Of a DNA stretch of 64,000 nt, positions 1 to 64,000 are shown piece by piece. How positions within the stretch are numbered: the stretch's first letter is position 1; the number at the start of each line of letters is the position of its first letter. The DNA lies in assembly GCA_027622655.1 (NCBI GenBank), contig JAQBYI010000014.1, positions 1-64,000 of the forward strand, given 5' to 3'. Below the pieces are notes generated by a model. That model searched no databases. It worked only from the letters and a program-made list of their open reading frames with translations, and was not told where the DNA came from. A program made the translations under genes and the position numbers. Source of the DNA: Gemmatimonadota bacterium. Its GTDB lineage: Bacteria > Gemmatimonadota > Gemmatimonadetes > Gemmatimonadales > Gemmatimonadaceae.

Positions 1-27
1 CAAACCCCTGTCCCCCAACCCCTTGGT

Positions 28-909
28 TCAGATGTCGTCGATATCACGCGGCCAATCTTGCTTGAGGAGGCGTGACATGGCGCGGTCCGCCAGGCGCCGC
101 CCGCCAGTCTGGCATCGGGCGCAGTAGTTCGTCTCGTTGGCGGCGTAGCGAATTCGTTGTACCGGTGCGGCACAGACAGGGCATGGCTCCCCGAACTTGC
201 CGTGCACCGCCATCTCGGCGCGAAATGCGGTGACCTTGGCCGGCCAACCGTCGCCCACCTCGGCGCCGAGACGGTCTGTCCATTCGGTCAGCACGTCGTG
301 GGTTGCACGGTATAGAGTCGAGATGTCCGAGTCCTTCAGCTTGCCGGTTTGGAGGAGAGGCGAGAGCCGTGCGCGGTGCAGGATTTCGTCCGAGTAGGCG
401 TTTCCGATTCCACAAAACAGCCGGGGATCGGTGAGCGAGCGCTTCAGCGTGTGATTCTCCGACCTGAGGCGCACGCCGAAGTCCGCTTCGGAGATCGCGA
501 GCGGTTCGATGCCACCCCGGGCAAGCGCGTCAAGCGCCGCTTCGCCGCGCACGACATACAGTGACGCCCGTTTCTTGGTGCCGGCTTCGGTGAGGATCAA
601 CGTGCCGCGCGGAAACGTGAACAGCGCGAGCATCAGGCGGCGGTTCACCTTTGGGGGCTTTTCGTTCCACTGCAGCCGACCGGCAATCATGAGATGGATG
701 ACCACGAAGACGTCGCCTTCGAACGCAATGACAACGCGTTTTCCGATGAGCCGGAAGCCGGTCACGCTCAAACCCACCAGTGCGCTCACAGGCGGATCCA
801 CACTCCGCAACACGAACGGGTTCACGATGGCGAGGCCTTCGCACCGACTTCCCCCAATGCGGGGCTCGAGGGCGCGGAGGTAGACGGTGAGATCGGGGAG
901 TTCAGGCAC
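28..909 (-). CDS. Formamidopyrimidine-DNA glycosylase / endonuclease VIII-like (Fpg/Nei family)
   Basis: A base-excision repair glycosylase/AP lyase of 293 aa. The N-terminus MPELPD carries the family's catalytic Pro2 and Glu3, which fixes the start. The C-terminus holds a zinc-finger pattern with Cys243, Cys246, Cys263 and Cys266 (CPVC...CARC), the usual DNA-binding finger of the family. About 25 residues follow the last Cys, slightly more than in a minimal Fpg. The gene is divergent from the CPBP protease gene, with 35 nt between start codons. Whether its preferred lesion is 8-oxoguanine (Fpg) or oxidised pyrimidine (Nei) cannot be decided from these motifs, so no symbol is given. Confidence 0.93.
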   Translation of the reverse strand: MPELPDLTVYLRALEPRIGGSRCEGLAIVNPFVLRSVDPPVSALVGLSVTGFRLIGKRVVIAFEGDVFVVIHLMIAGRLQWNEKPPKVNRRLMLALFTFPRGTLILTEAGTKKRASLYVVRGEAALDALARGGIEPLAISEADFGVRLRSENHTLKRSLTDPRLFCGIGNAYSDEILHRARLSPLLQTGKLKDSDISTLYRATHDVLTEWTDRLGAEVGDGWPAKVTAFRAEMAVHGKFGEPCPVCAAPVQRIRYAANETNYCARCQTGGRRLADRAMSRLLKQDWPRDIDDI

Positions 910-944
910 GACGCTAGATTACCGCCTCACCACTGCCGGCATCA

Positions 945-1661
945 ATGGACCAGCTCAACCTCGTCAGTTTCATCTTCCTTGTCGTGCTGTTCGTGCTGAC
1001 CCCGCGCGGCGCACTTCGCTCGGCGCGCCTGCTCCGGCAGGTCGAGGCAACCGGTGCTCCGCTGCCTCGCATGCGAATGGCCCTCTCGACGATGTTCGCA
1101 CTCGCGGTGATATGGCTGCTATCGAGCATAAACGCCATTGCGATGGGCCGAAGCCTGTTCGCCACCGGTGGTGCCGGCCTCCGGGAGATCGCGCTTGGAG
1201 CGGGTGCATTCGTCCTATTGCTTGGCGCGATTCCCCTCGCTCGCTCAATGCGGACTCCGGAGCAGGACCGGCGCAGCCTCATCTACGGCATGGCGCCGCG
1301 GAACGGCCGCGAGTTCGCGCTGTTCGTAGTGATCGCCGTAATGGCCGGTGTTGCGGAGGAGGCGGCGTATCGGGGCGTTGCTGTCTGGATTCTTGCGCCG
1401 GTGATGGGCAACGTCGTTCCGGCGATGTTTCTCTCGGCAATGGCGTTCGCTGTCGCGCACGCGGTGCAGGGCGGCAAGAACATGGCGTTGATCTTCGTGA
1501 TTGCGGCGGTTTTTCACGCGCTCGTGTACTTCACTGGTACACTAGTCATCGCGATGGTCGTACACGCCGCATACGACATTGTTGCCGGCTATTTGGCGGG
1601 ACTACGCGCCAAACAAATCCTGGCCGAAGACGGCGTAGCGGGCGGGTCTACTCCTGCGTAA
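945..1661 (+). CDS. CPBP family intramembrane metalloprotease
   Basis: A hydrophobic 238-aa protein with several membrane segments and the CPBP/Abi signature: EEAAYR with Glu138, Glu139 and Arg143, followed by a second motif containing His172 (FAVAHAVQ). The family is related to Rce1-type glutamic proteases in the membrane; some members process prenylated or bacteriocin-like peptides, but no substrate can be inferred here. The 3' end overlaps the convergent tryptophan dioxygenase gene by 14 nt, so there is no room for a separate terminator. Confidence 0.88.
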   Translation: MDQLNLVSFIFLVVLFVLTPRGALRSARLLRQVEATGAPLPRMRMALSTMFALAVIWLLSSINAIAMGRSLFATGGAGLREIALGAGAFVLLLGAIPLARSMRTPEQDRRSLIYGMAPRNGREFALFVVIAVMAGVAEEAAYRGVAVWILAPVMGNVVPAMFLSAMAFAVAHAVQGGKNMALIFVIAAVFHALVYFTGTLVIAMVVHAAYDIVAGYLAGLRAKQILAEDGVAGGSTPA

Positions 1662-2388
1662 CGAGGTTCGCCCGTAGCGACCAGAGCATGGGGAAGAATC
1701 GCTGCGTCACGGACTGCGAGAGGTATTTCGCACCGAGCGTGCCGCCGGTGCCGCCGGTCATCGGTCCGATGATCCGTTCAACGAGCTGCACGTGGAGGAA
1801 CCGCCACCGCTGGAAGGCCTGATCGTACTCGAGGAGCGCTTCGGCGAGAAAGAAGAGCGGGTCGGGGCCGGGTCCGGTGTAGAGCGATTCGAGCGTTCGC
1901 CCACGGTTCGCTGCCATTTCGACGAACAGATCCTCGAGTCGCGGCGTGTCGAGCGCCTCCTGCAGTGGCGCCGGTACGGTGCCGCCGGCCTTCAGGGCGG
2001 CAACGAAGCTGTCGTCGCGTTGGCCTGACAGTGCGCCAATCATGCGAAACTGAATGCTCTGCTGACCGCTCGACGCGCCAAGGAAGTTCCGGAACTGGAG
2101 AAATCGCTGCGGCGGGAGCGTGTCGAGCGACGACAACTGTTCGGCGACGATTCGCATCAACGTGTTGATCCGCTGGACGTGCCAGAGCGCCCGCTGGGTA
2201 TCGCCTCCCTTGAGTTCGGCGATCAGCGCATGCAACTGCTGTACGATGACCTTGAACCAGAGTTCGCTGGCCTGGTGCACGACGATGAACAACAACTCGT
2301 CCGGATGTTCCGGCTCGGAGCGAAGACGCTGCAACGACAGCAACTCGTCGAGCGCCAGATAGTCGGGGTAATTGACTTCGTCAGCCAT
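1648..2388 (-). CDS. kynA: Tryptophan 2,3-dioxygenase
   Basis: A heme enzyme that opens the indole ring of L-tryptophan to N-formylkynurenine, the first step of the kynurenine pathway. The 246-aa protein has the family's N-terminal run HQASELWFK, the Gln/Phe-rich FLGASSGQQSIQFR stretch and a C-terminal WRFLHVQLVERIIG containing the expected proximal heme His. It is somewhat shorter at the N-terminus than typical members, as many bacterial homologues are. Its ATG overlaps the stop of the upstream deacetylase gene (TGATG at 2386-2390), so the two are co-transcribed. No kynureninase or formamidase is present nearby. Confidence 0.93.
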   Translation of the reverse strand: MADEVNYPDYLALDELLSLQRLRSEPEHPDELLFIVVHQASELWFKVIVQQLHALIAELKGGDTQRALWHVQRINTLMRIVAEQLSSLDTLPPQRFLQFRNFLGASSGQQSIQFRMIGALSGQRDDSFVAALKAGGTVPAPLQEALDTPRLEDLFVEMAANRGRTLESLYTGPGPDPLFFLAEALLEYDQAFQRWRFLHVQLVERIIGPMTGGTGGTLGAKYLSQSVTQRFFPMLWSLRANLVTQE

Positions 2389-3110
2389 CAGAACGTCGAT
2401 ACCTCGAGCGTGGAGAGGTCATCTACTCTCATCGTTTCGTGTGTGTAGAACGGTTCGCCGAACCGGCACCGGATGAGCGATCCGTAGTGCGCCGCCTGAT
2501 GGCGGATCACGTGATACAGGGGGTCGCCGGTCGGGTAGACCTCGCCTGCCTGGAGCGCGCCGTCGAACTGCGAGCCGTAGCAGCGGATGGCCGCCAGCTT
2601 CGTGTCGAAGTCTTCGCTGATGTCGACGACGAATGTCGGCTTGACGTGATCTTCACGGTAGGCAATTGCGTGGACGACCTTTCGCGGACGAAACGCAGGT
2701 ACGTCCGGGGCGACTTTCGCGAGTCCCGCGACAAAAACGGCGTCTCGAACAAGCTGCGCCGTCACCCGATGATCCGGGTGCTTGCCGCGCGGCGCCGGCG
2801 CAATGACCACGGCCGGCTTCAACCGCCGCAAGACCCGGGCGAGCGCCGCTCTGGTTTCGGGCGTGTTGACGATGCCGGCGTCCGGAAGGGCGAGGTTTTC
2901 ACGAACGTCAACGCCCAACACGGCCGCCGCCTCAGCGGCCTCTTCGGCCCTCGTCCGCGCCGAGCCGCGGGTCCCCATTTCGCCTTGCGTGAGGTCCACG
3001 ATGCCCGTACGACGCCCGAGGCGCTTGAGGCGCGCGAGCGTGCCGCCGCACGTGAGTTCTACATCGTCACAGTGCGGGCCAATGGCCAGAACGTCGAGCG
3101 GCTCGATCAC
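2388..3110 (-). CDS. bshB1: BshB1-like N-acetylglucosaminyl-malate deacetylase (PIG-L family)
   Basis: A LmbE/PIG-L zinc-dependent deacetylase of 240 aa. The metal site PHCDDVE is at residues 12-18, and a second motif, KHPDH, lies in the middle. The runs TQGEMGTRGSARTRAEEA and LPDAGI are typical of BshB1, the deacetylase of bacillithiol synthesis. The other bacillithiol genes (bshA, bshC) are not in the window, so the assignment rests on sequence alone; a mycothiol-type or general PIG-L deacetylase is the alternative. It is the first gene of an overlapping pair with kynA and is divergent from ridA. Confidence 0.82.
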   Translation of the reverse strand: MIEPLDVLAIGPHCDDVELTCGGTLARLKRLGRRTGIVDLTQGEMGTRGSARTRAEEAAEAAAVLGVDVRENLALPDAGIVNTPETRAALARVLRRLKPAVVIAPAPRGKHPDHRVTAQLVRDAVFVAGLAKVAPDVPAFRPRKVVHAIAYREDHVKPTFVVDISEDFDTKLAAIRCYGSQFDGALQAGEVYPTGDPLYHVIRHQAAHYGSLIRCRFGEPFYTHETMRVDDLSTLEVSTF

Positions 3111-3226
3111 AGCGCGAAAGATATGACGTGCGCAGCGGGGTCGCGTGGGCCAAATTTCCGTCGCCCTGCCGCCCGCGACGTGATTCTCGGCGGGGCGGTC
3201 GCCTCACCCTTTCGGAAACGCCCCTC

Positions 3227-3607
3227 ATGAAAAGCGTCTTCATTCCCGGCGCCACACCACCGGCCGGCCACTACTCACCGGCGCTCGTACACGGCAGACT
3301 CGCCTATGTCTCGGGTCAGCTCCCGACCGTACCGGGACAATCGGGCCACACGATCGGTACGATCGAAGAGCAGACCGAGCAGTGCCTGCGAAACGTGGAG
3401 CGGGTGCTGCATGCTGCCGGGAGTTCACTCGACCGGGTCATCCAGATGACCGTCTATATCGCGGACGGGGACATGTGGGGGCGCGTCAACGCGACGTATG
3501 CCAAGGTCATGGGCGAGCACCGGCCCGCACGCGCCGTCGTGCCGGTGAAGGTTCTCCACTTCGGCTATCAGATCGAGATTCAGGCCATTGCCGCGGTCGA
3601 TTCATGA
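3227..3607 (+). CDS. RidA family enamine/imine deaminase
   Basis: A 126-aa RidA/YjgF protein. It begins MKSVFIPGATPPAG, with the family's N-terminal region followed by YVSGQLPTVPG. The middle carries QTEQCLRNVERVLHAAG and the C-terminal half ends in the usual beta-strand/Glu region. RidA proteins hydrolyse reactive 2-aminoacrylate-type imines produced by PLP enzymes. An in-frame upstream extension exists, but the ATG at 3227 gives the canonical length. The stop overlaps the next gene's start as ATGA (3604-3607), indicating translational coupling with the dehydrogenase. Confidence 0.9.
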   Translation: MKSVFIPGATPPAGHYSPALVHGRLAYVSGQLPTVPGQSGHTIGTIEEQTEQCLRNVERVLHAAGSSLDRVIQMTVYIADGDMWGRVNATYAKVMGEHRPARAVVPVKVLHFGYQIEIQAIAAVDS

Positions 3608-4416
3608 CCTGGGCCGGTCAAGCCGCCATTGTGACCGGCGCATCGGGGGGAATCGGCGAGGAGATCGCCGTGCAGCTCGCAACCGCGGGAGCGCGCGTCA
3701 CGCTCGCGGCGCGCCGACCGGACGAGCTCGAGCGGGTGGCCACGCGTTGCCGCAGTGCAAGTGGCAGAACAGACGACGCGATTCTCGTCGTGCCGTGCGA
3801 CGTCACCGATCGCACGCAGTGCGAATCACTCGTGGCCTCAGCCGTGGCCGCTTTTGGCGGAATCGACGTCCTCGTCAACAATGCAGGGCAAGGGATGTGG
3901 GGTCGGGCTGACGAAGTCAGTGACCTCTCGATTTATGAGGCGATGCTGAGGGTGAACTATCTCAGTGCGGTGTGGCTCACGCTGGCCGCATTGCCGCACC
4001 TCAAGACGTCTCGAGGCCGCGTGCTGGCCGTCGGGAGCTTGTCGGGGAAAATCGGAGTTCCTCTCCGCAGCGGGTATGCTGCTGCCAAGCACGCGCTAAC
4101 CGGCTTCATGGACTCGCTCCGAATCGAGCTCGATGGCACAGGTGTGTCGGTGACGATGATTCACCCCGGATTCGTCACGACGGGCTCGCAGGCCAGAAAC
4201 CTTGGTACCGACGGCCGTGCCCTTGGAGCGATGCCGCTCAAGGTTTCCGGGGGCCAGACTCCCGACGAGTGCGCTGCCATGCTTCTGGCTGGGGCCGCAC
4301 TTCGGAAGCGCGATATCGTGCCAGGCTTTCGCGCCCGGCTTGGACTCTGGCTCAAGCTCTTGGCGCCGACCGTCGTCGATAACATGGCGAGCAAGGCCAT
4401 TCGCGGCCGCCAGTAG
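3604..4416 (+). CDS. Short-chain dehydrogenase/reductase (SDR)
   Basis: A 270-aa classical SDR. The Rossmann motif TGASGGIG is near residue 12, followed by NNAGQG, the catalytic Ser in VGSLSGKIG and the YAAAK catalytic Tyr/Lys motif. The C-terminal extension has a hydrophobic LGLWLKLLAP segment, seen in membrane-associated SDRs such as the DltE/YqjQ-like group. Substrate is unknown. It is coupled to ridA through a 4-nt overlap and is followed by a strong hairpin shared with the convergent gene. Confidence 0.9.
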   Translation: MTWAGQAAIVTGASGGIGEEIAVQLATAGARVTLAARRPDELERVATRCRSASGRTDDAILVVPCDVTDRTQCESLVASAVAAFGGIDVLVNNAGQGMWGRADEVSDLSIYEAMLRVNYLSAVWLTLAALPHLKTSRGRVLAVGSLSGKIGVPLRSGYAAAKHALTGFMDSLRIELDGTGVSVTMIHPGFVTTGSQARNLGTDGRALGAMPLKVSGGQTPDECAAMLLAGAALRKRDIVPGFRARLGLWLKLLAPTVVDNMASKAIRGRQ

Positions 4417-4469
4417 CGATCGCGCCGATTGGACGAGCGCGACGCCCGTCAGTGTGACACCCACAATTG

Positions 4470-4505
4470 CGAAGCGGCGGCGAGGAAGTCCTCGCCGCCG
4501 CTTCG
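4470..4505. terminator. Perfect 17-bp hairpin between convergent genes
   Basis: An uninterrupted inverted repeat lies between two convergent stop codons. The left arm is 4470-4486, the loop 2 nt, and the right arm 4489-4505; both arms are GC-rich. Neither side carries a long T run, so it is an atypical intrinsic terminator, but position and stability suit a bidirectional terminator for the SDR gene (plus) and the Gly/Arg-rich protein gene (minus). Confidence 0.7.
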
Positions 4506-4532
4506 TACGATATGGGCTTTGCCCAGCGGCTC

Positions 4533-4922
4533 CTACAGCCCGCCGCCGCGACGGCCACGTCCAGCCGCAGCGTTCGCGTCGAACTTCGCCTTGTCTTCGT
4601 CGGACGTCAGCAGCGCCTTGAGGTCGGCGGTCCGCTTTGCGTTCGCTTCCGTCATCATAGCGCGGAAATCCTCGGCCTCGCGGTCCATCGCCATCGTAGC
4701 CTCACGAGACTTCGTGATGATCTCCTTCGCCTTCATGGTCTGGTCAGCGTTAAGCGTGATTCCGTTGAACAGGCGGGCGAGCTGCGTCGAGTCCTGCGCC
4801 TCAGGCGTCCCACGACCGCCACGACCGCCACGACCGCCACGACCACCACCGCCACCACCCTGCGCTTCGGCTGTCGCGGTCAGCGCAACGAGCATTGCGG
4901 ACACCATAAGGAACTTATTCAT
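4533..4922 (-). CDS. Secreted Gly/Arg-rich protein, Spy/CpxP-like
   Basis: A 129-aa protein starting MNKFLMVSAMLVALTATAEA, a clear signal peptide. The chosen ATG has a good ribosome binding site (GGGGAG) upstream. After cleavage comes a GGR-type tract encoded by imperfect 9-nt repeats. Next is a helical region with an LNADQ motif and regularly spaced Lys/Glu/Met resembling Spy/CpxP-type periplasmic proteins, then a GRGRRGGG tail. It is the last gene on the minus strand after the six-permease export operon. The link to Spy is inference from the LxxxQ-like motif and helicity only. Confidence 0.72.
   Translation of the reverse strand: MNKFLMVSAMLVALTATAEAQGGGGGGRGGRGGRGGRGTPEAQDSTQLARLFNGITLNADQTMKAKEIITKSREATMAMDREAEDFRAMMTEANAKRTADLKALLTSDEDKAKFDANAAAGRGRRGGGL
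4808..4858. repeat. Imperfect 9-nt coding tandem repeat (GGR tract)
   Basis: The unit ccaccacga/ccgccacga recurs about four to five times with single-base changes. On the minus strand it encodes the Gly-Gly-Arg tract after the signal peptide of the secreted protein at 4533-4922. Because the unit is a multiple of three, copy-number change would alter the tract length without breaking the frame. Confidence 0.8.
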
Positions 4923-5044
4923 GCATACTCTCCCCGAAGCGTGTTTCGGAATGTCGGTTCGCGCGGCGAGGGTGCCGCGCGGTTGTCTGCTGCAAAATAC
5001 GCGCAGTCGGCTGCGGACGCTGGCTGGGGGGGCCACCCCGGCCC

Positions 5045-6301
5045 TCACTCGTACCGGAGAGCGTCCACCGGATCGAGGCGGGCGGCGCGCTGGGCGGGAA
5101 TTACACCGAAAACGACGCCAATTCCCACGCTCACGACCACGGCAATGACCGTCAGCCCAACCGGGGCCTGTGACTCAATGGCCAGCAGGGCCGTGACCGC
5201 TTTCCCGGCGCCAAGGCCGACGGCGATTCCGACTACTCCGCCGATTCCAGTGAGCGACGCCGCCTCGATCAGGAACTGCATGAGGATGTCACGCCGCGTT
5301 GCACCCATGGCTTTCCTGAGTCCGATTTCGCGGGTTCGGGCCGTTACCGACACCATCATGATCGCCATCACACCTATGCCACCCACGAGGAGCGCGACCG
5401 AGGCCAAAACGATCATCACCAGGAAAAACGTTCCGGTGATCGAATTGAACGTGTCGAGGATCTGGTCCTGCGTGATCATGTCGAACGTGTTGGGGTCGGC
5501 CGGGCGCAGTCGGCGCATTTCACGCAGCGTCACCGTGACCGCCTCCTGCGCATCAGCAACCGCGACGCCGGGACTGGGCTTCACGCAAATGAACAACGCG
5601 TTGGTCTTGTCCACGTTGTAGGCATAGTAGACGTATCGGAACGGCATGATGGCGCCATTGTCGGCGCCGGGCGGCGCAAAAATGTTCTCTGGTGGCACGT
5701 ACAGGCCAATCACTTCGACTGGCTTCCCGCCAAGGAGGACGGTCTTGCCGAGCGGGTCAATCCGTCCGAAGATGCGAAACGCCTTTTCTTCCTGGATAAC
5801 CGCGACCGGCGCCCCGCTTCGCAGCTCCGACTTGGTGAACCAGCGGCCCGCCGCCAGATCGCCGCCCTGAATCTCCGTGAAGTATTCGTCTGCTCCGGTG
5901 ACGATTGTCGGCCGCGTGCGCTCGCCCCGGTACTCGATCCGCGCCTGGATCTGGGCCCAGATGCCGGCATAGAACACTTCGGGCAATGCGGCAATCCGGT
6001 CGGCTTCTGCGGTGCTGAGGTCCGGCCGAATGCGAATCCACTTGGGGAGGCGGTCCGGGTTCACCGGCGACGTGCTGAAGACCTTCATGACGTAAAACGT
6101 CGTTGGCCCCGCAACGTCCAGCGCGTTCGTGATCTGATTCTGGATCCCCTGCACGATGGAGGCCATCGTCATCACGGTCGCCACCCCGATCACCACACCG
6201 AGGATGGTCAGCGCCGAGCGGAGCTTGCTGACGCGCAGCGCATCGAAGGCGATGGCGACGTTCTCCTGGATGGCGTCAAGCGAAAAGGCGCGAAACTTCA
6301 C
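5045..6301 (-). CDS. MacB-like ABC transporter permease, subfamily 2 (copy F)
   Basis: A 418-aa permease: one N-terminal membrane helix (RSALTILGVVIGVATVM), a large periplasmic MacB-core domain, and three C-terminal helices ending in DPVDALRYE. A GTG at 6301 is preferred over the ATG at 6316. It has GGAGG just upstream and makes the N-terminus the same length as paralogues B and D (about 16 residues before IAFDA). There is no ATP-binding domain; the ATPase is encoded upstream at 12705-13499. Unlike copies B and D it lacks the periplasmic Cys pair. It is the last permease of the array. Confidence 0.9.
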   Translation of the reverse strand: MKFRAFSLDAIQENVAIAFDALRVSKLRSALTILGVVIGVATVMTMASIVQGIQNQITNALDVAGPTTFYVMKVFSTSPVNPDRLPKWIRIRPDLSTAEADRIAALPEVFYAGIWAQIQARIEYRGERTRPTIVTGADEYFTEIQGGDLAAGRWFTKSELRSGAPVAVIQEEKAFRIFGRIDPLGKTVLLGGKPVEVIGLYVPPENIFAPPGADNGAIMPFRYVYYAYNVDKTNALFICVKPSPGVAVADAQEAVTVTLREMRRLRPADPNTFDMITQDQILDTFNSITGTFFLVMIVLASVALLVGGIGVMAIMMVSVTARTREIGLRKAMGATRRDILMQFLIEAASLTGIGGVVGIAVGLGAGKAVTALLAIESQAPVGLTVIAVVVSVGIGVVFGVIPAQRAARLDPVDALRYE

Positions 6302-6350
6302 AGGCCCTCCACGCATTCGCGGGCAGCGACGGCAAGTGCGATGCCGGGCA

Positions 6351-7592
6351 CTACTCGGCTCTCAGCGCGTCGATGGGGTCGAGCTGCGCAGCACGCCGGG
6401 CCGGATAGACGCCGAACGTGACGCCCACTCCGGCGCCAAGCGATACGGCGAGCACCACCGACCACCAGGTCACGCGCGCCGGAAGCGGCGACACGAGCGC
6501 AACGAGAGCCGCGAATCCCCAGCCACTGAGCACGCCGATCACGCCGCCAGCAGTGGCCAGCGCGACGGCTTCGGTAAGAAACTGCCGTTCGATATCGCGC
6601 GCGCGGGCGCCGACGGCCTTCCGGATTCCGATTTCTCGCGTGCGCTCGGTGACGGCCATCAGCATGATATTCATGATCACGATGCCGCCGACCACGACGC
6701 CAATCGCCACGACGGCTGGAATTACGCTGAACAGCACCTGCGTGAGCTGCTTCCAGAAATCGACGAGCGCGGCGGCGGTCTCGATCGAGAAGTCGGCATC
6801 TTCGCCGGGCCTGAGTCGGTGAGCCACCCGCATCGCTTCTTCGGCGATGGCCATCGCTGGAGCGACGTCGACCGCCTCCTTCAGCTTCACCGATATCGTC
6901 GTCGTGAGCCGACGTCCGTAGAGCATCTCATACCGGCTGAGCGGTACCAAAGCGAACGAGTCGAACGACTGGCCAAGGACGCGACCTTTTGACGCGACGA
7001 CACCAACGACCTCGAACTGCTCGAGGCCGAGTCGCACGAACCTGCCGAGCGGATCGGCCTGCTCAAACAGTTTTTCCGCCACCTCGTGACCGAGAACAGC
7101 CACCGGCCTACGCTGGCTGATATCGACGTCAGTCAATCCGCGGCCCTGCTCGATGACGTAGTCCTGAACGTCCTGATACGGCGGCGTGATGCCAAAGACG
7201 AGAATGTCGCCGACCGTACGATCGCCCCACCGGATGTCGACCTGTGGGGTGGGGAAACCTGAGGTCAATCCGATCGCAGCCGCGTTGGGGAGCGCGTCCC
7301 CAACGGCCTGTGCGTCCGACGCTGTGATCCGCGGGCGGCGCGAGACACGGCGCCACATCTCGTCGTCAAAAAAACCGACCTGAATGGGCGTACGGCGCAC
7401 CTGAAAGGCGTTAGTCCCGATCACCGCGCCGGCGATGTTCTCCTTCACGTACGCGTTCATCCCCTGGATGATCGCGACGACGGCCACGAGAAACGCGACC
7501 GACACGATGATGCCCAATAACGTAAAAAAAGACCGGAGCTTGTTCGCTCCTATCTCTCCGAACGCGGTTACGATTATGTCGCGTTTTTGCAC
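6351..7592 (-). CDS. MacB-like ABC transporter permease, subfamily 1 (copy E)
   Basis: A 413-aa permease with the MacB/FtsX arrangement of one N-terminal helix (SFFTLLGIIVSVAFLVAVVA), a periplasmic domain and three C-terminal helices, ending in DPIDALRAE. The N-terminus MQKRDIIVTAFGEIGANKLR aligns in length with copies A and C. Subfamily 1 members share NAF/NTF-VRR after the first helix and a REIGIRKA/VGAR cytoplasmic loop. A 49-nt spacer separates it from copy F downstream, and it almost abuts copy D upstream (3 nt). It probably pairs with a subfamily 2 protein, as LolC does with LolE. Confidence 0.9.
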   Translation of the reverse strand: MQKRDIIVTAFGEIGANKLRSFFTLLGIIVSVAFLVAVVAIIQGMNAYVKENIAGAVIGTNAFQVRRTPIQVGFFDDEMWRRVSRRPRITASDAQAVGDALPNAAAIGLTSGFPTPQVDIRWGDRTVGDILVFGITPPYQDVQDYVIEQGRGLTDVDISQRRPVAVLGHEVAEKLFEQADPLGRFVRLGLEQFEVVGVVASKGRVLGQSFDSFALVPLSRYEMLYGRRLTTTISVKLKEAVDVAPAMAIAEEAMRVAHRLRPGEDADFSIETAAALVDFWKQLTQVLFSVIPAVVAIGVVVGGIVIMNIMLMAVTERTREIGIRKAVGARARDIERQFLTEAVALATAGGVIGVLSGWGFAALVALVSPLPARVTWWSVVLAVSLGAGVGVTFGVYPARRAAQLDPIDALRAE

Positions 7593-7595
7593 ACC

Positions 7596-8858
7596 CTATT
7601 CATACCTAAGCGCATCCACCGGGTCGAGTCTCGACGCCTTCAGCGCCGGCAGCGTGCCGAACACGATCCCGGTGAGCGCTGCCGCGGCGAGGGCTGCGGC
7701 GATAGCAGACGGCGGGACAGCCGCTGGAATTGACGTGTTGGCCCGGATGATCGCCGCGATCCCGGCGCCAATCGCCAAGCCGATCCCGGCGCCGATGCTG
7801 GTCATCGTCGCCGCCTCAATCAGAAACTGCCAGAGCACTGTCGCGCGTGTGGCGCCGAGCGCCTTCCGTACCCCGATTTCCCGGGTACGCTCCGTGACGC
7901 TGATCATCATGATGGCCACGACGCCTACGCCACCCACGAGGAGGCCAACCGCGGATAGTGCGAGCCCTACGAGGAAGATCGCGCCAAAGAGCTGGTCGAA
8001 CAACTCGAGCATGCGATCTTGCCCAACGATGGCGAAGTTGTTCGGCTGACTCGGGCGCAGGCCGCGCCTCGATCGCATCAGCGCGGTCACGGCATCCATT
8101 GCCACATCGGGGCTGACGTCAAGACGTGGCTTGACCATGATTAGCAGCGACCGCCAGACGTCGAGGTGGCGCCACGCTGTGAGCATCGGAATGATGGCGC
8201 GCGGCTTGTCGGGTCCGCGGCCGTCCATCGACTTCATGAACCCGGCCTTCGTATGGAAGACGCCGATTACGGTAAAGAGGCGTCCGTCGACGGTGACTTC
8301 CTTTCCGATTGGATCGGAATCGCCGAAGAGTTGGGCCTGCAGCGAGTCGTTGATGACGACAACGTTCGTGCCGGCATCGTGCTCCGCCTTGGAGAACGAG
8401 CGTCCGGGGGAAATGTCGGCCTGGTCAGTCAGGATCCAGTCTTCACTCTGGGCGTCGAATCCGACCGACTTGATTTCGCGGCTTCGGTAGCGAAAGGTGG
8501 CGGAACCACCGATCCATGCAGTTGCCGTCTGCACTTCCGGGAGTCGCCGGACCGCGTTCCAATCCTCGATCACGAGGCTGGGGTTCCGACGGTCGGTGCA
8601 GGTGTCGTCGCTGCCATCGCACGCGTTGATCCCGATGTTGCGGCGCCGGAGCTGAAAGGTGTTGGCACCAAACTCATCCAGATCGCTCTTGAAGCTGTTT
8701 TCGATTCCGGTAACCGTGGCACCCATGGCAACCACGACGAATACTCCGACGGCGACGCCGGAAATGGTCAACGCAGCGCGAGCCTTGTTCGCGCGCATGG
8801 CGTCGAGCGCGATAGTCACGCCCTCGAGCGACATCTTGATACTGTCCCAGAGTCGCAT
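7596..8858 (-). CDS. MacB-like ABC transporter permease, subfamily 2 (copy D)
   Basis: A 420-aa permease starting MRLWDSIKMSLEGVTIALDA, closely similar to copy B. It has an N-terminal helix, a periplasmic domain and a C-terminal three-helix bundle with the MISVTERTREIGVRKALGA loop. Just after the first beta-strands the periplasmic part contains NACDGSDDTC, a Cys pair also seen in copy B and absent from copy F. A longer reading frame extends upstream, but this ATG matches its paralogues and leaves only 2 nt to the stop of copy C, as expected in this operon. Confidence 0.92.
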   Translation of the reverse strand: MRLWDSIKMSLEGVTIALDAMRANKARAALTISGVAVGVFVVVAMGATVTGIENSFKSDLDEFGANTFQLRRRNIGINACDGSDDTCTDRRNPSLVIEDWNAVRRLPEVQTATAWIGGSATFRYRSREIKSVGFDAQSEDWILTDQADISPGRSFSKAEHDAGTNVVVINDSLQAQLFGDSDPIGKEVTVDGRLFTVIGVFHTKAGFMKSMDGRGPDKPRAIIPMLTAWRHLDVWRSLLIMVKPRLDVSPDVAMDAVTALMRSRRGLRPSQPNNFAIVGQDRMLELFDQLFGAIFLVGLALSAVGLLVGGVGVVAIMMISVTERTREIGVRKALGATRATVLWQFLIEAATMTSIGAGIGLAIGAGIAAIIRANTSIPAAVPPSAIAAALAAAALTGIVFGTLPALKASRLDPVDALRYE

Positions 8859-8860
8859 CG

Positions 8861-10099
8861 CTACTCCTGCCTTAGCGCGGCGATTGGATCGAGCCGCGCC
8901 GCGCGACTCGCCGGGTAGGCTCCGGCTGCAATGCCGACACCAGCACCGACGACCAGTCCGAGGACGACTGACCACGGCGCGACGGCGGCCGGGAGCGGGG
9001 TCGTCGCGGCGATAATCTGGGAGCCCGCGATTCCCAGCGCGATCCCGATGGCCGCGCCCAGGACCGACAGCGTCGATGCCTCAACCAGGAACTGCGACAT
9101 GATGTCGCGCCGACGTGCGCCGAGTGCCTTGCGTACGCCGATCTCGCGTGTGCGCTCGGCCACCGCCACGAGCATGATGTTCATGATGACCATGGCGCCG
9201 ACAATCAGGCCTATGGCCGGCAGAGCCGCGCCGAACACCACGAGACGCTGCTTGAGAGACGCGAAAAATTCGAGCGCCGAATCCTGCGTCTCGAGCTCGA
9301 AGTTGTCGCTCTCGCCGGGCCGGACGTGCCGGGAGGCCCGTAGCACTCCGCGTACGGACTCGATTCCTTCGCGCACCAGCTCCTGGCTGGGTGCCTGCAC
9401 CACGATCGAAAGGATGTCGCCGGCCGGGCGGAGGGCACGCTGGAGAGGCGTCGTATACGGAGCGATCGCAAGGCGGTCCATCGAGAAGCCGAATACCGAC
9501 CCCTGTTTCTCGATTACGCCGATGACGATATACGGAATGCCCCTGATTCGCAGCTCACGGCCGACCGGATCAAGATCAGCGTAGAAATACTCGGCGACCT
9601 CGACGCCAATGACGATGACCTTTGCTCCAGCTGCAACTTCCTGCGGCTGAAAGGCGCGTCCGTTGGCGATGCCGAACTTTTTGATCGTGAAGTAATCGGC
9701 TTCCGTTGCGACAGCCTGAACCTGCCGCGGCCGCCTGTCGTTGGTGGAGGCATAGAGAAAGTTTTCGCTCACGATAGCGCTGCGACTTCCCGGGGGAAGT
9801 GCAGCGTTCACGACGGCGGCGTCGTTCACATAAAAACGGGGCCGGCGCAGGTATTCGCGCCACATCTCGTCGGTCGAGTTCGGATTGAAGTTCGCCGCGC
9901 GTCGAACCGTAAACGTGTTCACGCCGATGATCTTTGCAGCGAAGTCCTCTTCGACGTACCGGCCCATTCCCTCAACAATCGAGATCACGGCGATGAGGAA
10001 CATCACGCCAATGGTGACGCCGATCAGGGTAAAAAAGCTCTTGAGCTTTTGGACGCGCAGTGTGGTGAGCGCGAGCCGAACAGCTTCGAGAAAGGGCAT
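8861..10099 (-). CDS. MacB-like ABC transporter permease, subfamily 1 (copy C)
   Basis: A 412-aa permease beginning MPFLEAVRLALTTLRVQKLK, almost the same N-terminus as copy A. It has the typical first helix (SFFTLIGVTIGVMFLIAVIS), then GMGRYVEEDFAAKIIGVNTF, a MacB periplasmic core, and three C-terminal helices with AERTREIGVRKALGARRRD. The ending DPIAALRQE is shared in type with copy A. It lies 2 nt upstream of copy D and 73 nt downstream of copy B. Confidence 0.92.
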   Translation of the reverse strand: MPFLEAVRLALTTLRVQKLKSFFTLIGVTIGVMFLIAVISIVEGMGRYVEEDFAAKIIGVNTFTVRRAANFNPNSTDEMWREYLRRPRFYVNDAAVVNAALPPGSRSAIVSENFLYASTNDRRPRQVQAVATEADYFTIKKFGIANGRAFQPQEVAAGAKVIVIGVEVAEYFYADLDPVGRELRIRGIPYIVIGVIEKQGSVFGFSMDRLAIAPYTTPLQRALRPAGDILSIVVQAPSQELVREGIESVRGVLRASRHVRPGESDNFELETQDSALEFFASLKQRLVVFGAALPAIGLIVGAMVIMNIMLVAVAERTREIGVRKALGARRRDIMSQFLVEASTLSVLGAAIGIALGIAGSQIIAATTPLPAAVAPWSVVLGLVVGAGVGIAAGAYPASRAARLDPIAALRQE

Positions 10100-10172
10100 G
10101 ACACCACTACGGGCGCGCCCTGCTGTCGGTTTCGGCAGTCTCTTCGGGTGGCCGGGTCGTGCCGGGCCCGGG

Positions 10173-11441
10173 TTACTCGTGCCGGAGGGCCTCGACGGGG
10201 TCGAGTTTGGCGGCCTTCATGGCCGGCATCATGCCGAACAGGATGCCGGTGATCGCGCTCATTCCCAGAGCGGCGGCCACGGCGAGCGGCGGCACCGATG
10301 CCGCGATCGGCGTAAAGTTTTTCACGGCGAGTGCGACAACCCATCCAAGCGCCAGGCCGATCATTGCACCAGTCGCGGTCAGCGTCACGGCTTCAACCAG
10401 AAACTGCCATAGGATTGTCGCCCGGGTGGCGCCAAGCGCTTTACGGACACCGATTTCGCGGGTCCGCTCAGTAACCGAAATCAGCATGATCGCCACGACG
10501 CCTACGCCGCCTACGAGCAAGCCGACCGACGAAAGCGAGATCATGACCAGGAAGAACATCCCGAAAACGCTGTCATAGACCTCGAGCAACCGGTCCTGCG
10601 TGATGATGGCGAAATTCGATTCACGCGACGGGCGGAGTCCGCGGGAGCCGCGCAGTGCCGCGGTCACGTCATCCATGGCGACGTCTGGTCGCACGCCGTC
10701 GGCAGGCTTCACGACGAGCCCCACCCCCCGTATCCGTGCACCCAGATGGCGCGTAAGTGAAAGCACAGGCATCACCACTCGCGGGCGCTCCGGGCCCGAC
10801 AGGAAGCTGGTGGCGTCCTTGTAAACGCCGATGACGAGGAAGGGACCGCCGCGCGTGCTCCCGGAGGCTATTAGGTTGATTTCCTTGCCTTCTGCGGGCT
10901 CGCCGTTGAACAGACGCTCAGCGGCCACGGTATTGATGACGATGACGCGCGACGCGGTCCGTGCTTCCTGGTCCGTAAAGACGCGACCTTCGACCATTTC
11001 TGGCGGGTTGATCTGCGCCCAGTTTGCAGACGTCCCGAGGGCGCTGACCGAGGCGAGGTAGCGGTCGCGGAACTTGGCAGACGCCGACCACCCTTGTTGG
11101 ACGCCAACCTGCGCGATGCTCTCAAGTTTCTCCAGCACTTCCACTTCGGGAAAAGTGATGGGCGGGTTGGAGCGCCAGCGACAGGTGTCGCCGGAATCGT
11201 CGCACGCCTCAAACACAATCGGGAAACGCTGCACAAAAAACGTCGTCGGCCCGGCCGACTCGAACTGTTGCGCTACGCTTTCGTTGATGCCGTGCACCGC
11301 AGCGGAAATGACAACGACGACGAAGACCCCGACCGCAACGCCGAGAATGGTAAGCCCGGCGCGGACCTTGTTCGCCTTCATCGCGTCGAAGGCGATTCCC
11401 ACGCCCTCGAGCGACATCCTGAGCCGGTCAAAGAACCTCAC
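10173..11441 (-). CDS. MacB-like ABC transporter permease, subfamily 2 (copy B)
   Basis: A 422-aa permease starting MRFFDRLRMSLEGVGIAFDA. The N-terminal helix is followed by a periplasmic domain that carries EACDDSGDTC, in register with the NACDGSDDTC of copy D, so a conserved disulfide or metal site is possible. The C-terminal helices and the ISVTERTREIGVRKALGA loop match copy D closely. It follows copy A by 2 nt, so A and B probably form one heterodimer. Confidence 0.92.
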   Translation of the reverse strand: MRFFDRLRMSLEGVGIAFDAMKANKVRAGLTILGVAVGVFVVVVISAAVHGINESVAQQFESAGPTTFFVQRFPIVFEACDDSGDTCRWRSNPPITFPEVEVLEKLESIAQVGVQQGWSASAKFRDRYLASVSALGTSANWAQINPPEMVEGRVFTDQEARTASRVIVINTVAAERLFNGEPAEGKEINLIASGSTRGGPFLVIGVYKDATSFLSGPERPRVVMPVLSLTRHLGARIRGVGLVVKPADGVRPDVAMDDVTAALRGSRGLRPSRESNFAIITQDRLLEVYDSVFGMFFLVMISLSSVGLLVGGVGVVAIMLISVTERTREIGVRKALGATRATILWQFLVEAVTLTATGAMIGLALGWVVALAVKNFTPIAASVPPLAVAAALGMSAITGILFGMMPAMKAAKLDPVEALRHE

Positions 11442-11443
11442 GG

Positions 11444-12688
11444 CTACTCCTGCCTCAGGGCGGTGACCGGATCAAGCAACGACGCACGGCTGGCCGGATA
11501 GACGCCGGAAACGATCCCAACGCCGGCGCCCACCAACACACCCACCATGATCGACCACGGAGCGACGTACGTCGGCATCGGTGTGGTGTTGCGGATAAGT
11601 AGCGCCAGCGCGGCGCCAGCTGCGATGCCGAGCGCTGCGCCGAACGTGCTTAGCGTGGACGCTTCGATGAGGAACTGTGCAAGGATGTCGCGCCGTTTGG
11701 CTCCCAGCGCCTTTCGAATCCCGATCTCGTGCGTACGCTCCGCTACCGCTACCAGCATGATGTTCATGATCACGATCGCGCCAACGACGAGCCCGAAGGC
11801 CGGGAGCGCGATCCCGGCGAGCACGAGGTACCCCTTGATCGTGTTCCAGAATTCAAGCGCACTATCGGCGGTCTGGAGCGAAAAATCATCCCTCTGCGCC
11901 GGGCGGAGCCCGTGTCGCGAACGCATCACCGCCCGGACGGTTTCCTGCACGTCGACCAGTTCCTCCGCCGACGGCGTCTGGATCATCATCGCATCAATTG
12001 CGTTCGCCTCTCGGTTGAGAGCGCGGTGGACCGGCGAGCGGAAAGGAGCGTAGATGTAGTTATCGAAAGAAATCCCAAACGCCTTGCCCAGCGACTCGCC
12101 GACGCCAATCACGTTGTACACCTTGCCGGCAATACGAACTTCGCGACCGACTGGATCGACGGTTGGGAAGAGCCGCTCAACGAGATCGGGACCGACGACA
12201 ACCGCGTTCGCTCCCAGGCTCAGCTCGCCGGCAGTGAATAGACGGCCGTTCGTGACGCCAATCCGTTTGATCTCGAAGAAGTCTCCGTCCACCGCTGTAA
12301 TCTGCGCGCGACGGGGCCGGGAAAAACTCGACTCGACGTTCAGGTTCGCCTCGGAGTACATCGCCCAGAGCGTCCCCTCCGGAAGCGCATCGGCAACGGG
12401 CTGGACGTCGGACTCGAGAATGCGCTGGCGGCGAGAGTACTCGAGCCGTGTCTCACGGTCAACGTCGCCAATCTGGATGTTCGGGCGATGACGCAGCTCG
12501 AACGAGTTGATCGCAATGAGCTTGCCGACCAGATCGTCCTCCATGTACCGCCCCATCCCGTCCACGATCGACACGACGGCTATCAGGAACATCACGCCGA
12601 TGCACACGCCAAGTGCGGTGAAGAAGCTCTTGAGCTTCTGCACGCGGATGGTGGTGAGCGCGAGGCGAATGGCCTCGAAAATGGACAT
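11444..12688 (-). CDS. MacB-like ABC transporter permease, subfamily 1 (copy A)
   Basis: A 414-aa permease, the first of the six, starting MSIFEAIRLALTTIRVQKLK. This internal ATG was chosen because it aligns with copies C and E; the upstream in-frame extension is Arg/Pro-rich and would overlap the ATPase gene. The protein has one N-terminal helix, a periplasmic MacB core, and three C-terminal helices ending DPVTALRQE. It is located 16 nt after the ATPase gene and most likely works with copy B. Confidence 0.92.
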   Translation of the reverse strand: MSIFEAIRLALTTIRVQKLKSFFTALGVCIGVMFLIAVVSIVDGMGRYMEDDLVGKLIAINSFELRHRPNIQIGDVDRETRLEYSRRQRILESDVQPVADALPEGTLWAMYSEANLNVESSFSRPRRAQITAVDGDFFEIKRIGVTNGRLFTAGELSLGANAVVVGPDLVERLFPTVDPVGREVRIAGKVYNVIGVGESLGKAFGISFDNYIYAPFRSPVHRALNREANAIDAMMIQTPSAEELVDVQETVRAVMRSRHGLRPAQRDDFSLQTADSALEFWNTIKGYLVLAGIALPAFGLVVGAIVIMNIMLVAVAERTHEIGIRKALGAKRRDILAQFLIEASTLSTFGAALGIAAGAALALLIRNTTPMPTYVAPWSIMVGVLVGAGVGIVSGVYPASRASLLDPVTALRQE

Positions 12689-12704
12689 CGCTGGCCTCGG
12701 CGGC

Positions 12705-13499
<795 letters not shown>

Positions 13500-13503
13500 G
13501 GCG

Positions 13504-14796
13504 TTATGGGCTCCCGGCCTTTTTCGTGTTGGCAGTGGTGGTCGCGCTCGGCGTCTCACGAACGAGCGTACCGTCCTTCAGCTCGCGAATCGCCTGGTAG
13601 GTGCCGGCGACGATCCGCTCGGTGCCATCCAGCCCGGAAATTACTTCGAAGTGCTTTTCTCCGGCGATCCCTACCTTTACGGGCTTGAAGGTCACTTTGT
13701 TGTCGGCGCCGACGACAAAGACACCCTCCACGTCCTTTCGTCCAACCTGCTTGGCCGGGGCCGGCCGTCCGGGAATCTGGGTCGTGTCCGCGTTCTTGAG
13801 CGCCTCGTCCTCGCGGACGGTGAGTGCGATGATCGGGATCGACAGCACCTGGGTGCGAGTGTCGGTAATGATTTTTGCCGTGGCGGAGAAGTCCGGCTTG
13901 GTATCCTTCGGCGGGTTGAGCAGGCGAATCGTCACCAGATAGTCGATCGCCTGATCGCCGGCCGCGGTCGCAGATGCGCCGCGCACCGAGCTGTTGGAAA
14001 TCTCTACGACGCGGCCGAGAAATGTCGTATCCGGAAACGCGTCGAGCTGGACGACCGCCGAGTCGCCGACCGAAATTCGCGAAACGTCGGTTTCGTCGAC
14101 CTTCACTTCCGTCTCAAGCACGCTCATGTCCGAGACCGTAAGCATCATGGCGGCGTCGCGGTTGAGCGTGCCCATGATAGCCGTTTCGCCCGACTCGATG
14201 TTGAGGCGAGTCACGCGGCCAGTCATCGTGGCAAAAATCCTCGTCTTGCCCAGCTGCACTTCGGCGTCCTTCAGGCTCGCCTGCGCTTGCTCGACGTTGT
14301 GCCGGGACGCTTCGACCATCGCCTGGTTGACATCGACCGAAGTCTTGAGTTGTTCGAGCTGCTCAACCGACACGAGGTTCGGATTGCTTTGGCGAATCTC
14401 CTGCGACCGTTCGTAGCTGTTGGTGGCCTGCTGCAGGTTGGCGGCCGACTGTGCTGCAGACGCCCTGGCGTTGGCAACACCTGCTGCGGCGCGCTGCACG
14501 GCGGCATCGTACTGCTGTGGGTCAATCTCGATGAGCAGCTGGCCCTTGGTCACCCAATCGCCTTCCTTCACGGCGAGATTCGTGATTTTGCCCGAAATGT
14601 CGGACGAGACATCGACCTTGGAATGCGGCGTAACCTGGCCGCTCGCCGTGACCGACGCGACGAGATCCTGCTTGGCGACAGTCTCGACTCGGACGTCCGT
14701 CGCTTTGTTGCTGCTCTTGGCGGCGCTCAGTGCTGCTATTGCGCCGATGCCGATAATGGCAACGCCGGCGACGACCCACTTGGTAGTCTTGCTCAT
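13504..14796 (-). CDS. MacA-like periplasmic adaptor (HlyD/RND membrane fusion family)
   Basis: A 430-aa membrane-fusion protein. An N-terminal anchor ([20 protein letters not shown]) is followed by the first half of a lipoyl domain ([18 protein letters not shown]), a coiled-coil hairpin rich in Ala/Gln (about residues 90-180), the second lipoyl half, a beta-barrel domain and a membrane-proximal domain. It would bridge the inner-membrane permeases to the TolC-like channel encoded 16 nt upstream. The Pro/Ala/Lys-rich insertion [14 protein letters not shown] near the C-terminus looks like a flexible loop. Confidence 0.93.
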
Positions 14797-14811
14797 GACT
14801 CCGAACCTCGA

Positions 14812-16281
14812 TTAGCGGAGGGGGCGTCCGACGGCGCTTTCCAGCGCCGCGAACGATCTGTGAAACTCATACAGCGCGTCGATCCGGTCCGTTTCCGCCC
14901 GGTCGAAATCGGCGCGCGCCTGCTGCAAGTCAACAAGGCTGTTGAGCCCGACGCGGTAACGCTCTTGCGCGAGCTGAAGGGCCGTGCGCGCGGCCACAGC
15001 GTTTTGCTCCTGCAGGCGGAAGGCACGATAACCGGCCTGCAGCGTCGTCCATGCAGACGTCACATCGGTCGTGAGCCGGAGCTCTTGAGCGCGCACGCGG
15101 TACCTCGCATCCATTCGGTTCGCCGACGCGTCCTGAACCTGCGTTTCGCGCGAAAATCCGTCGAACAGCGGGAGCGATACGCCGATCGACAGATTGTACG
15201 GATTCGACGTGAACTTGAAGGGGAAGTTGCTGTTCTGGGCGCGCACCGCGTCGGCCTGAGCGTCGGTGAATGCGATTGAGCTGCACTGTGCCGTGATGCC
15301 GGAGAGCCCGGCACCTTGGCGAATCGAGTCGGTGGTGAAGCAGCTCGCGCGGCTTCCGGCGACTGACCCCAAGGCCTGATTCACCAGATACTCACCGTCC
15401 CTGAACTTCTGTGCAACGCCACCAAACGACGCGTTGGCGCTAATCGAGGGGAGGTAGGCACTTTGCGCCTGCCGGTACGTCAACTGTGCCACCTGCTCGC
15501 GCGCGCGAACTGCCTTCAGCGCCGGATTTCCGTCCTCTGCCATTTGCAGGAGCGTTGTGACGTTTAGCGCGGGTTCGGTGACCACGAACTGCGAAGTGAG
15601 CGACACGACCGCCGGTTTCTCCACGCCGATCTGCTGAAAGAGCTGGAGCATCGTCACTTCGGCGAGGTTCTGCGCCCGGAGTGCCGCGACTTGCTGCTGG
15701 CCGACGGCGACTTCGGCGCGCATCACGTCGAGCGACGTCGCGGCGCCCACACCGGCGCGTGCGCGAGCGAGATCCAGTTGAAGCTGGTTGGCGACCACGA
15801 GCGTGTCCTGAAGTGCTGCCCTGGCACCCGCCTGAAGCACCAGCAGGTACTGCTGCTGGACGCCGGCGACGAGCGCTTGCTCAGCGGCATTCACATCGGC
15901 GTCGGAGGCGGCCTCGTTCTGACGGCTCCGGCGCAGGTTCGTGAACGTCGACGCGCTGATGCCCAAGCTGAAATTCAGGCCCCACGACGACGACAGAATG
16001 TCTGAGTTCGCACCAAAAGCCACGCCGTTGAAGATCTGCGGGCGGCCTTGGCGGTAGCTCGTGCCAATGTTTGTCGACGCCGACGGGAGAAACGCACCGT
16101 AGGCATTCCGAACGGCGTTCTCGGCGCGCCGTCTGCCGTTCTGCGTTTCGAGAAAGGTCGGGTTGTTGCGCTTCGCGATTGAGATCGCCTCTTCGAGCGT
16201 CAGCGATGTGGGCACGGAGGTCTGTGCCGCAAGCGGGGAAGCGAGGGTCAGCGCAATGGCGGTCAACTTAAGCAGTCGCAT
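14812..16281 (-). CDS. TolC family outer membrane factor
   Basis: A 489-aa outer membrane efflux protein with a signal peptide (MRLLKLTAIALTLASPLAAQ). Two repeats follow, each giving the long alpha-helices and beta strands of TolC; the sequences SLTLEEAISIAKRNNP and RYRVGLNSLVDLQQARADF are characteristic. It is the first gene of the export operon read on the minus strand. A four-copy 11-nt repeat lies 85-140 nt upstream of its start, in the presumed promoter/leader. Confidence 0.93.
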   Translation of the reverse strand: MRLLKLTAIALTLASPLAAQTSVPTSLTLEEAISIAKRNNPTFLETQNGRRRAENAVRNAYGAFLPSASTNIGTSYRQGRPQIFNGVAFGANSDILSSSWGLNFSLGISASTFTNLRRSRQNEAASDADVNAAEQALVAGVQQQYLLVLQAGARAALQDTLVVANQLQLDLARARAGVGAATSLDVMRAEVAVGQQQVAALRAQNLAEVTMLQLFQQIGVEKPAVVSLTSQFVVTEPALNVTTLLQMAEDGNPALKAVRAREQVAQLTYRQAQSAYLPSISANASFGGVAQKFRDGEYLVNQALGSVAGSRASCFTTDSIRQGAGLSGITAQCSSIAFTDAQADAVRAQNSNFPFKFTSNPYNLSIGVSLPLFDGFSRETQVQDASANRMDARYRVRAQELRLTTDVTSAWTTLQAGYRAFRLQEQNAVAARTALQLAQERYRVGLNSLVDLQQARADFDRAETDRIDALYEFHRSFAALESAVGRPLR

Positions 16282-16365
16282 CGATTTCGGTCCATGGTTA
16301 GGTGAACACGTGCTTTACGTCGGCCACGGGTCAATAGTTTCGGTGACCCTCTGTGGCGGCCGACG

Positions 16366-16420
16366 TGGCCGGAAAGTGGCCGGAAAGTGGCCGGAAAGTG
16401 GCCGGAAAGTGGCCAGAATG
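16366..16420. repeat. Direct 11-nt tandem repeat upstream of the export operon
   Basis: Four perfect copies of tggccggaaag (16366-16409) and a fifth degenerate copy (16410-16420). They lie in the 149-nt spacer between the tolC-like gene start (16281, minus) and the stop of the next minus-strand gene (16431). Nothing else is evident in this spacer. Copy-number change here would shift the operon's upstream region by about one helical turn per unit. Confidence 0.95.
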
Positions 16421-16430
16421 GGGCTGGGCG

Positions 16431-17105
16431 TCAGTCGCGCAGCGCGACGAGCCCGAGGGACGGAATTGCCGCTTTAATTATGCGTCCGTCCATCGTTATC
16501 CAGACGTCCCGAATCTCGCCCGTCGCGGTCGTTTGCAATGTCAAGTGCACGGTGTCGAATCGCCGCAGGTCGATGGAGATTCGCTCCGTGCCAACCCGTT
16601 GAATGATAACGGATTCCACCGTGTTGCGTCGCGGCACGAGCACGGGAACGATCGCCCCAGCGCCGCGCCGGGAAATGAACCAGAGTTGGTGTATGATGTC
16701 GTCGTCGGCCGCCACAGCGCCGGTGGGCAACCTGAACTCACGTGCCGATTCGCCACCGGGGAGCAGAAGGCGTGACGAAAAACGTCCGCGCACCGCTTGA
16801 CCGCTGTACGACTCCAGAACCTTCCCGCTGTCCCGCACCTCGCGTTGATAACTGGCCGGGAATCCGGTCGTGTCGGCGTTGATCCCCGGTGCGATCCGGC
16901 GCGTGCCGATCGCCACAGTCGCTTGTGCTACCAGTGTCGGGCCGTCGGGGCCCGGCGCGGTACGAATCGAAAAATCCTCGCGGCCAATCCGCTCGCCGTC
17001 CTTGTAGAGCGTAAAGCTCCCCTCGTCCAGCACCACGACCTGCGCCCCGGAAGGGCGAGCGACCAGCGCGAGCGCGAGGACAAGGCATAGGGACAATCGT
17101 GGCAT
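16431..17105 (-). CDS. Secreted protein of unknown function
   Basis: A 224-aa protein with a signal peptide (MPRLSLCLVLALALVARPSGA). The mature part is predicted beta-rich: GSFTLYKDGERIGREDFSIR, then alternating strands and a C-terminal TGEIRDVWITMDGRIIKAAI. The shape resembles DUF3108/DUF6134-like periplasmic proteins, which begin with a similar YxDGKxIG strand, but I cannot assign a family firmly. It is divergent from the NtrY-like kinase, with about 40-60 nt between them, so the two may share a regulatory region. Confidence 0.75.
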   Translation of the reverse strand: MPRLSLCLVLALALVARPSGAQVVVLDEGSFTLYKDGERIGREDFSIRTAPGPDGPTLVAQATVAIGTRRIAPGINADTTGFPASYQREVRDSGKVLESYSGQAVRGRFSSRLLLPGGESAREFRLPTGAVAADDDIIHQLWFISRRGAGAIVPVLVPRRNTVESVIIQRVGTERISIDLRRFDTVHLTLQTTATGEIRDVWITMDGRIIKAAIPSLGLVALRD

Positions 17106-17146
17106 TCACGAAAGCTAGTCGCTTCGCGTTCGTGTCCCGTCGGGCG

Positions 17147-20100
17147 ATGAGAGGGTATTATCCCCTAGTGACCGGACCTCCGACGCGCCGATGGGCAGTT
17201 GCTGCTGCGGCGACGCTGATACTGGGCGTCGCGTGGCTGCGCACGGGCGTGCCGGTGTTTCTGGTGTTGACTGCAGTGGGCGCTCTGGTGACGGGCGTGG
17301 CGACTTGGCGTGTGAGGCCGAAGGCAGCGGCCGGAACATGCGCCGCGCTGCTTATCGCTTTCGCTGGATTTGAAGGGCTAGGCGCGCGGCGCATGAGTCG
17401 GTTTTCGGCCGACCCCGACTCCGAAATGCTGGCACTCCAGGTCCGCGCCACAGCGGCGCTCGCTGAGCGACTGCAGGGAGAAGCAGACGGCCTTCGGAGG
17501 TTGGCCGTACAGGCACTCGACGTGCCGGCGAGCCCGGCCGCTGCATTTGCCGCTCTCGAGGAGCTGCGATCGGGCGACGGCGTGCGGGCGATCGTGCTCG
17601 CGCGCGGCGGTTCACTTGCGGCGTGGTCGGGGCACTACGTGGCTCCGGTCGATTCGTTGCCCGGGCCGGTAGGCGTCGTGGCCACGGAGTTCTATCTGGT
17701 TCTCTACGCAATTGCCGGGCGCGATCGCGACCGGGCCGTGGCCACAGCGCTGGTTCACGCCGAGCCACCGGCCGAAGTGCTGGCGGAGGCGCTCGACGGC
17801 GGGATCGCTGAGGCGTTCGATGTGGCCGGATTCACGTACTCCCGACCGGGGTCGGGGGCGGACTCCGTGGGCGTAGTCACCGCGGCCGGAGTGCCAGTTC
17901 TGGCCGTGCGGGCGATTGCGCTCGGCGCGCCCGCGCTGCGGCAGCGATTGAGTGAGCGGGGCCGCGAACGCGGGGCGGCGCTGATTGCGCTCGCACTCAT
18001 TGCATTCCTCGCCGCGACGTGGCGCAGCGGCGAACTCGCGGAGCGGTTTGGCGCGCTCGGCGTGACGCTTGCCATGCTGGCGACGCTGCCGCTGGCGGAT
18101 TTGTCGAATCGAACGCCGCTGTTCAATCCGGCGTTCTTCTTTGCGCCGGCGGGCGGTGCGTTGACGGGGAGTATTGGTGCTCTGGCGCTGACATCGGCCA
18201 CGGTGCTTGTCGCTGTACTGGCTGCGCAGCGCGCTCAGCTTTTTCCGCGGCGCGCGTGGCAGGCCGGTGTCGTGATCGTAACGTTGGCGGCGGCCGGTCC
18301 GTTCCTTCTTGGCGCCATCGCCCGCGGTATCAGGTTTCCGGCAACAGGCGCACCGGTCGTTTTGTGGCTGGCGTGGGAAACAACGGTGTTCCTCGCCGCA
18401 CTAGTGGTGTTGTATGCCGGACTCTCAGCCGGCGAAGCCGCCCTCGGGCGCCGTCGCGGACTTCCATTGTGGCTGCCGCCAGTTCTCGCGGCGGCTGCAG
18501 CCGGGCTCGCCCCACTCGTCGTGCAGCCACGCGGCGGCCTTCCGTCGTGGTACACGGTTCTTTGGGTGGTCACTGCGATTGCCATGGCGCTCGCGCGACA
18601 CGACCGACGGTCGCTGTGGGCAGCTGCCACCGTTGCGGCTTTTGGATCGAGCGCCCTCGTCTGGAGCGAGACTGTCAAGGCGCGCGTACTGCTCGCGGAG
18701 CAGGATGTCGCGGCGCTCGGCGTGCCCGATCCCGCGTCTGGCGCGCTCATCACGCGGTTTCCGCAACATCTCGATTCGAACACCGCACCACGATCGCGAG
18801 TTGAACTGCTCGCGCGATTTGCCGGGTCGGATCTTGCGAGCAGCGAACTGCCGGTCAATGTCACGGCTTGGACGGCGACCGGCACCGTAATGGCCGACCT
18901 GCGTGTGGGTATGGGGCCCGGGAGCGCCAGCGGCATCGAGTTTTTCGCGCTCGAAGCCGCCGACAAGATGCAACCCGTACTCACCAACTATCCCGGCGAG
19001 CCGGGAATGTTGACTATTCTCGCGATTCCGCACGCCGATCGCACGGTCACCACCGTCGTCGTGGCACCGCGCACGCGGCTCGTGACGCCGGATCCGTTTC
19101 CGACGTTGTCCGGGCTCGGGCGAACGCGTGACGCCGGTGGCGAGCCGCCGTACACGCTGCAGTACGTACCCGCGCCGCTGTCGCAGTACATCTCGACCGA
19201 GGCCGAGTGGACCTCGCGGAACGAAGAGTTGCATGGCGACTGGTTCCTTCCGCCGACGCGGGGAACGGTGATGCACGTACACGCACGCGTGCCGCTTGCC
19301 GGTATTGGGGCGTTGACGACACGCGGCGCGCTGATGGTGTGCGCGAACCTCGGCTTGCTCGGTTTTCTATGGCTTCTCATCGTCGTATCCGACGGCGGCG
19401 CGCTCAGATGGTTGCGCGACGAAGCGAGGCCGTGGTTGCGCAGTTATCGGGCGCGCCTCACGCTGTCGTTGTTTGCCGCCTTCATGATTCCGGCTGCCGC
19501 GTTCGCAGCCTGGAGTTACGGACGGCTGCAGGATGAGGATGCCGAAACACGCACACTTCTCGTTCGAGAAACGCTGCGTGGTGTCACGGCTGCTCCGGCG
19601 AACGAGCTCGACAGTCTCGCAGCTCGCTTCCAGACACCGCTGATGCTGTTTGCCAACGGTACGATGGTTCAGACGAGCGACGTGCTCCTTGATGCGTTGG
19701 CTCCCCTTGGGCGGCTCCTCCCCGCGACGGCCGCCCGCGCGCTCATCGAAGACGACGACGGATTCGCAACGGCTGAGATTTCGGTTGGCGGCGAACCCAT
19801 CCGTTTCGGTTTTCGGGTCGTGAACGACACTGCATCGGCAGCCAGTCTTGTTCTCGCCGCGCCGGCTCGCACGGTGGAACTCGCGCTCGATCCGCGTCGG
19901 CGCGATCTCGCGTTCTTCGTACTCTTTGCGACGCTCGCGGGCGCGCTCGGTGCGCTCTGGGTCTCCGGTGTTGCGGGTCGCACGTTTTCCAGGCCAATCG
20001 GTGAACTCCGCGCCGGTGCGCTCGCGCTCGCCGCCGGTGAGCGTGAGCCGCAACTTGCCGGCAATCCACCGCTGGAGTTCGAACAGGTTTTCAACGCGTT

Positions 20101-20827
20101 CCGGCAAATGGCGCGCGACCTCGAGTCTGGCCGCGCGCGAGACGCACGAGCGCAACGGGTGCTTGCGTGGGGAGAAATGGCGCGCCAGGTGGCCCACGAA
20201 ATAAAGAATCCGCTCACGCCAATGCGCCTTGGCGTACAGCATCTCCAGCGGGCGAAGGACGACCCACGCGTGGACTTTCGGAAAGCGTTCGACGAAAACG
20301 CCGTGCGCCTGCTCAGCGAGATTGACCGGCTCGATGAAATCGCGCGAGCCTTCAGCCGATACGGCGCGGCGCCCGAAGCACAGCCGCCCGCCATCCCGGT
20401 GGACATCGCCGAAGTTGTCCGCGACGTCGTGCGCCTCGAACGGCTTGGCGGTGACGCGGTTGCGTGGGAGCTCGAAGGCGCCGATGCGCCCCTATTTGCA
20501 ATGGCACGCCCCACGGAACTACGGGAGGTGCTGCTGAACCTGCTCGAAAATGCCCGGTTCGCGGAGGCGCGCCACGTCGTGGTACGGATCGAGATAGCCC
20601 AGACCGCAACGAGGATATCGGTCACCGACGACGGACACGGGATCTCCGCCGACGCCATGCCGCGCGTCTTTGAGCCGCACTTCTCGACGCGCACGAGCGG
20701 TAGCGGAATGGGGTTGGCGATCAGCCGGCGCGTGATCGACAGTTGGGGCGGCGCGATTGCCGTGGCAAGCACCCCAGGTTCGGGTGCGACCGTGACGATC
20801 TCACTGGTTCCCGCTGCTACCGGCTGA
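17147..20827 (+). CDS. Large NtrY-like sensor histidine kinase
   Basis: A roughly 1226-aa membrane kinase. The N-terminal half has many hydrophobic segments: two near the start, a soluble loop, then a multi-helix block around residues 280-510. A second extracytoplasmic region, another helix pair, and a HAMP-like linker (FSRPIGELRAGALALAAGE) follow. The HisKA motif QVAHEIKNPLTPMRL has the phospho-accepting His at about 1017, and the HATPase domain has N, G1 and G2 boxes (LLNLLENA, DDGHGIS, GSGMGLAI). HEIKNPLTP is typical of NtrY. The start is uncertain: ATG 17147 or GTG 17168. A matching NtrX-type regulator lies 30 kb away at 50215. Confidence 0.9.
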   Translation: MRGYYPLVTGPPTRRWAVAAAATLILGVAWLRTGVPVFLVLTAVGALVTGVATWRVRPKAAAGTCAALLIAFAGFEGLGARRMSRFSADPDSEMLALQVRATAALAERLQGEADGLRRLAVQALDVPASPAAAFAALEELRSGDGVRAIVLARGGSLAAWSGHYVAPVDSLPGPVGVVATEFYLVLYAIAGRDRDRAVATALVHAEPPAEVLAEALDGGIAEAFDVAGFTYSRPGSGADSVGVVTAAGVPVLAVRAIALGAPALRQRLSERGRERGAALIALALIAFLAATWRSGELAERFGALGVTLAMLATLPLADLSNRTPLFNPAFFFAPAGGALTGSIGALALTSATVLVAVLAAQRAQLFPRRAWQAGVVIVTLAAAGPFLLGAIARGIRFPATGAPVVLWLAWETTVFLAALVVLYAGLSAGEAALGRRRGLPLWLPPVLAAAAAGLAPLVVQPRGGLPSWYTVLWVVTAIAMALARHDRRSLWAAATVAAFGSSALVWSETVKARVLLAEQDVAALGVPDPASGALITRFPQHLDSNTAPRSRVELLARFAGSDLASSELPVNVTAWTATGTVMADLRVGMGPGSASGIEFFALEAADKMQPVLTNYPGEPGMLTILAIPHADRTVTTVVVAPRTRLVTPDPFPTLSGLGRTRDAGGEPPYTLQYVPAPLSQYISTEAEWTSRNEELHGDWFLPPTRGTVMHVHARVPLAGIGALTTRGALMVCANLGLLGFLWLLIVVSDGGALRWLRDEARPWLRSYRARLTLSLFAAFMIPAAAFAAWSYGRLQDEDAETRTLLVRETLRGVTAAPANELDSLAARFQTPLMLFANGTMVQTSDVLLDALAPLGRLLPATAARALIEDDDGFATAEISVGGEPIRFGFRVVNDTASAASLVLAAPARTVELALDPRRRDLAFFVLFATLAGALGALWVSGVAGRTFSRPIGELRAGALALAAGEREPQLAGNPPLEFEQVFNAFRQMARDLESGRARDARAQRVLAWGEMARQVAHEIKNPLTPMRLGVQHLQRAKDDPRVDFRKAFDENAVRLLSEIDRLDEIARAFSRYGAAPEAQPPAIPVDIAEVVRDVVRLERLGGDAVAWELEGADAPLFAMARPTELREVLLNLLENARFAEARHVVVRIEIAQTATRISVTDDGHGISADAMPRVFEPHFSTRTSGSGMGLAISRRVIDSWGGAIAVASTPGSGATVTISLVPAATG

Positions 20828-20841
20828 CACCTTTCATAACG

Positions 20842-22581
20842 ATGGCGAACGACGATTTCCTTGGACCGGTCCGCCAGACGACCGGCATTCCTGCCCACCT
20901 CGCGGGCTGGCAGTTGCCACCCGACTGGCAATGGGGCGATACCGGCCTGCTGATCAACCATCGGCACATCCAGGAAATCCGCGATTCGCTCGATCGTTCG
21001 TTGGCGCTCCTGACGGTTACCGATCCAACATTCGAAGCTTGGCTCTTCAGCGAGGCAAAGCAGCTCGCGAGCCGAAACCACCCCGCGATTCCCACTACAT
21101 ACCACTACTGGAGCGGACGGGAGGGGTACCGCCGGGGACCGGGATACCTCCGACGGTGGATCACCGGCGATACGCTGGGCGCGCGCATGCGACGCCTCGG
21201 CCCGGATACCGTGCCGTACATGTTGCGTGTGTTGCGCGCCGCCGGTTCAGCATTGGCGTACCTGCACGACGGCTCTGGCGTGCATGGCGCCATCTCGCCC
21301 GATTCGGTGTACGTCACCCCGACCGGACGCGTCTGGCTGCTGGGGTGGTCGTGGGCGGTCCCACACGCCGACATTCCCGTTGGCGTCACTCCCGACCCGC
21401 GCTGGACGCCGACGCCAGCAGAATGGGGCGCCGGACAGTGGAATCCGACAAGGGAAAGCGACCAGTGGCAGCTCGCCGCTGTCTGCTTTGCGATGCTTAC
21501 CGGCGAGCTCCCGCCGCGAACTGAGATCCCACCGGTTCGCTGGGCGCGCCCCGATTGTCCGTCGAATGTCGCCGACCTGCTCGACCGTGCGCTGTCGGAG
21601 AATCCCGCCGATCGATTTCACTCCGTAGCGTCGCTGTTGCATGCCATCGAAAAGATTTCGTCCACCGGCGGTTCTGCGATGACGGGGCACGAGGTTGCGT
21701 CGGGTGAGTTTATGTCGATGAACGAAGAGCAGCGAATCCGGTGGGCCACCGGCGACGAGTACGAAGTGCTGTCGTCGCTCGGTTCGGGAACGTTCGGCTC
21801 TGTGTGGCGTGTGCGCGACCTCACCCTTCAGCGCGAAGTCGCGCTCAAGATGCTCCACCCGATGGTGGCGCGAAGCGAGGATGCAGTCGCCCGCTTCCAG
21901 AAGGAGGCTCAGCTCGCGGCGCGCCTCCAGCACCCGGCCATCGTGCCGATCTATTCGTGGGCGCAGAAGGGCGGTGTCCATTGGTACGTCATGGAGCTTG
22001 AGGACGAAGGCTCTCTGGCCGATCTGGTCCGGCGCCAAGGCCCGAGGCCACTCGATGAGGTGGCGCCCCAGGTCGCATTCATACTCGACGGCTTGATTGC
22101 AGCGCACCAGAACGGGATCATCCACCGCGACCTCAAGCCCGAAAACATTCTGCTTAGCCGCTACCGCCACTGGCGCATCGCCGATTTCGGAATCGCGTCG
22201 GCGCTGGGCGACGACCGCACTGGGAGCAGCGGCACGCCAGCGTTCGCACCGCCCGAGCAACTACTCGGAGAGCCTCAGGGAGTATCGGCCGACCTGTTTG
22301 CCCTCGCGGCAATCGCGTGCTTTGCGCTCACCGGGCGGCCGCCATTCGACGCGGCCGACGGGCGCGCGATCCTCTCACTCCAACTCGCCGGCAAGCCCAA
22401 CCTCTCAGGTATTCCGGAGGACCTGCGCGACTGGTTCAAGCGCAGTCTCTCGGCCGATCCCGACAAGCGGTTCGCGGACGGTGAAGAAATGCGCGACGCG
22501 TGGAACGATGCCGTCGAACCGCTGATCGAGAATCACGCAGACCGCCCGTTCGCCGAGCGGATCCGCCAGCTGTTTCGGTAG
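20842..22581 (+). CDS. Ser/Thr protein kinase with an N-terminal pseudokinase domain
   Basis: A 579-aa soluble protein. The C-terminal part (about 305-560) is a complete Hanks-type kinase: glycine loop GSGTFGSVW from 314, Lys336, HRDLKPEN at 428-435, DFG at 448-450. The N-terminal part (about 30-270) has the same overall pattern but is degraded: HGAISPDSVYV (His148) replaces the HRD loop, LLGWSWA stands where DFG should be, and the activation segment is followed by ESDQWQLAAVCFAMLTGELP, the usual helix-F region. No transmembrane segment is seen. It starts 14 nt after the histidine kinase gene, so the two are probably co-expressed. Confidence 0.93.
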   Translation: MANDDFLGPVRQTTGIPAHLAGWQLPPDWQWGDTGLLINHRHIQEIRDSLDRSLALLTVTDPTFEAWLFSEAKQLASRNHPAIPTTYHYWSGREGYRRGPGYLRRWITGDTLGARMRRLGPDTVPYMLRVLRAAGSALAYLHDGSGVHGAISPDSVYVTPTGRVWLLGWSWAVPHADIPVGVTPDPRWTPTPAEWGAGQWNPTRESDQWQLAAVCFAMLTGELPPRTEIPPVRWARPDCPSNVADLLDRALSENPADRFHSVASLLHAIEKISSTGGSAMTGHEVASGEFMSMNEEQRIRWATGDEYEVLSSLGSGTFGSVWRVRDLTLQREVALKMLHPMVARSEDAVARFQKEAQLAARLQHPAIVPIYSWAQKGGVHWYVMELEDEGSLADLVRRQGPRPLDEVAPQVAFILDGLIAAHQNGIIHRDLKPENILLSRYRHWRIADFGIASALGDDRTGSSGTPAFAPPEQLLGEPQGVSADLFALAAIACFALTGRPPFDAADGRAILSLQLAGKPNLSGIPEDLRDWFKRSLSADPDKRFADGEEMRDAWNDAVEPLIENHADRPFAERIRQLFR

Positions 22582-22589
22582 ACCGCGTT

Positions 22590-23573
22590 CTAGCCGAGCC
22601 CGTAGATACGGGCCGCGTTACCGCCAAGAATCGCAGCGCGCTCGGCATCGGTGACATTGATGGCACTGAGCGCCTTCTTCATCATAGGAATGCTACCGAT
22701 AGCGTGCGGGTAGTCGCTGCCGGCGAGCACGTGATCCGCTCCGGCAAACTTGATCGCGAGTTCGAGTGACGCTACGTCGAAGTTGACGGTATCGTAGTTC
22801 CACGTCTTCAAATACTCACTCGGCGGCCTGCTGACGTTCGCGCGGCAGTCGGGGAAGGCGTGGAAGCCGCGGTCGAAGCGCTCGGCCAGATACGGAACGG
22901 CCCCGCCCAGATGCGAAAGCACCCACTGAATATTCGGAAACCGCTCGGCCACGCCGCTGAACACGAGCATTCCCGCGGCAAGCGTCGTGTCCATGAGAAA
23001 GCCGACCAGCGGCATCATCCAGTATTCGGTCATCGCCTCGACGCCAACGGGTGCCGTGGGGTGAATGTGCAGCACGATTTTCCGTTCGTGCGCGTATTCG
23101 TAAAGCGGCCAGTACTGCTCGTGCGAGAGGGCGACGCCGTTGACGTTGCTGTAGAGCATCGCGCCTGGAAGCTTCAGCTCCTCCACCACACGACGCAGTT
23201 CCTTGAGCGAAGCAACGGGGTCGTTGAGGGGGAGCGTCGCGAGCGCCGAGAACCGCGGCGCCCGTTCCTGGACGACGCGCGCGAGGTCGTCGTTCACCTG
23301 CGATGCCATTCTGGCTGAAACTGCGGGCGGTTCGACAATCGTTCCCGGCGTCGTGAACGTGATGACCTGCGTGTCCACGCCTTCCTCTTCGAGCACACCC
23401 TGGCGGTAGGCAATGTCGCGGTGACCGGGCACGACGACGTTGTAATCGCCGGGATAGTGGATCACTGGGTTGCCGGCCTCGTCGTCCGTAACCTTGAGGA
23501 TGCTTTCGCCGCGGCGGAGAGCGTCGAGGTAGCCGGGCGTATAGAAGTGGTTATGGACGTCGATAATTCGCAC
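22590..23573 (-). CDS. Amidohydrolase family 2 protein (ACMSD-like)
   Basis: A 327-aa metal-dependent hydrolase/decarboxylase. The N-terminus has IDVHNHFYTP, the first HxH metal motif; further His ligands are in VLHIHPTAP and WVLSHLGGAVP, and the Asp is in LAGSDYPHAIG. This pattern is that of the ACMSD/gamma-resorcylate decarboxylase group. A GTG start at 23573 is preferred because GGAG lies 8 nt upstream. ACMSD acts in tryptophan/kynurenine breakdown and a tryptophan dioxygenase is encoded at 1648, but the distance is 20 kb and the link is weak. Confidence 0.85.
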   Translation of the reverse strand: MRIIDVHNHFYTPGYLDALRRGESILKVTDDEAGNPVIHYPGDYNVVVPGHRDIAYRQGVLEEEGVDTQVITFTTPGTIVEPPAVSARMASQVNDDLARVVQERAPRFSALATLPLNDPVASLKELRRVVEELKLPGAMLYSNVNGVALSHEQYWPLYEYAHERKIVLHIHPTAPVGVEAMTEYWMMPLVGFLMDTTLAAGMLVFSGVAERFPNIQWVLSHLGGAVPYLAERFDRGFHAFPDCRANVSRPPSEYLKTWNYDTVNFDVASLELAIKFAGADHVLAGSDYPHAIGSIPMMKKALSAINVTDAERAAILGGNAARIYGLG

Positions 23574-23611
23574 GAAGACTTCTCCGATTTGCGGTAATGA
23601 TGGTGATGCAG

Positions 23612-24946
23612 TCAGACAGCTGTATGTGTTTCTCTGGCGCGTCGCTGCGCCCACCAATGGTACACTGGGAGCCCGGCGAGGACGATTGCCAGACCGATCG
23701 ATGCTTCCCTGGGTTCACGCACGAGCTGGTTGATGACGATCACCGCCGACGACACGATGAACAGCAGTGGGAGTACCGGATACCCCCAAGCACGATAGCG
23801 CGGTGCATAATCGGGCCGCCGGCGCAACGTGAAAAGCGCCACGGCGAGGAGCGCAAAGAATATCCATTCTGTGTAGACGACCCGCGTGAACAGCGAACGG
23901 TACGTGCCCGTCATGATCAGCACTGAGGCCCACGCGGCCTGTACAGCGATGGCGCGATGGGGCGTGGCGAATCGCTCGTGTACACCTGCGACCCACTTGA
24001 AGAGGAGACCGTCGGCAGCCATCGCCTGATACACTCGCGGACCGGCCATGATGATTCCGTTCATGGCACCCAGCGCTGAGAGCATGACCAGCGCCGAAAC
24101 GACGCGCCCGCCCACAGGGCCGAAGATCGCATCGGCGACCTCCGCGGCAATGCGTGTGGATGACGCGACCCGATCGACGGGAAGGACGTACAGGTAGGCG
24201 GTGTTGGCAAGCACGTAGAGCACCGTCACCGTGAACGTGCCGATCATCAGTGCCCGCGGGATCGTGCGTGTCGGTTCGATTGTCTCACCCGCGGTGTACG
24301 ACACCATGTGCCAGCCGCCGTAGGCGAACAGGCCGGCGACCAGGGCTGTAATGACGCCATTGCCGGTCACGGCTTCCGTCGGCGCAGCGCTCGCCGCCGC
24401 GACCGGCTCGCCCAATGCGAACGCAACCGCAATGATCATTACCAGAGCCAGAACCTTCACTAGCGTCAACGTCGTTTGCACCACACTTCCGTGACGAACA
24501 CCGCGGTAGTTGACCGCCGAGAGCAGTACCATGGCGGCAACGGCCACTGCTTTCGTGCCGGTGTCTCCCAGCGGTACGAACGTGCCGGCATATCGGGCGA
24601 ACACGACGGCAATCGCGGCGATGATTCCCGTGTGCATGCTCCAGAACATCGCCCAGCCCCAGAGAAATCCGAGCGCGGGCGTGAAAGCGCGGCCGAGAAA
24701 GACGTAGACGCCACCGGATGCCGGCCAAGCCGAGCTGAGTTCGGCAATCACAAGCGCGCCGATCAGCGTGAGCAGGCCTGCGCCGAACCAGACGCCGATC
24801 GCTGCGCCGGCGTTTGGAACGGCCTCGATGATTGCCGAAGGCTGCACGAAGATTGACGCACCGATGATCGTGCCGACGACCAGCGCCGTTGCGCGCCAGA
24901 TGCCGATCGATCGCTGCAGCCCGGCGCCCTGTTCAGTTGGCGACAT
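23612..24946 (-). CDS. APC family amino acid permease
   Basis: A 444-aa inner-membrane transporter with about 12 hydrophobic segments. The first helix contains GTIIGASIFVQPS, the substrate-binding GxIIGxGIF-like motif of the APC family. It is followed by ELSSAWPASGGVYVFLGRAF, a LAT-like helix 2-3 signature. The substrate is presumably a neutral amino acid, but this cannot be decided. The gene precedes the amidohydrolase by 38 nt on the same strand, so uptake and breakdown of one compound may be linked. Confidence 0.92.
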   Translation of the reverse strand: MSPTEQGAGLQRSIGIWRATALVVGTIIGASIFVQPSAIIEAVPNAGAAIGVWFGAGLLTLIGALVIAELSSAWPASGGVYVFLGRAFTPALGFLWGWAMFWSMHTGIIAAIAVVFARYAGTFVPLGDTGTKAVAVAAMVLLSAVNYRGVRHGSVVQTTLTLVKVLALVMIIAVAFALGEPVAAASAAPTEAVTGNGVITALVAGLFAYGGWHMVSYTAGETIEPTRTIPRALMIGTFTVTVLYVLANTAYLYVLPVDRVASSTRIAAEVADAIFGPVGGRVVSALVMLSALGAMNGIIMAGPRVYQAMAADGLLFKWVAGVHERFATPHRAIAVQAAWASVLIMTGTYRSLFTRVVYTEWIFFALLAVALFTLRRRPDYAPRYRAWGYPVLPLLFIVSSAVIVINQLVREPREASIGLAIVLAGLPVYHWWAQRRARETHTAV

Positions 24947-25145
24947 CGCCCCTCACCGTCTTGACGTGGACGAACCCGTTTAGCCCGCGCACGTCACTGG
25001 TTGCACGCTCGCTATCGGCCCCCGCAAAAGGTACGGCTCGCGTCGTGGAGTGGGGAGCCGATCAACGCGTCGTGGTACTATCGTTCCCTCCATGCGATCG
25101 TGCCTCCCCCAACGAATTGCAGGTGGCCATGCCGGATTCTCTGTC

Positions 25146-27326
25146 ATGAAGTGCCTAACATATGCGTTGGCGATTTTGGCCACGTTTTCTGGAAGCTCCG
25201 TTCTTGCCGCGCAAGGCGGGGCGAGTCAGCAGGCCCGGCAGCAGGCCCGGCAGCAGGCCCGGCAGCGCGCCGACAGTGCACGGGCCGACTCGGCGGCGAC
25301 GTCGCTCGATCAGGTGCGCGTGACGGTGACGCGGTCTGCGACGTCCGCCCAGCGCGCACCGTGGGCGGTGGACGTGATCGACAAGGCGTCCCTGTCACGC
25401 GGACAGGCAACGCTCGGAATTGATGAAGCGCTGAACAACATTCCCGGCGTCATCGTGCAGAACCGCTACAACGCGTCGGTGGACCAGAGGCTGTCGATTC
25501 GGGGCGCCGGCGCGAGAGCCAACTTTGGGATTCGCGGCGTCAAGGTTCTTCTGGACGGCGTGCCGCAGTCCCTCCCCGACGGACAGAATCAACTCACCAA
25601 TGTCGATCTCGCCGCCGTTTCCCGCGTCGAAGTGTTGCGCGGCTCGGCGTCTTCCCTCTATGGAAATGGGTCGGGGGGAGTGATTTCCTTCGAATCCGAT
25701 CTCTCTGCACCCGATCCTGTCGGCGCGACGCTGCGGGTTGTCGGGGGCTCGTTCGGAACTTCGAAGGTGTTCGGGCGACTTTCTGGACGTAAAGGATCTG
25801 CGACCGGTTCGCTTGCACTCTCGCGCACGCGCATGGACGGGTTCCGTCAGTACGACACGTCGGAAGTGCGTCAGTCGCTCGCAACGCTGGACTACGCGCT
25901 GAGTCCGCAGCGCACGCTCCAGCTTCGTGCGAGCTTCGCCGACTCGCCCGTGGCCCGCAACCCCGGTGCGCTGACGACGGCAGAGTACGCGGCCAACCGC
26001 GACTCGGCGTCGGCGACGAACATTGCGCGCGGGTCCAATAAGTGGTTGTCGCAGGGCCAGTACTCGGCCCGACTGCGGGAGACGAGTGACCGTGGTGAGC
26101 GGAGCGTCGTGGCGTACGTTCAGCGCCGGTTCATCGACAACCCGCTGGCTACGCCACCTCCGGGTACCGGCGGCGCTGCCATCGGCACGTACTCGACGAT
26201 CAATCGATGGGTGACGGGCATGCGTGCGGACGTGTCGCGATGGTCGGCCAGCGATCCGACGCGTATCCGAGTAAACGCAGGACTCGATGTGCAGCGCTCG
26301 TTCGACATCCGCCGCAACTCACGGGCCACGGGCGGCATGATCGCGACCGCGACCGACACGCTTTTCCGGGACCAGGGCGAGAGCGTCATCGCACTCGGTG
26401 CGTTCGCGTCGAGCCAATGGTCACCGGTCGAGCCGCTTACGGCCAGCCTCGGCGCGCGCGTCGACCGCCTGACGTTCGACCTTAGCGACAATTTTCTTGC
26501 TGATGGCATCGATGACTCGGCGAATCGCGACATGAACTCGGCGAGTTTTCACGGCGGTGCCAGCTGGGTGTTCGGGCCGTCGGTTACGGCGTACGCGAAT
26601 GTTGCGTCGGCGTTCGACACCCCCACTACGACCGAACTCGCGGCGCGGCAGGACGGCGCCGGCGGATTCAACCCGGACCTCGGGCCGCAGCACATCCGCA
26701 CCATTGAAGCAGGCCTGCGTGGCGACATCGGCAGGCGGCTTCGCTACACCGCTACGGCGTATCGCGCCACGTACGACGACGCCATCATTCAGTTTCTCGA
26801 GACCACAGGCCGCGCGTTTTTCAGGAATGCAGGGCAGACGCGCAATACGGGGCTCGAACTCGGCGTCTCGGGCACGATTACGTCATGGCTCGATGCAACG
26901 CTTGCCTGGACGGAGTCGCGCTACCGGTTCGAGAACTATCGCGTTCCAAACAGAGCCGTGACGGACACGCTGGACGGCAATCGGGTGGCCGGCGTTCCGG
27001 ACCGTTTCGTGCGCGTTGGCCTTCGCAGCCGCGCCCACAGGTTCACGCTCGACGTCGACCACACGTGGAGCGGCGACATGTTCGGCGACGACCTGAACAA
27101 GGTCAGGATTGACAGCTGGGGGAAGGGAGCGCTCAACGCGCGTCTCGCGTGGAGCGGCGACGTGCGCGGAACGCGCGTTGCACCGTTCGTTGCTGTGAAC
27201 AACGCGCTCAACGTTGCGTACGTGGGGTCGGTAACGGTGAACGGTGGCTTTGGGCGCATGCTCGAACCTGCCCCGTTGGCAAACATCTATTTTGGGGTTG
27301 AAACCGGATGGCGAGTCCGTCGCTAG
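25146..27326 (+). CDS. TonB-dependent outer membrane receptor
   Basis: A 726-aa receptor with a signal peptide (MKCLTYALAILATFSGSSVL) and a short Gln/Ala/Arg linker. The linker holds three QQAR-type repeats encoded by a 12-nt tandem. The plug domain follows (PGVIVQNRYNASVDQRLSIRG, VEVLRGSASSLYGNGSGGV) and then a 22-strand barrel ending in an aromatic-rich C-terminus, YFGVETGWRVRR. The ATG at 25146 was chosen because it directly precedes the signal peptide. The mid-barrel FDTPTTTEL and DLGPQHIRTIEAGLRG runs are typical of siderophore/vitamin-type receptors. The ligand is unknown. A decayed paralogue's 3' end lies at 30831-31061. Confidence 0.94.
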   Translation: MKCLTYALAILATFSGSSVLAAQGGASQQARQQARQQARQRADSARADSAATSLDQVRVTVTRSATSAQRAPWAVDVIDKASLSRGQATLGIDEALNNIPGVIVQNRYNASVDQRLSIRGAGARANFGIRGVKVLLDGVPQSLPDGQNQLTNVDLAAVSRVEVLRGSASSLYGNGSGGVISFESDLSAPDPVGATLRVVGGSFGTSKVFGRLSGRKGSATGSLALSRTRMDGFRQYDTSEVRQSLATLDYALSPQRTLQLRASFADSPVARNPGALTTAEYAANRDSASATNIARGSNKWLSQGQYSARLRETSDRGERSVVAYVQRRFIDNPLATPPPGTGGAAIGTYSTINRWVTGMRADVSRWSASDPTRIRVNAGLDVQRSFDIRRNSRATGGMIATATDTLFRDQGESVIALGAFASSQWSPVEPLTASLGARVDRLTFDLSDNFLADGIDDSANRDMNSASFHGGASWVFGPSVTAYANVASAFDTPTTTELAARQDGAGGFNPDLGPQHIRTIEAGLRGDIGRRLRYTATAYRATYDDAIIQFLETTGRAFFRNAGQTRNTGLELGVSGTITSWLDATLAWTESRYRFENYRVPNRAVTDTLDGNRVAGVPDRFVRVGLRSRAHRFTLDVDHTWSGDMFGDDLNKVRIDSWGKGALNARLAWSGDVRGTRVAPFVAVNNALNVAYVGSVTVNGGFGRMLEPAPLANIYFGVETGWRVRR
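25226..25263. repeat. 12-nt coding tandem repeat in the TonB receptor linker
   Basis: The unit cagcaggcccgg is repeated three times in a row and encodes Gln-Gln-Ala-Arg between the signal peptide and plug domain. It is in frame, so copy changes would alter only the linker length. Confidence 0.9.
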
Positions 27327-27523
27327 GCCGGACTCCCGCCAGAACCAGCTATCAGGTGAGAATCCCGGGTTCCCCGCTGGCGCCACAGACCAAGAGTGTC
27401 CTGATTCGGACCACTTGAACAGGCCTCACTCTGGCGAGCGTGAGCAGGAACTCGTAACCTGTGCGGCTAGTCTGTAAATGTCGGTTCTCCTCGCCCTCCC
27501 CTCGCCATGTGGCAGGCGAACGA

Positions 27524-28051
27524 ATGAGGCTGCAGAAGTGGCTTCGCGTGCCCGAGATGGTGGGCGTTGGTGCGCATGCGCTTGGCGCATCGCGCCGCGC
27601 GCGGCGACATAGCGCGTTTACCCTTATCGAGATGACGGCGGCGATGGTCGTGATTTCGGCCCTCACGGGCATCGCGCTGCCGCGGCTCCACCGCGTGCTC
27701 GAACAAGCCAAGATCGTTCAGGCCGTTGGCGAAATCCAGACTATGCTTACTGAGATTGGGAATCTGGAGGATCTGCCCACGTCGCTCGCAGCCATCAAGC
27801 GCGCCAGCTTCCGCGATCCATGGGGCAATCTGTACGTGTATTACAAGTTTCCACCGGATCCCTTGAATGGCAACGCCCCGCCTGCCGGTGCGCGGCGGGA
27901 CCGGTTTTTGGTGCCGGTCAACTCCAAGTTCGACCTCTACAGCATTGGCAAAGACGGGAAGACTGCGGTCGCATTCACAGCTAATGACGCCCGTGACGAT
28001 GTCGTTTGTGCCAGCGACGGCGCGTACGTCGGGCTCGCCTCCAAGTTTTGA
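27524..28051 (+). CDS. Orphan type II secretion/type IV pilin-like pseudopilin
   Basis: A 175-aa protein with a basic leader of about 31 residues and a prepilin N-methylation site, SAFTLIEMTAAMVVISAL, with Phe32 as the new N-terminus and Glu at +5. Residue -1 is Ala rather than the usual Gly. The C-terminal DPWGNLYVYY and FDLYSIGKDGK stretches are those of GspG-type major pseudopilins. No other secretion or pilus gene is nearby. The start could be another Met further downstream in the leader. The stop is 5 nt before the HD-GYP gene, so they form one operon. Confidence 0.85.
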   Translation: MRLQKWLRVPEMVGVGAHALGASRRARRHSAFTLIEMTAAMVVISALTGIALPRLHRVLEQAKIVQAVGEIQTMLTEIGNLEDLPTSLAAIKRASFRDPWGNLYVYYKFPPDPLNGNAPPAGARRDRFLVPVNSKFDLYSIGKDGKTAVAFTANDARDDVVCASDGAYVGLASKF

Positions 28052-28056
28052 AGCCC

Positions 28057-30099
28057 ATGCGATTCCCGATTCCTCTCACGCTCCAGACGAAGGTGGGTCG
28101 GCGCATCGCGCTGTTGTTCGTCGTGAGTGCGCTTCTGCCGGTTGCCGTTCTCGCCGTCGAGGGCTATCGGCAGGTAAGGGGCCAGCTGGTGGCACAGGCG
28201 ATGGCGCAGCTCGCTCAGGCAGCCAAGCGTGTTGGCATGGAGCTGGTTGAGCAGCTGAGCGGCGCGGACGTGACACTGCGTGGAGTCGTCGGTGAACTCG
28301 ATCGCGGCCGTTGGCGGCAGCAAGACGACGTCATGAGCGATCCACTGATTCGTCGGGTTTTTTCGTCGCTCGCCATTGTCGATCCCTCCAGCCCGCGAAT
28401 CTTGTGGGGCGAGCCGCCCAACATGCTGCAGCTGTCGCCCGAAGAATTGCTCCGGCTGGGTGGCAATCAGTCTGTGCTCGCGGTCGATTCGGCCGGAGCC
28501 GCCGTCTGGCTCGTCGCGAAACTCGCAGGCGGTGGACAGCTCTGGGCCAACGTTGACCGTACGTTCCTGTTTCGCGGTGTTTCCGACCGCGCGCGCATCG
28601 GCGATGCCGATGTGCAACACTGCGTGCGTACCGCGAGTTCGGCGATTCTGTTGGCTTGCCCGGCCGGGCCGAACCTGGACACGAATCTCTCCGCGCAGTG
28701 GGACGTGTTCCTTGGCTATGCCTTCGGGGCAGCTCCGTGGCAAGTCGAGGTGGGGCAGCCGATTTCCGCCGCGCTGGATCCGATCAAGACGTTTCGGCAG
28801 ACGTTCATGCTGAGCATGGTCGCGGTGCTGGCGCTCGTGGTTTGGCTGAGCAGCGTCCAGGTACGGCGCAGCCTCCAACCGCTCACGGCGCTCGGCGATG
28901 GCACACGCCGGCTCGCCCAACGGGACTTCACCGGAACCGTCTCGGTATCGAGTGGTGACGAGTTCGAGGAGCTGGCGGGGTCGTTCAACTCGATGACTCT
29001 GGAGATGGACAAGCATTTTCGCACGATGGCGGCGGTTCACGCGATCGACAAGTCGGCACTCAGCGCAGCGCGGCCAGAGGAAGTCGCGGCCACCGCCGCC
29101 AGCCGGATGCGCGGGGTACTGCGCTGTGCGAGCGTCGAAGTGTTTGTGGCCGGCGAGCGGCCCGATGACGGGTGGCGGTGCATACACGCGTCCAATAGCG
29201 CGGCCCCGGCCGGCGGAACGGTGCGACTCACTGCGGCAGATCGGGACCGCCTCCTTAAGGCAACTGGCTTATGGACGAACGGCGAGGTCGATGGTCCGGA
29301 ATGGTTCGGGCAGCCCCAGAACGGCCCAGTTTCAATGCTTCCCTTGGTCAGCCACGAGGAGCTCGTTGGAGTAGTCGCGATGCGCGGCGCTGCGCCCGCG
29401 CAGGGCGACGGGATGCACATTGCCCGGCAGCTCGCGGATCAGCTCACCGTTGGACTTTCCAACGCGAGACTGATTACGCGCCTGAACGGTCTCAGTTACG
29501 GCGCACTCTCAGCACTCGCGCGCACGGTGGACGCCAACTCACCGTGGACGGCCGGGCATTCGGAGCGTGTGACGGCGCTGAGCCTGCGACTCGCCATTCG
29601 CCTCCAGCTACCCTTAGAGGAACTGCATACGCTCTACCGCGGAGGATTGCTCCACGACATCGGCAAGATTGGCGTGCCGACGTACATCCTGGACTTGGCC
29701 GGTCCGCTTTCGTCCGACGAGCTCACGCAGATGCGGAGGCATCCCGAACTCGGTGCGAAGATCCTCGCGCCGATCGCCGCGTTTGCCGATGCCGTCCCAA
29801 TCGTGCTCTACCACCATGAGCGGCTCGACGGAGCCGGATATCCCGCGGGGCTCAAGGGGAGCAACATTCCATATCTGGCGAGACTGTTGAGCGTTGCGGA
29901 TGTCTATGATGCGCTCGTGTCGGACCGTCCGTATCGGATCGGTGTCCAGACCGCGCTTGCCGTGGAGATGATCGTCGCGGACGCCGGCGCCGGATTTGAG
30001 CCGGCGATGGTTGATGCCTTCGTGGCGGTCATGGCGGACGAAGGTGACGAGGCTCGGTTTGCACAACCACCGCGCGAACTGTCGGAGCTGCTCAGATGA
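28057..30099 (+). CDS. Membrane HD-GYP domain protein, probable c-di-GMP phosphodiesterase
   Basis: A 680-aa protein with a transmembrane helix near residue 30, a periplasmic sensor domain, and a second helix (FMLSMVAVLALVVWL). A HAMP segment, a GAF-like region and a C-terminal HD-GYP domain follow. The metal-binding HDIGK is at about 533-537 and HHERLDGAGYP at about 586, matching active HD-GYP phosphodiesterases that cleave cyclic di-GMP. It is placed between a pseudopilin and a small membrane protein, which it overlaps by ATGA (30096-30099). Confidence 0.93.
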   Translation: MRFPIPLTLQTKVGRRIALLFVVSALLPVAVLAVEGYRQVRGQLVAQAMAQLAQAAKRVGMELVEQLSGADVTLRGVVGELDRGRWRQQDDVMSDPLIRRVFSSLAIVDPSSPRILWGEPPNMLQLSPEELLRLGGNQSVLAVDSAGAAVWLVAKLAGGGQLWANVDRTFLFRGVSDRARIGDADVQHCVRTASSAILLACPAGPNLDTNLSAQWDVFLGYAFGAAPWQVEVGQPISAALDPIKTFRQTFMLSMVAVLALVVWLSSVQVRRSLQPLTALGDGTRRLAQRDFTGTVSVSSGDEFEELAGSFNSMTLEMDKHFRTMAAVHAIDKSALSAARPEEVAATAASRMRGVLRCASVEVFVAGERPDDGWRCIHASNSAAPAGGTVRLTAADRDRLLKATGLWTNGEVDGPEWFGQPQNGPVSMLPLVSHEELVGVVAMRGAAPAQGDGMHIARQLADQLTVGLSNARLITRLNGLSYGALSALARTVDANSPWTAGHSERVTALSLRLAIRLQLPLEELHTLYRGGLLHDIGKIGVPTYILDLAGPLSSDELTQMRRHPELGAKILAPIAAFADAVPIVLYHHERLDGAGYPAGLKGSNIPYLARLLSVADVYDALVSDRPYRIGVQTALAVEMIVADAGAGFEPAMVDAFVAVMADEGDEARFAQPPRELSELLR

Positions 30100-30689
30100 C
30101 CACCCACGATCCCGCGAATCCGCCGAGCGGCGACAACGCCGACGTTGGCGCACCGCGCGTCTCTGATAAACGCCCGGAAGCGGGCGCTCGGGCCGCCGAT
30201 GCCGTCAAGGACTACCGCGGCGCGTGGAACGCGGCGGCCGGAGGACGTCGCCGAGTACCGCGTTTGCCAGCCCGACGGAAGACGTTGCCATGGATCGGGG
30301 CGCTTGCGCTCGTAGCGGCAGGCGCCTGGGCGCTCGATGTGGCCTACGTGCCCTCGGCCGCGCCGCTGCCGGCTTCCGTGCTTGGCGTGTGGAGCACGGA
30401 TGCGCGCGAGTACTCCGACCGGCGCTTCGAGTTGCGCCCCGACAGCGTCTTTTTTCAGGTCGGACCCGTCGAATCGATGCTCCTAGGGCACAAGATTATC
30501 GCCGTATCGCAGTTGGATTCACCCGACGGCAGCTCGTTCCTCATCAACTATCTGGAGGACGACGACGGAGGCGAGCCGCTCACGTTCACGTTCTTATTCC
30601 GTTCAGCTGACCCTCAGCAGATCGTGATCGCCGGGCAGAGAGATGTGGTGTGGACGCGTCGAGTTGTCCCGGCGCAACGTGCGCCGTAG
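30096..30689 (+). CDS. Membrane-anchored protein of unknown function
   Basis: A 197-aa protein: a Pro/Asp/Ala-rich cytoplasmic part of about 60 residues, one helix (LPWIGALALVAAGAWALDVAYV), and a beta-rich extracytoplasmic domain starting ASVLGVWSTDAREYSDRRFELRP. The latter resembles small lipocalin-like/copper resistance-type beta folds (GVW...FxLxxDS), but I do not recognise a family. It is translationally coupled to the HD-GYP gene. The stop codon lies inside the first copy of a 12-nt tandem repeat. Confidence 0.72.
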   Translation: MTTHDPANPPSGDNADVGAPRVSDKRPEAGARAADAVKDYRGAWNAAAGGRRRVPRLPARRKTLPWIGALALVAAGAWALDVAYVPSAAPLPASVLGVWSTDAREYSDRRFELRPDSVFFQVGPVESMLLGHKIIAVSQLDSPDGSSFLINYLEDDDGGEPLTFTFLFRSADPQQIVIAGQRDVVWTRRVVPAQRAP

Positions 30690-30740
30690 CCTGCGCCGTA
30701 GCCTGCGCCGTAGCCTGCGCCGTAGCCTGCGCCGTAGCCT
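30681..30740. repeat. 12-nt tandem repeat, five copies
   Basis: Five perfect copies of gcgccgtagcct followed by a partial copy (gcggcgt). The first contains the TAG stop of the preceding gene at 30687-30689. The unit length is a multiple of three, so each unit offers the same stop in that frame. The next 90 nt (30741-30830) hold nothing I can identify. Confidence 0.97.
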
Positions 30741-30830
30741 GCGGCGTCCACACCGAGGCGTGGTCGGGGCGGGCAGGCGGAGTTGATCGTGTGCGCCGGG
30801 ACGTCGCTGGCGCCGGAGGGCGTCACGGGT

Positions 30831-31061
30831 CAGCTCGTGCGTTGAAGTTGGCGTTCACCGGCGCGCCGATGTTAGCCTTCCGATCTGGCTTGCGCGCTTT
30901 GCGCGTGGAACTGCGTCGTTCGTCGCGGTCCATGACACCCTCAACGTGGCGTATCAGGGTTCGGTGACCGTGAATGGACCGTCTGCGCGAATGCTCGAGC
31001 CCGCGCCGCTTGGCAACTTCTATTTGGGAGTCGAAACTGGATGGCGAGTCGTTCGCGAGTA
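30831..31061 (+). pseudogene. 3' remnant of a TonB-dependent receptor
   Basis: The last 50 or so codons of a TonB receptor survive: ASFVAVHDTLNVAYQGSV, an MLEPAPLGNFYLGVETGW run and stop at 31061. This matches the C-terminus of the intact receptor at 25146-27326 (PFVAVNNALNVAYVGSV, MLEPAPLANIYFGVETGWR) at clearly more than half of positions. Slightly upstream, in another frame, RALKLAFTGAP resembles the intact receptor's NARLAWSGD, suggesting a frameshift. No 5' part (plug, signal peptide) exists. The final 21 nt overlap the start of the SET-domain gene. Confidence 0.82.
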
Positions 31062-31607
31062 GCAAAGGAAGAGCAGTCGTTCGTTGTTCGCCGGTCACGG
31101 ATCGCAGGTAGGGGAGCATTCGCCACGCGTGACATCGCCAAGGGAGACCGGATCATCGAGTACGTCGGCGAGCGGATTTCGCACGGCGTCTCAGACGAAC
31201 GGTACGGCGATGTAGACACCGACGCGCACCACACGTTTCTGTTCAACGTCAACCGGTCCGTAGTGATCGACGCTTCATTTGGCGGAAATGACTCCCGGTT
31301 CATCAACCACTCATGCAACCCTAATTGCGAATCGGAAATCGAAAAGGGTCGGGTCTATATCGACGCCATTCGCAACATTCGGAAGGGTGATGAGCTCACG
31401 TATGACTACGCATACGGGCGGGACGGCACCGAGACGCTCGAGGACGAAACGGACATCTACGTCTGCCGGTGCGGCGCCAAGAAGTGCAGGGGTACAATCC
31501 TTGAGCCCATCACCAAGGCTGAACGGAAGAAACTCGAGGCCAAGGCGAAAGTTAGGCACCACGACAAGCACGCGCCGTCTCGGGAGCCGCAACGCCGGAC
31601 CAAGTAG
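31041..31607 (+). CDS. SET domain protein-lysine methyltransferase
   Basis: A 188-aa protein that is essentially one SET domain. It shows RSRIAGRGAFATRDIAKGD, the pseudoknot motif FINHSCNPNCE (Asn89-His90, Cys92, Cys96), ELTYDYAYG with the catalytic Tyr, and a post-SET zinc motif, CRCGAKKC. A Lys/Arg-rich tail follows. These residues are all present, so it should bind AdoMet and methylate lysine; bacterial targets (ribosomal proteins, DNA-binding proteins) cannot be told. The annotated ATG lies inside the end of a TonB-receptor remnant (overlap 31041-31061); a GTG-type or internal start closer to SFVVRRSR cannot be excluded. Confidence 0.9.
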   Translation: MASRSRVAKEEQSFVVRRSRIAGRGAFATRDIAKGDRIIEYVGERISHGVSDERYGDVDTDAHHTFLFNVNRSVVIDASFGGNDSRFINHSCNPNCESEIEKGRVYIDAIRNIRKGDELTYDYAYGRDGTETLEDETDIYVCRCGAKKCRGTILEPITKAERKKLEAKAKVRHHDKHAPSREPQRRTK

Positions 31608-31643
31608 CCGCGAGGCTGCGGCGCGAGGCTGCGGCGCGAGGCT
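31608..31643. repeat. 13-nt tandem repeat after the SET gene
   Basis: The unit gcggcgcgaggct (first copy imperfect) occurs about three times, starting directly after the TAG stop of the SET gene. Confidence 0.85.
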
Positions 31644-31661
31644 GGTGAATGGACGCCAACG

Positions 31662-31760
31662 CAGGCCGGTCGGTCGAACCGGGTCCGTGCTGAGGCACTG
31701 GTGTCGTACCGGCCCGCTCCCGGGACGGTGTTCTACGCCGGCTACAGCGCGTTGATGCGC
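31662..31760 (+). pseudogene. Possible 3' remnant of an outer-membrane barrel protein
   Basis: In frame, the stretch reads RAEALVSYRPAPGTVFYAGY followed by SALMREP and then loses resemblance. The alternating strand-turn pattern with SYRPxPGTVFYAGY looks like the last strands of outer-membrane barrel proteins (CBM9-like/DUF5916 type), from memory only. There is no start, and it ends in unrelated sequence before the convergent symporter gene. It may be chance, but its hydrophobic/aromatic pattern is stronger than in other frames here. Confidence 0.4.
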
Positions 31761-31797
31761 GAGCCGGCAACCGTCAGCTGTACACTCGCTGCTGTTG

Positions 31798-33402
31798 CTA
31801 GCGGGCCCGCTTGTCGCCCATCACCATGTCGTGCACGGCGCCGTCCCACGCGGCAAGCGCCGGCTCGTCAGTGGAGAGCATCGACACGACGATGCCGATC
31901 AGGAATGAGCCGGGAATCGTGATGATTCCCGGGTTGCGCAGCGGGAACCACGCGTCCGCGTGCTTGAGAATGTCGATCTGCACGACTGGCGACAGGTAGA
32001 TCAGGATCAGCGTTGCGAACGTGCCGAATACCATGCTCGCCACGGCTCCGTTGGTGGTGCAGCGCCGCCAGAAGATGGAGAGCACGATAGCCGGGAAATT
32101 GGCGCTCGCGGCGATCGCGAATGCCAGGCCGACCATGAACGCCACGTTCTGGCCCTTGAAGATGATTCCAAGGGCGATGGCAACCACGCCAAGCGAAAGC
32201 GACGCGAGCCGTGCGACCTTGAGCTCCTCTCCGTCACGCGGCTTGCCACCGCGCACGACGTTCGTCCAGAGATCGTGTGACAACGCGGCCGCACCCGATA
32301 GCGTCAGTCCGGCTACCACGGCGAGAATCGTGGCGAACGCCACAGCAGCGATGAAGCCGAGGAACGGCGTGCCGCCGAGGAACTCGGCCAGCAGCGGGGC
32401 TGCCATGTTGCCGCCCGCATCCACCGCGCGAATCGCATCGGGGCCCACCAGGACCATTGCGCCGAAGCCGAGAATGAACGTCAGCAGGTAGAAGAAGGCG
32501 ATCAGTCCGGTGGCGACAAAAACGGAACGCCGCGCGGCGCCCGCGTCTGGCACCGTATAGAAGCGCATCAGGATGTGCGGCAGTCCAGCCGTCCCGAACA
32601 TCAGGGCAAGTCCGAGCGAAATGGTGTCGAGCGGATTCGAAACCAGCTTACCAGGGGCAAGCACGCCGGCGCCGTACTGATCGCTGGCCGCGGCGAACAG
32701 CGCGAGCGGATTCATGTTGAACTTGAGCAGCACCATGAATGCGAGCAGCGCCGCTCCACCGAGCAGGAGCGCGGCCTTCACGATTTGCACCCAAGTCGTC
32801 GCGAGCATGCCGCCGAAGAGCACGTAGGAAATCATTGCCACGCCCACGATCGTGACGGCCACTTCATACGACAAGCCGAACATCAGCTTGATGAGCGTGC
32901 CCGCGCCGACCATCTGGGCGATGAGGTAGAACGTGACGGTCGAGAGCGTGCCAAGCGAGGCGGCTAGCCGGACCGGCGTCTGCCGCAGCCGCACGGCAAC
33001 GACATCGGCAAACGTGTATTTGCCGAGGTTGCGCAACGGCTCGGCAATCAGGAAGAGCACGACCGGCCAGCCGACAAGCCAGCCCGTGGAATAGATGAGT
33101 CCGTCGAAACCGCTCAGTGCCACGAGGCCGGCTATCCCCAGGAAGCTCGCCGCACTCATGTAGTCGCCAGCGAGGGCCCATCCGTTCTGGACTGACGTCA
33201 CCGAGCGACCGGCCGCGTAGAACTGCTCTGCGGTTCGCGTCCGCCGCGCCGCCCACCAGGTAATGCCGAGCGTGATGGCGATGAAGGCGAAGAAAAAAGT
33301 CATCGCGACGGCGTTCGGTTCGCCGATGGACGTCGCCCTTGCGGGGGTGGCGGCCTGCGCCGCCCCTTGAACGGCTGCAGCAATCATCGGGGCGATCATC
33401 AT
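31798..33402 (-). CDS. actP: Sodium:solute symporter, ActP-like cation/acetate symporter
   Basis: A 534-aa SSS-family transporter with about 13 membrane segments. The N-terminal region has WWAARRTRTAEQFYAAGRSV and NGWALAGDYMSAASFLG, diagnostic of the acetate/glyoxylate permease ActP, and the later helices have LVAGLTLSGAAALSHDLW. It begins by overlapping the stop of the DUF485 gene (33399-33402, ATGA), the standard yjcH-actP arrangement. Substrate is probably a short monocarboxylate. Confidence 0.9.
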   Translation of the reverse strand: MMIAPMIAAAVQGAAQAATPARATSIGEPNAVAMTFFFAFIAITLGITWWAARRTRTAEQFYAAGRSVTSVQNGWALAGDYMSAASFLGIAGLVALSGFDGLIYSTGWLVGWPVVLFLIAEPLRNLGKYTFADVVAVRLRQTPVRLAASLGTLSTVTFYLIAQMVGAGTLIKLMFGLSYEVAVTIVGVAMISYVLFGGMLATTWVQIVKAALLLGGAALLAFMVLLKFNMNPLALFAAASDQYGAGVLAPGKLVSNPLDTISLGLALMFGTAGLPHILMRFYTVPDAGAARRSVFVATGLIAFFYLLTFILGFGAMVLVGPDAIRAVDAGGNMAAPLLAEFLGGTPFLGFIAAVAFATILAVVAGLTLSGAAALSHDLWTNVVRGGKPRDGEELKVARLASLSLGVVAIALGIIFKGQNVAFMVGLAFAIAASANFPAIVLSIFWRRCTTNGAVASMVFGTFATLILIYLSPVVQIDILKHADAWFPLRNPGIITIPGSFLIGIVVSMLSTDEPALAAWDGAVHDMVMGDKRAR

Positions 33403-33665
33403 CGCGCATCCTCACGCAGCTTTTTGAGGCCGGCGTCGTAATGCGAGTTGGCCCAGCGTACATACCACCACGTGAGCAGGAACGACGCGACGATCACGAG
33501 GGCGCCAAGAAGAATTCCCCACGACAGCCCGGGCATCACCAGTGAGCCCATGAACTCCTTCCGGTAGGCAATGAGGAGAATGAACCCGAAGTAGATGGCC
33601 GCGACGGTGCCCGTCAGAAGGAGCGCGAGTTTCCAGCGGCGGACGTGCAGTGCGTGCGAACTCAT
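33399..33665 (-). CDS. DUF485 inner-membrane protein (YjcH-like)
   Basis: An 88-aa protein with two membrane helices (LALLLTGTVAAIYFGFILLI and WGILLGALVIVASFLLTWWY) and the C-terminal YVRWANSHYDAGLKKLR of the family. It is the usual small partner of ActP-type symporters. The start at 33665 was chosen over 33674 because its ATG overlaps the TGA of the preceding cyclophilin gene (ATGA at 33662-33665), consistent with an operon. Confidence 0.9.
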   Translation of the reverse strand: MSSHALHVRRWKLALLLTGTVAAIYFGFILLIAYRKEFMGSLVMPGLSWGILLGALVIVASFLLTWWYVRWANSHYDAGLKKLREDAR

Positions 33666-34318
33666 CGTTTCCACTCCTTGGCGATTCGCGCTGTGACCAC
33701 ATAGTCGAGCTTCGGGTACGACCGATTGAGATACGCGTTACCCTGCCGCGAGATGCTGTCCTGGCTCGGGACCTCCGGATACCCCTTGTACAACGAATCC
33801 ACCACGGAACTCATCCCGCGGATCACTTGGCCGAACACGGCGAAACGCAACGTGTCCAGGCGCGAGTTGTCGCCAAAGTTGATATAGATCTGCGTCGTGC
33901 GCGTATTTGGCCCGCCGGCTGCGAACGAAAGCGTCCCGCGCACATTACTCTTGCGAGCGATGTCGTCCTGCAGGCGCAGGCCGCGCCACGCCGCGCTGAC
34001 GGCGCTGTCGCCGTTCAGGCCGAACTGCGCGACGAACGGCTTCCCATCGCGGCCGTTCACGACGCGGAAGAACCGCACGCCGTCGTAAAATCGCGAGCGC
34101 GCCAGATAGTAAATGCGGTCAGCTCCAAGTGGCGCCCAATCACGGTGAACGCGAACGTCGAACGCGCCGCGCGACGTCAAAAATCGCACGTCGAAGCTGT
34201 CGGGGCCAACTGCGGCGAGCCGCTGCGGCTCCGGTTCCGAGAGGGGATACGGTGCTCGGGCGCATGCGCCGGCGAGCAACACGGCGCAAAGGGTCAGTGC
34301 GGGGCGGGGGGTCGCCAT
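33662..34318 (-). CDS. Cyclophilin-type peptidyl-prolyl isomerase, probable lipoprotein
   Basis: A 218-aa protein starting MATPRPALTLCAVLLAGACA, a lipoprotein-type signal with LAGAC as lipobox. The cyclophilin domain contains RFLTSRGAFDVRVHRDWAPLGAD, FYDGVRFFRVV, the Gln-containing FVAQFGLNG and GTLSFAAGGPNTRTTQIYIN. It probably assists folding in the periplasm or outer membrane. The upstream in-frame extension is Arg-rich and rejected. It is first in the three-gene run cyclophilin-DUF485-actP. Confidence 0.9.
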   Translation of the reverse strand: MATPRPALTLCAVLLAGACARAPYPLSEPEPQRLAAVGPDSFDVRFLTSRGAFDVRVHRDWAPLGADRIYYLARSRFYDGVRFFRVVNGRDGKPFVAQFGLNGDSAVSAAWRGLRLQDDIARKSNVRGTLSFAAGGPNTRTTQIYINFGDNSRLDTLRFAVFGQVIRGMSSVVDSLYKGYPEVPSQDSISRQGNAYLNRSYPKLDYVVTARIAKEWKR

Positions 34319-34365
34319 GGCGTGGAACGATGCGCCGCGGGCGCGTTCACGGCAACCGTGGCCGG

Positions 34366-36225
34366 CTACTCGCCCGTGATACTCCGCACGAGTTCGCGTG
34401 TGCGTGACTCGACCGCTTTCACGGCGGAATCGATCGCCGCCGTCGTCTGGGCACGCGATCCCCCCACTTCGATGTCCACCGCGGTGCGAAGCGCGTCGAC
34501 GTACCACTTTCCCCACACTTCGACGATGTGGCGTTCGGCGGCCTGATCGGCGCCCTTGGCGATCGCTTCTTTCGAAAGAGCCGTTTCAGTCTCAAGGCGC
34601 GCGATCGCCGCGCGCTGCAGCTCGTCGACAATCGCGCGCGCCGTCGCACCGTTGGCCGATGCGAGCACGAGACCTGAGACGAGGGCAGAAATTCCGACGT
34701 TCTGCAGCGTAGTCGGCGAGACCATCTCGATGCGGTCGCTGTCGGTGTGATAGAACTGATCGGTGAAGTGCCAGAACAGCACGCCTGGCTTGCCGTTGTT
34801 GAGGAAGGCAGTGTGGTCACTCCCGCCCTCGAATGGATTGGTCTTCACCACCCAGCCTGTGGCTCTGGCCTGATCGAGACACCGTGCGAGCAGAAAGTCA
34901 TTGAAGTAGTGGGGCTTCATCTGCTCTTCGGTCATGGGCCGGCCGCCCCACTCGCTGTGCTTGTCCTCGCCGCGGGTCCAGATCGCGGAGGGGTCCGGCA
35001 TTTTTTCGATGAGGAATGTGCCACCGGTCTTCTCCGTATCCTCGCCAACCATGTCGAGACTGATCCCCCATCGCACGCCACGCAGCCGCACCGAGTCTTG
35101 CTTGAGATACCGGTCGGTGACCCTGATTTCCTGACCCCAGAGCATCGTGATCGTGCGCTTCGGATCGACCTGACCGCTCTTCGTCAGCTCAGCCAGCGTA
35201 CGGGCCATCTCGGCGAGCGCACCAACGCCAGACGCGTCGTCGTTGGCGCCGGGCTCCTGCACGTGTGCGCTGTAGACGAATCGTTCGTCTGGAGCCTCGC
35301 TGCCGCGCACTTCCGCGACGATCGCCAATTCCGTGGCAGGCGACACGAAATGCGAACGGGTCTGGACGTGCAGACGCACCGCACCTCGTGTGAGCGCTTC
35401 GAGCAACTCGCGCCGCGCGTTGAACGAGAGCAAAACGCCCCACGACTTCCGCGCACTGTCGTACGGAATGCTGGAAAACTGTATGGAGTGGATGTTCTTT
35501 TCCGGCTGCGTGTACGCGGGCATTGAATACGCCATCACGCCCAGCGCGCCGCGCTTCACTACGGCCTCGGTGAAGAGTTGGCCAATCCGGCCGTCGGCCA
35601 TGACAATCTTTCCGGCCACGTTCGCCGCGTTGAGCGCTGCGTCGAGCGCTGCCGCGGTCACAGCCGTGACGCGCACGAGTTCGGCCGTAACGCCTTCGGT
35701 GGGCGTCGAGAAAGAATTCGTTGCGAGCATGTTGCGGTTTGAGGCGAACGAGAGGACCGGGTTCAGCCCCATGCTACTTGCCAACGAGAGTTCTACGGCC
35801 CGCGCAAGTTCAGCGCCGCTCATTCCCGTGAGCGGATGCGACTCGGAGATTCGGACCGTGGCGGCGAGCGGCTCCCACGCGGGCACGCTCATCGGATAGC
35901 GCTCCACTCGGTATGTGAGGCGGTCCGTTGCTTTGGCTGTGGCTTGGTTCACGTAGCCGGCGGCCGCGAGCCGAGCCGCCACATGGGCGATGCTCGAGTC
36001 GAATCCCGGGTTTCCCGGCCAGCGCACGAACCGGTCGAGGTAGGCGACGGTTTCGAGGGCGCGTGTACCGGCAAGGACCGGTCGCACCGCAGCAAACTCA
36101 CGCGCTCCTACGGTTGCCGTCGGCGTGGACTGCGCGGCTGCCCGTTGTTGCGCGGCGAACAGTGCGATCATCGCCGTCGTCACGGCAGTCGCGTGGCAGG
36201 TGGTACGCGTTCGGAGTGCGCGCAT
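34366..36225 (-). CDS. Secreted M28 family metallopeptidase
   Basis: A 619-aa protein with a signal peptide ending near AAAQ. The zinc-peptidase domain has VYSAHVQEPGANDDASGV (His and bridging Asp), a general-base region in MLWGQEIR, SLDMVGED and the late ligand in GGSDHTAFL. There is a long insert before the peptidase core (PA-domain-like region about 180-260). The family includes aminopeptidases and carboxypeptidases; specificity is not readable. It is one of four peptidases in 34-47 kb. Confidence 0.9.
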   Translation of the reverse strand: MRALRTRTTCHATAVTTAMIALFAAQQRAAAQSTPTATVGAREFAAVRPVLAGTRALETVAYLDRFVRWPGNPGFDSSIAHVAARLAAAGYVNQATAKATDRLTYRVERYPMSVPAWEPLAATVRISESHPLTGMSGAELARAVELSLASSMGLNPVLSFASNRNMLATNSFSTPTEGVTAELVRVTAVTAAALDAALNAANVAGKIVMADGRIGQLFTEAVVKRGALGVMAYSMPAYTQPEKNIHSIQFSSIPYDSARKSWGVLLSFNARRELLEALTRGAVRLHVQTRSHFVSPATELAIVAEVRGSEAPDERFVYSAHVQEPGANDDASGVGALAEMARTLAELTKSGQVDPKRTITMLWGQEIRVTDRYLKQDSVRLRGVRWGISLDMVGEDTEKTGGTFLIEKMPDPSAIWTRGEDKHSEWGGRPMTEEQMKPHYFNDFLLARCLDQARATGWVVKTNPFEGGSDHTAFLNNGKPGVLFWHFTDQFYHTDSDRIEMVSPTTLQNVGISALVSGLVLASANGATARAIVDELQRAAIARLETETALSKEAIAKGADQAAERHIVEVWGKWYVDALRTAVDIEVGGSRAQTTAAIDSAVKAVESRTRELVRSITGE

Positions 36226-36236
36226 GGGGTTCCGGG

Positions 36237-36788
36237 CTAGAAAATCGTCGGGTCGTACACGAGCACGACCGTTGAGCGTCGAGAGACACGTCCGTTTCGA
36301 TAGTCGAACGGCACCGTCACACTCTTCGACGTGTAGGTCCCCGCGAGGATGCGGAGTCCTTCACCGCCACGCTTGGGGTCGGGAACGAAACGAATGGCTG
36401 AGCCTTCGCGAATCCACGTGCCGTACACAGTCATGCGCTGCAACGGTTCCTGCGTCGTGGGCATGCCCTTGGCCGCCAACGTCTGGCGGTACTTCAGTGA
36501 TGCCCGGAACTCTCCGCCGGACTTCAGCGACATCACGAGTTCGTCGAACTCGATCAGGTATTGCGTGCCGGCGTCGTCGCTTGCGAGGTCGCGAACCGGG
36601 AGCTTCTTGCCGTCCATTCTCGTGGAAACGAACGACCCCATCGTGAGGCCGGTATCGGCGGCCGGGCTGGATGCTCGCGCTCCCTGCGCAGGCAGAGGCG
36701 CTTTCTGGGCGCTCGCACTTGAACCGACCACTACAGCTGCGACGGCGCAGGTCGCAGCGATTCGGCACAGCACACGGAAGGGATCCAT
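36237..36788 (-). CDS. Secreted protein of unknown function
   Basis: A 183-aa protein starting MDPFRVLCRIAATCAVAAVV with a signal peptide ending near SASAQ. The mature part is beta-rich: FDELVMSLKSGGEFRASLKY, GTWIREGSAIRFVPD and a C-terminal VTVPFDYRNGRVSRRSTVVLVY. It looks like a small lipocalin-like beta-barrel, but I cannot name a family. An ATG three nt earlier (36791) is equally possible. The 10-nt repeat at 36825-36887 lies directly upstream. Confidence 0.72.
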   Translation of the reverse strand: MDPFRVLCRIAATCAVAAVVVGSSASAQKAPLPAQGARASSPAADTGLTMGSFVSTRMDGKKLPVRDLASDDAGTQYLIEFDELVMSLKSGGEFRASLKYRQTLAAKGMPTTQEPLQRMTVYGTWIREGSAIRFVPDPKRGGEGLRILAGTYTSKSVTVPFDYRNGRVSRRSTVVLVYDPTIF

Positions 36789-36824
36789 CATCTTCAAACT
36801 AGCATCAGTAGACTCCGGAACTGC

Positions 36825-36887
36825 GCGTTCGGGCGCGTTCGGGCGCGTTCGGGCGCGTTCGGGCGCGTTCGGGCGCGTTCGGGCGCG
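36825..36887. repeat. 10-nt tandem repeat in a divergent promoter region
   Basis: Five perfect copies of gggcgcgttc (36831-36880), flanked by partial copies. They lie between the start of the minus-strand secreted protein gene (36788) and the plus-strand aminotransferase gene (37022). Translated products across this repeat are artefacts (NAPERARTRP-like). Confidence 0.96.
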
Positions 36888-37021
36888 CGAGGGCGTAGCA
36901 GGGCTTGAAGGTCGGCTGGCGGCCGACAGCAGAGCGCCCATTTCGAGTAACCGGCAACTGGCGGCGCATCAGTCGCGCGACGCACCTTTGGTTGAGTCCA
37001 ACGCGAATCAGCGCCGCCATC

Positions 37022-38365
37022 GTGTACCGCTATCCCGAATCCCACGTCTTCTACCGGAAGTTGACCCGGACGTTTCCGCTTATGGTGCGGGGCGACGGGT
37101 GCTGGCTCGAGGACGATGCGGGGAAGCGCTATCTCGACGGTTCGGGCGGCGCGTTTGTCGCCAATGTTGGCCACGGCGTTGTGGAAATCGCCGGGGCAAT
37201 GGCCGCTCAGGCCTCACGACTGGCGTACGTGACCGGCGCGTGGTGCACCAACGAGGCGGTCGAGGAGTTCGCGACCATGCTCGCGGCGCGCGTCCCCGGT
37301 GATCTCGAGTATGTGTATCCGCTGGGTTCGGGATCGGAGGCAATCGAAGCCGCTCTCAAGTTGGCTCGGCAGTACTGGGTGGAGCGGGGCCGAGGTGACA
37401 AGCACAAGGTCCTTTCCCTCACTCCGGGATATCACGGCAACACGCTCCTCGCGCTTTCGGCGTCGGCGCGGGAGCACTACCGAACACTGTTCAGCGAGTG
37501 GCTCGTGCAGGTGCCGGCCGTGCCGGCGCCGTATTCGTATCGCTGTGCGTGTCGTGGCGCCGAACCGCGATGCGGCGCGTGTACCGGCGATGCACTGGAG
37601 ACAGTGATCCTCGCGCACGGAGCCGAATCAATCGCCGCATTCGTCGCCGAGCCGGTGGGTGGTTCATCGACGGGCGCTTCGGTGCCGGACGACGGATACT
37701 TCCGCCGCGTTCGCGAGATCTGCGATCGGCATGAAATCCTGTTCGTCGCCGACGAGGTGCTGTGCGGTGCGGGGCGCACTGGCCGGTTCACGGCGATCGA
37801 ACGATTTGGCGTCGTGCCCGATCTGATGGTTGTCGGGAAGGGAATCAGCGGTGGATACGCTGCGCTGTCGGCCGTGATCGCACCCGCCCGAATCGTCGAT
37901 GTGCTTGCCGACGGAAGTGGCGCGCTTCAGCACGCGCAGACGTACTCGCACCACGCGGTGGCGTGTGCGGCAGGCGTGGCCACGCTGCGGTACCTCGACG
38001 AACACCGACTCGTGGAGCGCTGCGCCGGAATGGCCGACCGATTCCACTCGAAGCTCTCCACATTGACGGCACTGCCGTGCGTTGGCGACGTTCGGGGTAC
38101 GGGTTTGCTGGCGGGCATCGAGCTCGTCGCGGATCGTGACTCACGCGCGCCGTTCCCGAGGTCGCGAAAGTTCGCGGAGCGCGTCACAGAGTGCGCGCTT
38201 GAGGCAGGGCTGATCGTGTGGCCGAACGTCGGACAGTCGGTGGGCAGTGACGGCGATGTCATCATGCTGGCGCCGCCGTTCATCATCAACGATGACGAGA
38301 TCGGCGAGATCGTGCGGCGGATTGCGGTCGCCATCGAACGTACTGCAGCGGAGGTGGGAGGATGA
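37022..38365 (+). CDS. Class III PLP-dependent aminotransferase (first of pair)
   Basis: A 447-aa omega-aminotransferase-type protein. Features are GDGCWLEDDAGKRYLDGSGG, GSGSEAIEAALKLAR, TPGYHGNT, FVADEVLCGAGRTGRF and VVGKGISGGY with PLP-binding Lys273. A four-Cys cluster, Cys175-Cys177-Cys184-Cys187 (CxC...CxxC), sits at the position where some GABA aminotransferases carry Fe-S ligands. The GTG at 37022 gives a normal length; upstream in-frame sequence runs through a repeat-flanked region. The 3' end overlaps the next aminotransferase by ATGA. The amine substrate is unknown. Confidence 0.88.
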   Translation: MYRYPESHVFYRKLTRTFPLMVRGDGCWLEDDAGKRYLDGSGGAFVANVGHGVVEIAGAMAAQASRLAYVTGAWCTNEAVEEFATMLAARVPGDLEYVYPLGSGSEAIEAALKLARQYWVERGRGDKHKVLSLTPGYHGNTLLALSASAREHYRTLFSEWLVQVPAVPAPYSYRCACRGAEPRCGACTGDALETVILAHGAESIAAFVAEPVGGSSTGASVPDDGYFRRVREICDRHEILFVADEVLCGAGRTGRFTAIERFGVVPDLMVVGKGISGGYAALSAVIAPARIVDVLADGSGALQHAQTYSHHAVACAAGVATLRYLDEHRLVERCAGMADRFHSKLSTLTALPCVGDVRGTGLLAGIELVADRDSRAPFPRSRKFAERVTECALEAGLIVWPNVGQSVGSDGDVIMLAPPFIINDDEIGEIVRRIAVAIERTAAEVGG

Positions 38366-39777
38366 GCGCCAAGAGTGCGAAAGGAGCCGGCAAAAAGGCA
38401 GCCGGTGCGAAGGGAAATGGTACGAACGAATCCGGAAAGAACCCGCGCGACTACCCGCGCATTCGCAGCGCGCTGCCGGGGCCGCGTGGCCTCGCGATCA
38501 TTGCGCGCGACGAGGCGTGGACTTCGAGCTGCTACATCAAGGAATACCCGCTCGTCATTGAACGTGGCGAAGGCGTGATGGTCGAGGACGCAGACGGCAA
38601 CCGATTCCTCGATTTCATGGCTGGGATCGCCGTCTCGACCACTGGATACGGGCATCCGGTTGTTGTGAAGGCGGTGCAGGATGCGGCCGCAAAATTTCTC
38701 CACATCTGCGGGTCGGATTTCTACTACGAAAGCATGGCCGTACTCGCGGAGCGGCTCGCGAAACTCGCCCCGGGCAGTTCGCCAAAGAAGGTGTTTCTGT
38801 CCAACTCGGGGACGGAAGCCGTGGAAGGGGCAATCAAGCTGGCACGGTATGCGACGCGGCGAACGGCGATCATTGCCTTCAAGGGCGCGTTCCACGGACG
38901 CACCACAGGCGCCATTTCACTGACGTCAAGCAAGGCGCGGCAGCACGCCGGATTCGGCCCGCTGCTCCCCGATGTGCACCATGTGCCGTACGGATACTGC
39001 TTTCGCTGCGAATACGGTCGGACCTTTCCGTCGTGCAACCTGTTCTGTGTTGACGCAATCGAGCGAGACCTCTTGTCGCGGCATCTCGACCCGCGCGACG
39101 TCGCGGCCATCTTCGTCGAGCCGATTTTGGGAGAAGGCGGCTATGTCGTGCCGCCGGCCGGCTGGCTTGCTGCGCTTCGCGCGCTTTGCGACAAGCACGG
39201 CATCCTGCTCGTCTTCGACGAAATCCAGAGTGGCGTTGGGCGTACCGGGAAAATGTTTGCCGCCGAGCACGACGATGTTGAGCCCGACATCGTGCTCGTC
39301 GCCAAGGGCCTCGCCTCGGGAATGCCGATTGGCGCAATGATCGCCAAGGCCAGCGTGTCGACTTGGAAGAGTGGCGCGCATGGTTCGACTTTTGGCGGCA
39401 ATCCCGTGTGCTGCGCGGCGGCGCTGGCGACGCTCGACTTGGTGGAGGGCGGCCTGATGAAGAACGCCGTGGCAATGGGTACACGAATGATGGACGGCCT
39501 GCGCGCCATCGCGGCGCGTCACGAGAACGTTGGCGATGTCCGTGGACGCGGCCTGATGATCGGCGTTGATTTCGTACGCGATCGCGCGACGCGGGAACCC
39601 CATCCGGATCTTTCCAGCGCTGTGGAACTGGCAGCGTTCCGGAGGGGGCTGCTTGTTCTGTCGTGCGGCAAGAGCACAATTCGCATCGCGCCACCGCTCG
39701 TCATTGATGCCCAGGATGTGGATGTCGGCCTCGGTCTCTTCGAGGAGGCTATCGCCGAGGCGGAAGCTTCAGCATGA
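38362..39777 (+). CDS. Class III PLP-dependent aminotransferase (second of pair, GabT-like)
   Basis: A 471-aa protein beginning with a Lys/Ala/Gly-rich tail of about 30 residues, unusual for the family. Then come YPRIRSALPGPRG, GNRFLDFMAGIAVSTTGYGHP, SNSGTEAVEGAIKLAR, FKGAFHGRT, LLVFDEIQSGVGRTGKM and VLVAKGLASGMP with PLP Lys315. It carries its own Cys cluster, Cys213, Cys216, Cys225 and Cys229 (FRCEYGRTFPSC). The likely reaction is conversion of an omega-amino acid such as GABA or beta-amino acid to a semialdehyde with 2-oxoglutarate or pyruvate as acceptor. Confidence 0.9.
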   Translation: MSAKSAKGAGKKAAGAKGNGTNESGKNPRDYPRIRSALPGPRGLAIIARDEAWTSSCYIKEYPLVIERGEGVMVEDADGNRFLDFMAGIAVSTTGYGHPVVVKAVQDAAAKFLHICGSDFYYESMAVLAERLAKLAPGSSPKKVFLSNSGTEAVEGAIKLARYATRRTAIIAFKGAFHGRTTGAISLTSSKARQHAGFGPLLPDVHHVPYGYCFRCEYGRTFPSCNLFCVDAIERDLLSRHLDPRDVAAIFVEPILGEGGYVVPPAGWLAALRALCDKHGILLVFDEIQSGVGRTGKMFAAEHDDVEPDIVLVAKGLASGMPIGAMIAKASVSTWKSGAHGSTFGGNPVCCAAALATLDLVEGGLMKNAVAMGTRMMDGLRAIAARHENVGDVRGRGLMIGVDFVRDRATREPHPDLSSAVELAAFRRGLLVLSCGKSTIRIAPPLVIDAQDVDVGLGLFEEAIAEAEASA

Positions 39778-39817
39778 GTCACGGCGCCGGCTGCATTGCC
39801 TTCGCGGGATGCGCGCG

Positions 39818-40738
39818 ATGAACGCACCGGCGACAACGGCAAAGGTCGTGTCGATGCGAGACGCAATTGCGGCGAACGTTCACGACGGTGACACGGTCGT
39901 CATCGAGGGATTCACCCACCTGATCTGCTTCGCTGCCGCGCACGAGATCATCCGGCAGCGGCGGCGCGATCTGACGCTCTGTCGGCTCACTCCCGATCTC
40001 GTGTACGACCAGATGATTGCGGCGGGTTGCGCCCGCAAGCTCGTGTTCAGTTGGGCGGGGAATCCCGGTGCGGGATCGCTGCACGCGTTTCGTCGCGCCG
40101 TGGAGAGAGGCGACCCGCCCCTGGAAATCGAGGAGTACTCGCATTTCGGAATGGTCTCGCGGTTTTCCGCAGGCGCCGCACGGCTTCCGTTCTGGCCGAT
40201 GCGGTCATACGCGGGCACCGACCTCCCCACCGCCAACGCAAATATCCGCACGGTACTGTGTCCCTTCACGGGTGAACGACTGGCTGCCGTTCCGGCGCTC
40301 AATCCTGACGTGACGATAGTTCACGTCCAGCGCGCGGATGCGCAGGGTAATGCCCAAGTGTGGGGACTGCTCGGCGTGCAGAAGGAGGCCGCGTTTGCGT
40401 CGCAGCGCGTCGTCGTTGTCACCGAAGAACTCGTCGACGAATCGGTGATTCGCGGCGATCCGAACCGCACACTCATTCCGGGAATGATCGTTGATGCGGT
40501 GGTCGTCGAGCCGTGGGGCGCCCATCCGTCGTTCGCGCAGGGTCATTATGATCGCGACAACGACTTCTATGTGGCGTGGGAGCCGATTTCCCGCGACCCG
40601 GCAAAGCTGCGCGCCTATCTCGCCGAGTTCGTATTTGGTGTCGCCGATCGCGCGGAGTATTGCGCCCTCCAGCCGGGATTGCAGGATCGCCTGCGCGCGA
40701 CCGAACGAATGAGCGGTCGGGTGAACTATGGGTTCTGA
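39818..40738 (+). CDS. CoA-transferase family I, subunit A
   Basis: A 306-aa glutaconate/IpdA-like CoA-transferase alpha subunit. It shows MRDAIAANVHDGDTVVIEGF, the AAAHEIIRQRRRDLTLCRLT run and WAGNPGAGSLHAFRRAVE. An alternative ATG lies at 39809. It is 40 nt after the aminotransferase and overlaps subunit B by 11 nt, so both are made together. The pair would move CoA between an acyl-CoA and a carboxylic acid; the acid is unknown. Confidence 0.88.
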   Translation: MNAPATTAKVVSMRDAIAANVHDGDTVVIEGFTHLICFAAAHEIIRQRRRDLTLCRLTPDLVYDQMIAAGCARKLVFSWAGNPGAGSLHAFRRAVERGDPPLEIEEYSHFGMVSRFSAGAARLPFWPMRSYAGTDLPTANANIRTVLCPFTGERLAAVPALNPDVTIVHVQRADAQGNAQVWGLLGVQKEAAFASQRVVVVTEELVDESVIRGDPNRTLIPGMIVDAVVVEPWGAHPSFAQGHYDRDNDFYVAWEPISRDPAKLRAYLAEFVFGVADRAEYCALQPGLQDRLRATERMSGRVNYGF

Positions 40739-41495
40739 ATACTCGCCGCAGGAAATGATGGCGTGCGTTGCCGCTCGTGAATTGCGCGACGGCGAGGTCG
40801 TGTTTGTCGGCATCGGGCTTCCGAATCTCGCGTGCAATCTCGCACGTGCACTTCACGCGCCGAATCTCACGCTGATCTACGAATCCGGCGCCGTGGGCGC
40901 AGTGCCCGAACGACTCCCGCTTTCGATCGGCGACCCGACGCTCGTCACGGGCTCATTGATGGTCTGCTCGATGGCAGACGTGTTTCAGTGCTTTCTTCAG
41001 GGCGGCCGAATCGAGGTCGGTTTCCTCGGCGGCGCGCAGATAGATAGGTGGGGCAACATCAACACGACCGTGATCGGTTCCTACGACAAGCCGCAGGTCC
41101 GGCTGCCGGGAAGCGGCGGCGCGGCGGAGATCGCCGCGCACGCGAAGCGCACCGTGCTGGTCAGCATGCTGAGCCCTCGCGCGTTTCCCGAGGCCGTGGA
41201 TTTCATCACGAGTCCCGGGCACAAGTGTCGCGGCAAGTCGCGAACGGAACTCGGCATGTCGGGGAGCGGGCCCGTGACAGTGATTACCGACCATGCCATC
41301 CTCGAGGTTGAGGAGGGAACCGGCGAGTTGGTGCTCGCCGCGCTCTACCCGACCTCCACCGAATCCGGCGTACGTGAGCGTGTCGGGTGGGAGCTCCGCT
41401 CGAATCCGTCGCTCGCCTCCGTGGCGGCACCGACGGCCCACGAACTGGAACTGCTGCGTACCGTGATTGATCCGAATCGGCGCTTCCTCGCGTGA
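40728..41495 (+). CDS. CoA-transferase family I, subunit B
   Basis: A 255-aa beta subunit with GIGLPNLACNLARAL and YESGAVGAVPERLPL, the latter holding the catalytic Glu of family I enzymes (usually SENG). FLGGAQIDRWGNINTTVIG is also conserved. The layout resembles glutaconate or IpdAB-type transferases. It follows subunit A with an 11-nt overlap and precedes the M28 peptidase gene by 35 nt. Confidence 0.9.
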   Translation: MGSEYSPQEMMACVAARELRDGEVVFVGIGLPNLACNLARALHAPNLTLIYESGAVGAVPERLPLSIGDPTLVTGSLMVCSMADVFQCFLQGGRIEVGFLGGAQIDRWGNINTTVIGSYDKPQVRLPGSGGAAEIAAHAKRTVLVSMLSPRAFPEAVDFITSPGHKCRGKSRTELGMSGSGPVTVITDHAILEVEEGTGELVLAALYPTSTESGVRERVGWELRSNPSLASVAAPTAHELELLRTVIDPNRRFLA

Positions 41496-41530
41496 TGGCG
41501 CGCAACGGTGAACTTCACAAGGGAGACGTC

Positions 41531-43681
41531 ATGAGAGGTTTCGTGATCCGCGTATGGCCTGTTGCGGCGCTTTTCGCAGGCGCGGTGGCGCTCGTCGCCT
41601 TCCGCCAATCCCAATCCACGCCGCCGATTCGCGGTTTTTCGACTGCTAGCGCGGCGCGCGAGCACGCGCTGGAAAGCCGATTCGCGGCGATGCTGAGCCG
41701 CGATTCGACCGGGAAGTATTTCCGCGAACAGACGGCGGTGCCGCACCCAGCAGGGACCGATGCGAATCGTGCGCTCGCTGAGCGCATGGTTGTGCAGTTG
41801 AGGGGTTTCGGGTGGGAAGACGTTCGCTTGCGCCGCTACGACGTGCTGATGCCGTTTCCGGAGCAGGTCAGCGTGACGATGACCGCGCCGTCGCGCTACG
41901 AAGCCACCCTTCGCGAGGACGTGTACCCGCAGGACCCCGACACGCGGGCCGATCCCGGGCTGACGTATCTGGGGATGTCGGCATCCGGCGACGTGACCGG
42001 CGAGTTGATCTACGCGAACAGCGGAAACCCGGCGGACTACGACTGGCTCGAGTCACAGGGCGTGAGCGTTCGCGGAAAGATCGCGATCGTGCGCTACTCA
42101 AACCCGTACAGCTACCGTGGGTTCAAGGCGCTCACCGCGGAGCAGCGCGGACTCAGGGCGCTCATCATCTACTCGGATCCTCAGGAGGACGGCTACCGAA
42201 AAGGGCTGACGTTCCCGGACGGGCCGTGGGGCCCGGAGAGCCACATACAGCGGGGTTCCATCACGTACGACTTCATTCAGGCGGGCGACCCGCTGACGCC
42301 CGGTTGGGCATCAGTTCCAGGCGCGCGGCGCCTGGAGGTCGCCGAGTCGCGCTCCGTTCCCAAAATCATCATGGTCCCGATCTCGGCGCGCGACGCGACG
42401 CCGCTGCTGCGCGCGCTGGCCGGGCCCGTGGCGCCGGCTGGGTGGCAAGGCGCGCTACCGTTTACGTACCGCGTCGGCGCCGGCCCGGCGACGGTTCGCG
42501 TCAACGTGCAGATGGATGGACGGGTGCGTGCGATCTACGATGTTGAAGCCCGCATCAACGGCAGCGAGTTGCCGGATGAGCTCGTTGTGATCGGCAACCA
42601 CCACGACGCGTGGGTATACGGGGGCGTTGATCCGAGCAGCGGCACAGCCACGCAGCTCGAACTGGCGCGCGCACTCGGCGCTCTTGCGCGCGAGGGCCGG
42701 CGGCCGCGGCGCACGATCGTCTTCACGAGTTGGGACGCCGAAGAGTGGCACCTGACCGGTTCCACCGAGTGGGGCGAGGAACTCGCCGACACGTTGCGGC
42801 AGTACGCGGTGGCATACCTCAACGTCGACGGATCAACGAGCGGTTCGAATTTCGGAGCGAGCGCAGTGGCGAGTCTCAATCAACTGATCGTCGAGTCCGC
42901 ACGAGACGTGCCCGATCCGGACGGAAAGGGGAGCGTGCTCGACGCGTGGGCGCGACACACGTGGGCCGGTGACACGTCGGAGCGCCGCGATTCGCTCACG
43001 CTCGTTACCAACAAGCTCGGAAGCGGATCGGACTACACCGTCTTCCTCAATTTTCTGGGGATCCCCGTCGTGGACATGGCGTTCGGCGGACCGTACGGCG
43101 TCTATCACTCCATCTATGACAACTACTACTGGATGACGAAGTACGGCGACCCTGGCTTCCGCTACATGACGACGATGGCCGACCTCTGGGGTCGCATGAC
43201 GCTGCGCCTCGCCAACGCCGATGTGCTCCCCTTCGATTTCGTTTCGTATGCCGATCAGGTTGCCGGATTCCTGACCGAACTGGAGGCCGTACCCGGGGTG
43301 AAGGAAAGGCTCGCACTGGACGCGGCTCGCGCGGCAACCCTGGTGTGGCACCGCGCCGCGGTGGACGCCGATGCGACCGCTCGCCGGGTGATGGCCGCGC
43401 CGCCAGGAGGCGCCCGAAATGCATCGCTCTCGGCGCTCAATGAAGCGCTGAGACTGGTCGAACGTGAGTGGATTCTCGCGGACGGAATTCCCGGCCGTCC
43501 GTGGTTCAAGCACGTTCTGTACGCACCGAAATACACATACGCGGCACTCGAACTTCCGGGCGTGCGCGAGGCCGTTGACGCGGGTAACTGGCCAGTGGCA
43601 GTGCGCGAACTGGAGCGCCTGACGGTCCGGATTGCAGCAGTGGCTGCGGCCGTTCAACGCGCGGCCGATCTAAGGCGTTGA
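41531..43681 (+). CDS. Secreted PSMA-like M28 peptidase (glutamate carboxypeptidase II family)
   Basis: A 716-aa protein. The ATG at 41531 has a strong GGGAG site 7 nt upstream, so the longer in-frame start is rejected. A signal anchor (VWPVAALFAGAVALVAF) is followed by a PA-like insert (KIAIVRYSNPYSYRGFKAL), the peptidase core with zinc-site NHHDAWVYGGVDPSSG (about residues 356-371), DAEEWHLTGSTEWGEE, and a C-terminal dimerisation domain. Domain order matches transferrin-receptor/PSMA relatives that cleave C-terminal acidic residues. Adjacent enzymes may process the released amino acids. Confidence 0.92.
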   Translation: MRGFVIRVWPVAALFAGAVALVAFRQSQSTPPIRGFSTASAAREHALESRFAAMLSRDSTGKYFREQTAVPHPAGTDANRALAERMVVQLRGFGWEDVRLRRYDVLMPFPEQVSVTMTAPSRYEATLREDVYPQDPDTRADPGLTYLGMSASGDVTGELIYANSGNPADYDWLESQGVSVRGKIAIVRYSNPYSYRGFKALTAEQRGLRALIIYSDPQEDGYRKGLTFPDGPWGPESHIQRGSITYDFIQAGDPLTPGWASVPGARRLEVAESRSVPKIIMVPISARDATPLLRALAGPVAPAGWQGALPFTYRVGAGPATVRVNVQMDGRVRAIYDVEARINGSELPDELVVIGNHHDAWVYGGVDPSSGTATQLELARALGALAREGRRPRRTIVFTSWDAEEWHLTGSTEWGEELADTLRQYAVAYLNVDGSTSGSNFGASAVASLNQLIVESARDVPDPDGKGSVLDAWARHTWAGDTSERRDSLTLVTNKLGSGSDYTVFLNFLGIPVVDMAFGGPYGVYHSIYDNYYWMTKYGDPGFRYMTTMADLWGRMTLRLANADVLPFDFVSYADQVAGFLTELEAVPGVKERLALDAARAATLVWHRAAVDADATARRVMAAPPGGARNASLSALNEALRLVEREWILADGIPGRPWFKHVLYAPKYTYAALELPGVREAVDAGNWPVAVRELERLTVRIAAVAAAVQRAADLRR

Positions 43682-43728
43682 CCCGCTGCTGATCGGCGCG
43701 GCCGCGACGAGTTCGTTGCCGGCGGGAG

Positions 43729-45441
43729 CTATTTCAGCGGCGGCGCGAGCGGGGTACTCATACGCGCTAGGTCGCTGAGCAGCGCCGCCGGGGTGAACGG
43801 GCGTCCGAGAAAATCACTGATGACGTCGCGCGCAGGCCGCTCGCCCCCGAATCGATACAGCCGCTCGCTGACGTCTGCGTACCAGCCGGGATCTCCGCGC
43901 GTCCAGTCGCCACGTTGTGCAAGCAGAGTCGCGCGGATGTCGGCGACGATCATCGCACCGAGCGCGTAGTTCAACATGTAGCCGGGCGAGTCAATCAACT
44001 GTCCGCGCATCGCCCACCACGATAATTCCGGATGCGGCACGACATGCAGGTAGTGCTGCGTGATGTCGGTCCACACTGCGTTCGGATCAAGGCGCGGGTT
44101 CGCGTAGACACGCAGTTCGAACAACGCCCAGGCCACGTCGAGCACCACGGCCGAATACTTCGCTCGGAGGCCGTCACGCACGGTCGCCGAGTCCCCGAGC
44201 CAATGCTGCTGCCATGCCGGCTCGAAAGCGTCGAGTGCGAGTAGATCGCCAACCGCTTCGGTCCACGTATCACTGTCGGGCCAGTCGTCAAACGCGGGGC
44301 GCGTGCGGATTGCCGCGACGTGCACGGCATGGCCGGTCTCGTGCATCATCTCGCCCAGATTGCCGAATCCGCCGGTGGTGTACGTCGCAAATATCCATGG
44401 CTCACCACTGGTCCATCCGTTCGCCGTCCAGCGGGGGCGTTCGCCAAACGTGGTGTAGGCGACAGCGGTTTTGCCCGGTCGAGGATCCAGGTCAAATCGC
44501 ACATTGAGCGCAGGCAGGTCGGCGCCGAGGGCTGCAAAGTACCGAGCATTGATATCGCTGAGCTGCGCGAGCGTAACGCGGTCCGTGAGGCGGCGGTCCG
44601 CCGCGCCGGCGGTGTATCGAAAATCCCACGGCTCAAGTTCGGGTCCGGCCGTCGCGTCGCGCCACGCCTCGAGCACCGAGACGAGCCACCGTTCAATGGA
44701 GTCCGCTGGGACACCTAGCAGCCGCGACGTTGTCACGACGGGCGAGTTGCCCGCGCGCCACTGCGCAGCCCGCCCCGGAAGCAGGACTCGGAAGGGACTG
44801 CTTGGCCCGCCGTCACCGTTGACGCTGCGCCACACGGTGTCGAGTGCCATGAAGAACTCGCGTCGGCGCGCCTCGTCGGGCTCGCGGTCGAGGCGCCCAA
44901 AAACAGTCAGCCGGTCGTACGTCGAGTCGCCCACGCGAACATTGCGCGCGGCAAGGCCGTAGCATGCGACCACTCGTGCGCGAAGGGTCGCCCCCGAATC
45001 GACTCGGGCGAGCGCGCGCGCGTCGTAATCGCAAGTCGGCTGAGCGCCAGAGTCGGTCGCATCCGATGCGGTAAACGTGAACCCACTCACCACTCGCTTA
45101 CGCATCGCGGCCAGCGCGTTCCGGTCGTCAGTGCCCAGGCTGTCTTCGCGTGTCGCGGCGAGCGCGTCGGCAAAGGTCGCACGCGCCGAGTCGAGTTGCC
45201 TTTCGAGGTCTTGGAGTGGCACGCCACGCGGACTCCGCTCGGCGCCGAGGCTTCGCGTAACGTCCACTTGGTCCGCGATGTCGCGCACGTCGAGAAACTG
45301 CTGCTCCAGAGGCGCGAGAACCGACCGCGTCCAGTCCGGCGTCGGCTGAGGCGGGGCCGGGGTCGTGCATGACACCAGCCACAGGGCGGCGACAAGGGTC
45401 AGCGGTGCCTGCGCGGCCTTCGGCGGTCGGAGGGTAGCCAT
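43729..45441 (-). CDS. Secreted M3/M2-like zinc dipeptidase (gluzincin)
   Basis: A 570-aa lipoprotein (LVAALWLVSCTTP; Cys as lipidation site). The active site is MMHETGHAVH, an HExxH motif, and a later Glu in WTEAVGDLLAL probably is the third zinc ligand. The long helical N-terminal half (DLERQLDSARATFADALAAT) and the C-terminal GYMLNYALGAMIVADIR match the helical clan of M2/M3 peptidyl-dipeptidases. The gene is divergent from the M23 protein gene. The start at 45441 is chosen because it precedes the lipoprotein signal. Confidence 0.83.
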   Translation of the reverse strand: MATLRPPKAAQAPLTLVAALWLVSCTTPAPPQPTPDWTRSVLAPLEQQFLDVRDIADQVDVTRSLGAERSPRGVPLQDLERQLDSARATFADALAATREDSLGTDDRNALAAMRKRVVSGFTFTASDATDSGAQPTCDYDARALARVDSGATLRARVVACYGLAARNVRVGDSTYDRLTVFGRLDREPDEARRREFFMALDTVWRSVNGDGGPSSPFRVLLPGRAAQWRAGNSPVVTTSRLLGVPADSIERWLVSVLEAWRDATAGPELEPWDFRYTAGAADRRLTDRVTLAQLSDINARYFAALGADLPALNVRFDLDPRPGKTAVAYTTFGERPRWTANGWTSGEPWIFATYTTGGFGNLGEMMHETGHAVHVAAIRTRPAFDDWPDSDTWTEAVGDLLALDAFEPAWQQHWLGDSATVRDGLRAKYSAVVLDVAWALFELRVYANPRLDPNAVWTDITQHYLHVVPHPELSWWAMRGQLIDSPGYMLNYALGAMIVADIRATLLAQRGDWTRGDPGWYADVSERLYRFGGERPARDVISDFLGRPFTPAALLSDLARMSTPLAPPLK

Positions 45442-45607
45442 AGGATCCAAGCTAACGCGGCCGGCCGGCGGGCCTACCTCCGAGTGACCCAACCACGTCC
45501 AGTTTCGTCAGAACGGTACCGGATACCGCCTCGATTGGCGAAATTCCATACATTGTAGGTGCCAGTCCGGTGGGTCCGCGGGCTGGACGTGCTACTGAGC
45601 CCGCGGT

Positions 45608-46936
45608 GTGTGTCGTCGGGGGCCACGACAACCAGAACGGCGTGCAGAGAAGCGCGCTCATTCGGAGGCCGATGGTTTGCGACGCCGAGTTGTACGAACC
45701 GCGCTTGTAGCTGCTGGTGGGTTGATCGCCGTGTTGGCGGTCCTCAGGGTTGCCGGTATCACGTCATCGACGGTCGGATCGCTCGATGACTTGATCGCCG
45801 AGGAACCGCCCACTCAGCCGGACACGCTCGCCCCTGGCGAAACGCTCGATCTCGTCCTCCGCCGGGGCGGACTCGACGGAGTGGCGGTGCGGCAGGTGGT
45901 GAAAGCTGCGCCCATGATCGACCCGCGGCGCCTGCGTCCGGGTCTCGCGGTGGAGTTTGTGCGGGCCAACGATTCCACGGCGGCCACGGAAATCCTTTTC
46001 AAACTCGATATCGACCATCTCCTCCGTGTGTCGCGCGTGGACAGCGCACACTGGGTGGCCCGCGAGGAGCATCTCTCGTGGGAGACGGATACGGTTGTGG
46101 TTCGCGGGGCGGTTCAGACCAACCTGTACGATGCGCTGCGGGGCATTGGCGACGAGCTCTTCCCGGGCACGTCGCACGATGCGCTGGTACTCGAGGTGGC
46201 CGACGTCTACAAGTTTCGCGTGGACATGAGCCGCGAACTGCGGACGGGCGATTCGGTCTACGCGGTGGTCGAGCGGTCGCAGGGTCCTGAGTCGACCACG
46301 CGTGTGGCTCGTGTGCTGGCAACTCGACTGTTCGTTGCTGGGCGCCCGATCGAGGCGTTCTTCTATGAGGCGCCCGCCAGCCGCAATGTCTACTACGATG
46401 CGGCCGGTAAGTCGCTGGCCACGGCGTTTTTGCGTTCACCGATCGACTTCGCTCGCATCACGTCCGGATTTGGCTCGCGGTTTCATCCGATTCTGAAGAT
46501 TCTGCGCCCGCATCGTGGCGTCGACTATGGCGCTGCAAGTGGCACGCCGGTGCGCGCAATCGGTGACGGCACGGTCGTTCGCGCAGGGTCCGATCCCGGC
46601 GGGTTCGGCAATGTCATCGAGGTCCGGCATTCGAACGGATATGTGACGCGGTATGCGCACTTGAGTCGCTTCGGAGCGAAAGGCCGCCGCGGAACGCGTG
46701 TGATGCAGGGCGATATCGTCGGCTACGTCGGAATGACGGGGCTTGCGACGGGGCCGCATTTGCACTTCGAGATTCTCGTGAGCGGGCGACAGACCAGCCC
46801 CACAAACGCGCTGCGAAACGTCGATGGCACGCCGCTCCCTTCAGGAGCGAAGCCGGCGTTCGACCTCCGGCGCAGCGCCCTGCTGGCGCTGCTCGACCGG
46901 TCACCTGGCGTGGTGCGAGGATTGGTCTCCGACTGA
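45608..46936 (+). CDS. M23 family murein endopeptidase (LytM domain)
   Basis: A 442-aa protein with a basic N-terminus and one membrane anchor (TALVAAGGLIAVLAVLRVAG), a periplasmic region resembling OapA/LysM-like domains, and a C-terminal LytM peptidase. Zinc ligands appear in RPHRGVDYGAASGTPV (His and Asp) and GPHLHFEI, with TRYAHLSRF in between. It probably cuts peptidoglycan peptide cross-links or acts in cell separation. A GTG start at 45608 is used; the start is uncertain within about 30 codons. Confidence 0.88.
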   Translation: MCRRGPRQPERRAEKRAHSEADGLRRRVVRTALVAAGGLIAVLAVLRVAGITSSTVGSLDDLIAEEPPTQPDTLAPGETLDLVLRRGGLDGVAVRQVVKAAPMIDPRRLRPGLAVEFVRANDSTAATEILFKLDIDHLLRVSRVDSAHWVAREEHLSWETDTVVVRGAVQTNLYDALRGIGDELFPGTSHDALVLEVADVYKFRVDMSRELRTGDSVYAVVERSQGPESTTRVARVLATRLFVAGRPIEAFFYEAPASRNVYYDAAGKSLATAFLRSPIDFARITSGFGSRFHPILKILRPHRGVDYGAASGTPVRAIGDGTVVRAGSDPGGFGNVIEVRHSNGYVTRYAHLSRFGAKGRRGTRVMQGDIVGYVGMTGLATGPHLHFEILVSGRQTSPTNALRNVDGTPLPSGAKPAFDLRRSALLALLDRSPGVVRGLVSD

Positions 46937-47000
46937 GTTGTCCCGTCGGCGCGAAGGTGATCGCGCTGTGATTCAGTTGCCGACCGCGTGATGCGCCGCG

Positions 47001-47943
47001 TTACCGGAAATCCCTCGATTGCTGCGTCAGTGCCTCCGCTTCGAGCGCGATGAATTCGTGGCCCACCACTGAGAGGGCGTCCCCCTCACGGCTCACGTGG
47101 CCGTGCACGAGGACGAACTGGGCACGCTTGACCACCTCTTCGTTCGGCTCAACGTCATCTTTGCGCACCACGACGTTGATGAATCCGTGTTCGTCTTCCA
47201 GTAACAGGAAGAGTGTGCCATTGGCGGTGTGCGGTCGCTGACGTATGACGACGAGGCCGGCGACCGAGACGTCCTTTCGGTTGCCCATTCGCTCCAACTC
47301 CCGGCTGTCCTTCACGGCCTGCGCCTTGAGCCGGTCGCGGTACGCCATCATCGGATGCCCGTGGACGGTGACGCCGGTGGCGTAGTAGTCGAGCTGGATA
47401 AGTTCGTCGCGCGTGAGTGGAACCGGGTTGTGCGGCGTGCGATGGGCGGGGGCGAGCGGGAGCGTGTCGTTCGTCGCGCGCAGAGCCTCCCACGCGGCCT
47501 TGCGCCGGTCGGGCTCCCACACAGAAAACGCGCCGGCCTGTGCGAGCAGGTTTACCTCCGAGCGCGTGAGGCGGGCGCGCGACGTTACATCGGCGATGGA
47601 GGTGAAGGGAGCGGCCACGCGCGCACCGCGCAACGACTCGAGTGCGCGTTCGCTGATGCCCCGCACGAAGCGCCAGCCGACGCGGAGCGCAGGGCGGGGG
47701 TACGCGGCCGGCGGTCCCTCGCGGACGAATCGTCGTTGTGCCGTTTGCAACTCCGCGGTGAGTGGCGCCGCCGTCTCGGCGGTGCACTCCCAGTCTCCGG
47801 AGTGCAGGCACGGTGGCCGCACCTCCACGCCGTGCCGCTTGGCCTCGTGAATCAACGTGGCCGGTGAGTAGAACCCCATGGGCCACGCATTGAGAATGCC
47901 GAGAAAAAACTCCGTTGGAAAATGAACCTTGAGCCACGCCGTC
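47001..47943 (-). pseudogene. 3' third of an error-prone DNA polymerase gene (dnaE2/imuC)
   Basis: Only about 314 codons of a roughly 1050-codon polymerase are present. TAWLKVHFPTEFFLGILN and AWPMGFYSPATLIHEAKRHG are the DnaE2 run that follows the catalytic palm/fingers; a helix-hairpin-helix region (SRARLTRSEVNLLAQAGAF) and the OB-fold (VSVAGLVVIRQRPH...) complete it. Active-site Asp residues are gone, so it cannot polymerise. At its 5' end it joins, out of frame, the 5' part of a VIT-domain gene. No imuA/imuB companions are here. Confidence 0.88.
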
Positions 47944-48397
47944 GCGTGCGCAGCATGTCGTGGCCCATCCATTCAACGAGGGCGGGGTCACGAAGCTTGC
48001 GGACGATTTCCTCGTAGATGGCCCGGGCCTGGCCCGCGCGCATTGTCTCACCGGCGACCATTTCACCATTGATCGATAGTTCGAGGTTTTCGAACGCCGC
48101 TCCCTTGGGGAGTGGGAGGATGTAATCGACCTCGGCTAGGCGGTTGCCGTGGTTCACGAAACGGTCGTCGATCTCGTAACGGATAATCCGGCCGTCGAGT
48201 GTAGCCCGCACGTGGCTCGAAATCCGTTGGGCCGCAGGGCCGGTCTGGACGCAGTTCGAGGGTGCGAAGCATTGCGCATCCCTGGGGCATGGCGCGCACA
48301 TCCGGTCGCGTGGAATAACCCCGACCTGGGCGTGCAGGGACGTCGTTCCGGCGGCAACGCCGACGGCGAGAGCGATGAGTCTGAACAGGGTACGCAT
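47852..48397 (-). pseudogene. 5' fragment of a VIT-domain protein fused out of frame to dnaE2
   Basis: The first about 150 codons encode a signal peptide (MRTLFRLIALAVGVAAGTTS) and most of a VIT domain: YEIDDRFVNHGNRLAEVDYI, LPLPKGAAFENLELSINGEM and AIYEEIVRKLRDPALVEWMG, up to HDMLRTR. The VIT-VWA family normally continues with VFP-type strands and a von Willebrand A domain. Here the frame then reads RRGSRFIFQRSFFSAFSM, which is the dnaE2 sequence in the wrong frame, and stops at 47852. The junction is within 47938-47950. About 250 nt upstream of the start (48398-48650) hold no convincing gene. Confidence 0.85.
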
Positions 48398-48650
48398 GAA
48401 AGTCTCACTGGCTTGGAGTTGCCATGGAGACGTCGGCGCTCAAAAAACTTGCACACAGGCGGGCCGAGCCGGTTCCGAACCGCTTCCGCGTCGGGCATTC
48501 GCAGTTACAGGTGCGCTCCGTGGGTACGGCAACCGGCCAGTTCGCCCATACCATAGATGGTCGCGCCAGAATAGGTTCCGTGAATCGCCGTATTGCAGCG
48601 CAGACTCGCCCGCGCTGCCTGAAACGCATCCCATTGCCAGCCAACCATTT

Positions 48651-49550
48651 GTGAGCACCGCGGCCGCGCAAACTGACGCCCTCCTCACCGCCGCCAGCGA
48701 CGGCCCCACCGAGCGCGAGCGTGAGCTCGAGCGTGAACTCGAACGCTGGGTTGCGGCGCGCGGCTCTGTGCTCATCGGGTACAGCGGCGGTGTCGATTCG
48801 GCGTATCTCGCGGCCGTCGCGCTCGTCGTTCTCGGTCCCGACCGCACGCTCGGCGTGATTGGGCGAAGTGCGTCGTATCCCGAAGCGCAGTGGACTTCGG
48901 CGCGCGAGGTGGCAGAACGCATTGGACTGCCGATTCGTGAAGTGGCCACAGATGAGCTTTCCGATCCACGGTATGCTGAAAACCCGTCCAATCGCTGCTA
49001 CTTCTGCAAGTCAGAACTCTGGTCGCGGCTTGTACCGATCGCGCGCGAGCTCGGCTTTGCCGTCGTGGTCGATGGTACGAATGCCGACGACCTCGGGGGT
49101 CATCGCCCGGGAATGCGGGCTGCGGACGAATGGGGCGTGGAATCTCCGCTCGCGAACGTCGGGCTCACGAAGAGCGAGATACGCACCCTGTCGGCCGCAC
49201 GCGGGCTCCCCACATGGGACCAGCCGGCGTCGCCGTGCCTGAGTTCGCGTCTCCCGACTGGAACGGCCGTCACTCCGCTCCGGCTTGCCAAGGTCGAGGC
49301 GGCTGAACGCGCGGCGCGTGCCATCGGTGTGAAAGGCGACCTTCGGGTGCGCTATCACGGTGATACCGCGCGCATCGAACTGTCGCAGGCTGAGCTTGGT
49401 GCGTGGCGAACACCGGAACGCCGGAGCGCACTGCGTGCTGCGGTTGCCGCCGCCGGTTTTGCGCGCGTAGAACTCGATCTGCGCGAATTCCGCAGCGGAC
49501 GGGCCAGCGAAATGGCCGACGCCGCGGCCATCGAAGTCCTGGAAGGCTGA
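48651..49550 (+). CDS. larE: LarE-like ATP-dependent sacrificial/Fe-S sulfur transferase
   Basis: A 299-aa PP-loop protein (GYSGGVDSAYLAAVAL). LarE makes the nickel-pincer nucleotide cofactor of lactate racemase. Conserved here are RCYFCKSELW with Cys116 and Cys119, DGTNADDLGGHRPGM and ASPCLSSRLPTGT with Cys196, so three Cys are in place as in the Fe-S-type LarE proteins rather than the single-Cys sacrificial type. The GTG at 48651 follows a spacer with no strong Shine-Dalgarno. larB, larC and larA are not in the window. The stop overlaps the next ATG (TGATG at 49548-49552). Confidence 0.88.
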   Translation: MSTAAAQTDALLTAASDGPTERERELERELERWVAARGSVLIGYSGGVDSAYLAAVALVVLGPDRTLGVIGRSASYPEAQWTSAREVAERIGLPIREVATDELSDPRYAENPSNRCYFCKSELWSRLVPIARELGFAVVVDGTNADDLGGHRPGMRAADEWGVESPLANVGLTKSEIRTLSAARGLPTWDQPASPCLSSRLPTGTAVTPLRLAKVEAAERAARAIGVKGDLRVRYHGDTARIELSQAELGAWRTPERRSALRAAVAAAGFARVELDLREFRSGRASEMADAAAIEVLEG

Positions 49551-50218
49551 TGTTTGGCTGCATCGGACGGATCGTCGTTCTCGCGGTGCTGCTGTTGGTT
49601 GGTGGCGCGGCGTACGTGACACGCGCCCGGTGGGAGCCGACCGTGCGCGCACGACTGGGAATGCGGGCGCGACGCCCTCCACCGGCTCCTACGTGGCAGC
49701 CGATCACTCCCGAGGGCGCCGTGCGGATCCGCGCGTCGCTCGATTCACTGCGGCGGCCGGCCGGGCCGGCATTCGTGAACGTCGAAGCAGCGGACCTCGT
49801 TGCGTTCGCCATCGGGCCCGTCATGCGCACGCTCGCGCTGGCTCAGGATTCGGGGACCCGCCCACAGGCACGTGCGGCCGAGAATCTCCTGCTCGTGCGG
49901 GGAAGTGTTCGCATTTCTGATCTTGGTGGCGCGGCCGCGCTTGGACCGCTGGCGGGCGTGCTCGAGGGAACTCAGCGAATCGAACTGCGCGGGCGTGTTG
50001 AAGTGCCGGCACCCGGCAAGGCAGTGTTCATTGTGACCCGAATCGCCATCGGCGAACTGGCGCTGCCCACGATCGCGATCGGTCGTGTGGTTCAGCAGCT
50101 CGCGCCGCGCAGCGACTCCGCGCAATCCGAGGACGCGGTGGCTCTGACGCTGCCGCCGGAGATCGCCGATATCCGCCTCACCCGTGGCCGCGTGACGTTG
50201 TACAAGGGTGGCAAGTGA
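49550..50218 (+). CDS. Membrane-anchored protein of unknown function
   Basis: A 222-aa protein with one N-terminal helix (IGRIVVLAVLLLVGGAAYVT), a Pro/Arg-rich linker and a domain of about 150 residues with alternating strands: LVRGSVRISDLGGAAALGPL, RIELRGRVEVPAPGKAVFIV and LPPEIADIRLTRGRVTLYKG. No family is recognised; the C-terminal half resembles a small beta-sandwich like those of the LmeA/DUF2993 type, but this is weak. It lies between larE and ntrX with overlapping ends on both sides (GTGA at 50215-50218). Confidence 0.72.
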   Translation: MFGCIGRIVVLAVLLLVGGAAYVTRARWEPTVRARLGMRARRPPPAPTWQPITPEGAVRIRASLDSLRRPAGPAFVNVEAADLVAFAIGPVMRTLALAQDSGTRPQARAAENLLLVRGSVRISDLGGAAALGPLAGVLEGTQRIELRGRVEVPAPGKAVFIVTRIAIGELALPTIAIGRVVQQLAPRSDSAQSEDAVALTLPPEIADIRLTRGRVTLYKGGK

Positions 50219-51582
50219 GCCGTCGCATCCTTGTCGTCGACGACGAGCAGGGTATTCGTGCGGCGCTGACGCAGCTTCTCGAGTACGAGGGCTACGAGAC
50301 CCGCGCCGTCTCTCGAGGCGCCGAGGCAATCACGACGTCGGAAGAATGGCATCCGCACCTCATTTTCCTCGACGTAAAAATGGCGGGAATGGACGGCATC
50401 GAGACGCTCAAGCGGATCAGGGAGCGTGTGCCGGGCGCCGTCGTGGTGATGATCAGCGGCCATGCGACCATTCAGAATGCCGTCGAGGCGACGCAACTAG
50501 GCGCGTACGACATTCTCGAGAAACCGCTCGACACCGACCGTATTCTCGTCACGCTTCGCAACGCGCTCGGGCGGATTGACCTCGCCGAAGAGAATGCGCT
50601 GCTGCGCGAGCATATCGAATCGCGGTTTGAGATTGTTGGGCGCTCAGCCGTTATTGGCGATCTGATCGCGCAAATCGAACGGGTAGCGTCCACGCCGGCG
50701 CGCGTGCTCATCACCGGGGAGAACGGCACCGGAAAGGAGCTCGTGGCCCGCGCGCTGCACCGAAACTCACCGCGCGCCAAGAAATCGTTCGTCGAGGTGA
50801 ACTGCGCGGCGATTCCGCAAGAACTCATCGAGAGTGAGTTGTTCGGGCACATGCGCGGGTCGTTCACGGGCGCGATTCAGGACCGGGCGGGAAAGTTCGA
50901 GCAGGCCGACGGCGGCACGCTCTTCCTCGATGAAATTGGCGACATGTCGCTCGCCGCGCAGGCGAAGGTTCTGCGCGTGCTGCAGGAGGGTGAAGTCACG
51001 CGCATCGGCGGAGCCAAGCCACGCCACGTGGATGTCCGCGTGATTGCCGCGACCAACAAGCGGCTCGAGGACGAGATCACGACCGGCCGGTTTCGCGAAG
51101 ATCTTTTCTACCGACTGAACGTCGTCCCGCTGCACGTGCCGGCGTTGCGCGAACGGCGGGAAGACATCCCGTTGCTGGTGGCGCACTTTCTCGACCGATT
51201 TGCACGGGAAGGCGGCGTGGCGCGCGCGGTGATGGATCGCGCCGCGCTCGACCGGCTCACCACTTTCGATTGGCCGGGAAACGTTCGGGAGCTTCGCAAC
51301 ACCATCGAACGGCTCGCCATTCTGTCCGATGGGCCGTCAATTGGGGCCGACGACGTCGATCGACTGGTCGTCGGCCGGAATATGGATGTGGCCACAGTTG
51401 GTGCCATTCAATCATCCCGCACGTACGAAGAGTTCAAGGAATCGGCGGAACGGTCGTTTCTCCTCGCGCGGTTGCGAGACCACGACTGGAACGTCGCTGA
51501 AACGGCGAGGGCGCTGCAGATGCCTCGGTCCAACCTGTACAAGAAGATCGACCGCCATCGACTGGGACGGGAAGAATCATGA
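50215..51582 (+). CDS. ntrX: NtrX/NtrC-type sigma-54-dependent response regulator
   Basis: A 455-aa regulator with a receiver domain (phospho-accepting Asp53 in IFLDVKM), a central AAA+ sigma-54 activator domain and a C-terminal Fis-type helix-turn-helix ([20 protein letters not shown]). The sigma-54 contact loop is GSFTGA (215-220), the Walker A is GENGTGKE, Walker B is [11 protein letters not shown]. Overall it is the NtrX type; the probable cognate kinase is the NtrY-like protein at 17147-20827, although unlinked. It begins with GTG in a 4-nt overlap with the preceding gene. Confidence 0.92.
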
Positions 51583-52046
51583 GCGATCGAAACTGGGACG
51601 CGGAGATGAAAAAGATCGACCGCGCGATGGGAAGCGTGTCCGACCAGACGCTGGCTGCTGCTAGTCCGGCGGCGAACCCCACGGCGGCCCCACAAAGAGG
51701 GGCAACTTCCGGTGCGCCGTCGCGTGCGCCGGCGCGCGCGACGACGTCATTTGGTGTCTTTGCGCGGCTGTCGCTTGCCGTGGCGCTTGGAATCGGCATC
51801 GTGTTCTGGCCGTACGCGGCCAGGTGCGGCGCCGGGCTGGCGACGTACCTCGGCGCGGTCGTGGTGCTGGTGGCGGCGGGCGGTTGGAGCTCGATCTGGT
51901 CGTGGCGGCACCGCGCCGCAAAGGCGCACGTTCTCTCCCTCCTGATTCTGGTGTGGGGCCTCGTGCTCGGATCCATTGAAGTACTTCCGCGAATCGGGTA
52001 CGCCGTTCCCACGGCGAATCATCCGGCCGCGTGGACCTGTTCCTGA
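51579..52046 (+). CDS. Small membrane protein of unknown function
   Basis: A 155-aa protein: an acidic/Ala-Pro-rich cytoplasmic N-terminus, then three hydrophobic segments (SLAVALGIGIVFWPYAA, TYLGAVVVLVAAGGW, VLSLLILVWGLVLGSIEVLP). It overlaps ntrX by ATGA (51579-51582) and ends 10 nt before the aldehyde dehydrogenase gene. No family is recognised. Confidence 0.75.
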   Translation: MSDRNWDAEMKKIDRAMGSVSDQTLAAASPAANPTAAPQRGATSGAPSRAPARATTSFGVFARLSLAVALGIGIVFWPYAARCGAGLATYLGAVVVLVAAGGWSSIWSWRHRAAKAHVLSLLILVWGLVLGSIEVLPRIGYAVPTANHPAAWTCS

Positions 52047-52056
52047 CAACCAATAC

Positions 52057-53535
52057 ATGAAAATCTGGCTGAACTTCATTGGCGGTGCATGGGTACCGCC
52101 CGATCGCGGGAACTACCGCGAGAACGTGAACCCGGCTGACACGCGCGACGTGATTGGTCGCTTTCCGCTGTCGGATGCAGACGATGTCGCCAACGCTGTC
52201 ACGTCGGCGAAGCGCGGATTTGAGCAATGGCGCCGTACTCCGGCGCCGGCCCGCGGCGACGTGCTGCGCCGCGTGGGCGACCTGCTCAGCGCGCGAAAAG
52301 AAGAAATCTCCGATCTGATGACGCGCGAGATGGGCAAGCCGCTCGCCGAGACGCGCGGGGATGTTCAGGAAGGCATCGATACGGCGTATTACGCGGCCAC
52401 AGAGGGGCGCCGGTTGTTCGGGCACACGGTACCGAGCGAACTAGCCAGCAAATGGGCCATGAGCTTTCGTCGGCCGATCGGAGTGGCTGGACTCATCACG
52501 CCGTTCAACTTTCCGCTTGCGATTCCGACGTGGAAGGCGTTCCCGGCGCTTCTCTGTGGCAACTCCGTGATCCTCAAGCCGGGCGAAGACGTCCCTCACA
52601 CGGCGACCGTGCTCGTGGAGATCCTCCTCGAGGCCGGCCTGCCACCGGAGGTCATTCAGCTCGTTCACGGTGCGGGCGAAGCGGGCGCGGCTCTCGTGTC
52701 GCATCCGGACGTGCCGTTGATGTCATTCACGGGTTCCACCGATACCGGTGCGCTGGTCGGTGAAACATGCGGCCGGATGCACAAGCGACTCTCGCTCGAA
52801 ATGGGCGGCAAGAACGCGATGATCGTGCTCGATGACGCCGACCTGGATCTCGCGCTCGACGGGATCCTGTGGGGCGCGTTCGGAACCACCGGCCAACGCT
52901 GTACGGCGGCAAGCCGGCTGATCGTGCAGTCGGGCGTGCACGACACGTTCGTGGATATGCTCGCCAAGCGAGCGGAACGACTCGTGCTCGGCGACGGACG
53001 CAAAGCGGGCATAGACGTGGGGCCGCTCATCAATCCGGATGCGGTAGCGAAGGTGGACCGTTACGTCGCCATCGGAAGCTCCGACAGTGACCTGCGACTC
53101 GGCGGAGGCATTGCGTCGGGGGGAAATCTGGATCACGGATACTTCTACAATCCAACGATCTTCACCAACGTGGCCGCCGGCTCACGCCTCGAGCAGGAAG
53201 AGGTGTTCGGGCCGGTCCTCGCGGTTGTCCAGGTCAAAGACGTGAACGAAGCGTTCGCAGTGAACAACGGCGTGCGCTACGGACTTTCGTCGTCCGTGTA
53301 CACGCAAGACGTGTCGGTTGCGTTCCGGGCGCTCAATGAACTCGACAACGGCATTACCTACGTCAACGCACCGACTATCGGCGCGGAAGCCCATCTTCCG
53401 TTCGGCGGTGTAAAACAGACAGGCAATGGCCACCGCGAAGGCGGGTGGGAAGTGTTTGAATTTTATTCCGAGACGAAGGTTGGTTATGTCGATTACAGCG
53501 GGCATCTGCAGCGTGCCCAGATCGACAACTATTGA
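52057..53535 (+). CDS. NAD(P)-dependent aldehyde dehydrogenase
   Basis: A 492-aa ALDH. It has the cofactor-binding PFNFPLAIPTWKAFPAL, KPGEDVPHTATV, the catalytic Glu in SLEMGGKNAMIVLDDAD and the catalytic Cys in GTTGQRCTAASRLI. The C-terminal EEVFGPVLAVVQV and GGVKQTGNGHREGG match semialdehyde dehydrogenases such as piperideine-6-carboxylate or alpha-aminoadipic semialdehyde types. The ATG at 52057 gives the usual N-terminus (MKIWLNFIGGAWVPP). An in-frame upstream extension overlaps the preceding gene and is rejected. Confidence 0.92.
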   Translation: MKIWLNFIGGAWVPPDRGNYRENVNPADTRDVIGRFPLSDADDVANAVTSAKRGFEQWRRTPAPARGDVLRRVGDLLSARKEEISDLMTREMGKPLAETRGDVQEGIDTAYYAATEGRRLFGHTVPSELASKWAMSFRRPIGVAGLITPFNFPLAIPTWKAFPALLCGNSVILKPGEDVPHTATVLVEILLEAGLPPEVIQLVHGAGEAGAALVSHPDVPLMSFTGSTDTGALVGETCGRMHKRLSLEMGGKNAMIVLDDADLDLALDGILWGAFGTTGQRCTAASRLIVQSGVHDTFVDMLAKRAERLVLGDGRKAGIDVGPLINPDAVAKVDRYVAIGSSDSDLRLGGGIASGGNLDHGYFYNPTIFTNVAAGSRLEQEEVFGPVLAVVQVKDVNEAFAVNNGVRYGLSSSVYTQDVSVAFRALNELDNGITYVNAPTIGAEAHLPFGGVKQTGNGHREGGWEVFEFYSETKVGYVDYSGHLQRAQIDNY

Positions 53536-53576
53536 TTGCCAGCCTTGCTGCGTAGTGCCGGTGGAGTTAAACGTTT

Positions 53577-54425
53577 GTGGATGGAGTTGAATCCGTGATG
53601 CCAGACGATGGGCAGGTACCAGACGATCAGTTCGCTGGGCGCGCGCCCGCCGAGGCTGCTGGGGACGCCGCGGTTGCCGCGGCCTCTACGGAGGCTGACG
53701 CGCAGTCGCCGCCGCCGCGGCAGCGCCGTGTGGCACGGCGCCTGGGACGGGCCCTCTTCGAATGGGCCAAGTCGGTTTCGCTCGCGCTGGCCCTTTTCCT
53801 GGTGCTGCGTGCATTCCTTGTCGAGGCGTTCAAAATTCCGAGCGGATCGATGGAAGGAACGCTGTTGGTCGGAGATTTTCTGCTCGTCAACAAGCTCGTG
53901 TATGGCGCCGAAGTGCCGTTTACCGGCAAGCGCCTCCCGGCTGTGCGCGCGCCCCGCAATGGCGATGTCCTGGTGTTCCAGTGGCCAATGGATCCGACCA
54001 AGAACTTCGTCAAGCGACTCGTGGGCGTCCCGGGCGACACGCTTTCGATGGACCACGGTGTGCTCGTACGGAACGGCAAACGGCTGGTGGAGGAATACAC
54101 CCAGCACGTTGAACCAAACTATGACCCGGCCGCCAGCGATTTCGGTTGGCAACGCGGATTTTTGGTACCGAAGGCACGGGCAGCCCGAGCGTATCGTCCG
54201 TCACGCAACAACTGGGGGCCAATCGTGGTGCCGGCGCGACACTCTTTCGTTCTTGGCGACAATCGCGACAACTCGCTCGACAGCCGGTATTGGGGATTCG
54301 TCCCGGACTCGCTCGTTCGCGGAAGCCCGTTGATCGTCTATTACAGCTACGCTGCAGACAGCACATCGTCGTTTTCCTGGTTAACGCACGTGCGCTGGAA
54401 TCGCCTCCTGACGCTGGTGCGCTGA
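53577..54425 (+). CDS. lepB: Signal peptidase I
   Basis: A 282-aa type I signal peptidase: a Pro/Ala-rich N-terminus, one membrane helix (SVSLALALFLVLRAFLVEAF), then the catalytic Ser91 in PSGSMEGTLLVGD and general-base Lys146 in VKRLVGVPGD, with GDNRDNSLDSRYWGFV near the end. Residue numbers assume the GTG at 53577; an ATG at 53598 is also possible. It removes signal peptides from exported proteins, many of which are encoded in this window. Confidence 0.94.
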   Translation: MDGVESVMPDDGQVPDDQFAGRAPAEAAGDAAVAAASTEADAQSPPPRQRRVARRLGRALFEWAKSVSLALALFLVLRAFLVEAFKIPSGSMEGTLLVGDFLLVNKLVYGAEVPFTGKRLPAVRAPRNGDVLVFQWPMDPTKNFVKRLVGVPGDTLSMDHGVLVRNGKRLVEEYTQHVEPNYDPAASDFGWQRGFLVPKARAARAYRPSRNNWGPIVVPARHSFVLGDNRDNSLDSRYWGFVPDSLVRGSPLIVYYSYAADSTSSFSWLTHVRWNRLLTLVR

Positions 54426-54505
54426 CCTTACGCCGTCGGATGCGCTAGCGCACATTCATCATCCCCACTGCGTTCCACGTCTCTCGCCCGGGTTCACGCA
54501 CTCTC

Positions 54506-55363
54506 ATGGCCGGCACGCCGCAACGGCGGCAATCGTTCGAGGAAGGTTCTCTCGACCAATACCTGCGCGACATCAGCATCTATCCGCTGATCACACGCGA
54601 GCGGGAGGTCGAACTGGCCCTGCAGATTCGCGCCAATGATCAGGAGGCGCTCGACACCCTCGTGAGGTCCAACCTGCGGTTCGTCGTGTCTGTGGCGAAG
54701 AAGTATCAGAACCAGGGTGTGGCGCTCAGCGATCTGATCAACGAGGGCAACCTCGGCCTCATTCGTGCGGCGCACAAGTTCGACGAGACGAAGGGCATCA
54801 AGTTCATCTCGTACGCAGTCTGGTGGATTCGGCAGGCCATCCTGCAGGCCCTCGCCGAGCAGAGCCGAATCGTCAGGGTTCCACTGAACCGGGCCGGCAC
54901 GTTGCACCGCATCGGCAAGCGGGCGAGTGCGCTGCTCCAGGAACTAGGACGCGAGGCGACGCACGCCGAAATCGCCGAGGGGATGGAAATCACGGAGGAA
55001 GAGGTTGCGAAGACGATGTCCATCTCGCAAACGCACCTCTCGCTCGACGCTCCAATGAACCCGGGCGAGGACAACCGGTTGTTGGACTATCTCGCCGACG
55101 AGACGAACCAAACGCCGGACGAGGAGATGTTCGGAAAGGCACTGACCGCGTCAATTCACGAAGCGCTGGCCGGCTTGAAGGAACGCGAAGCGAAAATTCT
55201 TCGCCTCTATTTCGGCCTCGATGCGTGCGAGCCCATGACGCTCGAAGAAATCGGCGAGTTGCTCAACATCACCCGCGAACGTGTGCGCCAGATCAAGGAA
55301 AAGGCGCTCTCGCGCCTTCGGCACGTGTCGCGCGCCCGCGCGCTCGAGTCGTACATCGGATAG
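54506..55363 (+). CDS. Primary-type sigma-70 RNA polymerase sigma factor
   Basis: A 285-aa sigma factor with regions 1.2, 2, 3 and 4: SLDQYLRDISIYPLITRERE, DLINEGNLGLIRAAHKFDE, KFISYAVWWIRQAILQAL (region 2.4), and EEIGELLNITRERVRQIKEKAL (region 4.2). Region 1.1 is absent and the protein is shorter than a full RpoD; it resembles the compact SigA/RpoD-like sigmas. Whether it is the housekeeping or an RpoS-like alternative sigma cannot be decided. An 81-nt spacer with a TGCGCTAGCGCA palindrome (54441-54452) precedes it. Confidence 0.93.
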   Translation: MAGTPQRRQSFEEGSLDQYLRDISIYPLITREREVELALQIRANDQEALDTLVRSNLRFVVSVAKKYQNQGVALSDLINEGNLGLIRAAHKFDETKGIKFISYAVWWIRQAILQALAEQSRIVRVPLNRAGTLHRIGKRASALLQELGREATHAEIAEGMEITEEEVAKTMSISQTHLSLDAPMNPGEDNRLLDYLADETNQTPDEEMFGKALTASIHEALAGLKEREAKILRLYFGLDACEPMTLEEIGELLNITRERVRQIKEKALSRLRHVSRARALESYIG

Positions 55364-55367
55364 GCTC

Positions 55368-55868
55368 ATGGCCAAAGACCCTTCGTTCGACATCACGACC
55401 GGCGTTGACCTGCAGGAAGTGGACAACGCAGTGAATCAGGCCCAGAAGGAGATCGCGCAGCGGTACGACTTCAAGGGCGCGGTCGTCGAGATCGACTTCA
55501 AGCGCACCGAGGGGACCATCAATCTCTCGGCAGACAGCGACATGCGGATGCGCGCGCTCTTCGACGTCGTTCAGAGCAAGTTGATCAAGCGCGGCGTTCC
55601 TGTGAAGAACCTCGACATCGGTGAGGTCAAGCCGGCCGGCGGCGATACGCTCCGCCGAGAAGTGAAGCTCAAACAGGCGCTCGACACCGAAACGGCCAAA
55701 CAGGTCGTCGCCGCAATCAAGGAACAGAAGTTCAAGAAGGTCCAGTCGTCGATTCAGGGCGATCAGGTGCGCGTCACGGCGCCTTCAAGGGACGAACTCC
55801 AGGCCGTGATCCAGTTCGTGCGCACCGGTGATTACGGCGTCGAGTTGCAGTTCGGGAACTTCCGCTGA
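55368..55868 (+). CDS. yajQ: YajQ family nucleotide-binding protein
   Basis: A 166-aa protein beginning MAKDPSFDITTGVDLQEVDN. The two ferredoxin-like repeats include DFKGAVVEIDFKRTEGTINL and the C-terminal RDELQAVIQFVRTGDYGVEL, all typical of YajQ. Homologues bind cyclic di-GMP (shown for the Xanthomonas member), which is interesting beside the HD-GYP gene at 28057 but is known only by family. It starts 4 nt after the sigma factor gene. Confidence 0.93.
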   Translation: MAKDPSFDITTGVDLQEVDNAVNQAQKEIAQRYDFKGAVVEIDFKRTEGTINLSADSDMRMRALFDVVQSKLIKRGVPVKNLDIGEVKPAGGDTLRREVKLKQALDTETAKQVVAAIKEQKFKKVQSSIQGDQVRVTAPSRDELQAVIQFVRTGDYGVELQFGNFR

Positions 55869-55880
55869 CCTGACGGCGGG

Positions 55881-55908
55881 GGCACCACCCGATTTCGGGG
55901 ACGGTGCC
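55881..55908 (+). terminator. Possible hairpin terminator after yajQ
   Basis: An imperfect nested hairpin: GGCACC (55881-55886) pairs with GGTGCC (55903-55908), with CCCGA/TCGGG inside. A short T-rich stretch (taagttt) follows. It lies between yajQ and the GNAT gene. Confidence 0.45.
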
Positions 55909-55920
55909 TAAGTTTCACCG

Positions 55921-56547
55921 ATGCCCGCGCCTATCGCGCCCGTCACGCTCACGGGCCGGACCGTTCGCCTCGAACCGCTCGCCCTCGACCACGTCGATGC
56001 GCTGGCGGCTGTGGCCTTCGATGGGCCGATCTTCCGCTGGTACCCGGTCAACATCGACACGCCGGCAGATCTCGAACGCTGGGTTCGCGACGCGCTCGCG
56101 GCGCAGGAGGCCGGCACGGCACTCCCGTTTGCCACGGTGCTCCTGGACGGTGAACGCGTCGTCGGATCCACTCGCTTCATGAACATCTCGGTGTACGACG
56201 GGCGTTTCGAGATTGGGTCCACGTGGGTAACGCCAAGGCATCAACGAACCGCAGTGAACACCGAGTCCAAGCTCCTGATGCTGCGGCACGCGTTCGACAC
56301 GCTGGGCGCGCGCCGCGTCGAACTCAAGACGCATGCGCTCAACGAGCAATCGCGCCGCGGCATCGAACGACTCGGCGCACAGTTCGAAGGCACGCATCGC
56401 AACCACATGCTGATGGCAGACGGTTCGATGCGCGATACAGTCTGGTATTCCATCATTGACACCGAATGGCCGGCCGTGAAGGCCCGCCTCGAGGCGTGGC
56501 TCGAACCGGGTCACGTCGCACCCAGCCTCAGTGGCGCCCAATCATGA
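55921..56547 (+). CDS. GNAT family N-acetyltransferase
   Basis: A 208-aa acetyltransferase with a RimJ/RimL-type layout: TVRLEPLALDHVDALAAVAF, VVGSTRFMNISVYDGRFEIG, TWVTPRHQRTAVNTESKLLM (acetyl-CoA-binding region) and KTHALNEQSRRGIERLGAQF. Substrate unknown; such proteins often acetylate N-termini or amino sugars. It ends 8 nt before rimO. Confidence 0.85.
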   Translation: MPAPIAPVTLTGRTVRLEPLALDHVDALAAVAFDGPIFRWYPVNIDTPADLERWVRDALAAQEAGTALPFATVLLDGERVVGSTRFMNISVYDGRFEIGSTWVTPRHQRTAVNTESKLLMLRHAFDTLGARRVELKTHALNEQSRRGIERLGAQFEGTHRNHMLMADGSMRDTVWYSIIDTEWPAVKARLEAWLEPGHVAPSLSGAQS

Positions 56548-56554
56548 CGCGCGC

Positions 56555-57913
56555 ATGAAAGTCGCCTTCGTCACGCTCGGTTGCGACAAGAACACCGTGG
56601 ACTCAGAGCGGTATCTCGGTACGCTCATCGAGCACGGCGCCGTACCGGTGGACGACGCGGCCGACGCCGATGTGATCATCGTAAACACGTGTGGATTCAT
56701 CGACGCGGCCAAGCGCGAGTCTATTGACGCGATTGTTGATGCGGCGCGACTCAAGGAGACCGGAGGCGTGCAGGCCGTGGTTGCCGTCGGGTGCATGGTG
56801 CAGCGGCACGAGGCGGAACTGAGAGAGGCCATCCCCGAAGTGGACCTCTTTATCGGAGCGGCCGAATCTGACCAGATCGTTCCACGGCTCCGGGCCCGCG
56901 GGCTGCTTGATGCGGCGGAGCCGCTCCATCCGGGTGTACGCACCTACTCGGGGAACACGCCGCACGTCCGCTACCTGAAACTCAGCGAGGGGTGCGACCA
57001 CGGATGCGCGTTCTGCGCCATTCCGCTGATGCGCGGGAAGCATCGATCGTTCGGCCTCGACGACATCATCCGCGAAGCGCAGTTGCTCGAGTTGCAGGGC
57101 GCACGCGAGGCCAATCTGGTGGCGCAGGATCTTGCTCACTATGGGCGAGATCGTCGTGACGGCGTGGGGCTGCCGGAGGTGCTCGAGGCGCTGGTGCGCG
57201 AAACCTCGATCCCGTGGCTCCGGATGATGTACCTCTATTCTGCCGGAATTACGCCCCGGCTTCTCGACGTCATTGCGCGAGAGCCACGCATCATGCGCTA
57301 CCTCGACATGCCCATCCAGCACGCCTCCGATTCCGTGCTCGAGCGAATGCGGCGCCCCGAACGGAAACGGACGATTCGTGAGAAGGTCGCGCGCTACCGC
57401 GACGCGGTTCCCGGCGTGGCCATTCGAACCACGTGTATCGTCGGGTTCCCGGGCGAAACGGACACCGATTTCCGCCAGCTCCTCGAGTTCCTCGAGGAAA
57501 TCCGTTTCGAGCGGGTGGGTGCTTTCACCTATTCACCGCAAGAGGGGACGCGCGCAGCCCAACTGGTCGACGACGTGCCCGAATCAATCAAGCGTGAGCG
57601 CCTTGAACTGTTGACCGAGTTGCAGCGCGGTATCACCGAAGAGCGCTACGGCGAGCGAGTCGGGACGCGGGCGGAGGCGATTGCGGACGGCGGGCGGGCG
57701 GCACGGATGGCTTGGCAGGCCGATGACATCGACGGCGTCACAACGCTCGATGTCGAGCTGCCGGCCGGCGCTATCGCGGAGGTGGAGGTGACGGCGACGG
57801 ACGACTACGACTTCGAGGCGCGAGTGATTGAGACTCGGAGCGTGGTCCCGCCGCCTGCACCCCCGTCGACCCGCCAGTTGCCCTTGGCTTCAATGGGGTC
57901 GTTCGGCCGGTGA
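56555..57913 (+). CDS. rimO: Ribosomal protein S12 methylthiotransferase
   Basis: A 452-aa radical-SAM methylthiotransferase that modifies an Asp of ribosomal protein S12. The N-terminal domain holds Cys10, Cys46 and Cys80 (auxiliary cluster), and the radical-SAM motif is Cys147-x3-Cys151-x2-Cys154 (CDHGCAFC). The TIM-barrel part includes YLDMPIQHASDSVLERMRRP and FPGETDTDF; a TRAM-like domain follows (VEVTATDDYDFEARVI). The ATG at 56555 is preferred over 56531, because it starts the conserved MKVAFVTLGCDKN. Confidence 0.95.
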   Translation: MKVAFVTLGCDKNTVDSERYLGTLIEHGAVPVDDAADADVIIVNTCGFIDAAKRESIDAIVDAARLKETGGVQAVVAVGCMVQRHEAELREAIPEVDLFIGAAESDQIVPRLRARGLLDAAEPLHPGVRTYSGNTPHVRYLKLSEGCDHGCAFCAIPLMRGKHRSFGLDDIIREAQLLELQGAREANLVAQDLAHYGRDRRDGVGLPEVLEALVRETSIPWLRMMYLYSAGITPRLLDVIAREPRIMRYLDMPIQHASDSVLERMRRPERKRTIREKVARYRDAVPGVAIRTTCIVGFPGETDTDFRQLLEFLEEIRFERVGAFTYSPQEGTRAAQLVDDVPESIKRERLELLTELQRGITEERYGERVGTRAEAIADGGRAARMAWQADDIDGVTTLDVELPAGAIAEVEVTATDDYDFEARVIETRSVVPPPAPPSTRQLPLASMGSFGR

Positions 57914-59316
57914 GCGGCCGCGAGTTCCGGCGGCTGACGATCGTCGCGGCGATGGCCGGGGGGGTGGTCGCGATGGACGCGTGCGTGACCCGCCGTGTCC
58001 GCGAGCCCGGTCCGCCGCGGATCGTGCTTCCGCCGGGCGAATCGGCTCCCGATACCGTGCGGCTGGTCGAAGCGCCGCCGAACCTCCCACCTGACCTGGC
58101 GCCGGCCGTTCCGGTGGACGGAGTTCGCGACGTGCGGGTCGCACTGGCTACGTCCGCGCAGGAGGCGCCTCTTACCGCGACCGGCCCGTGGCGCCTGTAC
58201 GACGGAAGCAACGGTGTACTCGTGCGTGGTCGGCCGAATGACCAGTGGACCGTCGAGCGCCGCGGCCGGCAGCTTCGCGCAACATTGCGATCGGGACAGT
58301 CAACGCCGTGGGTGGACAGTGATGTCACGCTGCGCCCCGATGCTGAATCGCAGTTCGTGCGCTTTGCCGGTCGCCGTTACCGCGGCGCCATTCGGGTAGT
58401 TGCTGGCGACTCGGGGATCACCGTCGTAAACGTCCTCGGCGTCGAGGAGTATCTGCGAGGAGTGGTGCCGCTGGAAATCGGCGCCACGCGCGGCCCTTCT
58501 GAGCAGGCGGCTGTTGAGGCCCAGGCGATCGCGGCCCGCAGCTATACGTGGGTCAGGCTCGAGTCGGCACGAAACGGCGGACGCGATGGAAGCGGCGGAA
58601 GCTACGACGTCGTCGCCACCGTCAACGACCAGGTGTATGGCGGTGCCGACGCGGAGCGCGAAGGCACCGATCGCGCGGTTCGAACAACGGCCGGTCAAGT
58701 CATCAAGTTTGCCGGCCGGGTCGTGGACGCGCCCTATTCTTCGAGCTGCGGCGGTGAAACCGCGGCGCCTGAGGAAGTGTGGCGTGGCGGGCCGTCATCA
58801 TATCTGCGCCGTGTGAGCGACCGGATTCCCGGAACGTCCAACCGATACTACTGCGATATTGCTCCGCGGTTCGCGTGGACCAAGGAATTCTCGTCGGCCG
58901 AACTCGACGCCGCTGTGCGCAGCTACCTGCGCGCTTACTCCGACGCACCCGCCGGCGGCCCGGGACACGTACGAGGATTCTCCATCGAGTCGCGTACGCC
59001 GAGCGGACGCGTGGGGAACTCGGTATTCCTCACCGAACGCGGTTCGTTCAACGTGCGTGGGAACGACATCCGGTATGTCCTGCGCGCCGTTGGTGGCGAG
59101 ATTCTCAACAGTACCTATTTTTCCGTCAATACTGAAACGGCCCGCGACGGATCGCTCGCGCGACTCCTGGTGCGCGGCAACGGGTACGGCCACGGGGTCG
59201 GGATGTGCCAATGGGGGGCCATAGGACGCGCGCGCGCCGGGCAGACTGCCCGCAGCATTCTCGCGGCGTATTACCCCGGCACGACCGTCGGCCCGGCCAC
59301 CACGACTGGACGATGA
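57910..59316 (+). CDS. SpoIID/LytB-domain protein
   Basis: A 468-aa protein with a lipoprotein/signal-like N-terminus (GGVVAMDACVTRR) and a Pro-rich linker. The SpoIID domain has the sequence NVLGVEEYLRGVVPLEIG, EAQAIAARSYTWVRLE and YSSSCGGETA, and ends NGYGHGVGMCQWGAIGRARA. SpoIID-type enzymes are lytic transglycosylases acting on peptidoglycan glycans. It starts with a GTG overlapping rimO (57910-57913) and overlaps the next gene by ATGA. In a non-sporulating Gram-negative it may serve cell-wall remodelling. Confidence 0.9.
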   Translation: MSGREFRRLTIVAAMAGGVVAMDACVTRRVREPGPPRIVLPPGESAPDTVRLVEAPPNLPPDLAPAVPVDGVRDVRVALATSAQEAPLTATGPWRLYDGSNGVLVRGRPNDQWTVERRGRQLRATLRSGQSTPWVDSDVTLRPDAESQFVRFAGRRYRGAIRVVAGDSGITVVNVLGVEEYLRGVVPLEIGATRGPSEQAAVEAQAIAARSYTWVRLESARNGGRDGSGGSYDVVATVNDQVYGGADAEREGTDRAVRTTAGQVIKFAGRVVDAPYSSSCGGETAAPEEVWRGGPSSYLRRVSDRIPGTSNRYYCDIAPRFAWTKEFSSAELDAAVRSYLRAYSDAPAGGPGHVRGFSIESRTPSGRVGNSVFLTERGSFNVRGNDIRYVLRAVGGEILNSTYFSVNTETARDGSLARLLVRGNGYGHGVGMCQWGAIGRARAGQTARSILAAYYPGTTVGPATTTGR

Positions 59317-60665
59317 ACTCAACCCATCCATTGGCTGAGCGCACCACCTTCGCCCGTCGCGTGCCCGCCGTGCGATTGCTTATTGCCGCCGCGTTGGTGC
59401 TGGCGATAAGCCCATGCCAGTCGCAGTCACAGGGATCTGTAGCGTCGATTACCGGGCGAATCTCGGTCGCACCCGATTCGCTCGTGGTTTCATTGCTCAC
59501 CGTTGGGCAGGGCGAGGAGCTATTCAATCGATTCGGTCACGCCGCGATTCGCATCCGCAACCCGGCCACCGGTCTCGATTCCGCGTGGAATTGGGGGATG
59601 TTCGATTTCGCGGCGCCGAAGTTTCTTACGCGGTTCCTGACCGGCGAGACTCAATACTGGATGGCTGGATCCCCTTCGGAATGGTTCATTGAAGGCAGCC
59701 GACGCGCCGGGCGGGCCATGTGGGAACAAGATCTGGCGCTCACTCGCGCGGAGTCAGACTCGCTGCTTCGGCTCTTGCGATGGAACGCGCTCGAAGAGAA
59801 CAAGTTCTATCGCTACGACTACTACCTCGACAACTGCTCCACCCGTATCCGCGACGTTATCGACGCGATCAGCGGCGGCGCGCTGAGGAGCGCGATGTCG
59901 TCCGACGGCGGCAGCGTCACGTGGCGCAGCGAAACCTTGCGGCTGACCCGCGATTTTCCGTTTGTCGGCTTCGGGATGACCTTCGCCCTGGGCCCCCGTG
60001 CCGATGAGGTGCTGTCCGTTTGGGACGAGGCCTTCATTCCAATGCGGCTTCGCGATGCGATACGCGCAGCCAGCGTTGCCCGGCCCGGCGTCGGCCCGGT
60101 CCCGCTCGTCCAGAACGAGCGGACGCTCGTGCCGCTCGGCGAGTTCGTCGAAGCAAATAGCCCGCCGATCTTCCTTGGTTACGGGCTCCTGATCGGGTTG
60201 GGAGTTGCAATCGTTATTTCCCTTCTCGGAAGGTCGGCTCGCGCATCGGCTGCGGCGCGACTGACGGTGCAGGGCTTTGGGGCTGCCTGGCATCTCGCGC
60301 TGGGAGCGGCGGGCACGCTGGTCCTCCTTGCCGGCCTCTTTACTCGCCATGAGTTCATGGCGGTGAATGCGAGCATTCTCCTCGGCACGCCGGTCTCGTT
60401 GGCGCTAGTCGTGCTGTACGCGCGTGCGTGGTCGCCGCGAGCGAGCGAGCGCACTCGGCGCGCCGGTGAGGCGCTCGCAATGTTCGCAGCTGTTGCGGCG
60501 CTGCTTGCGCTTTTGGCCCATCTGGTCCCTTCGCTCGGCCCACGCGACTGGGCTCCGGTTGCGCTGGTGCTTCCGGTGCACATCGCGCTTGCGCTCGCGC
60601 TCCGCGCCCACGGCCGCTCGCGCTCCGCGCCCACGGCCGCTCGCGCGCAACCACAGGCGTGGTAG
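59313..60665 (+). CDS. DUF4105 / Lnb-like membrane protein
   Basis: A 450-aa protein with an N-terminal membrane signal and a periplasmic domain containing FNRFGHAAIRIRNP, LDSAWNWGMFDF and YRYDYYLDNCSTRIRDVID. Cys and His in conserved positions suggest a cysteine-peptidase-like site. Four to five hydrophobic helices follow from about residue 285. The domain is that of DUF4105, whose Bacteroidota members act as the lipoprotein N-acyltransferase Lnb; the same activity here is inference. It is coupled to the SpoIID gene by ATGA. Confidence 0.8.
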   Translation: MNSTHPLAERTTFARRVPAVRLLIAAALVLAISPCQSQSQGSVASITGRISVAPDSLVVSLLTVGQGEELFNRFGHAAIRIRNPATGLDSAWNWGMFDFAAPKFLTRFLTGETQYWMAGSPSEWFIEGSRRAGRAMWEQDLALTRAESDSLLRLLRWNALEENKFYRYDYYLDNCSTRIRDVIDAISGGALRSAMSSDGGSVTWRSETLRLTRDFPFVGFGMTFALGPRADEVLSVWDEAFIPMRLRDAIRAASVARPGVGPVPLVQNERTLVPLGEFVEANSPPIFLGYGLLIGLGVAIVISLLGRSARASAAARLTVQGFGAAWHLALGAAGTLVLLAGLFTRHEFMAVNASILLGTPVSLALVVLYARAWSPRASERTRRAGEALAMFAAVAALLALLAHLVPSLGPRDWAPVALVLPVHIALALALRAHGRSRSAPTAARAQPQAW

Positions 60666-60666
60666 C

Positions 60667-62595
60667 GTGAGCTTCTCCGTCGGCGTGGATGTTGGCGGCA
60701 CGTTCACTGATCTGGCCGCGGTCGGTCGGGACGGGCGCGTCGTCACGCACAAGGTGCTGAGCACACCGGCCGATCAGAGTGACGGGGTAGCCGATGCGAT
60801 GGCGAGACTTGTCGCCGAAGGCGACGTTGTCACTCGGATTGCACATGGCACGACAGTCGTCACGAACCTGCTCCTCGAGCGCAAAGGCGCGCGCGTGGTG
60901 CTGTGCGCCACCGCCGGGGCCACTGACCTGCTCGAACTTCGTAGGCAGGAACGGGCCGGGCTCTACGACCTGTCGCTCCATCACCCGGCTCCGCTCGTCC
61001 CTGCCGACCGGATCGTGACCGTCGCAGAACGTGTGACGGTGAGTGGCGTCCGCACGCGACTGACGAATGCGGAGGCCACCCGCGTGGCTGCGGCCGTCGC
61101 GGCGCTTGCGCCGGACATCGTCGTGGTCGCGTTGCTGCACGCATACGCTGACGATGCGCACGAGCGGCGCCTTGCCGCGGCGATAGCCAAGCGACTGCCC
61201 GGAGTGGACGTCGTCACCGGCGCTGCCGTGCTCCCTGAAATTCGCGAGTATGAGCGCACCGCGACGGCAGTCGCCGAGGGATACGCCCGGCCCCGCGTCC
61301 GTAAATACCTGGAGCGTCTCGGCGCGCGCCTCGAGTTACAGGGCCTGCCGACTCCCAACGTCATGACCAGTGGCGGCGGGATGCTCCCATCAGGCGATGC
61401 GGCCTCGCGGGCGGCGTCGTTGGCCCTCTCGGGTCCCGCAGGCGGCGTCGTTGGGGCCGCGGCGGTGCTTCGCGCAGCCGGCATTCGCGACGCCCTGACC
61501 ATCGACATCGGCGGAACGAGCGCTGATGCGGGGCTCATTCTCAATGGAGAGCCGCTGGTTGAGCCTGGCGGAAGTGTGGCGGGAGTTCCCATCGCCCTCC
61601 CGCGCGTCCTCGTGGAGACGGTAAGTGCGGGCGGCGGCAGCATTGCGTGGGTCGATAGCGGAGGTGCCCTGCGAGTGGGTCCGCAAAGCGCTGGCGCTGT
61701 GCCGGGTCCGGTGGCATTCGGTCGCGGCGGCGTTGAACCGACGGTGACCGATGCCCACATCGCGCTTGGACGACTCGACGCTCTCGAACTGTCGGGTGGC
61801 GTCGATATTGACGCCAGCGCCGCGCGTGCGGCCGTCGCCAAACTCGCGAAAGCGCTCGGCGCGACGCCAGTTCGGACTGCCGAGGCGATCATCGCGATTG
61901 CCGACGCTTCCGTGGCGCGGGCGCTGCGAAGGGTCAGCGTCGAGCGTGGTATCGATCCGCGCCGTTGCGTGCTGGCCGCGTTCGGCGGCGGCGGCCCCCT
62001 GCACGCATGCGCGTTGGCCGACACCCTGGGGATGCGCCGCATCGTGGTTCCGCCCTACGCGGGCGTGCTCAGTGCGCTCGGGCTTGCCATCGCACCAGAA
62101 CGGAGGGACGCGGCGACGAGCATCATGCTCACGGCAGATGCGATGACGCGTTCCCAAATCGCGGACGTACACGGTGCTCTGGCCGTCCGCGCACGCGATG
62201 GGATGACTGGCTCGGGATCCGTCGCCGCTCACGCGCGCGTACGCTACGCGGGGCAGGGGTATGAACTCGACGTGGCGTTCAGCGCGCGCGACGCAGGCGC
62301 GGCGATTGCGCGGCGGTTTGAAGTGCTGCATCGCACGAGATACGGTTTCGTCCTCGACCGTCCGATCGAAATCGTCGCAGCCCGCGTGACGGTGAGTGGA
62401 AAGGCCATCCCGCTTCGGCTTTCCCCCAAGTCGTCCGGACGCACTGCAACGAAAGCGAAGCGTGCCGACCCCGAAGCGGCGCGACCGGTACGCGGGCCGG
62501 CCGTCGTCACCCTCCCGGACGCGACGATGGTTGTGGCACGTGGCTGGACGGCGCGTCCCCTTGCGATTGGCGGCTGGACCGTGGAGCGACGATGA
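60667..62595 (+). CDS. Hydantoinase/oxoprolinase subunit A (HyuA-like)
   Basis: A 642-aa ATP-dependent amidase subunit. It has the actin-like ATP-binding segment GVDVGGTFTDLAAV, HGTTVVTNLLLERKGARV, YERTATAVAEGYARP, DIGGTSADAG, and C-terminal FGGGGPLHACALADTLGM. The GTG at 60667 begins this N-terminus and lies 1 nt after the Lnb-like gene's stop. With HyuB it would hydrolyse hydantoins or 5-oxoproline at ATP expense. The longer in-frame upstream extension is rejected. Confidence 0.92.
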   Translation: MSFSVGVDVGGTFTDLAAVGRDGRVVTHKVLSTPADQSDGVADAMARLVAEGDVVTRIAHGTTVVTNLLLERKGARVVLCATAGATDLLELRRQERAGLYDLSLHHPAPLVPADRIVTVAERVTVSGVRTRLTNAEATRVAAAVAALAPDIVVVALLHAYADDAHERRLAAAIAKRLPGVDVVTGAAVLPEIREYERTATAVAEGYARPRVRKYLERLGARLELQGLPTPNVMTSGGGMLPSGDAASRAASLALSGPAGGVVGAAAVLRAAGIRDALTIDIGGTSADAGLILNGEPLVEPGGSVAGVPIALPRVLVETVSAGGGSIAWVDSGGALRVGPQSAGAVPGPVAFGRGGVEPTVTDAHIALGRLDALELSGGVDIDASAARAAVAKLAKALGATPVRTAEAIIAIADASVARALRRVSVERGIDPRRCVLAAFGGGGPLHACALADTLGMRRIVVPPYAGVLSALGLAIAPERRDAATSIMLTADAMTRSQIADVHGALAVRARDGMTGSGSVAAHARVRYAGQGYELDVAFSARDAGAAIARRFEVLHRTRYGFVLDRPIEIVAARVTVSGKAIPLRLSPKSSGRTATKAKRADPEAARPVRGPAVVTLPDATMVVARGWTARPLAIGGWTVERR

Positions 62596-64000
62596 GCACC
62601 GCCAAGCGATTCGATCCACTGGCGCTCTCGGTCATGTCGAACGCCGTCGCCATGATTGCGGAGGAAATGGGTACCGTGCTCGAGCGCGGGTCATTGTCGC
62701 CGAACATTCGAGAACGCCGCGATGCCTCCTCCGCCATTTTCGACGCCCGTGGCCGGATGGTCGCTCAGGCCGCGCATATACCGGTGCATCTCGGCGCCAT
62801 GCCCGAATCGGTGCGGGCGGTGATCGCCCGAAAGCCGTCGCCCGGCGACGTTTTCCTGCTCAATAGTCCCTTCGACGGCGGCTCCCATCTCCCCGACCTG
62901 ACAATGGTTGAGGCCGTGGCTGAGCGAAATACGATCGTCGGATACGCGGCCGTGCGCGCGCACCACGCCGATGTTGGAGGCATGAGCCCCGGCTCAATGC
63001 CACAGGGCGCGACGGAACTCGTGCAGGAGGGGCTTCATATCCCGCCGATCCGGCTTGCACCGCGCGGCATGCTCGACGATGCGCTGCTCGAACTCGTGCT
63101 CGCCAACGTCCGCACTCCAGAGGAGCGCCGTGGCGACCTGGAAGCACAGCGAGGCGCTTGTGCGGCGGGCGCTGCTGGGTGGCGAACCCTCCTCGCGCGT
63201 GAAGGCCCAGCGCGTATGCGGGCCGCCTGTGACGCCCTCCTGGATTACACGGAGCGGCGCGCTCGGGCCCGACTGCGTGAGATCGGCGATGTCACTGGTC
63301 GCGCCGAGGACGCTCTCGAAGGTGACGGCGTCTCCGATTCGCCGGTGCCGTTTGCGGTGCGCGTTCGCATTGCGCGCGGAACGCTTCATCTCGACTTTGC
63401 CGGCACATCACCGCGGGTGCGCGGCAACGTGAATACGCCGCGCGCGGTTGTCCGAGCGGCGGCGATCTTCGTTCTCCGCTCGCTGCTCGACGACGACGTA
63501 CCCACGAACGAGGGCATCTCGCGCCCGGTGCAGATCGTCACGCCCGACGATTGCGTGCTCGACGCGCGATGGCCGTCGGCGGTGGCGGCTGGCAACGTCG
63601 AAACGTCGCAGCGCGTCACTGATGTCCTCTTCGCGGCTTTTGCCGACGCAGGCGTGCCGGTGCCTGCGCAGGGGCAGGGGACCATGAACAACATCACGTT
63701 TGGCGGCGACGGCTGGACGTTTTACGAAACGCTCGGCGGCGGCCAGGGCGCTTCAGCGCGGGGGCCGGGACCCACGGCCGTGCACGTCGGCATGAGCAAC
63801 ACGCGAAATACGCCGATTGAGTCGCTCGAGCGATCGTACCCAATGGAGATCAGCGAGTACTCCGTTCGGCGCGGCTCCGGCGGTACGGGGCGACACGCCG
63901 GCGGTGACGGTGTCGTGCGCCGCTATCGCGTGCTCAACCGGTGTACGGTGACGCTGGTGACGGAACGCCGTGCACGCCGTCCGCGTGGCGCGATGGGTGG
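62592..64000 (+). CDS. Hydantoinase/oxoprolinase subunit B (HyuB-like), partial
   Basis: The gene runs off the window end without a stop; 469 codons are visible. It reads MSTAKRFDPLALSVMSNAVA, then SLSPNIRERRDASSAIFDAR, NSPFDGGSHLPDLTMVEAV, AVRAHHADVGGMSPGSMP and LDFAGTSPRVRGNVNTPRAV. Near the end are QGTMNNITFGG and FYETLGGGQGASARG. These are all hallmarks of HyuB. The start ATG overlaps hyuA's stop (62592-62595), so the A/B subunits are co-translated. Confidence 0.93.
   Translation, partial: MSTAKRFDPLALSVMSNAVAMIAEEMGTVLERGSLSPNIRERRDASSAIFDARGRMVAQAAHIPVHLGAMPESVRAVIARKPSPGDVFLLNSPFDGGSHLPDLTMVEAVAERNTIVGYAAVRAHHADVGGMSPGSMPQGATELVQEGLHIPPIRLAPRGMLDDALLELVLANVRTPEERRGDLEAQRGACAAGAAGWRTLLAREGPARMRAACDALLDYTERRARARLREIGDVTGRAEDALEGDGVSDSPVPFAVRVRIARGTLHLDFAGTSPRVRGNVNTPRAVVRAAAIFVLRSLLDDDVPTNEGISRPVQIVTPDDCVLDARWPSAVAAGNVETSQRVTDVLFAAFADAGVPVPAQGQGTMNNITFGGDGWTFYETLGGGQGASARGPGPTAVHVGMSNTRNTPIESLERSYPMEISEYSVRRGSGGTGRHAGGDGVVRRYRVLNRCTVTLVTERRARRPRGAMG

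Follow-up and report, generated by a model that had tools for sequence, protein, structure and literature searches.

The window analyzed here is a 64,000-nucleotide stretch of a Gemmatimonadota genome (assembly GCA_027622655.1, contig JAQBYI010000014.1). On its forward strand, an ATG-initiated gene at positions 20842–22581 encodes a 579-residue protein with two kinase domains in tandem. The stop codon of the preceding forward-strand gene ends at 20827, which leaves a gap of exactly 14 nt, as originally described. This preceding gene (17099–20827) encodes a giant membrane histidine kinase (HK) of 1242 amino acids with HAMP, HisKA, and HATPase_c domains by Pfam and about 16 hydrophobic peaks in a crude Kyte-Doolittle scan. 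Beyond the HK, an efflux operon runs divergently on the reverse strand. It comprises a 224-residue protein of no assigned family (16431–17105; Pfam and blast) that is conserved with the HK, a TolC-type outer membrane efflux protein (OEP, 14812–16281), an HlyD/MacA-type membrane fusion protein (13504–14796), an ABC transporter ATPase (12705–13559), these three assigned on Pfam, and six MacB/FtsX-type permeases in tandem (5045–12754; genes at 5045, 6351, 7596, 8861, 10173, and 11444). Three of the permeases were identified on Pfam and the other three through blast matches in common with those.

The original prediction called the HK NtrY-like. NtrY proteins combine HAMP, PAS, HisKA, and HATPase domains, and a cognate NtrX gene lies alongside. 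The giant HK shares the HAMP, HisKA, and HATPase_c domains, but it has no PAS domain on Pfam at E 0.1, and the neighbors of the HK/kinase pair that were run on Pfam included no response regulator and no adjoining NtrX-type regulator. The name is thus loose. An orphan NtrC-type response regulator is encoded at 50215–51582 on the forward strand and may be the HK partner. Of eight outgroup loci, one (L282) has a close relative of this regulator about 3.9 kb past the HK, and we therefore treat the regulator as a weak candidate only. Elsewhere in the window, 28006–30099 encodes a protein with HAMP and HD (HD_5) domains, possibly a c-di-GMP phosphodiesterase, adjoining a pilin-like gene (27461–28051).

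We asked what fold the N-terminal half of the tandem protein adopts. Searched alone, the N-terminal 280 residues gave no Pfam match at E 0.1. Comparison with PDB sequences by phmmer retrieved PknA (7.7e-14) and PknB (3.1e-11), and a search of the protein's own genome returned 26 further places at E ≤ 1, the best at 9.3e-11. An AF2 model of residues 1–283 reached a mean pLDDT of 80.2 and a pTM of 0.78. Aligned on PknB (2fum), it gave a Z score of 26.6 and an rmsd of 3.0 over 243 residues, and Foldseek placed PknA on top (3.4e-16), in a listing from which the absence of a fold family is no ground for its exclusion. The alignment behind the model had 51 rows (the window protein, one ortholog, and 49 kinase domains from other organisms); because these rows were kinases, the model adds weight to the evidence from sequence but is no substitute for it. 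It covers the N-terminal domain alone, so that contacts between the two halves lie outside its scope. A model of the whole protein from a two-row alignment was equally poor for both domains (pLDDT 32.4). Structure prediction thus returned the kinase fold that had been expected rather than a different one, and by its sequence relatives the N-terminal half is a Hanks-type kinase domain.

This domain (residues 36–275, positions 20947–21666, delimited by phmmer, the AF2 model, Foldseek, and structure alignment) lacks all three catalytic residues in the window protein. Alignment places HGA at the HRD position (residues 148–150, 21283–21291) and GWS at the DFG position (residues 168–170, 21343–21351), within the segments HGAISPDSV and LLGWSWA that the original prediction had singled out. 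The beta3 lysine, which it did not mention, is also gone and is replaced by Leu57 (21010–21012). Loss of at least one of the beta3 Lys, the HRD Asp, and the DFG Asp marks a pseudokinase, and the N-terminal domain is one. The C-terminal half (residues 307–545, 21760–22476; located on Pfam and by alignment) matches PF00069 at E 5.5e-46. The hydropathy maximum of the whole protein in a 19-residue scan is 1.75, located in the kinase C-lobe, and the scan showed no prominent transmembrane segment. On the best reading, the tandem protein would be a soluble, cytosolic Hanks-type Ser/Thr kinase with a catalytically dead N-terminal kinase domain.

To follow these features across relatives, we aligned 60 family sequences: the window protein, L001, and 58 of 60 fetched proteins, with two diverged paralogs kept separate. 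The beta3 Lys position is occupied by Val, Ile, or Leu in all 60. The HRD Asp is gone from 58 pseudokinases and present in two; HG stands in place of HR in 58/60. The DFG Asp is gone from 59 and present in one, and Trp169 occupies the DFG Phe position throughout (60/60). Several other pseudokinase residues, the alphaC Glu71, HRD His148, Glu194, Asp207, and Arg258, are present in every sequence. Conservation extends to the N-terminal extension (residues 17–32, 20890–20937, from the family alignment), where P17, H19, W23, L25, P26, W29, W31, and G32 are kept in at least 59/60. In the second domain, the G-loop, K336, E355, HRD (428–430), N435, and DFG (448–450) are invariant in the 60 sequences. 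The C-terminal half was originally described as complete, and it is, by its motifs, a complete Hanks Ser/Thr kinase domain that is predicted to be active.

A sister family, f2 (20 sequences), also carries the tandem protein, whose pseudokinase shows a decay pattern of its own. Its second domain is equally intact: the G-loop, beta3 Lys, alphaC Glu, HRD, Asn, DFG, and APE Glu are present in 60/60 family and 20/20 sister-family sequences. In its pseudokinase, RR replaces RD in 20/20, the DFG Asp is retained in 20/20, and the presumed beta3 Lys position, an assignment that rests on a two-residue register shift judged by eye, holds Arg in 19/20 and His in one. An atypical nucleotide-dependent activity of the N-terminal half, like that of SelO or SidJ, would find its support in this retained Asp and this Arg. 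Every sequence of the window's family, however, has lost the beta3 Lys and has Trp at the DFG Phe position, and nearly all have lost both Asp residues; such an activity is accordingly quite unlikely.

The loss of all three catalytic motifs could also mean that the N-terminal half is a functionless duplicate in decay. Its sequence conservation speaks against this. On average, family members are 58.4% identical in the pseudokinase and 65.1% in the kinase, and 48 positions of residues 36–275 are conserved in at least 59/60 sequences. Among 30 pairs that are more than 80% identical, dN/dS ranged from 0.029 to 0.26 for the pseudokinase (median about 0.13) and from 0.029 to 0.21 for the kinase (median about 0.12); the ratios, from our own Nei-Gojobori script, are rough because dS was often near 1, and the medians were taken by hand. 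Because its dN/dS resembles that of the kinase half, the pseudokinase half is maintained, not decaying. Purifying selection acts on it as strongly as on the live domain, and a decaying duplicate is so improbable that we give it almost no weight. The conservation of the domain in homologs, on which the original prediction had staked itself, is thus found.

The linker between the two domains is short, and the fusion is preserved in both families. Just before the kinase, linker residues E296, R298, R300, A302, D305, and Y307 are conserved. We considered this motif as a coupling element common to both families and rejected it: because other kinases of the same genome bear a similar lead-in, the motif is non-specific.

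How widespread is the tandem protein? At E 1e-60 it has matches in 148/298 Gemmatimonadota genomes. These include 95 of the 103 that belong to the window's family (family totals were tallied from the match listing), where it is mostly single-copy. When 96 domains were placed in a tree, the kinases of the two families formed a single group (SH-aLRT 99), separate from 40 other kinase domains, and the two sets of pseudokinases fell on long separate branches. A single origin of the two sets is favored by the common tandem order and the full-length alignment. The pairing of pseudokinase and kinase is real and old. Two genomes of genus g12 carry second, diverged tandem copies (L176 and L177, 42–43% identical) with no HK adjoining. 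A separate case is an ORF of Thermoflavimicrobium dichotomicum (L003:7857–9575), in which two kinase domains occur in the order live then degraded; the second has HRE and DFS for HRD and DFG.

The original prediction likened the protein to JAK-type kinases and considered such pairs not usual among bacterial Hanks kinases. In JAK, the JH2-JH1 pair is a pseudokinase followed by a kinase. The tandem protein shares this order in one chain, and the likeness is of form only: nothing points to shared regulation, and JAK proteins are tyrosine kinases with FERM and SH2 domains, neither of which Pfam finds in the tandem protein, whose nearest matches are Ser/Thr kinases of bacteria. Tandem kinase-pseudokinases of plants (Yr15/WTK1 and others) have the layout in common, but in the plant sources as available they act in immunity and belong to a separate lineage. 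In bacteria, such pairs are nevertheless already on record: the available text of PMC12839542 describes PglW of Type-2 BREX and a subset of DndF as carrying an inactive Hanks kinase and then an active one in a single protein. Within open-licence PMC literature, we recognized no bacterial pseudokinase-kinase other than PglW/DndF. As far as these sources go, the tandem itself is already known in bacteria; what differs is a stand-alone soluble version beside an HK/efflux locus.

The order of the domains, which is that of PglW (PMC12839542, in the part available), raised the question of a defense protein of the PglW, DndF, or MAD6 kind. The PADLOC profile for PglW covers residues 128–558 in one stretch, and there is a weak match to MAD6 (NCBIfam NF047741), whose 168.1 bits fall well below the cut-off of 460. 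According to the same portion of PMC12839542, however, PglW carries its kinase domains between an N-terminal NERD nuclease and C-terminal HTH and iSTAND domains, spans 1400–1600 residues, and sits in defense loci. The tandem protein, unlike PglW, has 579 residues and kinase domains alone, with no NERD, HTH, or STAND domain, and lies in a conserved chromosomal HK/efflux locus; on Pfam at E 0.1 it matched kinase-like families only, with no NERD or other non-kinase domain. Its near-universal, mostly single-copy occurrence and fixed neighborhood within the family are unlike mobile defense islands, and its neighbors are HK and efflux genes. We regard a role in defense as very unlikely.

We also compared the N-terminal domain with other bacterial pseudokinases. 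The accessible part of PMC12599244 lists MviN/ActPs3, GLW, CP1, ActPs1-2, DYD, and DLHK as Hanks-fold pseudokinase families, several of which have lost all three motifs. Their motif patterns differ from ours, and in that part none is described as fused to an active kinase. The GLW pseudokinases have GLW for HRD and Leu or Trp at the beta3 Lys within a poly-Leu stretch (PMC12599244, same portion); the tandem protein instead has LGW at DFG, and HG at the HR of HRD in 58/60. The CP1 pseudokinases have a linked COG3899 ATPase domain, and the tandem protein shows no non-kinase domain by Pfam models.

We then examined the kinase neighborhood across genomes. The giant HK lies directly upstream of the tandem kinase, on the same strand, in 63/79 family loci (including L265, where a gap of −544 is owing to a late alignment start). 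In 11/79 it is convergent with the kinase and 1.4–1.7 kb off, and in 5/79 it is out of view. The co-location from which the original prediction drew a possible modulation of, or by, the two-component pathway is thus conserved, and because it is conserved in 63/79 loci, the linkage of kinase and HK goes beyond chance. Of the 63 loci with the HK directly upstream, 57 show efflux genes as well. We had expected the 11 rearranged loci to hold a response regulator between the two genes and dropped the idea: in the two that were checked (L141 and L142), the intervening gene encodes an aldehyde dehydrogenase.

Genus g13 (four genomes) and genome G048 have the HK and efflux genes without a recognizable tandem kinase. 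All three loci of genus g5 lack the giant HK, and the kinase adjoins the efflux operon; this suggests that the kinase is linked to the efflux operon as well as to the HK, from three genomes of one genus and possibly one event. Because each occurs alone, neither kinase nor HK strictly requires the other. Genomes G115 and G258 have neither, and contain ordinary kinases or shorter HKs only. In G033 and G200 both are present but apart: the HKs (L216, L217) are still with the efflux operon, and the kinases (L155, L168) lie elsewhere. At these two kinase loci, which belong to two genera, a gene of about 1050 amino acids with an AAA_16 domain lies near the kinase (L155:9860–13051 and L168:5104–8241).

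The HK itself has a wider distribution. Its N-terminal 960 residues are matched in 169/298 genomes. Efflux genes lie on its divergent side in 10/11 loci from the sister family or f3, and at least one gene of the efflux module is divergent from it in 8/8 outgroup loci (f4–f6). By gene order, the HK/efflux locus is class-wide and older than the HK's link to the tandem kinase. Most simply, the tandem kinase would have joined a pre-existing sensor/efflux locus in one family. Around the tandem kinase of the sister family, the giant HK does not adjoin in any of the 20 loci. In 7/20, the kinase lies beside one gene cluster, and in two of these seven, which were checked on Pfam, a divergent gene (L190:6077–8278 and L193:8775–10871) encodes an FHA-FHA-trypsin product. 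FHA domains bind phospho-Thr, as would suit the neighbor of an active Thr kinase.

A conserved gene order may come from co-transcription alone, with no physical coupling of the products. The pseudokinase might be just a substrate-docking or localization scaffold that leaves kinase activity unchanged, its proximity to the HK reflecting shared transcription. Bacterial scaffolding pseudokinases are known (EssB/YukC and MviN, in the available part of PMC12599244), HK and kinase are each found alone, and the tandem protein has no prominent transmembrane segment (maximum 1.75). The preservation of a short-linker fusion in both families fits direct coupling, though it is no proof of it. We judge the scaffold possible, with clearly less than an even chance.

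Taken together, the best explanation of the whole, to which we give about an even chance, is a pseudokinase-regulated Ser/Thr kinase that works with the sensor/efflux locus. What computation shows is the kinase fold and missing catalytic residues of the first half, the intact kinase of the second, purifying selection acting on each, and the conserved gene order. The pseudokinase would serve as a regulatory or docking module of the attached C-terminal kinase; it would recognize a component of the locus (the cytoplasmic part of the HK, its response regulator, or the exporter) and hold or release the kinase. The kinase would then phosphorylate Ser/Thr residues on the recognized component, and the outcome would be a second phosphorylation layer over export control. 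The fusion, its conservation, and the precedents make it rather probable that the dead half regulates the live half. Gene order makes it about equally probable that the partner of the kinase belongs to the sensor/efflux locus. That the output is export control is a more tentative proposal, which we hold at somewhat under even.

A bolder version has the pseudokinase as an intracellular receptor for the giant HK, whose activated cytoplasmic part would bind it and free the Ser/Thr kinase in a lineage-specific hybrid pathway in which the pseudokinase would play the part of JH2 in JAK. We consider this unlikely. If it were true, the HK signal would be converted directly into Ser/Thr phosphorylation, and the kinase of genus g5 would have been under other control since its HK was lost.

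A related system is known from M. tuberculosis. The genes for PknF and Rv1747 are adjacent, and the PknF system is not known to include a pseudokinase domain or an HK. In the available text of PMC6213207, PknF phosphorylates the ABC transporter Rv1747, and other Hanks kinases of bacteria are described that target two-component regulators or ABC exporters. The tandem-kinase locus likewise pairs a Hanks kinase with an ABC exporter and has a pseudokinase and an HK besides.

Bacterial pseudokinases are described as largely unexplored experimentally (PMC12599244, in the part available). The tandem kinase locus would make allosteric control by a pseudokinase and cross-talk between Ser/Thr and His/Asp phosphorylation addressable in one small locus, and the sister family offers natural variants in which other residues have been lost. 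Should the live kinase prove to be gated by the dead one, bacteria would use JAK-like logic as an ordinary part of signaling, beyond defense proteins.
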